DNA of 37,185 nt from positions 1-37,185 of the forward strand of contig CANIPU010000023.1 in NCBI GenBank assembly GCA_947469485.1. The letters run 5' to 3'. The stretch's first letter is position 1; each line of letters opens with the position of its first letter. This stretch comes from Chitinophagaceae bacterium. Lineage in GTDB: Bacteria > Bacteroidota > Bacteroidia > Chitinophagales > UBA10324. A program made the position numbers and the translations under genes. This document shows, piece by piece, positions 1 to 37,185 of the stretch. The notes beneath the pieces are model-generated. The model was not told the DNA's origin and did no database searches. It saw nothing but the letters and a program-made list of their open reading frames with translations.

Positions 1-777
1 ATAACCCGTCGCAATCAAAAACGCGTGGTAACAGTTTATTCAAACATACTCAGTGGATTCAATGCGCAGGAAGTGGTAGGAAATGTAACAGCTGCAGCTG
101 CAAATTATAAATTGCCGAAAGAAGTAACCATTAATCTCACAGGTGAACTTGAAGAACAAAAAGAAACCGGAGCTTTTCTCGGAACTGCATTGTTGCTTTC
201 AATTTTACTGATGGTTTTAATTCTGGTGATACAGTTTAATTCTTTCGGAAAAACACTAATCATTCTCAGCGAAATATTGTTCAGTATCATTGGAGTATTG
301 CTTGGTATTTCCATTACCGGAATGGCATTCTCAGTAGTTATGACAGGCGTCGGAATTGTGGCGCTTGCCGGTATCGTGGTACGAAACGGAATTCTGATAA
401 TTGAATTCACCGATTTGCTTCGTTCGCAGGGAATGAAAACACGCGAAGCTATAATTGAAGCCGGTCGCACCCGTATGACTCCGGTAATTCTCACCGCTAC
501 AGCAACTATGCTTGGCATGCTTCCACTGGCGGTTGGAATGAACATCGATTTCGTTACCATGTTTACCGAATTAAATCCGCACATCTGGTTTGGTGGCGAT
601 AGTGTTGCTTTCTGGGGCCCGCTTTCATGGACTATTATTTTCGGATTAAGCTTTGCCACTTTTATATCACTGATTCTCGTTCCATGTATGTACATGATAG
701 GAATAAATATAAAAGCAAGAATGCGTGGCGAACCGAAAGAGAAAAAAGCAAATACTGGTTTTATTGATATTGAGTAA
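1..777 (+). CDS. RND efflux transporter permease, C-terminal part (5' end outside window)
   Basis: The reading frame is open from the first base and ends at the TAA at 775-777, so this is the last ~258 residues of a protein of roughly 1000 residues. The visible part has the final periplasmic stretch and then the C-terminal block of membrane helices. Typical late-helix segments of AcrB/MmpL-superfamily pumps are seen: GIVVRNGILIIEFTD and TATATMLGMLPLA. The family uses proton motive force to export drugs or other small molecules together with an adaptor and an outer membrane channel. A GTG at 25 is not the start because the frame continues upstream. The substrate cannot be told. A terminator follows, so it is not co-transcribed with the metal-efflux operon downstream. 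Confidence 0.9.
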   Translation: MTRRNQKRVVTVYSNILSGFNAQEVVGNVTAAAANYKLPKEVTINLTGELEEQKETGAFLGTALLLSILLMVLILVIQFNSFGKTLIILSEILFSIIGVLLGISITGMAFSVVMTGVGIVALAGIVVRNGILIIEFTDLLRSQGMKTREAIIEAGRTRMTPVILTATATMLGMLPLAVGMNIDFVTMFTELNPHIWFGGDSVAFWGPLSWTIIFGLSFATFISLILVPCMYMIGINIKARMRGEPKEKKANTGFIDIE

Positions 778-872
778 ATCAATGAAGTTCTGAGCAATGG
801 TACATTGATCAAAAATATATGACCTCAAAGTCTTGAATTTGTTGAAGTGTTATTGAAAAGTAAAATGAAACG

Positions 873-909
873 AGAGCGACTGATGAAAATTCAGTTGCTC
901 TTTTTTTTT
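873..909 (+). terminator. Intrinsic terminator after RND pump gene
   Basis: An 11-bp stem (arms 873-883 and 891-901, with one G-T wobble) has a 7-nt loop and runs into nine Ts at 901-909. It lies about 95 bases after the RND stop codon and separates that gene from the metal-efflux operon. Confidence 0.85.
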
Positions 910-1008
910 AATTTATTTATGAATTATTTTAAATTCAATTCTGAATATTTTGTAGTGCAATCAAATCATAAATAAAGCAGAATAAAAATCGACAACAAAT
1001 TTTTCTAT

Positions 1009-1016
1009 TACATTTG
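1009..1016 (+). promoter_or_regulatory. Possible -7 box before metal-efflux operon
   Basis: TACATTTG matches the Bacteroidota -7 consensus TAnnTTTG exactly. No TTTG is found 19 bases upstream, which would fit an activator-dependent promoter. The ATG of the His-rich gene is only 5 bases after the box, so a transcript from here would be almost leaderless. This may also be a chance match. Confidence 0.35.
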
Positions 1017-1021
1017 TTACG

Positions 1022-1420
1022 ATGTTCAAACAGAAAGCAGCCTTTATATTACTAACCATCGCATATGCATTATTGCTCGGCCATAGCATCATTCCTCATC
1101 ACCATCATTCCAATTCACGCGATTTAGCCGGACACCATCAATCCGATCATCAGAACCATGGTGAAGAACATGATAACAACCTCGGCCATCTGTTCACCCA
1201 CTCCATTCATCCCGATGATGATTTTACAGTAAGTTCCAATCATAAAATCGGAAAACTCTTTTCAATAAAACTCATTTCAGTTGTTGCTGTTATCAGTACT
1301 GAATTTTCGTTTAAAGATTTTGATATACCGCCATTGTTATTCAATCCATATGCGGAACAAGTCAAATACTTATCGCCTCATGCGATTGCTTGCGGATTAA
1401 GAGGCCCCCCAATTTCCTGA
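1022..1420 (+). CDS. His-rich exported small protein of metal-efflux operon
   Basis: This 132-residue protein starts with a hydrophobic segment (about residues 5-24), either an N-terminal anchor or a signal peptide. A very histidine-rich stretch follows (about residues 26-65), including HHHH and repeated GHH, DHQNH and EEHD groups. The middle and C-terminal parts are ordinary and end in LRGPPIS. I do not recognise a named family. His-rich exported proteins are common beside CusA/CzcA operons, and this one is the first gene of such an operon, 129 bases before the adaptor gene. A role in binding or buffering Zn, Cu, Ni or Co in the periplasm is therefore likely but inferred. The ATG at 1022 is the only good start. 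Confidence 0.75.
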   Translation: MFKQKAAFILLTIAYALLLGHSIIPHHHHSNSRDLAGHHQSDHQNHGEEHDNNLGHLFTHSIHPDDDFTVSSNHKIGKLFSIKLISVVAVISTEFSFKDFDIPPLLFNPYAEQVKYLSPHAIACGLRGPPIS

Positions 1421-1549
1421 TTTAATAAATTATGAATTTTAAGTGAATGAATTCATGCATTCACTTTCAGTTTAATAATTAATCATACTGAATTTTTTGA
1501 ACTAAAAATTCCAGTTACTTTCTATTCAATACCAATTAAATAATCCCCT

Positions 1550-3085
1550 ATGACAAATTCAAAATTCAATTTTCTTAACTTAACATTTCTGTTTCTAATC
1601 GCAGTTCTGTTTTCATGTTCGAACGAACACTTGCACGAACACGAAGCGGATGCGCAAGGATTGGAAGCAATGGCGTTCACGCGATACACCAATAAAACCG
1701 AACTATTTGTTGAGTTCAAACCATTAATAGTTGGTGTCGAAAATAAATTTGCTGCGCACTTCACTGCGCTCGGTGAAACATTTAAAGCATTTACTGAAGG
1801 CACTATTACACTTACAGTTGATGTAAACGGAAAACAAGTTTCGGTTACTGCCACTGCACCACAAGTACCCGGCATTTTCAGATTGCAATTGACACCAGCT
1901 ACTGAAGGAATTGCGAAAATCACATTTGATATAAAAACTAAAAACTTCACCGACCAGATAATAATTGACAGCGTGAAAGTTTATGCCGATGAAAAAACAG
2001 CACTCGTTGATCAACCGGAGGCAAGTGTTGGCGGCGATATTTCTTACCTGAAAGAGCAGGCATGGAAAGTGGAGTTTGCAAATGCACCGGTTACGAAACA
2101 AATATTCAGCGACATCATAAAAACAAACGGACAAATACTTTCAGCTCCCGGCGATGAATTAATAGTAACAGCAAAAGCATCAGGTATTATTTTATTCACC
2201 GGGAACAAAACCATTATTGGTTCCGAAGTGAATGCAGGCGCTAACTTATTTATGATTGCAAGCGGAGAATTATCAGATGGAAACATTGATGCAAGATACC
2301 GCACTGCCAAAGCGGCGTTTGAAAAAGCACAGGACGATTTCAATCGTGCCGCCGAACTGGTGAAAGACAAAATCATTTCGCAAAAAGATTTTCAGCAAAC
2401 CAAACTCGATTTTGAAAGTGCGCAAACCGTTTTTAATACTGTTGCAAAAAACTATTCGTCAAACGGAGTAAGTGTCAGCGCACCCATCAATGGATATGTA
2501 AAAAATATTCTGGTTACTGAAGGTCAGTTTGTTGAATCAGGTACCTCGCTCGCCATCATTTCAAAAAATAAAAAACTGATACTGCAGGCAAATGTTTCGC
2601 AAAAATATTTTAACAAATTGTCGTCCATCACTTCAGCTAATTTCAAAACTACTGACAGCGATAAAATTTTCACTACCACAGAGTTGAATGGCAAAGTAAT
2701 TTCTTTTGGAAAAAGCGCTTCATCAGGTTCTCCGTTTATTCCGATAACTTTTGAGATAGATAATATCCCAGCTTCATTGGGACAGGCCTCCAATTTAATT
2801 CCCGGAAGTGTGGTGGAAGTTTATCTGAAATCATTTCCGATACCCGATGCATTGGTTATTCCTGTTTCATCATTGATAGAAGAGCAGGGAAACTTTTTTG
2901 TGTATGTGCAAACTGAAGGCGAAAGTTTTCAGAAGCGTGAAGTAAAACTTGGCGCAACTGATGGAATGAATGTGCAGTTGTTAAGCGGAATTGCCGAAGG
3001 CGAAAGAGTGGTTACAAAAGGTGCATACCAGATTAAATTATCACAGGCAAGTGGAACTATGCCAACACATGGCCACGAACACTAA
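1550..3085 (+). CDS. Heavy-metal RND efflux periplasmic adaptor (CusB/CzcB-like)
   Basis: A 511-residue membrane fusion protein. Residues 1-23 form a lipoprotein signal with lipobox LFSC, so the mature protein is probably lipid-anchored at Cys23. A short His/Glu cluster (EHLHEHEAD) follows directly, suggesting metal contact. After an N-terminal extension of about 150 residues come the paired lipoyl/barrel halves and an alpha-hairpin (about residues 245-310, with AKAAFEKAQDDFNRAAELVKD). The C-terminal part (LVIPVSSLIEEQGNFFVYVQ, then GLAEGERVV-like GIAEGERVVTKGAYQIKL) is typical of CusB/CzcB adaptors. It links the inner membrane pump encoded 9 bases downstream to the outer membrane channel. 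The C-terminus ends in HGHEH, another likely metal-binding patch. Confidence 0.93.
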   Translation: MTNSKFNFLNLTFLFLIAVLFSCSNEHLHEHEADAQGLEAMAFTRYTNKTELFVEFKPLIVGVENKFAAHFTALGETFKAFTEGTITLTVDVNGKQVSVTATAPQVPGIFRLQLTPATEGIAKITFDIKTKNFTDQIIIDSVKVYADEKTALVDQPEASVGGDISYLKEQAWKVEFANAPVTKQIFSDIIKTNGQILSAPGDELIVTAKASGIILFTGNKTIIGSEVNAGANLFMIASGELSDGNIDARYRTAKAAFEKAQDDFNRAAELVKDKIISQKDFQQTKLDFESAQTVFNTVAKNYSSNGVSVSAPINGYVKNILVTEGQFVESGTSLAIISKNKKLILQANVSQKYFNKLSSITSANFKTTDSDKIFTTTELNGKVISFGKSASSGSPFIPITFEIDNIPASLGQASNLIPGSVVEVYLKSFPIPDALVIPVSSLIEEQGNFFVYVQTEGESFQKREVKLGATDGMNVQLLSGIAEGERVVTKGAYQIKLSQASGTMPTHGHEH

Positions 3086-3094
3086 AACAAAAAA

Positions 3095-6000
3095 ATGCTC
3101 AACAGAATAATAAACTTCTCACTCTACAATCGCCTGCTCATTATAGTAGCAAGTGTGTTGCTGATAATTTTTGGAAGTTACATAGCCACCCGAATGGAAG
3201 TGGATGTATTTCCTGATCTAACTGCTCCAACGGTTGTGATATTAACCGAAGCGCATGGCATGGCTCCCGAAGAAGTGGAGAAGCTCGTAACATTTCCGAT
3301 AGAAACTTCGGTGAACGGAGCAACAAATGTTCGAAGAGTTCGAAGTTCATCATCAGCCGGAATTTCTATCGTTTGGGTAGAGTTTGAATGGAACACCGAT
3401 ATTTTTAAAGCACGACAAATTGTAAACGAAAAAGTAATTGCCGTTGCCGAAAAATTACCGCAGGGAGTTGGCAATCCAACCATGGCGCCGCAGTCGAGCA
3501 TCATGGGCGAGGTCATGTTCATTTCACTTACTGCCGACACCACTTCATTAATGGATCTGCGAACCATTGCCGACTGGAATATTCGCCCGCGATTACTGGC
3601 AACCGGTGGTGTGGCGCAGGTAATAATTATGGGTGGCGAATACAAGCAGTACCAGATTCTGGCATCGCCGCAAAAAATGAATTACTACAATGTATCGCTG
3701 AATGAATTATTGAAAGCCACACAGCAGGCAAACGGAAATTCATCGGGTGGGTTCATGAATGAATATGGAAACGAATACATCGTAAAAGGAATCGGCAGAA
3801 CCAATGATGTAAATGAATTAGGAAAATCAGTTGTCAAATCTTCCAATGGAAAAGTCATTCGGATTGAAGATGTGGCTGAAATAAAAATTGGTGCCGCTCA
3901 AAAAATCGGCGATGCGTCGTCCAATACTAAGCCCGCAATTGTATTGTCCATTGCCAAGCAACCCGCGACCAACACATTGGAACTCACAAAAAAAATTGAT
4001 GAGGCGGTGGCTGAAATGCAAAGCAATTTGCCACGCGATATAAAGATCAACACGCATATTTTCCGGCAAGCCGATTTCATAAATGCCTCCATCAGCAACA
4101 TTCAGAAAACATTATTGGAAGGAAGCATTTTCGTAGTCATCATACTCTTCTTGTTTTTGATGAACTGGCGCGCAACAGTTATTTCATTACTCGCCATTCC
4201 CATTTCACTCATTGCCGCCATACTCACATTGCATTGGCTTGGATACACCATTAACACCATGAGTTTGGGTGGAATGGCCATTGCCATTGGGGCGTTGGTG
4301 GATGATGCAATTATTGATGTTGAAAATGTTTTCAAAAGATTGAAACAAAATGCACTGAAGCCGGAATCGGAACGAAAAAATAAACTCACAGTAATTTTTG
4401 ATGCATCGGTTGAAATCAGAACATCCATTATCAATGCAACATTCATCATCATCGTTGCATTCATTCCGCTTTTCTTTTTATCAGGCATGGAAGGAAAATT
4501 ATTGGCGCCTCTTGGCATAGCATTCATCGTTTCACTTTTTGCATCGCTGATAGTGAGCATCACACTCACTCCGGTATTGGGAAGTTATTTATTAACCGAC
4601 GAAAAAATGTTAGCGCGACAGCACAAGGAGAGCTGGCTGGTGGAGCGGTTGCAAAAAACTTACACCACACTTTTAGTAAATGTAATGCGATGGAAAAAAA
4701 CAGTAATCGGAGTTTCGGCAATGCTTTTATTAGTTGCACTTTTTATTATGTCGCAATTGGGAAGAAGTTTTTTACCTGAGTTTAATGAGGGCTCATTAGT
4801 AATAAGTGTGGTGAGTTTGCCCGGAATTTCATTGGAAGAAAGTAATAAGTTGGGGACGCAGGTGGAAACTGCATTGCTGACTATTCCCGAAATAAAAATA
4901 ACCACGCGTCGAACCGGTCGCGCTGAACTGGATGAACATGCACAAGGAGTAAACTCATCAGAAGTGGAAGCGCCTTTCACGCTTGATGAAAGAAGTCGCG
5001 AAGAATTTATGATGGAGGTTCGCGAAAAACTGGCAACTGTTTCGGGAGTAAACATTACCATCGGGCAACCCATCGGTCACCGCATTGATCACATGTTATC
5101 AGGAACCCGTGCCAACATTGCCATCAAAATTTTTGGTAATGATTTGAATAAACTCTTTACACTTTCGAACGAAATAAAAAATGAAATTCAAAACATAAAC
5201 GGACTGGTTGATTTAAGCGTGGAACAACAGATTGAAATTCCGCAGTTGCAGATAAAAGCAAAACGCGACATGCTCAATCATTATGGAATTACGATTGGAG
5301 AATTCAACGAATTTATTGATGTGGCATTTGCCGGCGAAAAAGTTTCGGAGATATATGAAAACAATAAAACCTTTGATTTGATACTTCGCTTCAACGATGC
5401 AAATCGCGGCTCCATTGAAAATATCCGCAACACTTTGATTGATGTGGGTGTCAGTGAGAATGATGTAATGATTGACGAGACAAGTGAAATAAAAACTTCA
5501 ACCAATCAATCACATCATCGCCGAATACCACTTCACTACATTGCAGATATTGTAAGTACGAGTGGCCCGAGCACTATCAATCGCGAAAATGTTCAGCGCA
5601 AAACAGTAGTATCAGCCAATGTTGCCGGTCGCGATCAGAAAAGTGTGGTGAGCGAAATTCAGCAAACCATTAACAGTAAAATAAAACTCCCCGAAGGTTA
5701 TCACATCGAATACGGAGGGCAGTTTCAATCCGAAGCCGATGCATCAAAAACATTGCTAATTACATCGCTGCTTTCATTGTTCATTATTTTTCTGTTGCTC
5801 TATCAGGAATTTAAAAACATAAAAATTGCGGGCATCATTTTATTAAATCTTCCACTTGCACTTATTGGTGGTGTGTTCAGCATTTATTTCACAAGCGGAA
5901 TCATGAGCATTCCATCCATTATCGGGTTCATCACATTATTTGGTGTGGCTACACGAAACGGAATTTTATTGGTGTCGCATTACAAAACATTACAAGAAGA

Positions 6001-6244
6001 AGGAATGAATTTGTACGACACCATAATTCAGGGTTCCAGAGATCGGTTAAGTCCCATTCTGATGACGGCACTTACTGCAGGGCTCGCACTAATTCCACTT
6101 GCAATAGCAGGCGATTTGCCAGGCAATGAAATTCAAAGCCCGATGGCAAAAGTTATTTTAGGTGGACTGCTGACAAGTACACTGCTTAATATTTTTATTG
6201 TTCCGGCAGTGTATTTTCTCGTTAACAGAAAAGCTAAATCGTAA
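3095..6244 (+). CDS. Heavy-metal efflux RND pump (CusA/CzcA family)
   Basis: A full-length inner membrane pump (1049 residues, usual for the family). The N-terminus has one helix followed by DVFPDLTAPTVVILTEAHG, the hallmark of heavy-metal RND proteins. Two large periplasmic loops alternate with two blocks of helices. Helix 4 carries GALVDDAIIDVEN with D403, D404, D408 and E410. D403 and E410 match the proton-relay Asp and Glu of CusA/CzcA. The extra first Asp of the CzcA triad (D402 of Cupriavidus CzcA) is alanine (A397) here, as in CusA. Exact metal specificity is not readable: Cu/Ag and Zn/Co/Cd are both possible. It lies 9 bases after the adaptor gene and 24 before the TolC-like gene, forming one operon. 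Confidence 0.95.
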   Translation: MLNRIINFSLYNRLLIIVASVLLIIFGSYIATRMEVDVFPDLTAPTVVILTEAHGMAPEEVEKLVTFPIETSVNGATNVRRVRSSSSAGISIVWVEFEWNTDIFKARQIVNEKVIAVAEKLPQGVGNPTMAPQSSIMGEVMFISLTADTTSLMDLRTIADWNIRPRLLATGGVAQVIIMGGEYKQYQILASPQKMNYYNVSLNELLKATQQANGNSSGGFMNEYGNEYIVKGIGRTNDVNELGKSVVKSSNGKVIRIEDVAEIKIGAAQKIGDASSNTKPAIVLSIAKQPATNTLELTKKIDEAVAEMQSNLPRDIKINTHIFRQADFINASISNIQKTLLEGSIFVVIILFLFLMNWRATVISLLAIPISLIAAILTLHWLGYTINTMSLGGMAIAIGALVDDAIIDVENVFKRLKQNALKPESERKNKLTVIFDASVEIRTSIINATFIIIVAFIPLFFLSGMEGKLLAPLGIAFIVSLFASLIVSITLTPVLGSYLLTDEKMLARQHKESWLVERLQKTYTTLLVNVMRWKKTVIGVSAMLLLVALFIMSQLGRSFLPEFNEGSLVISVVSLPGISLEESNKLGTQVETALLTIPEIKITTRRTGRAELDEHAQGVNSSEVEAPFTLDERSREEFMMEVREKLATVSGVNITIGQPIGHRIDHMLSGTRANIAIKIFGNDLNKLFTLSNEIKNEIQNINGLVDLSVEQQIEIPQLQIKAKRDMLNHYGITIGEFNEFIDVAFAGEKVSEIYENNKTFDLILRFNDANRGSIENIRNTLIDVGVSENDVMIDETSEIKTSTNQSHHRRIPLHYIADIVSTSGPSTINRENVQRKTVVSANVAGRDQKSVVSEIQQTINSKIKLPEGYHIEYGGQFQSEADASKTLLITSLLSLFIIFLLLYQEFKNIKIAGIILLNLPLALIGGVFSIYFTSGIMSIPSIIGFITLFGVATRNGILLVSHYKTLQEEGMNLYDTIIQGSRDRLSPILMTALTAGLALIPLAIAGDLPGNEIQSPMAKVILGGLLTSTLLNIFIVPAVYFLVNRKAKS

Positions 6245-6268
6245 TTGTAAAATTTTAAATCAATTAAA

Positions 6269-7465
6269 ATGAGAGCTATAAAATTCATCATTCATCTATC
6301 CTGCTTATTTCTGTTGTTAGTTATTGCAGTAAAAGGAAGCGCACAATCAAAAATGGAAAATGTACTTGCCGAAATAAAAAAAAATAACAAAACCATTATA
6401 GCCCACGCACAGCATTGGGAAGCAGAAAAATTAAATTATAAAACCGGGCTCACTCCTTCAAACCCAACTGTTGAGTATGATTATTTGTATGGCAATAATT
6501 TAATCACGGGTAATCAATCCGAGTTCAGCATCAATCAGCAATTTGATTTTCCTACTGCTTACTTCAAAAAAAATCAACTGGCAAATCAGCAAACCGTGCA
6601 GGCTGATTTTAAACTCACTGCCACACGACAGGATATTTTACTGGAAGCAAAAAATGCCTGTATACAATTGGTGTATCACAATAAAATGAAAGGTCAGCTT
6701 TCACAACAAAAACTCAACACCGAAAAAATATTAGCCGATTTTAATAAGCGGTTAGAAACCGGTGATGGAAATATTTTGGATGTAAACAAAGCAAAACTGC
6801 AATTGCTGGAAATAAATAAATCGTATCAAAATAATCTTTCAGAAATAAATCAGCTCAATCAAAAACTGATTGAACTCAACGGCGGAAACACAATTTCTTT
6901 CAACGATACAATGTATGGTGAACTTCCGGCGATACCATCATTTGAAAAATTAGAAAGCGATTATGAAAGCAATGATCCGCTGCGAAAAAATTTAGAACAG
7001 GAAAAAATTATTGCGGAGAAAAAAGTAAGTGTTTCAAAATCACTTTCGCTTCCGAAATTGGAAGTCGGCTATCATTACCAGGGATTCAAGGGACAAACTT
7101 ACAAGGGAATTCATACCGGAATTTCTATTCCGCTATGGGAAAATAAAAATACAGTCAGGCAAAAAAGTGCCGAGCATTTGTTTGCAGGATTTGAGCTGGA
7201 GGCACATATCAACGAACATTATTACCACATAAAACACATTTATGAAAAGTACGCCAACCTGAAAATAATTTTGGCAGATTACCAATCTGTTTTCACAACT
7301 TTCAACAACACTTCGCTGCTTAACAAGGCGTTTGCGTTGGGTGAAATAACCACTATACAATTCTTCACCGAAATAAATTATTTCAATCAGGCATTCAATA
7401 ACTATCTCGAAACGGAGAAAGAATATTATTTAACCATTGCCGAATTGTATAAGTATGAGTTGTGA
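6269..7465 (+). CDS. TolC-family outer membrane channel of the metal-efflux operon (CzcC/CusC-like)
   Basis: A 398-residue protein with a clear Sec signal peptide (about residues 1-25, ending GSAQ). The rest is the alternation of long amphipathic helices and short strands typical of outer membrane factors, e.g. NGNILDVNKAKLQLLEINKSYQ around residues 165-190. Its mirrored second half ends ALGEITTIQFFTEINYFNQAFNNYLETEKEYY, the usual TolC-family C-terminal helix. It lies in the same operon as the adaptor and pump, so it is the exit duct of this tripartite system. The length is slightly short for the family but complete. No terminator is evident in the 79 bases before the next gene. Confidence 0.92.
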   Translation: MRAIKFIIHLSCLFLLLVIAVKGSAQSKMENVLAEIKKNNKTIIAHAQHWEAEKLNYKTGLTPSNPTVEYDYLYGNNLITGNQSEFSINQQFDFPTAYFKKNQLANQQTVQADFKLTATRQDILLEAKNACIQLVYHNKMKGQLSQQKLNTEKILADFNKRLETGDGNILDVNKAKLQLLEINKSYQNNLSEINQLNQKLIELNGGNTISFNDTMYGELPAIPSFEKLESDYESNDPLRKNLEQEKIIAEKKVSVSKSLSLPKLEVGYHYQGFKGQTYKGIHTGISIPLWENKNTVRQKSAEHLFAGFELEAHINEHYYHIKHIYEKYANLKIILADYQSVFTTFNNTSLLNKAFALGEITTIQFFTEINYFNQAFNNYLETEKEYYLTIAELYKYEL

Positions 7466-7544
7466 AAAACGAATAGCAATATTGTTTAAAATACAGATTG
7501 AAATAGAATTTGATTTTTAAATTTCACAACAAAAAATTTTCATC

Positions 7545-7871
7545 ATGACAATTCCTGAAGCTCAGCAATCCGTTGACGATTGGATTAAAACCACCGGAGT
7601 CCGTTACTTTAATGAACTCACTAATATGGCAATGCTCACCGAAGAAGTAGGAGAGGTGGCTAGAATTATGGCGAGAAAATATGGTGAGCAATCATTCAAA
7701 GAATCTGATAAAGACAAAGAACTCAGTGATGAATTAGCTGATGTGTTATTCGTTTTAATCTGTATTGCTAATCAAACCGGAGTGAATCTTGAAGAAGCTT
7801 TGAAAAAAAATTTCGAAAAAAAAAATAATCGCGATGCACAGCGTCATCAGCAGAATGAGAAGTTGAAATAG
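7545..7871 (+). CDS. MazG-like nucleotide pyrophosphohydrolase
   Basis: A 108-residue all-alpha NTP pyrophosphohydrolase of the MazG/dUTPase-like superfamily. The metal-binding motifs are EExxE (E33, E34, E37 in LTEEVGEVAR) and ExxD (E62, D65 in DELADVLF). Both are the Mg-coordinating acids of the family. Such proteins hydrolyse (d)NTPs to NMP and pyrophosphate and are thought to clean non-canonical nucleotides. The exact substrate is not readable. It stands alone after the efflux operon. The C-terminal tail is rich in Lys/Asn and probably disordered. Confidence 0.88.
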   Translation: MTIPEAQQSVDDWIKTTGVRYFNELTNMAMLTEEVGEVARIMARKYGEQSFKESDKDKELSDELADVLFVLICIANQTGVNLEEALKKNFEKKNNRDAQRHQQNEKLK

Positions 7872-7954
7872 ATTTTTGAATGTTTTTTATTCAGAGTTTT
7901 GTCAATGCATTAAGTATTTTTCATTCTTAATTTTTATTTCTCCATTTTTCGGAA

Positions 7955-9685
7955 ATGAATTTTCTTTTACTCCTTTCTACGCTCTTTCTCGCAAAGCCAA
8001 CTGACTCATTAAAAACCCCATTCGAAAAAAGCGGAGGCAAACAATCTGCAACATATCAGGAGTGTATTGCTTACTATAAACAACTCAGTTCATTTTCCAG
8101 TGAAGTGAAAGTGTTACAGTATGGAACCACGAGCATTGGCAAGCCACTCAACCTCATTGTTGTTTCCAAGGAAGGAATTTCAAAATCATCGGAAGTAAAC
8201 CGAGAGAACAAAGCAGTGTTACTCATCAATAATGCAATTCACCCTGGTGAACCCGATGGTGTAGATGCATGCATGATGCTTGCAAGAGATTTGGTGACGA
8301 AGCAAGAAATGAAAACGCTTCTCGATCATGTGGTATTACTAATTATTCCGGTTTACAATATCAGCGGCGCTTTGAACAGAAGCTGTTGTACGCGTGCAAA
8401 TCAGGATGGCCCGGAGGAATATGGATTCCGAGGCACCATACAAAACCTCGACCTCAATCGCGATTTCATAAAGAACGATGCAGCAGAAACTTTTTCATTC
8501 GAAAATATTTTCACCGAATGGAAACCCGATTGGTTTGTAGATACACATGTAAGCGATGGAGCCGATTATCAATACACCATGACCTACATCGCAACGCAAC
8601 ACAATAAGTTGCAGCCAGCACTCGCAGACTACCAACAGAAAGTACTGGTGCCATTTATGAATGCTGAAATGATTAAAAAGAATTTTGAGATGGTTACATA
8701 TGTAAATACAATAAATGAAACCCCCGACTCTGGTATTGTGGAGTTTTTAGAATCTCCGAAATTTTCTACCGGATATGCATCATTGTTTAACTGTATTGGG
8801 TTTGTGACTGAAACACATATGCTCAAACCATTTGCTCAGCGTGTGAATTCAACTTATGCTTTTCTAAATTGTTGGATGCAGAAAGCAAATGACGATTACA
8901 AAACCATTCGTCAGTTGCATGTGAAAGCAGATGATTCAGTTGCTCAGCAACAATTGTTCTCAATGAATTATAAACCTGATTTTACTTCAGTCACTACCAT
9001 ACCATTCAAAGGTTACGAAGCCGAACACAAGCCAAGCGATGTAACAGGTGCGCCACGATTATTTTACAACCGAGATAAACCTTTCACTAAACAAATTCCG
9101 TTTTTCAATTCGTTTATTCCTACAGTGGAAATTCAAAAACCAATTGCATACATCATTCCGCAATACAGTAAAAAACTGATTTCTATTTTTCAAAATAACG
9201 GAGTTCTTATGCAAGAACTTTCAAAAGACACAGTGATAAAGGTGGAGGTTTACTACATCACTGATTACAAATCAACTGACCATCCGTACGAATCGCACTA
9301 CATGCATCATTCTGTTTCAGTGAAGAAAGACACGCAAATGATTCGTCTGTATGCAGGAGAAGTAATGGTGAAAGTGAATCAGCCCGCCAATAAATTCATT
9401 GTCGAAACACTCGAGCCGCAGAGCAGCGATGGATTTTTTGCCTGGAATTATTTCGATGGAGTACTGGCGCAAAAAGAATACTTCAGCGATTATGTGTGGG
9501 AGGATAAAGCATTTCAACTTTTGCAGTCCGATGCGCAATTAAAAAATTTATTCGAGCAGGAAAAGAAAAACAATCCTGATTTTATAAAAACTCCGGCTAT
9601 GCAATTGGATTTTATTTACAAGCATTCTCAATATTTTGAGAATGCTTGTAACCGGTATCCGGTGGTAAGAGTGGTGAATTTTTAA
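7955..9685 (+). CDS. M14-family zinc carboxypeptidase, probably exported
   Basis: A 576-residue protein with a short hydrophobic N-terminus (MNFLLLLSTLFLA) that looks like a signal peptide. The catalytic half has the M14 zinc site: HPGE (H96, E99) and H198 in DTHVSDG. It also has substrate-binding NLDLNRDF and the general base E286 in VTETHML. The C-terminal ~230 residues form a beta-rich extension seen in many Bacteroidota members, with no motif I can name. It probably trims peptides in the periplasm or outside the cell. Its stop overlaps by 4 bases the end of the convergent desaturase gene. A perfect 16-bp inverted repeat sits inside the coding end (9616-9651). Confidence 0.9.
   Translation: MNFLLLLSTLFLAKPTDSLKTPFEKSGGKQSATYQECIAYYKQLSSFSSEVKVLQYGTTSIGKPLNLIVVSKEGISKSSEVNRENKAVLLINNAIHPGEPDGVDACMMLARDLVTKQEMKTLLDHVVLLIIPVYNISGALNRSCCTRANQDGPEEYGFRGTIQNLDLNRDFIKNDAAETFSFENIFTEWKPDWFVDTHVSDGADYQYTMTYIATQHNKLQPALADYQQKVLVPFMNAEMIKKNFEMVTYVNTINETPDSGIVEFLESPKFSTGYASLFNCIGFVTETHMLKPFAQRVNSTYAFLNCWMQKANDDYKTIRQLHVKADDSVAQQQLFSMNYKPDFTSVTTIPFKGYEAEHKPSDVTGAPRLFYNRDKPFTKQIPFFNSFIPTVEIQKPIAYIIPQYSKKLISIFQNNGVLMQELSKDTVIKVEVYYITDYKSTDHPYESHYMHHSVSVKKDTQMIRLYAGEVMVKVNQPANKFIVETLEPQSSDGFFAWNYFDGVLAQKEYFSDYVWEDKAFQLLQSDAQLKNLFEQEKKNNPDFIKTPAMQLDFIYKHSQYFENACNRYPVVRVVNF
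9616..9651. repeat. Perfect 16-bp inverted repeat in 3' end of M14 gene
   Basis: Arms 9616-9631 and 9636-9651 are perfectly complementary, with a TATT loop. The hairpin lies inside the last codons of the M14 gene and 31 bases beyond the desaturase stop, at a convergent gene end. It has no T-run on the plus side and a short T/A tract on the minus side. It could end or trim both transcripts. Confidence 0.8.
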
Positions 9686-10806
9686 ACTGTAACTGTCTTC
9701 GGAACAGGTCTTCCCAATTCCTTCAACATTCTGTAATGTGAGCGAATGGCATCAGCGAAAGTGCGGTTGTAGTGATAAGGGACATTATATTCTTTCGCAG
9801 TCTGCTGCACAATTTTGCTGATAGAAGGATAATGCACATGGCAGACCTTCGGAAACAGGTGATGCTCCACCTGGAAATTCAATCCGCCAACAAACCAATT
9901 TACTATAAAACTATCCATTGCAAAATTTGCAGTAGTGTGCATTTGATGAATCGCCCAGTTATTATCAATCACTCCATTGTTTTTTGGCATTGGGAAATCT
10001 AAATCCTGAACCACATGTGCCATTTGGAAAACAATTCCGAGAATCATTCCCGCAGTTAAATAAATGCAGAGATAACCAACCAGAAATTGCCACCATGTAA
10101 AAGGCAGGAACATAATCGGCAAAACAAAAATGTAGGTATAATAAATTGCTTTGGTTAAAAACAATACCAATAATTCAGTACGCGGATGTTTTTTTATTTT
10201 ATAGGGGCCAATACTTTCCTGCGAAATCTTTTTGAAGTCTTTAAATAAAACCCAGAAGATTACTGCAAATCCATAAAGAATAAAAGCTGTAAAGTGTTGT
10301 ATGCGGTGTATTGGTTTCCGTTCCTGATTTGTTGACATTCTGATTGCCGCCGGAAAAACTTCCAAATCCTCATCATAACCATGAATATTTGTATAGGTAT
10401 GATGAATAATATTGTGAGTGATGCTCCAGACATATTTGTTCCCTCCAATCAGATTCATTGTTAATCCTAAAGCATAATTCAATTTTGAATTTGAAGAATA
10501 AGCACCATGTATGGCATCATGTGCAACAGAAAATCCTATTCCCGCTGAACTTATTCCGAGTACAAAACATGCAATGATGGTTTGCCATCCATTCATCCAC
10601 CCGGTAAAAAATAAAAGATAGGTCCCGATAAAAGTCCCAAGTAAAACAATGGATTTAACAACCATGCGATAATCGGCATGAGTTGAAATCTTGTTTTTTT
10701 GAAAATACTGGTGAACCCGATTTTTTACTTCTGAATAAAATTCATTCGAAGAGTGGGCAAATTTAAGATTAGGGGTTGTTGGTTTGTTTTCTGCTGTGAA
10801 TTCCAT
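9682..10806 (-). CDS. Membrane fatty acid desaturase (acyl-CoA/acyl-lipid type)
   Basis: A 374-residue integral membrane di-iron desaturase. The three histidine boxes are in order: HDAIH (H96-H100), HNIIHH (H131, H135, H136) and QVEHH (Q312, H315, H316). The Q in the last box is typical of front-end/linoleoyl-CoA type desaturases. There is no fused cytochrome b5 domain, so an external electron donor is needed. Hydrophobic stretches around 50-90, 170-190 and 215-260 supply the membrane helices. It introduces a double bond into membrane fatty acids. It is convergent with the M14 gene and divergent from adenylate kinase. Confidence 0.93.
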   Translation of the reverse strand: MEFTAENKPTTPNLKFAHSSNEFYSEVKNRVHQYFQKNKISTHADYRMVVKSIVLLGTFIGTYLLFFTGWMNGWQTIIACFVLGISSAGIGFSVAHDAIHGAYSSNSKLNYALGLTMNLIGGNKYVWSITHNIIHHTYTNIHGYDEDLEVFPAAIRMSTNQERKPIHRIQHFTAFILYGFAVIFWVLFKDFKKISQESIGPYKIKKHPRTELLVLFLTKAIYYTYIFVLPIMFLPFTWWQFLVGYLCIYLTAGMILGIVFQMAHVVQDLDFPMPKNNGVIDNNWAIHQMHTTANFAMDSFIVNWFVGGLNFQVEHHLFPKVCHVHYPSISKIVQQTAKEYNVPYHYNRTFADAIRSHYRMLKELGRPVPKTVTV

Positions 10807-11125
10807 TAACGAAATTTGAAGTTAATTTCCAATGTTTTTCTTTATCAATTTTGAAATAAATAAAGAAGAACAATTCTGTTGGTGAATATAGTACTTGAGG
10901 CTTTAACTTTATTAGACCTGATTTCTACTTATATTCAACTTGGTGAAGATAGTATTATACAATCTGATAAAAGTCATAATTCTAAAAATAGTCTTTAACA
11001 GAAACAATATTCATCATATAGGAAACATTTTATAATACCAATTTTGAAATATTTATTACGATTCTGACTTTTGACCTTTGAATATTGATTTTGTCTGATG
11101 ACTTTTGGACTTTAATCTAAATTTC
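10807..11125. other. 319-bp intergenic region between desaturase and adk
   Basis: This divergent spacer holds the adk promoter at its right end. An open stretch of 38 codons (GTG at 10882 to TAA at 10998) is present but has no recognisable homology, no good start context and no neighbour logic, so I do not call it a gene. Otherwise the sequence is AT-rich without clear structure. Confidence 0.5.
11077..11107 (+). promoter_or_regulatory. adk promoter (TTTG-N19-GACTTTTG)
   Basis: TTTG at 11077-11080 is followed after exactly 19 bases by GACTTTTG at 11100-11107, one base from the Bacteroidota consensus TAnnTTTG. The same -7 variant and spacing stand before the tRNA-Ser gene. Transcription would begin near 11114, about 12 bases before the adk ATG. 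Confidence 0.7.
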
Positions 11126-11707
11126 ATGCTTAATATTATTTTATTCGGACCTCCCGGAAGCGGAAAAGGCACTCAGGCATTATTGCTCAAAGAGCATTTT
11201 AAACTATTGCATATTAGTACAGGGGATATATTTAGAAATGAAATAAAAAATGAAACAGCAATTGGAAAAGAAGTTAAACAGTACCTCGATGCCGGCAAAC
11301 TTGTACCAGATGAATTAACTATTCGTGTTCTAGGGAATTATGCCGATTCACATTCATCTCCGGAAATTCAAGGAATCATATTCGACGGATTTCCCCGTAC
11401 TGTTCCGCAAGCTGAGGCACTGGATGCGTTTATTGCAGAAAAAAATTCTGCAATAAATGTTGTTCTGTCTTTGGAGGTAAATGATGAAGAATTAGTAAAA
11501 CGACTAATTAACAGGGGATTAACCAGTGGCAGAAGCGATGATTCGAATGATGAAGTAGTGCGTCATCGCCTGAAAGTTTATTATAATCAAACAGCCCCAT
11601 TAGCTGATTTTTATCTTGCTCAGAAAAAATTTGTTTCTATAAGGGGGGTTGGCACTATTGACGAAATATTCGCGCACCTTTGCGACGAGATGAATAAACT
11701 CGATTAA
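11126..11707 (+). CDS. adk: Adenylate kinase
   Basis: A 193-residue cytosolic adenylate kinase (ATP + AMP = 2 ADP). The P-loop GPPGSGKGT is at residues 8-16. The AMP-site segments STGDIFR and DGFPRT follow. The LID is the short form (GLTSGRSDD.NDEVVRHRL), without the four-Cys zinc site. A TTG seven codons upstream is in frame, but it lies inside the predicted -7 box, so the ATG at 11126 is the start. The stop codon is 3 bases before the start of obg, and the two genes are surely co-transcribed. Confidence 0.96.
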   Translation: MLNIILFGPPGSGKGTQALLLKEHFKLLHISTGDIFRNEIKNETAIGKEVKQYLDAGKLVPDELTIRVLGNYADSHSSPEIQGIIFDGFPRTVPQAEALDAFIAEKNSAINVVLSLEVNDEELVKRLINRGLTSGRSDDSNDEVVRHRLKVYYNQTAPLADFYLAQKKFVSIRGVGTIDEIFAHLCDEMNKLD

Positions 11708-11710
11708 AAT

Positions 11711-12703
11711 TTGGAAGGGAGCAATTTTGTTGATTATGTAAAAATATTTTGTCGGAGCGGAGCAGGAGGTCCGGGTGCTTCTCATTTGCGCCGAGACAAG
11801 AATACTGCTATGGGTGGCCCCGATGGTGGCGATGGTGGTCGAGGTGCTCATATAATACTTCGTGGCAATCAACAGTTGTGGACTTTGCTCCACCTAAAAT
11901 ACCGGAAGCACATTCACGCTGAAGATGGCGAACCAGGCAGCTCTAATTTAAGTACCGGAGCTTCAGGAAAGGATATTATTCTGGATGTTCCGCTCGGAAC
12001 AGTTGCCAAAGATTTTGAAACAGGTGAAGTATTATTCGAAATAACAAAGGAAGGAGAGAAAAGGATTTTAGTAAAGGGTGGAAGAGGAGGATTAGGTAAC
12101 TACAATTTCAAAACACCTACTAAACAAACTCCAAGGCATGCGCAACCTGGCGAACCATTGGAAGAAGGATGGAAAATTCTCGAATTAAAATTATTAGCAG
12201 ATGTTGGGTTAGTTGGATTTCCGAATGCCGGTAAATCAACTTTGCTTTCAGTTGTAAGTGCTGCGAAACCAGAGATTGCTAATTATGCTTTTACTACCCT
12301 GGTTCCTAACTTGGGAATGGTTCAATATAAGGACAACAAGTCATTTGTAATGGCAGATCTTCCTGGAATAATTGAAGGGGCACACGAGGGCAGAGGCTTA
12401 GGTCATCGTTTCCTTCGGCACATTGAAAGGAATTCAATGTTGCTTTTTGTAATACCCATTGATTCAAATGATATTAAAGCAGAATATGAAATTTTATTAA
12501 ATGAACTTGAATTATATAATCCTGAGTTATTGCATAAGCAACGGATGCTGGTAATAACAAAATGTGATTTGGCTGATGAAGAAATATTAAAACTGATTAA
12601 AAAGGAATTGCCAAAAAAACTCACGCATGTATTTATATCTGCTTTCAAAAAAACAGGTATTGATAAGATGAAAGAAATGATTTGGAATACGCTTAACAGT
12701 TGA
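11711..12703 (+). CDS. obg: GTPase Obg (ribosome-associated), TTG start
   Basis: A 330-residue Obg/CgtA GTPase that acts in large ribosomal subunit assembly and stress control. The N-terminal glycine-rich Obg domain (residues 1-158; [11 protein letters not shown]) is followed by the G domain: G1 [10 protein letters not shown]3 [21 protein letters not shown]4 TKCD and a G5 segment ISA. It lacks the C-terminal OCT extension, which is usual for the phylum. The start must be TTG: the family's conserved beginning SNFVDYVKI lies directly after it, a TAA (the adk stop) is two codons upstream in the same frame, and the next ATG would delete the core of the Obg domain. Confidence 0.95.
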
Positions 12704-12756
12704 TTTGAAGTGATATTTTATTGATTTATTCTAAATTCACCTCTGAAATTTTTGTC

Positions 12757-13158
12757 ATGAACAGAAAGGAATTTTTTAGAACTCTTGGAATTAGTTTAGC
12801 TGCTGTTGCAGCCTTAACACAATTAGAGTCCTGTAATAAGGATAAAGTACAAAGAATTGATTTTACTATCGATCTAAATGACCCCGAAAACTTTGATTTG
12901 ACCACTTTAGGTGGCTATAGAATATTTAATTCAGCGGTAATTGTCGCAAAAGATGTCAATAATAATTACATAGCATTTTCAGCTTATTGTACTTATGATG
13001 CTTGTTTAGTTGAATTTCAAACAACGAATGAATTTATTTGTCCTTGTTGTCAGAGCCATTATGATACTGACGGAAATCCAATGTTCGGATACGCTACCTC
13101 ACCATTGGAAAAATATAATGTTCAGCAAACTAATAATATACTTCATGTTTATTCTTAA
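12757..13158 (+). CDS. Rieske-like lipoprotein lacking both His ligands
   Basis: A 133-residue exported protein. The N-terminus (NRKEFFRTLG, a hydrophobic stretch, then Cys26 in LESC) resembles a Tat-like or Sec lipoprotein signal. The C-terminal ~75 residues follow the Rieske pattern closely, with the usual GxxxxG-type loop and PLxxYxV ending (SPLEKYNV). The cluster motifs are altered: box 1 is C78-T-Y80-D-A-C83 instead of CTHxGC, and box 2 is C95-P-C97-C98-Q-S-H instead of CPCHGS. Both cluster His positions are thus Tyr and Cys. A normal Rieske [2Fe-2S] site is not possible, but an all-Cys site could be. The ATG at 12757 was chosen over a TTG at 12721 because the signal starts there. It is probably a separate unit after obg. 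Confidence 0.75.
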   Translation: MNRKEFFRTLGISLAAVAALTQLESCNKDKVQRIDFTIDLNDPENFDLTTLGGYRIFNSAVIVAKDVNNNYIAFSAYCTYDACLVEFQTTNEFICPCCQSHYDTDGNPMFGYATSPLEKYNVQQTNNILHVYS

Positions 13159-13162
13159 GAAG

Positions 13163-13193
13163 TTTGATTGCCACTTTTTTTTGTTGACTTTTG
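13163..13193 (+). promoter_or_regulatory. tRNA-Ser promoter (TTTG-N19-GACTTTTG)
   Basis: TTTG at 13163-13166 and GACTTTTG at 13186-13193 are separated by exactly 19 bases, matching the Bacteroidota sigma factor pattern apart from one base. The mature tRNA begins 19 bases downstream. Confidence 0.65.
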
Positions 13194-13212
13194 TGACCCT
13201 TTAAAAAAAACT

Positions 13213-13300
13213 GGAGAGGTGTCCGAGTGGCCGAAGGAGCACGCCTGGAAAGTGTGTATACCTCAAAAGGGTATCAAGGGTTCGAATCCCTTTCTCTCCG
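13213..13300 (+). tRNA. tRNA-Ser (anticodon GGA)
   Basis: An 88-nt class II tRNA. The acceptor stem is 13213-13219 with 13293-13299 (last pair G-U), with discriminator G at 13300. The anticodon loop CTGGAAA has GGA at 13247-13249. A long variable arm, typical of Ser tRNA, precedes the T arm with TTCGAAT. CCA is not encoded. A weak hairpin (13309-13326) follows. Confidence 0.97.
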
Positions 13301-13407
13301 CATATTTTAATTGAACAAGTTCAATTTATTAAATTAATTGAATGGAAATATTTCATCATTTTTTATACGCTCTATTTTCCTTTCTTTCACACCATTAAAA
13401 AAAAGTT

Positions 13408-14445
13408 ATGGAAAGAAAACCTGTTTACTACGGCGAATACTTGCAGCTGGATAAAATTCTGAATGCACAATTACCTGAAAGTGATAAAGAAGGTGTAACA
13501 GCCAATGACGAAATGCTATTTATAGTTATTCACCAGGCATATGAATTGTGGTTCAAGCAGATTTTGTTTGAGGTGAATCTTGTGCGTGGAATTTTTAATC
13601 AGTCAGATATAAAGGACAGCTCCCCCGATTTGTATCAGGCAGCGCATCGCCTAAAAAGAGTCGGCACCATTTTGCAAGTGCTGATTCATCAACTCGATAT
13701 TCTGGAAACCATGACTCCGCTTGACTTTCTCGACTTCCGCGATTTGCTCAGACCTGCAAGCGGTTTTCAAAGTATTCAGTTTAAAATTCTGGAAGCTGCA
13801 CTTGGTTTGAAATTCAAGCAAAGATTCGGTCAGGAATATTATGTGAGTCAGTTGAAACCTGAAGATGTAAAACGAGTGAAGGATGCAGAGCAGGAAAAAT
13901 CATTACTGGAATTAATTAATCGCTGGCTCGAACGAATGCCTTTTTTCAACGGAGAGAAATACTGGAATGAAAAATCTCTGAGTAATAATTCAGAACATCC
14001 ATTCTGGAAAAATTACCATGCAACATATTCTGCTTCTTTGCAGCCGGGTGAAAAGCAAAATCTTGAAAACTTTGAAAAACTTTTTTTTAATGATGCAACT
14101 TATCCGGCAGAAAGAAATTTCAGTGCAATAGCAAACCGGAGCGCATTGTTCATTATGTTGTATCGCGATTATCCTTTGCTGCTTCAGCCTTATCAGTTAT
14201 TGAATTCGTTGCTTGATATTGATGAATTGCTCGCCCAGTGGCGCTACCGTCACATGAACATGGTACAACGGATGATTGGAAGAAGAATCGGAACCGGTGG
14301 TAGCACAGGGGCAGAATATTTAAAAGCCGCTGCTGATACACATTATGTATTCAAGGAGATAGCAGACTTAACTTCTTTCTTAAGTCAGCGTGGAAAATTG
14401 CCGAAGTTGAGTGATGGATTGCAAAAAGCTTTAAGCTTTGAATAA
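13408..14445 (+). CDS. kynA: Tryptophan 2,3-dioxygenase
   Basis: A 345-residue heme enzyme that opens the indole ring of L-tryptophan to N-formylkynurenine, the first step of the kynurenine pathway. The family signature IHQAYELWFKQILFE contains H42, which corresponds to the active-site His. The heme-ligand segment YRHMNMVQRMIG contains H282, followed by the GTGGSTG loop. The ATG at 13408 fits the family N-terminus (KPVYYGEYLQLDKIL). No other kynurenine gene is nearby, though tyrosine degradation genes lie about 7 kb away. The gene is convergent with tatD. Confidence 0.95.
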   Translation: MERKPVYYGEYLQLDKILNAQLPESDKEGVTANDEMLFIVIHQAYELWFKQILFEVNLVRGIFNQSDIKDSSPDLYQAAHRLKRVGTILQVLIHQLDILETMTPLDFLDFRDLLRPASGFQSIQFKILEAALGLKFKQRFGQEYYVSQLKPEDVKRVKDAEQEKSLLELINRWLERMPFFNGEKYWNEKSLSNNSEHPFWKNYHATYSASLQPGEKQNLENFEKLFFNDATYPAERNFSAIANRSALFIMLYRDYPLLLQPYQLLNSLLDIDELLAQWRYRHMNMVQRMIGRRIGTGGSTGAEYLKAAADTHYVFKEIADLTSFLSQRGKLPKLSDGLQKALSFE

Positions 14446-14467
14446 ATTTCCATTAGAAATATTTTTT
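14446..14467 (+). terminator. Weak terminator after kynA
   Basis: A 5-bp stem (ATTTC/GAAAT, 14446-14450 with 14456-14460) runs into a T-rich tract at 14461-14467, between the convergent kynA and tatD genes. The short stem makes this uncertain. Confidence 0.35.
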
Positions 14468-15248
14468 AGTTTTCAATTCTGAAAAGGTTCATTGCATTTT
14501 CAGATGTGATTTTTGCTACTTCTTCTTTCGTGCAATTTTTAACTTCAGCTAATCGGGTTAAAATATATTCGAGATAAGCAGGTTCATTTCTTTTCCCTCT
14601 GAAAGGAACAGGAGTGAGGTAGGGCGCATCCGTTTCAAGCACCAAATATTTCAAATCGATATTCTTGAGCACTTCATCCAATCCTGATTTTTTATAGGTG
14701 AGCACTCCACCAATTCCCATCAGAAAACCTAAATCAATTATTTGTTGTGCTTGTTCAATCGTGCCTCCGAAGCAATGAAAAATTCCTTTCAGTTTTCCGT
14801 TCTGTTCTCCCTTGATTAATTCAATTCCATCATCCATTGAATCGCGGGTGTGCAAGATGATTGGCAAGTTCAAATCTTTTGCCCACTTCGATTGAATGTG
14901 AAGCGCTTCTTTCTGTTGCAGAATAAAAGTTTTATCCCAGTAATAATCCAACCCACATTCACCAACTCCGTAATATTTTATTTCAGAATTGTTAAACAAT
15001 TCTTCCTCAGCAATTTTTAATTCACCCTTAAAATTTTCTTTTACAGAGCACGGATGCAAACCCATTATTGGTAAACAGGATGCTGGAAATTTAGCATGCA
15101 GTTTTTTTACCTGAGCAATTGAAGTACTGTCAATATTCGGAAGCATAAAATATTTCACGCCGATTTTTTCAGCTCGTTGAATTGCATCTTCAATATCAGG
15201 ATCGAAATCTTCGAGATAAATATGTGTGTGCGTGTCTATAATCAGCAT
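14466..15248 (-). CDS. tatD: TatD-family metal-dependent hydrolase/DNase
   Basis: A 260-residue TIM-barrel amidohydrolase-fold protein. The metal ligands are all visible: HTH at residues 7-9, E in VGECGLDYY, H in ILHTRD, H in GIFHCFGG and D in ETDAPYLTP. TatD enzymes are cytoplasmic 3'-5' exonucleases for DNA and RNA, linked to repair and RNA quality control. The length is usual. It is the last gene of the long minus-strand run, 32 bases after the epimerase gene. Confidence 0.93.
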   Translation of the reverse strand: MLIIDTHTHIYLEDFDPDIEDAIQRAEKIGVKYFMLPNIDSTSIAQVKKLHAKFPASCLPIMGLHPCSVKENFKGELKIAEEELFNNSEIKYYGVGECGLDYYWDKTFILQQKEALHIQSKWAKDLNLPIILHTRDSMDDGIELIKGEQNGKLKGIFHCFGGTIEQAQQIIDLGFLMGIGGVLTYKKSGLDEVLKNIDLKYLVLETDAPYLTPVPFRGKRNEPAYLEYILTRLAEVKNCTKEEVAKITSENAMNLFRIEN

Positions 15249-15280
15249 GCAGCAAATTTGATAAAGAATAATTGCAATAG

Positions 15281-16195
15281 CTAAAAAGCAAACCGCGATT
15301 TGAATTGCTGAAGTTCATCAGCCAGATCGCTTTGTGGCAATGCAAGATAAGAATACAATTTACTCTGTGGTTTCACTTTCATTTCCTGCATACTCAAGTG
15401 TTGATTGATGAACATAAATTCCAAGCCTGAATACATGGTTTGCATGGTTTCAATTAACTCGAACACCGAAAGATTTTTATCGGAAAGATTATAAACTCCT
15501 GATTCAATTTTATGTTGAAGCAATTGCTCCAACATGAATGTCACTTTATCAATGTGAATGAAAGTGCGGTGTTGTTTTCCATTTCCCTCTATGGAAACGC
15601 GATTGTGAAAATGTGCATCGAACATAAATTTGTTGATTACCGCATCGAAGCGCATGCTCTGACTGAAGCCATACACATTTCCGCAACGAAGAATAATCGT
15701 ATTCATCTTTCCCATCAGCCGCATCACATGCGATTCGGCGCGCCACTTCGATACACCATAAAAACTACTTGGTGTCGGAATGGAATCTTCGGTCACTTCC
15801 GTTTTTGTATTGCCGTAAACAGAGGCACTGCTCATGAAAATAAATTGCGCAACCGGATTTTCTTCCAATGCATAAACCAATTCCGCCGTTCCCCAGTGAT
15901 TCACCTGCTCGAAAATGTGAGAATCAATATTTGCAAATGGTGTAGTGACTTTCGCAGCCAAATGAATCACCACATCAACTCCTTTTAATTGCTTGCGCAG
16001 TTTTCGTGAGTCCAGAATATCGCCGTTGATGAATTGAATTTTTGTTCCGCCAATTTTATCGCCGATAAATAAATTGTAGTTGCTACGACTCAGATTATCG
16101 TAAATAGTAATTCGCAAAATGGATGAATTATTCACCAATCGCTTTACCAGTTCGCTTCCAATGTATCCTGCTCCTCCTGTGATTAAAACATGCAT
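15281..16195 (-). CDS. NAD-dependent epimerase/dehydratase (extended SDR)
   Basis: A 304-residue nucleotide-sugar epimerase-like protein. The dinucleotide fold GGAGYIG is at residues 6-12. The catalytic Ser (SSASVYG) and YxxxK (YGVSK) follow. The C-terminal half has the substrate part, with the usual GVYNLSD segment. The exact sugar is unknown. The ATG at 16195 was chosen because it places the GxxGxxG motif right at the N-terminus; an in-frame TTG at 16237 adds 14 unlikely residues. It lies between cysH and tatD on the same strand. Confidence 0.88.
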   Translation of the reverse strand: MHVLITGGAGYIGSELVKRLVNNSSILRITIYDNLSRSNYNLFIGDKIGGTKIQFINGDILDSRKLRKQLKGVDVVIHLAAKVTTPFANIDSHIFEQVNHWGTAELVYALEENPVAQFIFMSSASVYGNTKTEVTEDSIPTPSSFYGVSKWRAESHVMRLMGKMNTIILRCGNVYGFSQSMRFDAVINKFMFDAHFHNRVSIEGNGKQHRTFIHIDKVTFMLEQLLQHKIESGVYNLSDKNLSVFELIETMQTMYSGLEFMFINQHLSMQEMKVKPQSKLYSYLALPQSDLADELQQFKSRFAF

Positions 16196-16247
16196 AGTAA
16201 TTCTTTTATATATTTTTTCTAAATTGACAATTGACACTTAACAATTA

Positions 16248-16907
16248 TCAATTGCTGCTAACAAGGTCAGTATTTAAACCGCATTCAGTTTTATTTAATC
16301 CGAACCATCTTCCCGTTCTTCCTTCATCACTCAAATCAACTTTAGTGGTGCACGGTTCGCAGCCAATGCTGAAATATCCTTTCTCTTCCAATGGATGATG
16401 TGGCAATGAATTTTTTTTCGCATACTCATGAATCATTTTTGGTGACCAGTCGAGCATCGGATGATAACGAATGGCACGAAATGGCGTGGCCTGTTCCACC
16501 TGCATTGATTTTCGCGCGGCACTCTGGTCGGCACGAACGCCATTAATCCATACATCAAATTCTTTCAGCAGTGGTTCTACCGGCAAAGTTTTATTTAAAT
16601 AGCAACAATAATCAGGGTCAGATGCAAACAACAATTTTCCGCCTGCATCTTTCTGCATTGATTTCGGAGTAGGAGAAAAAAGATTCATTACTTTTATTCC
16701 AAGCATATCACAAACAGAATCTCTGAATGAAAGTGTTTCCGGAAAATGATAACCGGTATTGATAAAATAAACCGGAATGTTTTTATCGAATGAAGAAATA
16801 ATGTGTAACAGTACCAAGCTGTGTGACTGAAAAGAACAAGTAGTGAACAGGCGGAAATTTTTCTGCTGATAGTTTTTTAACTGTTCATGAATTTGTTCCA
16901 ATTGCAT
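16248..16907 (-). CDS. cysH: [4Fe-4S] (phospho)adenylyl-sulfate reductase
   Basis: A 219-residue reductase of assimilatory sulfate reduction that turns APS (or PAPS) into sulfite using thioredoxin. The CC...CxxC pattern (C101-C102 in DYCCYLNK and C183/C186 in GCEPCT) binds a [4Fe-4S] cluster. This marks the APS-reductase branch rather than the enteric PAPS reductase. C209 in ECGLN near the C-terminus is the catalytic Cys. The start lies within the IMPase gene, an overlap of 23 bases. No other sulfate-assimilation genes are visible in the window. Confidence 0.93.
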   Translation of the reverse strand: MQLEQIHEQLKNYQQKNFRLFTTCSFQSHSLVLLHIISSFDKNIPVYFINTGYHFPETLSFRDSVCDMLGIKVMNLFSPTPKSMQKDAGGKLLFASDPDYCCYLNKTLPVEPLLKEFDVWINGVRADQSAARKSMQVEQATPFRAIRYHPMLDWSPKMIHEYAKKNSLPHHPLEEKGYFSIGCEPCTTKVDLSDEGRTGRWFGLNKTECGLNTDLVSSN

Positions 16908-17706
16908 TGGTGGAAGTTGAATTGTTTTGTTGAATCACCTGTAACAGTTCGCGATTGATTAAACCATTGCCTGCCAGTATTTCGCGCCCGAATATAAAAT
17001 TATCGCTGCCTGAAAAACATGATAATTGTCCGCCTGCCTGTTGAACAATAAAAGCACCTGCTGCCACATCCCACGGGTTCAGATTGTATTCAAAGAAACC
17101 ATCGAAACGACCGCAAGCTGTGTATGACAGATCAACAGCCGCGGAACCAATTCGGCGAATACCTCGCGTATTCTGCATGAGATGCGAAAGTGTTTTTAAA
17201 TATTGAGGAATAAAATCAAATTTTTCATAAGGAAAACCTGTTGCAATTAAACTATCAGCCAATGTTTTTCTTTCTGAAACACCAATTGGTTGTCCATTCA
17301 ACTGCGATTGATTTCCCTCGTAAGCTGAAAAACATTCATTGCGCATAATTTCATAAACCACTCCGAGTTTCATTTTCCCTTTGTGTATCAAACCAATACT
17401 TACCGCAAAAGTTGGAATACCATGAATGAAATTGGTGGTGCCATCCAATGGGTCAATAATCCAAAGCCATTCTGATTTTGATTCTTCAATTGTTTTTTCC
17501 TCAGTGAGAAAAGCAGCTTCCGGAAAAACAGTTTTTAATTCTTCCACAATCATCTTTTCTGCAGTGATATCAACGAATGAAACCAAATTGTTTAAACTTT
17601 TTACTTCAACATTTTTTTCATTAAATAAAAAATATTGTTCGCGGATAAATGCTCCGGCAGTTTTACCTACTTCAATAACTTGGTCAGCCAATTTATTCAG
17701 TTGCAT
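16885..17706 (-). CDS. Inositol monophosphatase family phosphatase
   Basis: A 273-residue Mg-dependent phosphatase of the SuhB/CysQ fold. The metal-site motifs are EEK (LTEEKT), DPLDGTTNFIHG and NPWDVAAG. It hydrolyses a small phosphomonoester. Inositol phosphate and 3'-phosphoadenosine 5'-phosphate are the family options. The position directly before, and overlapping, cysH hints at the latter, although an APS reductase would release AMP, so this is not firm. It overlaps lnt by 14 bases upstream, so translation of the three genes is probably coupled. The C-terminus is a low-complexity Asn/Ser/Thr tail. Confidence 0.88.
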   Translation of the reverse strand: MQLNKLADQVIEVGKTAGAFIREQYFLFNEKNVEVKSLNNLVSFVDITAEKMIVEELKTVFPEAAFLTEEKTIEESKSEWLWIIDPLDGTTNFIHGIPTFAVSIGLIHKGKMKLGVVYEIMRNECFSAYEGNQSQLNGQPIGVSERKTLADSLIATGFPYEKFDFIPQYLKTLSHLMQNTRGIRRIGSAAVDLSYTACGRFDGFFEYNLNPWDVAAGAFIVQQAGGQLSCFSGSDNFIFGREILAGNGLINRELLQVIQQNNSTSTNAIGTNS

Positions 17707-19312
17707 CGTTTCTTTTCTTAAAGAAAAAAGTAGAGATATAAATCAACGCAGATAGTATCAAAGCAAAGTGCGCAATGTAATCGCCGTGCTTCACATAAAA
17801 AGTTTCTTTACCTAAAACCGGAAGCGTTGCTTTTATCACCGCAGGTTTCCAGTATACTGTTTCATCAGAAATATCACCGCGGGAATTGATGAAGCAACTT
17901 GTACCTGTGTTTGCAGAACGCGCAATGCACCGGCGTGTTTCAATGGCGCGCAACACAGCATAATGTTCGTGCTGAATGTGTCCAGCACTGTTTCCCCACC
18001 AGCCATCGTTGGTGACAATGAAAATAAAATTTGCTCCCCGGTGTACATATTCGTTGCAGTATTCACCGAAAACACTTTCGTAACAAATTACAGGAGCAAC
18101 ACCGGTTGAATCGTCAGCAAAAAAGACATTTCGTTTTTTTTGTGAGCCGAGCGAAACAGAAATGCCACCGAATTTCACCAACAATGGTTCCATATAGTGA
18201 AAGATTGCAGGGTACGGAACACTCTCAACACCAATGACCAGTTTTGATTTATGATAGAGTTGGTATTTGTTTGTTGAGTCTAATTGAACGGCAGAATTAT
18301 AAGAATCGTAATAACCTGACCCATCACTGAATCGACGGGCAGTAACAGTCGGTTTTGTTTCATAATACTTATAAGCTGAGATTCCTGTTACCAATTTTGC
18401 TTTCGGATAGGTGCGAAGAAAATTCCTGATTTTTAAAATTGTTTTGTTGCTGTCAATTTCATTCAGCCAGATACCTTGTGGAATAGCAGTTTCGGGCCAC
18501 ACGATGTAATCAGTATTCGCATCCGCTTTTTCTGCACTGAGTTTTAATAGTTCATCAAGCTGGTTGCCGAGTGTGCTGAAATCGAATTTGGTATTGTACG
18601 GGTCAATGTTTGGTTGAACAACTACAATATTTTTCTTTCTTGCTTTTGTAAATGCAGGATTATTGAACGAATAAATTACCTGAGAAAGAAATAATGGAAG
18701 AAGTATTAATGCTGAAGTGTAAATCCATTTCGAAAATTTTTTCGGTTGACGATGTTCGCTGAAAAAGAAAACATAAATTGAAATGTTACACAACCATATC
18801 CAAAGCGAACCGCCAAATGTTCCGGTGTACTCATACCACTGAATCAATTGTGGGTATTGCGCTAAACCATTTCCGAGATTGAGCCAGGGGAATGCTAAGT
18901 CCCAGTTCAGGTGCACCCACTCAAAACAAATCCAGTATAATGGAAGAGAGACCAACCCTGATTTCAATCCAAGTTTTCTTTTTGTTCGAAGAAAAAGAAA
19001 AACAGGAAGGCACATAAGAAGTGCGTTAACCGCACAAACCATTATACCTGCTGTCACACTTGATATTTCTTGAGTTCCATAATAAGTATTACCAATCCAC
19101 CAGGTGCAGAATAAATTCCAGAATAGAAATGCGATGTAGTTGTAAAATAAAATCCACCAGGCCGATTTGTTTTTTCTATGCAACTCATTTTCGAGAATTA
19201 ATAAAGGAACAAATGCAATCAGCAGCGTGAAGAAGAATGGCCGCGGTGTCCATCCGAGCCACATGAGTGCTGCGAATAGTAATGAGTAAGTGAAATATTT
19301 TAAATGCTGCAT
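17693..19312 (-). CDS. lnt: Apolipoprotein N-acyltransferase
   Basis: A 539-residue inner membrane enzyme that adds the third acyl chain to lipoproteins. About six hydrophobic helices fill residues 5-220. The periplasmic nitrilase-like domain follows, with the Glu-Lys-Cys triad at E274 (WPETAIP), K355 (YHKSKLV) and C410 (VICYES). The segment NDGWWGNSAGHIQHEHYAVLRAIE is also characteristic. A last helix lies near the C-terminus. It overlaps the IMPase gene by 14 bases. The lipoproteins predicted in this window (the efflux adaptor and the Rieske-like protein) would be possible substrates. Confidence 0.94.
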   Translation of the reverse strand: MQHLKYFTYSLLFAALMWLGWTPRPFFFTLLIAFVPLLILENELHRKNKSAWWILFYNYIAFLFWNLFCTWWIGNTYYGTQEISSVTAGIMVCAVNALLMCLPVFLFLRTKRKLGLKSGLVSLPLYWICFEWVHLNWDLAFPWLNLGNGLAQYPQLIQWYEYTGTFGGSLWIWLCNISIYVFFFSEHRQPKKFSKWIYTSALILLPLFLSQVIYSFNNPAFTKARKKNIVVVQPNIDPYNTKFDFSTLGNQLDELLKLSAEKADANTDYIVWPETAIPQGIWLNEIDSNKTILKIRNFLRTYPKAKLVTGISAYKYYETKPTVTARRFSDGSGYYDSYNSAVQLDSTNKYQLYHKSKLVIGVESVPYPAIFHYMEPLLVKFGGISVSLGSQKKRNVFFADDSTGVAPVICYESVFGEYCNEYVHRGANFIFIVTNDGWWGNSAGHIQHEHYAVLRAIETRRCIARSANTGTSCFINSRGDISDETVYWKPAVIKATLPVLGKETFYVKHGDYIAHFALILSALIYISTFFFKKRNDATE

Positions 19313-19318
19313 GAATAA

Positions 19319-19993
19319 TTATTCTTCCTTCCCAGCTAAAATGAAAACAATTTCTCCCCGTGGCGCAGTTTTAGTAAAGTGCGAAATCAATTCGGCTAAA
19401 GTTCCTCTCACAGTTTCAGCATAAACTTTTGTGAGTTCGCGTGACACACTTGCTTGCCGCTCTGTTCCCATTATTTCTTTTAACTCATCCATCAATTTCA
19501 CTAATCGGTTTGGCGATTCATAAAACACTATTGTGCGTGTTTCTTCAGCCAGTGCTTTCAATCTTGTTTGTCTTCCTTTTTTGTGTGGGAGAAATCCTTC
19601 GAAGCAAAAACGATTCAACGGAAATCCTGATTCAACCAAAGCGGGAATAAATGCAACAGCCCCGGGTAAGCATTCAACTCTTACACTTTCTTTAACACAT
19701 TCGCGCACCAATAAAAAAGCAGCATCTGAAATTCCGGGTGTGCCCGCATCGCTGATGAGGGCCATCGTTTCACCCATCTTCATTCGTTTTACTAATTGCG
19801 GAGTGAGTGTATGTTCGTTGTGCTGATGAAATCCGAAAGTGGATGTGGTGATTTCGAAATGCTTCAATAAAAAATTGCTAGTGCGTGTGTCTTCACACAA
19901 AATCAGATTCGCTTCTTTCAAAACTTTTATTGCACGAAGCGTAATGTCTTCGAGATTGCCGATAGGAGTGGGAACGATGAAAAGTTTTGACAA
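19319..19993 (-). CDS. rsmI: 16S rRNA (cytidine1402-2'-O)-methyltransferase, TTG start
   Basis: A 224-residue SAM-dependent methyltransferase of the tetrapyrrole-methylase fold. Typical motifs are PTPIGNLEDITLRA at the N-terminus, CEDTRTS, ISDAGTPGISDAA and FYESPNRL. It methylates C1402 in the decoding centre of 16S rRNA. The start is TTG: the conserved N-terminus begins at the second codon, an in-frame TAA lies four codons before, and the next ATG is far inside the protein. It is 6 bases upstream of lnt on the same strand. Confidence 0.94.
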   Translation of the reverse strand: MSKLFIVPTPIGNLEDITLRAIKVLKEANLILCEDTRTSNFLLKHFEITTSTFGFHQHNEHTLTPQLVKRMKMGETMALISDAGTPGISDAAFLLVRECVKESVRVECLPGAVAFIPALVESGFPLNRFCFEGFLPHKKGRQTRLKALAEETRTIVFYESPNRLVKLMDELKEIMGTERQASVSRELTKVYAETVRGTLAELISHFTKTAPRGEIVFILAGKEE

Positions 19994-20051
19994 TAGGAAA
20001 AATTAAAGCCGAAATGTAGATAAGAAAAATTTTGCAAACAGTAACGAAGAT

Positions 20052-20390
20052 TCACTTACTGAATTTCTCAGCCAATCTTTTCGGAGCAACATTGCAATAA
20101 GCAATTGTCAATGCATCCTTCAGCATTGATTTTTTCACTTTTGATAGTTCAAAAAAAGTGGCGCCTTGTTTTCCCCAGCCACCCGGCACAGGGTAAATAA
20201 TTTTCGAATCAAATGAACAGAAAACAGATTGGTCATTCAACGGAAGTTTTAGCATCACTTTATTTTCTTTCTCCCACAGCGTTGTAAATATTTTTTTGTT
20301 CACGCGGAAAGATGGAATTCCGAAATGAGGTGCTTCAATAACTTCAGGAAACGAGAGCGCTATTTCACAAAATGATTTCTGGTCAACCAT
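20052..20390 (-). CDS. MmcQ/YjbR-family protein
   Basis: A 112-residue protein of the MmcQ/YjbR fold (double-wing, CyaY-like). Family marks are the early EAPHFGIPSFRVNKKIFTTL segment and the middle PGGWGKQGATFFEL. Members are often called DNA-binding, but their function is not settled. The ATG at 20390 was chosen over a TTG two codons earlier. It overlaps the upstream membrane-protein gene by 8 bases, so the two are probably an operon. Confidence 0.85.
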   Translation of the reverse strand: MVDQKSFCEIALSFPEVIEAPHFGIPSFRVNKKIFTTLWEKENKVMLKLPLNDQSVFCSFDSKIIYPVPGGWGKQGATFFELSKVKKSMLKDALTIAYCNVAPKRLAEKFSK

Positions 20391-21069
20391 TTTCAATATT
20401 TCTTTCAGCTAAAATCTTTTCTCCTTTTTTTCTGAATCGTATTTGATGATATATTATATAGATGGTGCCAATAACAGAAGGTGAAAGCCAGCCATAAATT
20501 CCGGGAATAAACTCATTCACCACAACGAATGCAGTCACCGCAGCAATGTATCCACCGGTCATTTTTGAAATATGCTGATAGAGCCAGAATTTTTTATCTG
20601 TTGGTTTTGAGCGGAGCATTTGAATATCACGCAATGCCATTGAACCACCTATGCACGCAAACACAATTAAAACAATTCCGTTGTTGTCGCCATTACTCTT
20701 CAAGCTAATTCCATAAGCAAGCATTCCTATTCCAGTTATTATCATCAATGCTGGAAGAAAAAATTCTTTCATCGCAGGTTGTTGTCCTTTGAATAATTTC
20801 TTTAAATGAAGAATTCTTCTCCCTGACAGAATCATGTAGCAACTGAAAATGCCAATGGAAAACAGGAACGCGTTTTCGTGATTTGGTAAAAGAGAAATGA
20901 TAATTGCAAGCGATGCCCCAGTGAGCATGCAGTAGTAAAATATTTTTCCTGCCGTACGGTGCAAATTATTTCCCTTTGTAACTATTAACGCAACTAGTCC
21001 AATGAGCAATGCAATGCCACCGAATATTGCGTGTGTGTAAATGAGAATGCGGATGAAATCTTCTGACAT
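20383..21069 (-). CDS. Polytopic membrane protein, DUF2306-like
   Basis: A 228-residue protein with about seven hydrophobic helices spread over its length. The segment LHRTAGKIFYYCM, after the second helix, and several membrane-embedded His and Arg residues resemble the DUF2306 group of predicted membrane proteins, some of which may bind heme. No catalytic role is known to me. It is followed directly by the YjbR gene (8-base overlap) and preceded by hppD after 67 bases. Confidence 0.6.
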   Translation of the reverse strand: MSEDFIRILIYTHAIFGGIALLIGLVALIVTKGNNLHRTAGKIFYYCMLTGASLAIIISLLPNHENAFLFSIGIFSCYMILSGRRILHLKKLFKGQQPAMKEFFLPALMIITGIGMLAYGISLKSNGDNNGIVLIVFACIGGSMALRDIQMLRSKPTDKKFWLYQHISKMTGGYIAAVTAFVVVNEFIPGIYGWLSPSVIGTIYIIYHQIRFRKKGEKILAERNIENG

Positions 21070-21136
21070 AAAATAATTTCAGAAGCGGAAGATAAATTTT
21101 CCGTTCATGATTTTATGAAAGAATCTTTCCGCGGAA

Positions 21137-22288
21137 TTATAATGTTCCTCTTCTTTCCTGTTCGGCTTCTATGGATTCAAACAGCGCTTTAAAATTTCCT
21201 TTGCCGAATGATTTTGCTCCCTTGCGTTGAATGATTTCGAAAAATAATGTTGGCCGATCTTCCACCGGCTTAGTAAATATTTGTAAAAGGTATCCTTCTT
21301 CATCTCGGTCAACCATGATTCCATATTTTTTCAGCACTGATAAATCTTCTTCAATAATTCCAACCCGGTCTGAAACAGTATCATAATAAGTGCCGGGCAC
21401 ATGCAAAAATTCCACTCCGCGTTTTTTAAATTCGGAAACTGTGAACACAATGTCATCTGTTGCAACTGCAATGTGCTGGCAACCTGCCCCCTTGTAAAAT
21501 TCAATATACTCTTCAATCTGCGATTTCTTTTTTCCGTGAGCCGGTTCGTTTATTGGAAATTTTATTCTTCCATTTCCGTTAGTCATCACCTTGCTCATGA
21601 GTGCGGTATATTCTGTAGAAATATCTTTATCATCGAAGGTCACAAGGTTCGCGAAGCCCATAACTTCCTCGTAAAATTTCGCCCACTCATTCATTTGTCC
21701 GAGTTCAACATTGCCAACCATGTGGTCAATATATTTCAATTCGCATTGAGTGGGGTTGTAATCCGATTTCCATTCTACGAATCCTGGAAGAAAAATTCCA
21801 TTGTAATTTTTTCTCTCAACAAATACATGAACTGTATCACCATAAGTATGAATACCAGCGAGTATTACACTTCCGTTTGTATCTTTTTGCTCGTACGGTT
21901 CAAAGTAAACTTTTGCTCCACGCTTAACAGTTTGTTCGAAAGCATCTTTCGCATCATCTACCCATAACGCAATCGTTTTTACTCCATCACCATGTTTGCG
22001 AATGTGATTAGAAATTTCACTTTTAGGGTCAAAGGGAGTAGTCAAAATCAATCTGATTTTATCTTGCTTCAATACATACGAAGTGCGATCGCGAACTCCA
22101 GTTTCTAAGCCGGCATAAGCCAGCGATTGAAACCCGAAGGCAGTTTTGTAATAATGTGCTGCCTGCTTTGCATTGCCCACATATAGTTCAACATAATCAG
22201 TTCCGTTAATCGGCAAAAAGTCTTTTGCTTTTTCAAAAACCTTTTCGCCGGAGTAATTATAATTTTTTACTGTTGTTAGGTTTTCCAT
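21137..22288 (-). CDS. hppD: 4-Hydroxyphenylpyruvate dioxygenase
   Basis: A 383-residue Fe(II) enzyme that turns 4-hydroxyphenylpyruvate into homogentisate in tyrosine breakdown. Two vicinal-oxygen-chelate domains are visible. The 2-His-1-carboxylate site is H189 (YIDHMVGNV), H272 (GCQHIAVATDD) and E351 (FFEIIQRKG). The C-terminal FGKGNFKALFESIE helix that gates the active site is complete. It lies 15 bases after hmgA, the gene for the next enzyme, so the two form a catabolic operon. Confidence 0.96.
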   Translation of the reverse strand: MENLTTVKNYNYSGEKVFEKAKDFLPINGTDYVELYVGNAKQAAHYYKTAFGFQSLAYAGLETGVRDRTSYVLKQDKIRLILTTPFDPKSEISNHIRKHGDGVKTIALWVDDAKDAFEQTVKRGAKVYFEPYEQKDTNGSVILAGIHTYGDTVHVFVERKNYNGIFLPGFVEWKSDYNPTQCELKYIDHMVGNVELGQMNEWAKFYEEVMGFANLVTFDDKDISTEYTALMSKVMTNGNGRIKFPINEPAHGKKKSQIEEYIEFYKGAGCQHIAVATDDIVFTVSEFKKRGVEFLHVPGTYYDTVSDRVGIIEEDLSVLKKYGIMVDRDEEGYLLQIFTKPVEDRPTLFFEIIQRKGAKSFGKGNFKALFESIEAEQERRGTL

Positions 22289-22303
22289 GGTATTAATTTC
22301 AGT

Positions 22304-23476
22304 TTAGCTTAAAATTTCTTCTTCAATCCACGAGCGGAAATAATTTTTCACTTCCATTTTCATTGCATCTTTTGTAATCATTACAGGATTGAATGGGTCA
22401 ATCATTACAGCCATTTCCTTTGTTTCTTTTTTACCAATGCTTCTTTCAATTGCTCCGGGATGCGGACCATGAGGTACTCCACCGGGGTGTAAAGTGATTT
22501 GTCCTTTCTGAATGTTATTCCGACTCATAAAATCTCCTTCTACATAATATAAAATTTCATCTGAGTCAATGTTGCTGTGATGATATGGAGCAGGAATTGC
22601 TTCAGGATGATAGTCATACATGCGTGGTACAAATGAGCAGATAACGAAATTTTTGCCCTGAAAAGTCTGATGAATAGGAGGAGGCATGTGAATGCGACCA
22701 GTGATTGGCTCGAAATTGAAAATTGAAAATGCATACGGATAACTCATGCCATCCCAACCTACTACATCAAACGGATGGGTTTCATAAAAATAATCCCACA
22801 TCGTTCCACGCTTTTTTATTTTCACTAAGAACTCACCTGTTTCATCATGGGTTTCCAGATTAGTCGGTGCGCGAAAATCTCTTTCACAGAATGGAGATGT
22901 TTCTAAAAACTGACCATAATTATTTCTGTAACGGTCAGGAGTTTCAATAGGACTGTTTGACTCTAAAAATAAAATGTGATTGTCTTCAGTATCAAAATGA
23001 ATCTGATAAACAATTCCACGAGGGATAATTAAGTAATCACCATAGCTGAAAGCGAGTGAACCAAACATGGTTTTCATAGTTCCCGAGCCTTTGTGAATGA
23101 AAAGCATTTCATCTGCTGTTGCATTTTTATAAAAGTAATCGCGCATTGAAATACCGGGTGCTGCAACACCGCATTCTAAATCGTTGTTTACAAATATTGT
23201 TTTTCTGCTATCGAGAAAATCGTTTTCAGGTTCAACATTAAAGGAAAGGAAACTCATGGCATGCATGTTTTCTTCAAGTGCTATTTCGGGTTTTACTGAA
23301 ACCGGTTTTCCAATTGATAAAACTTTTGTTGGCGGATGCAAGTGATAGACCAATGAAGAAAGACCGGTGAAACCTTCGGTACCGAATAATTCTTCATGAT
23401 AAAGATTTCCGTTTTCGTTTCTGAAAACAATGTGTCTTTTGGATGGGATTTTTCCGGCACTTTGGTAAACAGGCAT
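22304..23476 (-). CDS. hmgA: Homogentisate 1,2-dioxygenase
   Basis: A 390-residue enzyme that opens the ring of homogentisate to maleylacetoacetate. It is the short bacterial form of the cupin-fold family. Characteristic segments are PAPYHHSNIDSDEILYYVEGDF and LHPGGVPHGPHPG, which carry the iron-binding His/Glu residues. It is the first gene of the minus-strand hmgA-hppD pair and divergent from the peptide transporter. The later steps (isomerase, fumarylacetoacetase) are not in the window. Confidence 0.95.
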   Translation of the reverse strand: MPVYQSAGKIPSKRHIVFRNENGNLYHEELFGTEGFTGLSSLVYHLHPPTKVLSIGKPVSVKPEIALEENMHAMSFLSFNVEPENDFLDSRKTIFVNNDLECGVAAPGISMRDYFYKNATADEMLFIHKGSGTMKTMFGSLAFSYGDYLIIPRGIVYQIHFDTEDNHILFLESNSPIETPDRYRNNYGQFLETSPFCERDFRAPTNLETHDETGEFLVKIKKRGTMWDYFYETHPFDVVGWDGMSYPYAFSIFNFEPITGRIHMPPPIHQTFQGKNFVICSFVPRMYDYHPEAIPAPYHHSNIDSDEILYYVEGDFMSRNNIQKGQITLHPGGVPHGPHPGAIERSIGKKETKEMAVMIDPFNPVMITKDAMKMEVKNYFRSWIEEEILS

Positions 23477-23611
23477 GAGTAATAATTTTCCTCAAAGGAC
23501 ACAATGAAAGTTGTTTCCAAAAATGATTTTTGTCAGGGGAGAATTTTTCAGTTGATAGCGTTATTCATCGACCCTCTCAGCATAACAATATGAATTGTGA
23601 AAGAATGCAAC

Positions 23612-23641
23612 TTTGAAATTTAAAATGCCGTGTTATCTTTT
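23612..23641 (+). promoter_or_regulatory. Peptide transporter promoter (TTTG-N18-TATCTTTT)
   Basis: TTTG at 23612-23615 and TATCTTTT at 23634-23641 fit the Bacteroidota promoter with an 18-base spacer and one mismatch. The ATG of the transporter is 20 bases downstream. Confidence 0.5.
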
Positions 23642-23661
23642 CACGATTAAATAAATAAATT

Positions 23662-25188
23662 ATGGGAGAACCAATTGATGAAATAATAATTAATAAAGGG
23701 AATCAGGAAATGGATTCAGCATTAGAAGAAATTCAAAACTTCACGGGTAAGTATCCTAAGCAATTGTGGTATTTGTTTTTTAGTGAAATGTGGGAGCGCT
23801 TTTGTTTTTATGGTATGCGCGGTATGCTTACATTCTTTATGGTTAACCAATTGATGATGGATGAAGGACAAGCGAATTTGCAGTATGGAGCAACGCAAGC
23901 ATTTGTTTATGCCTTCACTTTTATCGGCGGATTATTCGCGGATAAAATTTTAGGATTCCGTAAATCGCTTTTCTGGGGAGGGTTGTTGATGATTACCGGC
24001 AGTTGCATTCTAGCCATCAACCCACATGATTTTTTCTTTTTAGGAATCAGTTTCTCCATTATAGGCACCGGGTTTTTTAAACCGAATATTTCAACTATGG
24101 TTGGCTCACTTTATAAAACAAATGATGCCAGAAGAGATGCAGGATTTTCGCTTTTCTATTCAGGTATAAATGTTGGAGCCTTGTTAGGTGGCTATGTGTG
24201 TATTGCTATTGGAAAAGGATATTCGTGGAATCTTGCTTTTGGTTTTGCAGCTATAGTTATGACAATTAGTTTGCTAACTTTTGTTTTTACACAACGCAGT
24301 TTAGGCCCAATTGGTTTGTCGCCGTTTGCGAACTCAAAAGATGGAAAAAACAGAAAGTGGTACGACTATGCAGTGTATGCAGGTTCTCTTGCGATCATTC
24401 CTGTAATTATGGTAATGGTTGCCAAAACCGAATACACAGATTGGTTTATGTATGTGGTTGGTCCGGCTGCCTTACTTTATATTTTTTATGAGATGACGAA
24501 ATTTTCTTGGGCTGAGCAGAGGAAATTATTGGCAGCTCTTGTGTTTATAATTTTCTCTGTTTTGTTCTGGGCTTTCTTTGAACAAAGTGGGGGTTCTCTG
24601 AGCATTTTTGCCGCAAATAATTTAAATAATACTGTAGTCGGAATCACACTTGATCCAAATGGAGTTAACAATGCTGCTAATTCATTATTTGTAATAATTT
24701 TTGCTCCTTTATTAGGAATATTATGGATATGGATGGCAAAAAAGAAAATTGAACCCAACACTGTTGTGAAATTCGGATTGGGATTTTTGTTTTTAGCACT
24801 AGCATTTTATGTTTTTTACGCAACAAGGTTTTTTGCATCAACAGAGGGTATTACCTCGCTCGATGTTTTTACGCTTGCATATTTTATTATCACTTTTGGT
24901 GAATTGTGTTTATCGCCAATTGGGTTATCTATAATGACTAAATTATCACCTAAGGCTCTTCAGGGGGTTATGATGGGTATGTGGTTTTTAGCAAGTGCCT
25001 ATGGGCAGTACGCAGCCGGTATATTAGGAGCCGGAATGACGAGTCCTGATGAAAATGCAACAATTGCTGAAAAATTAATTTCATATACGGATGGATATAA
25101 GCAATTGGCAATCTATGCTTTGATAGCTGGATTGGTTTTAATACTCATTTCGCCATTAGTGAAAAAATTAATGCAGGAAGTAAAGTGA
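23662..25188 (+). CDS. Proton-coupled peptide transporter (POT/PTR2 family)
   Basis: A 508-residue major-facilitator-type transporter for di- and tripeptides. The N-terminal helix carries the proton/peptide motif ExxERFCFYG (in FSEMWERFCFYG). The segment GTGFFKPNISTMVGSLY and the later FEQSGGSLSIFAANN are family signatures. About 12-14 helices are visible. A soluble N-terminal tail of about 30 residues precedes helix 1. It brings in peptides whose aromatic residues could feed the neighbouring catabolic genes; this link is inferred. Confidence 0.94.
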   Translation: MGEPIDEIIINKGNQEMDSALEEIQNFTGKYPKQLWYLFFSEMWERFCFYGMRGMLTFFMVNQLMMDEGQANLQYGATQAFVYAFTFIGGLFADKILGFRKSLFWGGLLMITGSCILAINPHDFFFLGISFSIIGTGFFKPNISTMVGSLYKTNDARRDAGFSLFYSGINVGALLGGYVCIAIGKGYSWNLAFGFAAIVMTISLLTFVFTQRSLGPIGLSPFANSKDGKNRKWYDYAVYAGSLAIIPVIMVMVAKTEYTDWFMYVVGPAALLYIFYEMTKFSWAEQRKLLAALVFIIFSVLFWAFFEQSGGSLSIFAANNLNNTVVGITLDPNGVNNAANSLFVIIFAPLLGILWIWMAKKKIEPNTVVKFGLGFLFLALAFYVFYATRFFASTEGITSLDVFTLAYFIITFGELCLSPIGLSIMTKLSPKALQGVMMGMWFLASAYGQYAAGILGAGMTSPDENATIAEKLISYTDGYKQLAIYALIAGLVLILISPLVKKLMQEVK

Positions 25189-25219
25189 TTTGCATAAACA
25201 GGTTTATCATTTACATTTG
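25189..25219 (+). promoter_or_regulatory. tRNA-Cys promoter, perfect Bacteroidota consensus
   Basis: TTTG at 25189-25192, a 19-base spacer and TACATTTG at 25212-25219 match TTTG-N19-TAnnTTTG exactly. Transcription would begin about 3 bases before the mature tRNA. Confidence 0.85.
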
Positions 25220-25228
25220 CCGGCATCA

Positions 25229-25299
25229 GGTCGGATGGCCGAGCGGCTAGGCAAAGCTCTGCAAAAGCTTCTACAGCGGTTCGAATCCGCTTCCGACCT
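25229..25299 (+). tRNA. tRNA-Cys (anticodon GCA)
   Basis: A 71-nt tRNA. The acceptor stem is 25229-25235 with 25292-25298. The anticodon loop CTGCAAA has GCA at 25261-25263, on a perfect stem (25254-25258 with 25266-25270). The T loop is TTCGAAT and the discriminator is U, as in nearly all Cys tRNAs. CCA is not encoded. The accessory region begins immediately after it, so its 3' end is a likely integration site. Confidence 0.97.
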
Positions 25300-25312
25300 C
25301 TATTATTTTTGT

Positions 25313-25352
25313 AAGCCATTGATAATCAATCTATTCAATGGCTTCTTTTTTT
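25313..25352 (+). terminator. Terminator after tRNA-Cys
   Basis: A perfect 10-bp stem (25313-25322 with 25335-25344) has a 12-nt loop and runs into seven Ts at 25346-25352. Confidence 0.85.
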
Positions 25353-25554
25353 GGGGTGCGGTGCGGGGTGCGGTATTTTATTCGATGAGTTTATTTTATT
25401 TTATAATTACTTGAAAATATTTTTTTCTGCGTTATAAAAATCAGGAAGCGTAAATAATTTATTTTTAATTATCATTTATATCTATAGATATTAAAGAATA
25501 TCTAACATGCAGGGCAGTCACAGGTATAAATAAAATGAAAACGACTACTGCTTT
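25353..25554. other. Non-coding junction region after tRNA-Cys with G-rich repeats and palindromes
   Basis: Two direct copies of GGGGTGCGGT lie at 25353-25362 and 25365-25374, an unusual G-rich patch in AT-rich DNA right after the tRNA terminator. Further on, the 14-bp palindrome ATATCTATAGATAT (25478-25491) shares its right arm with a second dyad, AGATATT-AAAG-AATATCT (25486-25503). No gene is seen. The layout resembles an att/excisionase region of an integrated element, but no integrase is present. Confidence 0.5.
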
Positions 25555-25830
25555 TTATTTTTGCATCGCTTTCATTTCCATTTCTGTAATGGTGTCAACA
25601 CGACTGTCCCTGAGCCATTGCAATATTTCTGATTTCAGAAATAAAAGCTTCCCGGTCGGTTTGCAAAACGGGATTTCCCGATTGGATGTTAAAGCATAAA
25701 TGGTTTGCCTGTCAAGTTTTATATATTCAGACAGTTCATCAATATTCATAATCTCTTCAAAGCCAAGTTTAAGTTTTGATGCAATCATTCCTGCGAGGTC
25801 ATCTAGCTGAGGCGTGAATTTATTTTCCAT
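25555..25830 (-). CDS. Helix-turn-helix protein, excisionase/MerR-like
   Basis: A 91-residue protein. Residues ~28-75 form the excisionase-type winged helix (HTH_17-like): MNIDELSEYIKLDRQTIYALTSNREIPFCKPTGKLLFLKSEILQWL. Proteins of this type bind DNA as recombination directionality factors or small regulators on mobile elements. Its place just behind the tRNA-Cys gene supports a mobile origin of the region. Two overlapping dyads (25478-25503) lie downstream of its stop and could be its binding site. No integrase gene is next to it. Confidence 0.8.
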   Translation of the reverse strand: MENKFTPQLDDLAGMIASKLKLGFEEIMNIDELSEYIKLDRQTIYALTSNREIPFCKPTGKLLFLKSEILQWLRDSRVDTITEMEMKAMQK

Positions 25831-25915
25831 TTTATTTATTTTGAATTCAACTGAAAATTAAAAATCGATTTAGTATCAAAAAATATTTTGAATTCAGTAT
25901 TATTTACAAGAGGAC

Positions 25916-26224
25916 TCAGCTTTCGATTTTCAGAGAATAAGATATATGAAACCGGAAGAAATCATCTCCTTTTAAAAACTGGTCAATAACCTTTCCATAG
26001 TAGTTGCAGGATTTATTAAAGCACCGTACTTGTAAATAATGTTTTTTATAATTTTCAAATTGATGCGCTTCACCCTTGCAATGCGGACATTCCTCCGTAA
26101 TAAACATGATGGCGAACCAATTGTCATTTTCATCCATCATTAAATACTCATACACTTCCTTCAATTTTTCAGTCGAAAGATTATTTATATCTTCTAATGA
26201 TTTTATAGTTTCTGTTAAGGTCAT
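25916..26224 (-). CDS. Small protein with zinc-ribbon-like Cys pairs
   Basis: A 102-residue protein I do not recognise. The N-terminal ~45 residues are helical and acidic. The second half holds two Cys pairs, ECPHC and RCFNKSC, in a zinc-ribbon-like arrangement. The gene is divergent from the deiminase-like gene, with 51 bases between start codons, so the promoters are shared or back to back. It may be an adaptor or nucleic-acid-binding protein; this is a guess from the Cys pairs only. Confidence 0.55.
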   Translation of the reverse strand: MTLTETIKSLEDINNLSTEKLKEVYEYLMMDENDNWFAIMFITEECPHCKGEAHQFENYKKHYLQVRCFNKSCNYYGKVIDQFLKGDDFFRFHISYSLKIES

Positions 26225-26275
26225 TTTTTATTTTATTCCTAAATATATTACAAATATGAATACCGGAATTATGGA

Positions 26276-27160
26276 GTGAATATTGAGATGGAGATTTTTA
26301 AATTCTCGCAAATGATTACTGATTTCGAAACCAATTTTCTCTGGTTGGCAGATTCACTCCCAAAGAAGTCCCCGAATTTTTATAAGCGATTGGAAAAATT
26401 ATTGATTGAAAATAAAGTTGAATTCAATTTGCTGCCGGGTACAAAAGATATATGGGCGGTAGATTATATGCCGATTCAAATCTGCAAGGACAAATTAATT
26501 CAGTTCATTTATCATCCGGATTATTTGCAGAGCAAGAAATGGCAAAAAACTATTTCTGATACAGATGCTATTTGTAAATCAATAAATGTTAAACCAAACA
26601 AATCTGAAATAATAGTTGATGGCGGTAATGTTATTCGCACTTCTGATAAAGTGATTATGTGTGAAAAGGTTATTATGGAAAACCCCCATTACAAACGAAA
26701 GGAACTGATTACGATGCTTGAATTATTATTTGAGGTTGATAAAATCATTTTCATACCGACTTACCCAAAAGATGAATTCGGTCATGCTGATGGAGTCATC
26801 CGCTTAATCGATAGTCAAACTGTTCTGATAAATAAATCTTCTCATAAAGATTCAAAGCAGGAAATTGAATTTGGGAAATTATTGCGTTCAATTCTGCGCA
26901 GGGAAAATCTTAATTTTCATGAATTTGCTTTTTACCCCTTCAACAATAAATCTGACTTGCAAGCCAATGGAATTTATATTAATTACCTGCACATGAAGGA
27001 AATTATTTTTGTTCCAGTTTATGGAATGAAAGAAGATAAATCAGCAATAAAAACAATTGAAGAACTTTTTACTGGAAGCAGAATAGAATCCATTGATTGC
27101 AATGAAATCGCCAATGAAGGAGGCGTGCTGAATTGTATTAGTTGGAATATTTTACAATGA
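26276..27160 (+). CDS. Agmatine deiminase-like enzyme, degenerate motifs
   Basis: A 294-residue protein of the guanidino-group-modifying (penteins) superfamily, closest to agmatine deiminases/PPAD. Seen, counting from the GTG at 26276: DIWAVDYMP (usual D-x-W-x-R-D-x-G-P), VDGGN with D115, GHADGVIRL with H170 and D172, and GGVLNCISWN with C287 (usual GGGxHCIT). The Cys-His-acid catalytic residues are kept, but the Arg of the first motif is Val and the His before the Cys is Asn, and the protein is shorter than the usual ~350 residues. The substrate may therefore differ from agmatine. The start is GTG at 26276 or ATG at 26288. Confidence 0.75.
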   Translation: MNIEMEIFKFSQMITDFETNFLWLADSLPKKSPNFYKRLEKLLIENKVEFNLLPGTKDIWAVDYMPIQICKDKLIQFIYHPDYLQSKKWQKTISDTDAICKSINVKPNKSEIIVDGGNVIRTSDKVIMCEKVIMENPHYKRKELITMLELLFEVDKIIFIPTYPKDEFGHADGVIRLIDSQTVLINKSSHKDSKQEIEFGKLLRSILRRENLNFHEFAFYPFNNKSDLQANGIYINYLHMKEIIFVPVYGMKEDKSAIKTIEELFTGSRIESIDCNEIANEGGVLNCISWNILQ

Positions 27161-27186
27161 AATTGTTGCGGAGAGTTTGTAAAAAA

Positions 27187-27384
27187 TCAATCATTCAAAT
27201 AAATCTCAACTACAATTTTCAGCCAGTTGCCATCCCATGACTTGGAAATTAATTTGGCTGAGAATTTTTTTCCAGCATCCATCAGGTTGGCAATCACTTC
27301 GTTTTTTTCTTTCGGTATATAACCGATTTTATTTTTGTTGTAATAAATAGCAATTGCTCTTTTATCAAATTTATGGGGGCATAT
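27187..27384 (-). pseudogene. Truncated HIRAN-domain gene remnant
   Basis: On the minus strand this open stretch reads through a HIRAN-like segment: DKRAIAIYYNKNKIGYIPKEKN, then NEVIANLMDAGKKFSAKLIS and WLKIVVEIYLND before the TGA at 27187-27189. This is the C-terminal part of the HIRAN fold (the A+V..GYIP core). The N-terminal half is missing. In frame, a stop is met just upstream and no start codon is available. HIRAN domains occur with DNA-repair and defence enzymes. The break point lies next to the promoter of the AAA-protease operon, so insertion of that operon may have cut the gene. Confidence 0.6.
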
Positions 27385-27441
27385 TCCATTTTAAGATTTA
27401 AAAATTCGAAAAAAAATCTTTTAACTGAAGTTGTTTTTTTG

Positions 27442-27478
27442 TACCGACATCCTTTGGCGGTTCAGTATGGTACTCTTG
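27442..27478 (+). promoter_or_regulatory. Shared 37-bp promoter/operator, copy R4 (AAA-protease operon)
   Basis: Dyad CCGACA (27444-27449), 5-base spacer, TGGCGG (27455-27460), then -7-like TACTCTTG at 27471-27478. Fixed spacing and sequence match three other copies in the island. It lies 14 bases before the ATG at 27493 and sets the start of the AAA-protease gene. Confidence 0.75.
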
Positions 27479-27492
27479 TATCAAAAACAATT

Positions 27493-29607
27493 ATGAAGAA
27501 AATAAAAACTGTTCCGAACCGACACGAAATAATTCGCAAGAAAGAAAAACTGGATAAAGTTACTGCTCAATTGAAGCGGGAATTTATCGGTATTGACAAA
27601 GTAATTGATGAAATTACCGATGCGATTAGCTCATGGTTCATTTTTCCGGAGATACAAGAAAAACCTGTAGTTATAAATCTGTGGGGACTAACCGGTGTAG
27701 GAAAAACATCTCTGGTTAAAAGGTTGGTGGAACTTTTATCATTTGAGAAAAAATATTTTCGATTTGACATGGGGGAAGTTTCGGATAATAAGTGGGCAAT
27801 AAAGGGTGAACTGGAAGAAATTTATGAAGGACTGAATGGCCTTCCGGTAGTTATAGGGCTCGATGAGTTTCAGCATGCAAAAACATTAAGTGAAAATGGG
27901 ATGGAGGTAAATAACCCTGCAACAAGAATAGTTTGGGATTTGTTGGATAGCGGAATGCTTTCTATTGTACACTATGAAAGAGGGATCAATGAAATACCCG
28001 AAACGATAAAGCAGCTATTGCTTTGTGTGAAGATGGGAGTGAAAGTTAAAAATGGAGTCGTGATTTCAGAGCGTGATTTGTTTGTTAAAATTATGAAGCT
28101 GAAAGAGGAATTTGAATTCACTCAAAAGGAATCTGAAAAGGATGAATCGAGATTTACATTTTTATCAGAATCGTTTCGTGACCAGATGTATAGATGGGTG
28201 AAATTGAAGTTCGAGAATTCAATGGTATTTAATAAATACCTGGATACCATGAACGCACAAAGGACAATTGAATATCTGAACAAAATTTATATGGATAGCT
28301 ATGCTGATGTTTTGCTGGATTGCACAAAGGCAGTTGTATTTGTGATGGGTAATTTAGATGAAGCTTACAGCATGAGCAACGATTTTAACCCTGATATGAG
28401 TGCAGATGATTTTTACCAGCAGTCGTTGAAGATAAATATCACTAACATTAAAAATGTTTTACGCAGGAGATTTCGCAACGAACAAATTGCGCGATTGGGG
28501 AACATTCATGTTATATATCCGGCATTTAGTAATCATTCATACCAAAAGATTATTAAAAGCGAACTGAATTCAATTACAAAAACCATCAAAAGAAATCATC
28601 AGCTGCATCTTGAATTTGATAATTCAATTAATGAAGTTATTTACCGGGAAGGTGTTTACCCAACACAGGGGACCAGACCGTTATTTACAACCATTCACCA
28701 AATCGTTCGCTCAAAACTTTCTAAAATAATTTGTTTCAGAGAACTGAATTGTCAGGAGGCTGACAGAGTGATAATTTCATATAACAACGAGTTAATCAAT
28801 TTTTCGTATTTCGAAAAGAAAACTTTTCTGAAAGAGTTTTCAGAAAAAATGATTTTGAATCTTGAAGTGTTAAGGAAGGAAAAGAAAGATGATATGCAGG
28901 CAATAGTTGCAGTACACGAGAGTGGCCATGCAATAGTTGCTTCACTTTTAATGCGTATTCTTCCTGAAAGAATTTTTTCTTCAACGGTGGATACAGAAAC
29001 AGCGGGATTTGTTTTCTTCAATGAGAGAGCAAAATATACTTCTAAAAAAGATATTCTGAATATCTTGGCGCGAATACTCGGAGGTTATGCAGCAGAAAAA
29101 ATTGTATATGGTGAGGAGAATGTGACATTAGGGTCAGAAGGCGATATTAAACGGGCAACAGAATTCGCCATTGGTATATTAAAGGAATGCGGAATGGGAA
29201 AGATTCCGGCAAAATTTGCATTGGCAAGTTCAAGGTCGAACTATTTCATCTGTAATTCAAATGAAGAAATTGAAAAGGAGGGAGTAGAATTAATTAAGAA
29301 TGCATTAGTGCTTGCGGAAAAAGTATTGGAAGAAAATAAGTTTTTGCTGTTGAAGATTTCGGATTATTTAAGTGATCACAGAAGTATTGAAAAAGAAGAA
29401 TTAAAAAAAATAATTATCCGGTATTCAACCTATCCTGTTAATGCAAAGGATTATTTTATAACTGATGGCAGAGAAATATTTTACAGAAACAAACTGAAAG
29501 AATTACTTGAGAAAAAACCAATTGCAAGTAGTAGTAAAAGTGTGAGTGAATTGCAGTTAGCGAATTTTTCATTAAATAAATTAAAACAGAATGATTCACA
29601 ACTGTAG
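27493..29607 (+). CDS. Clp-type AAA+ ATPase fused to FtsH-like M41 metalloprotease
   Basis: A 704-residue soluble protein with no membrane helices. Residues ~20-450 are an AAA+ module of the ClpB/ClpX (HSP100) class, not of the FtsH class. It has Walker A GLTGVGKT (G65-T72), Walker B GLDEFQ (D124, E125), a sensor 1 Asn (N287 in VFVMGNLDE) and a sensor 2-type GTRPL (R395). About 100 extra residues (~170-275) are inserted between Walker B and sensor 1. Residues ~460-650 are an M41 peptidase: HESGH (H475, E476, H479) and the third zinc ligand D551 in LGSEGDIKRAT. It is probably an ATP-driven protease with unusual targets. The ATG at 27493 was chosen over 27373 because the shared promoter lies just before it. 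First gene of a four-gene operon. Confidence 0.85.
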   Translation: MKKIKTVPNRHEIIRKKEKLDKVTAQLKREFIGIDKVIDEITDAISSWFIFPEIQEKPVVINLWGLTGVGKTSLVKRLVELLSFEKKYFRFDMGEVSDNKWAIKGELEEIYEGLNGLPVVIGLDEFQHAKTLSENGMEVNNPATRIVWDLLDSGMLSIVHYERGINEIPETIKQLLLCVKMGVKVKNGVVISERDLFVKIMKLKEEFEFTQKESEKDESRFTFLSESFRDQMYRWVKLKFENSMVFNKYLDTMNAQRTIEYLNKIYMDSYADVLLDCTKAVVFVMGNLDEAYSMSNDFNPDMSADDFYQQSLKINITNIKNVLRRRFRNEQIARLGNIHVIYPAFSNHSYQKIIKSELNSITKTIKRNHQLHLEFDNSINEVIYREGVYPTQGTRPLFTTIHQIVRSKLSKIICFRELNCQEADRVIISYNNELINFSYFEKKTFLKEFSEKMILNLEVLRKEKKDDMQAIVAVHESGHAIVASLLMRILPERIFSSTVDTETAGFVFFNERAKYTSKKDILNILARILGGYAAEKIVYGEENVTLGSEGDIKRATEFAIGILKECGMGKIPAKFALASSRSNYFICNSNEEIEKEGVELIKNALVLAEKVLEENKFLLLKISDYLSDHRSIEKEELKKIIIRYSTYPVNAKDYFITDGREIFYRNKLKELLEKKPIASSSKSVSELQLANFSLNKLKQNDSQL

Positions 29608-29657
29608 ATAATTAATGAGTGCTTTGAATAAATTCACATCCGACAAAACAATATGCT

Positions 29658-31652
29658 ATGAACAAGAAAAGGTATCTGACTAAATCACGATTTAAGTTAG
29701 CAAAGGAATGTCCGACTAAATTATTTTATACAGGTAAAGATTTATATCCGGATGAAAATGCCGGAGATAGTTTTCTGGAATCATTGGCGAAGGGTGGTTT
29801 TCAGGTTGGCGCTCTGGCTAAATTTTATTTTCAGAATGGAGAATATTATGATTTAAGTGCTGAGACAAGTCATAATAAATCTGTTGAGCAAACAGAAGAA
29901 TTAATGAAGAAGAAGGATGTAACAATTTTTGAAGCAGCCGTCCGGTTTCAGAATTTATTTATCCGGGTAGATGTGCTTGTGAAGAAAGGAAATAAAGTTG
30001 AACTGATTGAAGTGAAAGCAAAATCAGCAAAGGGAGATGATGAAGCAGAATTTCTGAATGCTAAAGGCGACAAGGTTAATTCTGACTTGCGTCCTTATCT
30101 TGAAGATGTTGCTTTTCAAAAATATGTACTTTCTCAGTCGCATCCTGAGTTAAAAGTATCAGCCTTCTTAATGCTCGCCGATAAAAGTTCAACTGTGAGT
30201 GTTGATGGATTGAATCAGGTTTTCAAAATAAAAAAAGAAGCCGGAAGAAATAAAGTTGAGGTTGATACTGTGAGATTAAAAAGTATCGGATTAGGAAAAA
30301 AAATTCTTGTGAATAAATGCGCAGATGAAGTTATAGATATGTTGTACAAGGAGAAAGATGATTCCGGCAGAGACTTTTTTGAACAGATAAAATATTTCGC
30401 TGATAATTATGAAGCGGATAAAAAAATAATTACCCCTGTTGGCATCCAATGCAAAGGATGTGAGTTTCAAGTGAACAAAGAATCTGTAGAAGCGAAAAGC
30501 GGCTACAAAGAATGTTGGAAGAGTCAATTGAAGTGGAGTGATAAAAAATTTGATGAGCCTCAGGTATTTCAAATCTGGGATTATAAATCAGCAAAAAAAA
30601 GAATAGCAGAAGGACGATATTTTATGAAGGAACTGACCGAAGATGATTTTACAATAAAGTCAACTGAAGAAGGATTGTCGCATGGAGAGCGTCAATGGAT
30701 GCAGGTTGAAAAGTCAAATAATAATGATACCACACCATACTTAGATATTGATGGTTTGAAAATTGAAATGAAAAAATGGAAATTCCCTCTTCACTTTATT
30801 GATTTCGAAACTGCGGCGGTAGCAGTTCCGTTCTTTAAGGGGATGAGACCTTATGAGGGGGTGTCATTTCAATTTTCTCATCATACGGTTTCTGCCAATG
30901 GAAATATAGAACATGCAGGCCAGTACCTGAATGCCGCTATTGGTGAATTCCCGAATTTTGCTTTTATCAGAAATTTGAAAAGCGAATTGGATAAAGATAA
31001 CGGTTCCATCTTTCGCTATGCGCCTCATGAAAATACTTATCTGAATATGATTGGTTCGCAATTGAAATTATCAAAAGAAAAGGATAAGGATGTATTAATG
31101 GAATGGATAAAAACTATAACTCAATCACCAGACAAAAGTGCAATAAAATGGAAGGGAGAGAGAAATATGATTGACCTCTGCAAGATGGTGAAGAAATATT
31201 TTTATCATCCACTCACTAAAGGTTCAAACTCCATTAAGAAAGTTTTACCTGCTGTATTAAATGAATCTAAATATTTGCAAGCGAAGTATTCAAAGCCGGT
31301 TTATGGTGCTGTTGGAGGGATTAAAAGTTTGAATTTCAAAAACAAAGTATGGATAGAATTTGATTCAGATAAGAAAACTGTTAAGGATCCATACAAGCTT
31401 CTTCCTTCTATTTTCTCCTCAACAGAGTTAAGTGATGAGGTAAATAATTTTATTGCGCAAAATGATATGGATGAACTTTCAGATGGTGGGGCTGCTATGA
31501 TGGCTTACAATATGTTACAAATGACTAAAGGTTTTCTAACAGTGACCGATGCATTGGGGGCTGCGTTGTATAAATATTGTGAACTTGATACTCTGGCAAT
31601 GGTTATGATTTGGGAGTATTGGAATCATGAAATTAATAGCGCTAAAAATTAA
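29658..31652 (+). CDS. DUF2779 protein: Cas4-like nuclease plus DEDD exonuclease domains
   Basis: A 664-residue protein of the DUF2779 group. The N-terminal part resembles Cas4/RecB-type nucleases: LTKSRFKLAKECPTKLFY at the start, then D105 and E118-V-K120 as the PD-(D/E)XK core. Four Cys (C18, C265, C268, C286) are placed as in the [4Fe-4S] nucleases Cas4/Dna2/AddB. The C-terminal part (from ~375) is an RNase H-like DEDD exonuclease: D382 and E384 in HFIDFET, D506 in MIDLCKM, and Y640/D644 in YCELD. It probably degrades DNA, or possibly RNA. It lies 50 bases after the AAA-protease gene. No CRISPR genes are near, so it is not a CRISPR Cas4. Confidence 0.82.
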   Translation: MNKKRYLTKSRFKLAKECPTKLFYTGKDLYPDENAGDSFLESLAKGGFQVGALAKFYFQNGEYYDLSAETSHNKSVEQTEELMKKKDVTIFEAAVRFQNLFIRVDVLVKKGNKVELIEVKAKSAKGDDEAEFLNAKGDKVNSDLRPYLEDVAFQKYVLSQSHPELKVSAFLMLADKSSTVSVDGLNQVFKIKKEAGRNKVEVDTVRLKSIGLGKKILVNKCADEVIDMLYKEKDDSGRDFFEQIKYFADNYEADKKIITPVGIQCKGCEFQVNKESVEAKSGYKECWKSQLKWSDKKFDEPQVFQIWDYKSAKKRIAEGRYFMKELTEDDFTIKSTEEGLSHGERQWMQVEKSNNNDTTPYLDIDGLKIEMKKWKFPLHFIDFETAAVAVPFFKGMRPYEGVSFQFSHHTVSANGNIEHAGQYLNAAIGEFPNFAFIRNLKSELDKDNGSIFRYAPHENTYLNMIGSQLKLSKEKDKDVLMEWIKTITQSPDKSAIKWKGERNMIDLCKMVKKYFYHPLTKGSNSIKKVLPAVLNESKYLQAKYSKPVYGAVGGIKSLNFKNKVWIEFDSDKKTVKDPYKLLPSIFSSTELSDEVNNFIAQNDMDELSDGGAAMMAYNMLQMTKGFLTVTDALGAALYKYCELDTLAMVMIWEYWNHEINSAKN

Positions 31653-31696
31653 TTTCTACAGCCCACATTTTTTATTCATCACAAATTTCTCCAGCC

Positions 31697-32614
31697 ATGT
31701 CACGACAAGGAACCATTAAACGATACACACTCATCATTGAAAAATTAGAGCGGAAACATTTTCCGACTTTCTATGATTTGAAATCAATGATGGAAGAGGA
31801 AGGGTTTTCAATTTCATCGCGAACATTGGAAAGAGATATAGAGCAGATTCGAAATGAATTTGGAGTTGTGATTAAGTATGATAAAAACCGGAACGGCTAT
31901 TTTATTGATAAGGAGAATACAATCAACTTTGAATCGTTCATGCGATTTCTTGAAATTGTGGCAACGGCGGAGTTGTTGATTCAAACAATTCAGGAAGGTA
32001 AGGAAGCACTTAATTATATTTCATTTGAATCGGTTGGAAGTTTTAAAGGGGTTGAATATTTAAAACTTTTTCTCGAAGCAATACGAACGAAGCAGGTAGT
32101 TTCTTTCAAACATTTTAACTGGCATACCAAGCAGAAGAAAGAATTCATTCTTGAACCCTACTTGTTAAAACAATACCAGAGCCGGTGGTATGTATATGGA
32201 AAAGAAAAAAACAGAAAGTATTATCTCACTTTCGGAATTGATAGAATTGAAGAACCGAAATTGCTATCAGATAAGTTTACTATTCCCCGGAATTTTGATC
32301 CAAATGAAAGTTTTAATGCAGTTGTCGGAATTGATTTCTCCGGTGGGAAAAGAGAAACTATAATTCTCTCCATTCAATATCCGCAGGCAAATTATTTGAA
32401 AACATTACCACTGCATGACTCACAAACTATTATCAGCGATGATAAAAAAGAATTAGTTATCAGCATTCATGTGATTCCAAACTTTGAATTGATACAAAAA
32501 ATACTAAGTCATGTGGAATTTATAAAAGTAATTTCACCAAAGTCGGTAGCTGATGAAGTGATGGAGAGGTGTAAGGCGATAATTAAGAGGTATGATTCAA
32601 AAAAAGTACAATAA
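31697..32614 (+). CDS. WYL-domain transcriptional regulator
   Basis: A 305-residue regulator. Residues ~5-75 are a winged helix-turn-helix (SSRTLERDIEQIRNEFGVVI). A linker and a WYL domain follow (~135-200; EPYLLKQYQSRWYVYGKEKNRKYYLTFGIDRI, with WYV in place of WYL). The C-terminal WCX-type extension comes after. WYL domains sense nucleic-acid ligands, and such regulators control phage defence islands and DNA-damage genes. It is the third gene of the operon, so it likely regulates the operon itself through the dyad at 27444-27460; the same dyad stands before three other island units. The stop is 19 bases before the next gene's chosen start. Confidence 0.9.
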   Translation: MSRQGTIKRYTLIIEKLERKHFPTFYDLKSMMEEEGFSISSRTLERDIEQIRNEFGVVIKYDKNRNGYFIDKENTINFESFMRFLEIVATAELLIQTIQEGKEALNYISFESVGSFKGVEYLKLFLEAIRTKQVVSFKHFNWHTKQKKEFILEPYLLKQYQSRWYVYGKEKNRKYYLTFGIDRIEEPKLLSDKFTIPRNFDPNESFNAVVGIDFSGGKRETIILSIQYPQANYLKTLPLHDSQTIISDDKKELVISIHVIPNFELIQKILSHVEFIKVISPKSVADEVMERCKAIIKRYDSKKVQ

Positions 32615-32633
32615 AAAATTAACGAATTTGATA

Positions 32634-33350
32634 ATGAAAAAAAAAGGAGAAATAAAAACTATTAAGATTAATCAACAGGAATTAGAATCCTTACTATATT
32701 TCTTAAAATTTAACAAACCCTTTAGATACTTAGATCAGAAAATATTCGGAAAGGACATTTATAAATCATATGGGGGAATTTATTCACAAAAAAAAATTAG
32801 GGATTATGGATTGTCAAGTAAAGACAAGGGAAAATTATTTATTTATTCTGAGCAACAAGTAAAAATAATAATAAAAAAATATTTGAGCGAAAGAGAAATA
32901 CCCTTAGTTGATATAATTGAAATGATTAAAGCTAAATCAATAATTGAAAATTATAAAAATAGTTATCTAATTGCGCGAGATGTAGAACAAGCTAAAGATA
33001 TTTTAGGGCCAATTGCTAGGAATTTGATTCAAACATTATTTAGAAAAACAAAGATTGAAATCGGCAAATGTGAATTTGATGTTTGCCCTGAAGTCAAACT
33101 TCAAACTGCTCATATCGATATTGATAGACCAAAATTTTTGAAAGATGCAATTCGAAAAATTGGAAAAAATGAAGGCAGATATAATATCTTCAAAATATTG
33201 GAAGTTTTTCTTAATGACCATAAAAAAAAGGGTTGTGTTAGATTTCTTTGTAAAGAGCACCACGATGAGTTGGACTCCTATAAGAAAAAACATAAAAGCA
33301 AAAAATCCAAAGAAAAAATAAAAGAATTTAAAAGTAAATTAATAAATTAG
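32634..33350 (+). CDS. Putative HNH-like nuclease
   Basis: A 238-residue, very Lys/Ile-rich protein. No family is recognised along its full length. The C-terminal half has an HNH-like pattern: C146-x4-C151, then TAHIDIDRP with H160, and FLCKEHHDELD with C206, H209 and H210. This fits the AHI...LCxxHH arrangement of zinc-bound HNH nucleases. The N-terminal ~135 residues may bind DNA or a partner. The ATG at 32634 was preferred to one at 32592 that would overlap the WYL gene by 23 bases. It is the last gene of the operon. AT content is visibly higher than in the core genes. Confidence 0.6.
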   Translation: MKKKGEIKTIKINQQELESLLYFLKFNKPFRYLDQKIFGKDIYKSYGGIYSQKKIRDYGLSSKDKGKLFIYSEQQVKIIIKKYLSEREIPLVDIIEMIKAKSIIENYKNSYLIARDVEQAKDILGPIARNLIQTLFRKTKIEIGKCEFDVCPEVKLQTAHIDIDRPKFLKDAIRKIGKNEGRYNIFKILEVFLNDHKKKGCVRFLCKEHHDELDSYKKKHKSKKSKEKIKEFKSKLIN

Positions 33351-33384
33351 AAAGATGAATGTAGAAAGTGTATATGCTATTATT

Positions 33385-33648
33385 TTATTGAGAGTTTTGT
33401 CCTTGTAGTTCATCAAGAAAATTTTTAAGGAAGGCACAATAGCGATACATTTCTATTGATTCAAAATGGTCAATCATAGATTCTAAAATTAATTCGCCGT
33501 CGTAATTATTTTCGGTACATATGTCTTTGAATTCTTGAAGACTGGCTTTTTTTAATTGGCAGTAGAAAGTGCAGAAGAGTAGGTGTTTCGCCCAGTATTC
33601 TTGCTCTTCTGGGCTCTGTGGAGCTTGCTTTACTTGGTTGCTTGTCAT
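33385..33648 (-). CDS. Small helical protein, unknown
   Basis: An 87-residue protein I do not recognise. It is predicted mostly helical and acidic, with Cys in LLFCTFYCQL and YRYCAFL. The ATG at 33648 was chosen over an upstream TTG that lies inside the -7 box of its promoter. The shared operator/promoter copy R1 lies 18 bases before the ATG, so it is under the same control as the nuclease operon. Small proteins in such islands can be regulators or inhibitors of the toxic partner; this is inference. It is convergent with the HNH-like gene. Confidence 0.6.
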   Translation of the reverse strand: MTSNQVKQAPQSPEEQEYWAKHLLFCTFYCQLKKASLQEFKDICTENNYDGELILESMIDHFESIEMYRYCAFLKNFLDELQGQNSQ

Positions 33649-33666
33649 GGTAGATTTGTTTTTAAA

Positions 33667-33703
33667 CAAAAATACTATTGTGAACCGTCAGAGCGTGTCG
33701 GAG
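33667..33703 (-). promoter_or_regulatory. Shared 37-bp promoter/operator, copy R1 (87-residue gene)
   Basis: On the minus strand: dyad CCGACA (33696-33701), 5 bases, TGACGG (33685-33690), then -7 box TATTTTTG (33667-33674). 29 of 37 positions equal copy R2 by hand count. Confidence 0.8.
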
Positions 33704-33847
33704 AAATATAAATTCTTCTGAAGAAATATTCATTTATCCAAAGAAAACCTATCAAGCAATCGCAGTCTAAATTTAATTACCCTCGTTATTTAATATTAAT
33801 AGATGATATAGTAAAAACTATTTCAAAGAATTTAAACAAGAATGTTT

Positions 33848-34534
33848 CTAAATTCCAAGTTGAACACTCAACATTTTTCCTCTGCAATGAATAAATAGGT
33901 CCTCATAGGTATTTAATGAAATATTTTGAGGGCTATTGATAATTTCAATTTTATGACCTTGGGGGAATTTATAACGCTCTGTAATTAACTTATCATAGCC
34001 AATTATATTTCCAACTATTTTTTCTAAATCGATATTATGAGTTTTTTGGGGGATTTCCGGAATTAAATATGTAATGCAAAAATGTTTTAGCATCCAATCA
34101 ATCTCATTTTTTATTTTCTGTGATGTAAAAAACTTTTGTAGAGTATGGATTCCTTCTGGAAAATGTAACAAGTTAGGATATGAATCATTTGGCAAACTTA
34201 TTCCAGAATTTGGTTTCGCATTGCTGGAGGTTTTTTGATATTTTTTTTGAATTTGCCCGACTAATGTATTTTTTTGAACGCATTCTTTTATATCAAATAT
34301 TGAAAAATTACCGCCTGATAAAAATGCAATGTGCTCATGCGTTCTACTATACATATCATGCGCTTTTCCAACATAATATGGGAAAAACATTTTGGAATTT
34401 GTAGGTATTGTGAAATCTGTTTCTTCTAGTGAAAATCCCCATATGTAAACTCCACTTTTACCATTTCCCTTCCTGAATAATGAGTTATTATTAAAGTCTT
34501 TAATAGTTCTGAAACATTCCTGATTGACATTCAT
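33848..34534 (-). CDS. GIY-YIG-like nuclease
   Basis: A 228-residue protein with the GIY-YIG pattern in its N-terminal part: GVY (Y30 in KSGVYIWG), YVG (Y54 in YYVGKAHD), K57, R64 and H68 (SRTHEH). An acidic residue in KNEIDWMLKHF (about residue 140) is in place for the catalytic Glu. The C-terminal half is unassigned. Spacing between the motifs is somewhat long. Nuclease activity is likely but not certain. It is the only gene behind copy R2 of the shared promoter, with an 88-base gap. Confidence 0.68.
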   Translation of the reverse strand: MNVNQECFRTIKDFNNNSLFRKGNGKSGVYIWGFSLEETDFTIPTNSKMFFPYYVGKAHDMYSRTHEHIAFLSGGNFSIFDIKECVQKNTLVGQIQKKYQKTSSNAKPNSGISLPNDSYPNLLHFPEGIHTLQKFFTSQKIKNEIDWMLKHFCITYLIPEIPQKTHNIDLEKIVGNIIGYDKLITERYKFPQGHKIEIINSPQNISLNTYEDLFIHCRGKMLSVQLGI

Positions 34535-34622
34535 TTGATTTAGGTTTAATTGGATAATAAATAATTTAAAGTATGTATTTGTGTAAATTTAATCATGTTA
34601 ATCGTTAAATATTTCTTTTTAT

Positions 34623-34659
34623 CAAATATATGTTAGTGAACTGCCAGAGCATGTCGGAG
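34623..34659 (-). promoter_or_regulatory. Shared 37-bp promoter/operator, copy R2 (GIY-YIG gene)
   Basis: On the minus strand: CCGACA (34652-34657), 5 bases, TGGCAG (34641-34646), then -7 box TATATTTG (34623-34630), a full match to TAnnTTTG. Confidence 0.8.
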
Positions 34660-34681
34660 AAAAATTAATTCTTCAATTGAG

Positions 34682-35929
34682 CTATTCTAATTCAAGCAGA
34701 TTATCCGATGCACCAATTTGTTTCAAATCTGGAATTGAACTTCCGGCTATACCTTTTATGGAACCAATGAAATGATTGGTGTTAAGCAAAACTTTTTCAA
34801 GTTGTTTTTCCCGTTGTTTCCAGATTCTTTCCATCGCTCTTTTCTCCTGAATATAATTATCGTGTAAGTCTGTAAATCCCTCTATGATTGAACCTACCTG
34901 CAAACGGAATTCATTACTGGTCAGGTAATCATAAAGCATTTGCATTTTTTCTCCCTTGTTAGTTTGTGAAGAATAGGCTTCATTAATTTTTATCAAACTT
35001 TCACGCAATACAAGTATCAATCCTCTGAAATCGTTGTAGCTGCATATCCAAACACCATCTATCTGCCCGATTCTATCAATATCTTCCGGCATAGCTTCAG
35101 TTACTATTACACAAATATCAGCTTTAACTAAAAGTGAATCTGATTTTAATTTAGTCACCCAATCGTTGCTGAATGATTTTGTTCGTTTGCTTTCATAAAG
35201 AATAATTCCATTGTCGGCACCAAATTTATTTCTAACAGTATGAATGATATCCGCACCTTTCACACCTTTAGAAACTTCACCTATTAGGTCAAATGGAAAA
35301 ATTGATTTTAATATTTCTTCTAAAGCTAACTCCTGAATTTCGCCCTGCAATTGCATGGAACCTTGTTCAGATTTCCGCTTCATCTCTTCTGCCAGTTTTG
35401 TTTGATCATCTAATTTTTTCTCGAGCTCTTTTACTTTTAATTCAACCCGTTCACTTTCCCTTTTACGGATTGAACCGGTTTCTTCTTTGAGTCGGTCAGT
35501 CATTTTTTGTTCAAACTCTAATTCAATATTCTGCCGTTGTTCATCAACTTGTCTTTTAAGTTGTTCGTTTTCTATTTTAGTTTTCTTCAATTCATGAACC
35601 TGCTTTTTTGCTTCAATGGATTCATCAGAAAGCGCTTTCATCTGCATTTCATAATCCTGCTGAACTAATTTTTTTATTTCCTTTTCTTTTTTGGCTGATT
35701 CAACTTTTGCTTTTTCTTCAACCAGTAGGTCCATCTCAATTGTTTTCTGTTTTAGTTCCATTTCTTTTTTAACCAATGAACTTTCCTTCGAATGAAATTC
35801 AGTTTCAATTTCTGAAATCTTAGCATTTAACTCTACCCGATATTTTTCTTCCAATTGCTGAGATAAAACATCTTCAATATTGAATTCGTGTCCGCATTTA
35901 GGACAAGTGATTTTTGTGGTTTTTGTCAT
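34682..35929 (-). CDS. DUF2130 protein, coiled coil with PD-(D/E)XK-like domain
   Basis: A 415-residue protein of the DUF2130 family. The N-terminus has a CPKCGHEF zinc-ribbon half site (C9, C12). A long charged coiled coil follows (about residues 20-205). The C-terminal domain begins GEIQELALEEILKSIFP and has a restriction-endonuclease-like core, with D227 in KGADIIHTV and E246/K248 in LYESKRTK. The biological role of the family is not known to me, but its architecture suggests a DNA-bound nuclease. It follows the metallopeptidase-like gene after 145 bases, with a weak hairpin between (36033-36056), so it may or may not share that promoter (copy R3). Confidence 0.85.
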   Translation of the reverse strand: MTKTTKITCPKCGHEFNIEDVLSQQLEEKYRVELNAKISEIETEFHSKESSLVKKEMELKQKTIEMDLLVEEKAKVESAKKEKEIKKLVQQDYEMQMKALSDESIEAKKQVHELKKTKIENEQLKRQVDEQRQNIELEFEQKMTDRLKEETGSIRKRESERVELKVKELEKKLDDQTKLAEEMKRKSEQGSMQLQGEIQELALEEILKSIFPFDLIGEVSKGVKGADIIHTVRNKFGADNGIILYESKRTKSFSNDWVTKLKSDSLLVKADICVIVTEAMPEDIDRIGQIDGVWICSYNDFRGLILVLRESLIKINEAYSSQTNKGEKMQMLYDYLTSNEFRLQVGSIIEGFTDLHDNYIQEKRAMERIWKQREKQLEKVLLNTNHFIGSIKGIAGSSIPDLKQIGASDNLLELE

Positions 35930-36032
35930 TTAGGAAGTTGTTGTTTATTATTTTAAAACTTGAGATTGCAATGCAACATACGAGTTAAGAAAATAGAGTG
36001 AGGATTACAATTAAATATTAATGCAAAAATCA

Positions 36033-36056
36033 TTTTAGAATTTTGATTTTCTAAAA
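36033..36056 (-). terminator. Weak hairpin between metallopeptidase-like and DUF2130 genes
   Basis: Arms 36033-36040 and 36049-36056 (8 bp, all A/T but one pair) are followed by a T-rich stretch on the minus strand. It could attenuate transcription into the DUF2130 gene. Confidence 0.35.
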
Positions 36057-36074
36057 ATTTATTTAGAGAGAAAT

Positions 36075-36872
36075 TTATATACCAATTGTGCCTGCTAAAT
36101 TTGAACCTCTTTTTTTATGGAGTATATCTTTTATTGGTTCACCTGTATATACCGATAAAATAAAACTTGCTAAGTCAATTGGATTTTTTTCATTTCGACA
36201 TTCTATAAATAGATCAATAATCTTATCTCTGTTGGAGATGTCTTTGAGTTTTTTATAACCTTGATATATATCAGGTTGAACTTCAGAAAATTTTTCGAAA
36301 TCTTCAAGAGCAGATGGATTACCATGGAGTGCCCAAACAACCATAAGCTGAGCCCAAGCCTCATGAAAATCCGTGCAGTCTTTCATGTTTAACCATCTGG
36401 TGTTGTTTTTATCCGGGAGCCAATGAGCAATCCAATGTCCAATTTCATGAAGGAGCACAATTAATCGAAGCTGAGTTATAGCATAATTATCATTGATTAT
36501 ATGAGCATCATCAGGAAGGTGAGTCAACCACTTTTTGCCAAGATATTTTCCGCAATATTCAATTGTTTTCTTGTATAAGATTATAATCCCTTCTTTATTT
36601 TCTCCGGGCTTATAATCATAGATGCCTAAAACTTCAGTTGCAAGTTTCTTTTCCTGATTTTTCTTTTCCTCAATCATTTCATCTAAAATTCCATATAATC
36701 CTAAATCAGTAATTTCCTTATTTGGATATTTTTGTTGGATCTGAGGTGGTATTTCATCAGACCAATATATTTCTGGTAATTTTTGTTCTTTAAAACCTGC
36801 TTGGTAAAAAATACTTAAAAGCTTTTTGATTTGTTCACTTTCTTGAGTCGATAATTGATATTCTGTTTTCAT
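36075..36872 (-). CDS. HExxH metallopeptidase-like protein
   Basis: A 265-residue protein of no family I can name. It carries a clear zinc-protease motif HEIGH (H142, E143, H146) on a helix (RLIVLLHEIGHWIAHWLP). H170/E171 in DFHEAWAQL, 25 residues later, would supply the third ligand as in gluzincins. The first 100 residues are charged and helical. No signal peptide is seen, so it is probably cytoplasmic. It lies behind copy R3 of the shared promoter and upstream of the DUF2130 gene, so a peptidase is again paired with a nuclease-like protein, as in the 27493 operon. Confidence 0.65.
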   Translation of the reverse strand: MKTEYQLSTQESEQIKKLLSIFYQAGFKEQKLPEIYWSDEIPPQIQQKYPNKEITDLGLYGILDEMIEEKKNQEKKLATEVLGIYDYKPGENKEGIIILYKKTIEYCGKYLGKKWLTHLPDDAHIINDNYAITQLRLIVLLHEIGHWIAHWLPDKNNTRWLNMKDCTDFHEAWAQLMVVWALHGNPSALEDFEKFSEVQPDIYQGYKKLKDISNRDKIIDLFIECRNEKNPIDLASFILSVYTGEPIKDILHKKRGSNLAGTIGI

Positions 36873-36949
36873 GATTTGGATTTTGAATATTTATTTTATG
36901 TTGGAAAGACTCAATATAACTGAGGTCAACTTGTAAATCTAATTTCTAA

Positions 36950-36986
36950 CAAAAATAAAACTGTAAACCGCCAAATGGTGACGGGG
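36950..36986 (-). promoter_or_regulatory. Shared 37-bp promoter/operator, copy R3 (metallopeptidase-like gene)
   Basis: On the minus strand: CCGTCA (36979-36984), 5 bases, TGGCGG (36968-36973), then -7 box TATTTTTG (36950-36957). The start codon is 77 bases downstream. Confidence 0.75.
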
Positions 36987-37185
36987 TATTTAAAAAATCA
37001 GTAATTAATTTCTGCGGAAATATTTCTTTTCAAAACCTGTACGTCTTCAAAGCAAAGTGAACTAAAGAGGTAAAAAAATAAGAGACACATTTTTGTTGTT
37101 GAATCGAAGTTAAGAATTAATTTTTAGTGTTTAAAAAAGCTTTTTTGCTGGAGTCGTAAAAGTTATTTCCAACCGCAAATTTTTG
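36987..37185. other. Non-coding right end of window
   Basis: Together with 36873-36949, this end holds no gene. Besides copy R3, only a 14-bp palindrome of A/T runs around AAGCTT (37133-37146) is seen. No att-like copy of the tRNA-Cys end is present. Confidence 0.5.

Follow-up and report, generated by a model that had tools for sequence, protein, structure and literature searches.

DriD of Caulobacter crescentus is a homodimeric WYL activator which is triggered by single-stranded DNA (ssDNA) and recognizes the operator ATACGAC(X)7GTCGTAT, with the core CGAC-N7-GTCG, at sites that overlap -35 at a fixed distance from -10. PafBC and SiwR of mycobacteria are also WYL activators, serving promoters without a normal -35; PafBC is a heterodimer with a -26 motif. 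WYL-controlled defence islands are already known, and CapW (CBASS) and BrxR (BREX) are WYL repressors situated within defence loci, with inverted-repeat operators that overlap -10 in the case of CapW or, as one of two boxes in the same island, lie downstream of -10 in the case of BrxR. LexA-like SOS regulators of Bacteroidetes share both the phylum and the N5-gap palindrome with the locus described here; their published sites, GGA-N5-TCC or CTAA-N5-TTAG, differ from its motif, and we rejected a LexA-type site. Ordinary promoters of Bacteroidota carry TTTG (-33) about 19-21 bases before TAnnTTTG (-7).

We analyzed a window of 37,185 nucleotides, i.e. the whole stretch of DNA under study, from a Chitinophagaceae bacterium, in which an earlier note had described a 37-bp element thought to tie the genes of an island into one regulon. 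Our main reading, to which we assign a probability of about 0.7, is that these are activator-dependent promoters belonging to a single regulon, which the DriD-like WYL activator encoded in the island itself switches on.

Four promoter sites in one island

The coordinates, strands, gapless alignment and 18 of 37 identical columns given for the four copies in the earlier note were all borne out by our alignment (Table 1). The dyad CCGnCA-N5-TGnCGG, claimed for each copy, is exact in three, the copy at 34623 reading TGGCAG instead; the left half is CGAC in three of four copies and the right half GnCG in three, GTCG being found in none. The box is exactly TAnnTTTG in three copies, with TACTCTTG in that at 27442, and the dyad centre lies 19 bases upstream of the T of the box in all four, in agreement with the distance of about 19 noted before. 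Taking the T of TA as -12, the dyad spans -38 to -24 and its left half-site occupies the position of the -33 box, as had been proposed; it was also correct that no copy has TTTG at the normal distance, which is impossible because the CGnCA half-site stands at 19-21 bases before the box. Each copy precedes a different unit, namely the AAA-M41/DUF2779/WYL/HNH-like unit and the 87-residue, GIY-YIG-like and HExxH genes, again as described, and the DUF2130 gene of the island is without its own site.

Table 1. Promoter sites and genes of the island
Feature	Span (strand)	37-bp copy	Dyad and box	Gene served or family match
Site 1	27445..27478 (+)	27442-27478 (+)	dyad 27445-27459; box TACTCTTG 27471-27478	14 nt to ATG 27493, AAA-M41 gene
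Site 2	33667..33700 (-)	33667-33703 (-)	dyad 33686-33700; box TATTTTTG 33667-33674	18 nt to ATG 33648, 87-residue gene
Site 3	34623..34656 (-)	34623-34659 (-)	dyad 34642-34656, right half GGCA; box TATATTTG 34623-34630	88 nt to ATG 34534, GIY-YIG-like gene
Site 4	36950..36983 (-)	36950-36986 (-)	dyad 36969-36983; box TATTTTTG 36950-36957	77 nt to ATG 36872, HExxH gene
AAA ATPase + M41 protease domain, 704 aa	27493..29607 (+)			Pfam M41, ClpB_D2-small
DUF2779 protein	29658..31652 (+)			
WYL-WCX transcription factor, proposed regulator	31697..32614 (+)			Pfam WYL + WCX; in unit behind site 1
HNH-like gene (label of the earlier note)	32592..33350 (+)			no family match; downstream in site-1 unit
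87-residue gene	33385..33648 (-)			no family match
GIY-YIG-like gene (label of the earlier note)	33848..34534 (-)			no family match
HExxH protein, motif HEIGH	36075..36872 (-)			no family match above cut-off

The AAA-M41 gene starts at 27493 rather than 27373, with the same start in four homologues, and the GIY-YIG and HNH labels, which come from the earlier note, are presumptive. In PADLOC, the regulator matched WYL-domain models, one of them Cas3c, and the DUF2779 and DUF2130 proteins gave weak matches, with nothing for the other five proteins scanned. We rejected an RNA element as the nature of the sites, as Rfam at gathering scores yielded the tRNA alone for 25000-37185.

A genome-wide motif search, as proposed in the earlier note, with a pattern derived from these four sites (3,078,321 bases, 45 contigs, up to 3 mismatches) found these four only and none with the reversed control; many copies before unrelated core genes, which that note had regarded as fatal to its claim, were not seen in this genome. 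The dyad part by itself matched exactly at 4 places; one mismatch added no match, and two mismatches added 15 scattered ones (control 5). Model R2, which was built from 53 sites of other genomes and contains no window sequence, ranked the window sites first to fourth in their own genome (E 4.9e-4, 0.018, 0.092 and 0.18; next 0.53); three of these four E-values are singly weak, and the telling point is that all four top ranks fall within 9.5 kb. Given that so few columns are identical among the copies, one could regard the sites as chance likeness or the remains of a repeat, but the generic core with at most one mismatch matched 4 times in the window vs. a mean of 0.03 and a largest count of 1 in 100 shuffles, and the constant columns are those of dyad and box, likewise in other genomes. 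Together, the shuffles, the fixed geometry and the independent profile rule out chance or repeat debris, to which we give practically no credence, and the earlier claim of more than chance stands.

Recurrence of the promoter design in Bacteroidota

Allowing up to 2 mismatches, none of 15 further genomes from the family matched the window-type pattern, although in one of them (G007) an exact generic site precedes the AAA-M41 homologue. Near relatives of the island WYL protein, the architecture CGnCA-N5-TGnC(G)-N11-TAnnTTTG, with a core pattern defined on an earlier set and tested on loci collected later, is found again, with 63 exact sites in 77 named loci; L140 and L173 were left out of this count, being of the same length as contigs of G400 and G161 that had served for training, and the 63 sites are not all independent, as L149/L150 and L181/L182 share sites. 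Dyad and box are 12 bases apart in 63 of 67 matches of a distance scan, no other distance between 4 and 29 having more than one match, and the inner gap is 5 in 63 sites and 0 sites have another gap (reversed control 0). No site within one mismatch was found in 16 of the 77 WYL loci; of the 19 closest relatives that we inspected, 8 fall in this group. For 61 of 67 exact sites, the ATG of an ORF of at least 60 aa lies within 70 nt, a raw count, made with the longest ATG ORF inside 300 nt and no control at random positions. The design thus recurs next to the sensor's relatives across Bacteroidota, often preceding genes that resemble phage defence; family scans of the genes behind the sites covered 15 proteins for g26 sites and 11 for named-locus sites. 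One relative's site (L086) matches all 14 letters of the DriD operator, and there are perfect palindromes among the relatives.

As separate observations on mobile DNA, the WYL profile found 10 relatives with 24-30% identity in viral contigs, where the window-type pattern had no exact match, and WYL relatives under 60% identity occur in plasmid (27) and phage (9) records.

The WYL protein as candidate activator

Among 395 genomes of the class, 24 have both the site and the WYL subfamily, 13 the WYL protein only, 8 the site only and 350 neither, the subfamily cut-off of E 1e-80 having been chosen after 183 of the 395 genomes were seen to pass 1e-30. Without the training genomes, the counts are 19/13/8/350, with a Fisher value of 6.6e-18 that treats genomes as independent; in at least 16 of these 19 genomes, no more than about 6.5 kb separate a site from the WYL gene, judged by eye among the matches listed. 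A smaller phylum table, with a hand-picked list of 22 genomes that includes the training genomes, gave 16/6/4/369. Chance accounts for part of the 8 genomes with a site only (about 4 expected at E 0.01), but at one locus (L054) an exact site (E 5.3e-5) precedes a sugar-phosphate-mutase-like gene, and that genome lacks a WYL match. Among the matches listed, a single member of the subfamily comes from the window's own genome.

A different protein might bind the sites of one regulon, with the WYL gene as a common passenger, considering that we infer binding by the WYL protein and that 13 of 37 WYL genomes lack sites. However, in 10 of 79 named loci a site (0-1 mismatches) is found immediately upstream of a WYL gene, and the other genes behind the sites are diverse, the commonest family occurring in 13 of the 79. 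Since WYL was the bait with which these loci were collected, the weight of this argument is carried by the genome-wide table, in which WYL was the only protein tested as partner. We consider a passenger role quite improbable. The earlier proposal of a regulon with the WYL protein as candidate regulator thus gains comparative support from island confinement, fixed geometry, genome co-occurrence and sites before WYL genes, and all four promoter switches are probably turned on by this one island-encoded sensor protein.

The predicted model of the WYL protein (pLDDT 88.2) shows the wHTH - helical bundle - WYL - WCX architecture. Its sequence profile matched PafBC most strongly (7.7e-20), followed by DriD (1e-14), with BrxR and CapW at 5e-5 to 0.28. 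By Z score, DriD is the nearest fold of the model (17.9 for the C-domain, 192 aligned, rmsd 4.3; 17.6 for the whole chain, 273 aligned, rmsd 9.3), ahead of PafB (13.6), BrxR (12.6) and CapW (11.5), and in Foldseek E-value order PafB (8.4e-13) is just ahead of DriD (4.6e-12); the solved folds nearest to the model are those of DriD and PafBC. Among four residues on which ssDNA binding by PafB depends, the window protein keeps Y165 and R173 and lacks F150 and L177 (structure alignment A3 covers 27 of 79 named loci, nine of the initial 36 rows having been left out, among them L140 and L189 with stop codons). Unlike the PafBC heterodimer, the island has one gene and a symmetric dyad, the symmetry of which hints at a homodimer.

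The earlier note had held that the position of the dyad suits a repressor or an activator; the placement stands, and the evidence, i.e. fixed geometry, profile and fold, favours an activator without proving it. A repressor similar to CapW or BrxR would sit on the dyad, block the polymerase and release on an infection ligand, in line with the fact that the WYL regulators known from defence loci are repressors. An ssDNA ligand cannot separate the two modes because a solved CapW structure (9c5g) is titled as ssDNA-bound, and the missing -33 box is weak evidence, since ordinary TTTG at 19-21 was found in 0 of 121 exact sites but is also rare (8 of 183) among other boxes that precede ORFs. On the other hand, the fixed distance of 12, found in all four window copies as well as 63 named-locus sites, and the half-site in the place of -33 differ from the operator placement of CapW and BrxR, both of which gave weaker profile and fold matches than the activators DriD and PafBC. 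Accordingly, we deem repression unlikely.

A possible alarm promoter of Bacteroidota

In the activator mechanism that we infer, from binding and activation rather than repression to ligand and defence role, a homodimer of the WYL protein would bind the dyad CGnCA-N5-TGnCG, centred near -31, in place of the -33 box, and may help the housekeeping RNA polymerase use the TAnnTTTG -7 box without a -33 partner. The trigger is probably DNA damage or phage infection; we surmise that a ligand arising under these conditions, most likely ssDNA, would free the WYL protein in a DriD-like manner, and that the freed protein would activate the AAA-M41/DUF2779/WYL/HNH-like unit, which contains the gene for the WYL protein itself, together with the 87-residue, GIY-YIG-like and HExxH genes. 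Likeness to DriD extends to the operator core CGAC-N7-GTCG, encountered in relatives' sites, to a site over the -35/-33 region at a fixed distance from -10/-7 and to several scattered promoters. In contrast to DriD, the phylum and the -7 box are different, window copies match 7-9 of the 14 operator letters, the sites cluster in an island whose genes include nuclease- and protease-like ones, the ligand is a surmise and sequence identity is low (13-14%).

The author of the earlier note knew of no prior description, and in the literature searched, with partial coverage, we likewise found no Bacteroidota regulator with such a promoter design. We postulate, at roughly even odds, that Bacteroidota hold a phylum-wide LexA-independent alarm, consisting of a DriD-like WYL activator and the grammar CGACA-N5-TGTCG-N11-TAnnTTTG without a -33 box, which unrelated defence or weapon genes join by carrying the promoter. 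If so, the DriD operator core would be placed in a second phylum, and horizontally moved genes would stay silent until a cell with the WYL partner senses damaged or invading DNA. A motif this sharp, in predicting membership of the alarm, would also be a search handle for undescribed defence genes of Bacteroidota.

Promoter sites in the window and their genes

Realignment bore out the positions that an earlier note had assigned to four copies of a 37-bp promoter/operator (sites 1-4), together with its 18 of 37 identical columns; the dyad CCGnCA-N5-TGnCGG that it saw in every copy is exact in three, the copy at 34623 reading TGGCAG, and the TAnnTTTG-like -7 box deviates in the first copy (TACTCTTG). 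Consistent with the island regulon proposed in that note, a search of the own genome (3,078,321 bases in 45 contigs, the window being the complete 37,185-base contig C23) with the copy-derived pattern at up to 3 mismatches recovered only the four window sites, with none for the reversed control. The dyad part alone matched exactly four times, never with 1 mismatch and 15 times, at scattered places, with 2 (control, 5), and the generic core at up to 1 mismatch was found four times in the window vs. 0.03 expected. A sequence-only model (R1), built with alignment A1 from 25 sites (4 from the window, 4 with one core mismatch), placed the four sites at E <=5.2e-4 and the next match at 0.2. With a second model (R2), derived exclusively from 53 sites of the named WYL loci and hence non-circular for the own genome, the window sites held ranks 1-4 (E 4.9e-4, 0.018, 0.092 and 0.18; fifth match, 0.53).

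Features of the window in and near the island
Feature	Position	Strand	Relation
tRNA-Cys	25229-25300		
Small HTH_17 gene	25555-25830	-	follows tRNA-Cys
Site 1	27442-27478	+	14 nt upstream of ATG 27493, AAA ATPase with M41 protease domain (AAA-M41)
WYL gene	31697-32614	+	in site-1 unit
Site 2	33667-33703	-	18 nt upstream of 87-residue gene
16-codon ORF	34546-34596	-	between site 3 and GIY-YIG-like gene
Site 3	34623-34659	-	88 nt upstream of GIY-YIG-like gene
DUF2130 gene	34682-35929	-	inside island
Site 4	36950-36986	-	77 nt upstream of HExxH gene

The gene order behind site 1 is AAA-M41, DUF2779, WYL and then a gene without family match; a longer ORF from 27373, with the operator inside it, is probably not the gene, because four homologues begin at the 27493 position. 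No operator of its own was found upstream of the DUF2130 gene, a relative of which lies close to DUF2779 and WYL genes in another locus (L036). The 16-codon ORF could encode a leader peptide. Given the tRNA-Cys/HTH_17 setting, and with just one of 15 further family genomes carrying the AAA-M41 gene, the island may represent a mobile element adjoining the tRNA; the contig end (37185) falls within the island or just past it.

Site geometry and the WYL subfamily

Some match to the WYL protein (E 0.001) was seen in 157 of 395 phylum genomes, and loci of full-length relatives in other families share CGnCA-N5-TGnC followed by TAnnTTTG at a single distance. A profile of 13 WYL proteins retrieved 79 named loci, the top-ranking ones of 305, with titles nearly all from Bacteroidota or its classes (isolates among them being Flavobacterium, Chryseobacterium, Sphingobacterium, Pedobacter, Rufibacter, Cyclobacterium and Mangrovibacterium) and the remainder from Chlorobiota, Ignavibacteriales, Spirochaetes, Rickettsiales, Ruminococcaceae and 'uncultured bacterium'. 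Two contigs came from training genomes and were dropped; the 77 loci that remain of these best 79 carry 63 exact sites plus a further 38 at one mismatch, and an exact site is present in 45 of the 77, a site at up to one mismatch in 61. The geometry was rigid, as evidenced by: 1) a dyad-to-box distance of 12 in 63 cases, with at most one case at each other distance from 4 to 29; 2) an inner gap of 5 in 63 and none at other gaps from 0 to 13, with right half and box held fixed; 3) no reversed pattern at 0 or 1 mismatch. No site at up to one mismatch was present in 16 of the 77; eight of these belong to the 19 closest relatives (L131-L150 minus L140). Exact sites were likewise lacking from L122-L124, three loci with full-length relatives, and from nine loci of a YafY-like WYL type, whose 114 kb held a single site with a mismatch.

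Across 395 class genomes, R1 at E 0.01 was positive in 32, about 4 chance matches being expected provided that the rough E-values hold, and the WYL subfamily was present in 37 at a profile cut-off (E <=1e-80) chosen after the results. Both occurred in 24, WYL only in 13, site only in 8 and neither in 350 (Fisher 1.7e-22); minus the five training genomes the counts were 19/13/8/350 (Fisher 6.6e-18), and in 16 of those 19 a site and the WYL gene shared a contig, no more than ~6.5 kb apart. In two of the eight site-only genomes (G451, G628) the site's contig also carries a weaker WYL match, interrupted in G451 by internal stop codons. In G024, a genome without WYL match, an exact site (L054, near 1501; E 5.3e-5) lies 115 nt upstream of a sugar-phosphate-mutase-like gene, reflecting either chance or a lost regulator.

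Proposed mode of regulation by the WYL protein

A logo drawn from 121 distinct exact sites, numbered with the T of TA as -12, puts the dyad at -38 to -24 (centre -31); its left half-site occupies the location of the -33 box. The start position is A in 73% and the upstream DNA is A/T-rich. A preprint on DriD (PMC12340889) describes the operator ATACGAC(X)7GTCGTAT, which overlaps -35 and keeps a constant distance to -10 in promoters with poor -35 elements, and activation of DriD by ssDNA. Its core CGAC-N7-GTCG, as given there, is identical to that of the present operator; one relative's site matches all 14 DriD letters and the window copies 7-9. The WYL-protein profile matched PafBC (7.7e-20) and DriD (1e-14) better than BrxR/CapW (5e-5 to 0.28); the window protein as a single query gave weak matches only, DriD being absent. 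For its predicted model (pLDDT 88), the nearest fold by Z was DriD (17.9; 192 aligned, rmsd 4.3; whole chain 17.6, 273 aligned, rmsd 9.3), followed by PafB (13.6), BrxR (12.6) and CapW (11.5), with PafB (8.4e-13) just ahead of DriD (4.6e-12) by Foldseek E-value. According to the respective reports, CapW represses from sites that cover -10 (PMC9122588), the BrxR box is downstream of -10 (PMC9122601), and SiwR is a WYL activator dependent on the -26 region (PMC10693628).

Because of the half-site at the -33 place, the -35 overlap and core of the DriD operator, the profile and fold near DriD/PafBC, the CapW/BrxR operators over or downstream of -10 and the SiwR precedent, we favour the WYL protein as a putative activator at these sites. 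Against this, TTTG at 19-21 is likewise rare among other boxes before ORFs (8/183). Activation is also weakened by the window protein's lack of two of the four residues whose mutation, per a PafB study (PMC11804915), abolishes ssDNA binding: in the alignment to these positions Y165 and R173 are kept, with F150 and L177 at the other two. In a structure-guided alignment (A3, including 27 of the 79 named loci), the R181 column is R in 14/28, the R208 column K/R in 23/28 and the R204 column basic in 1/28. The ligand may differ. Defence loci under WYL control are already known, as is the DriD operator; a Bacteroidota WYL subfamily with such fixed promoter architecture was not found in the literature searched (listings and opening lines of abstracts, with passages of PMC8565304, PMC12839542 and PMC4211646 alongside), in which subscription journals and preprint servers, bioRxiv among them, are thinly covered.

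Genes behind the sites in other genomes

Within the best 79 of 305 loci, 61 of 67 exact sites are followed within 70 nt by the ATG of an ORF 60 aa or longer. Tallied at up to 2 mismatches in these loci, the genes were varied: WYL itself (11 sites, 10 loci), an AAA ATPase of 555-559 aa with an IetA-like match (13 loci, among them L168, L171, L178, L191, L196, L199, L201, L208 and L209), a second kind of AAA ATPase (10 loci), AAA-M41 (4), an RNase T-like exonuclease (3), a GmrSD-type family (3, one family-scanned) and DnaB-like ATPases. The IetA-like ATPase, whose gene directly precedes the WYL gene in several loci, is a candidate defence partner. Of 14 distinct cases of AAA-M41 homologues, 8 have a site immediately in front, including G007 (the window's own family) and L138, with one-mismatch sites in the window copy and two others; the other six had no site directly upstream, the gene sitting just behind the WYL gene in L159 and L154. 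L138, where dyad and box are one base further apart (distance 13, near 5939), is the sole clear spacing deviation seen by eye before AAA-M41 genes.

In genus g26, six genomes hold 6-10 sites each (E 0.02) spread chromosome-wide, the operator often being a perfect palindrome, CGACA-N5-TGTCG. These sites (L076-L112) precede the WYL gene, an M15 peptidase, patatin, DUF2589, a weak-EndoU-match protein, an HNH protein and a protein family with a secretion-sorting tail, and this set may form a regulon of weapons, as distinct from an island of defence genes.
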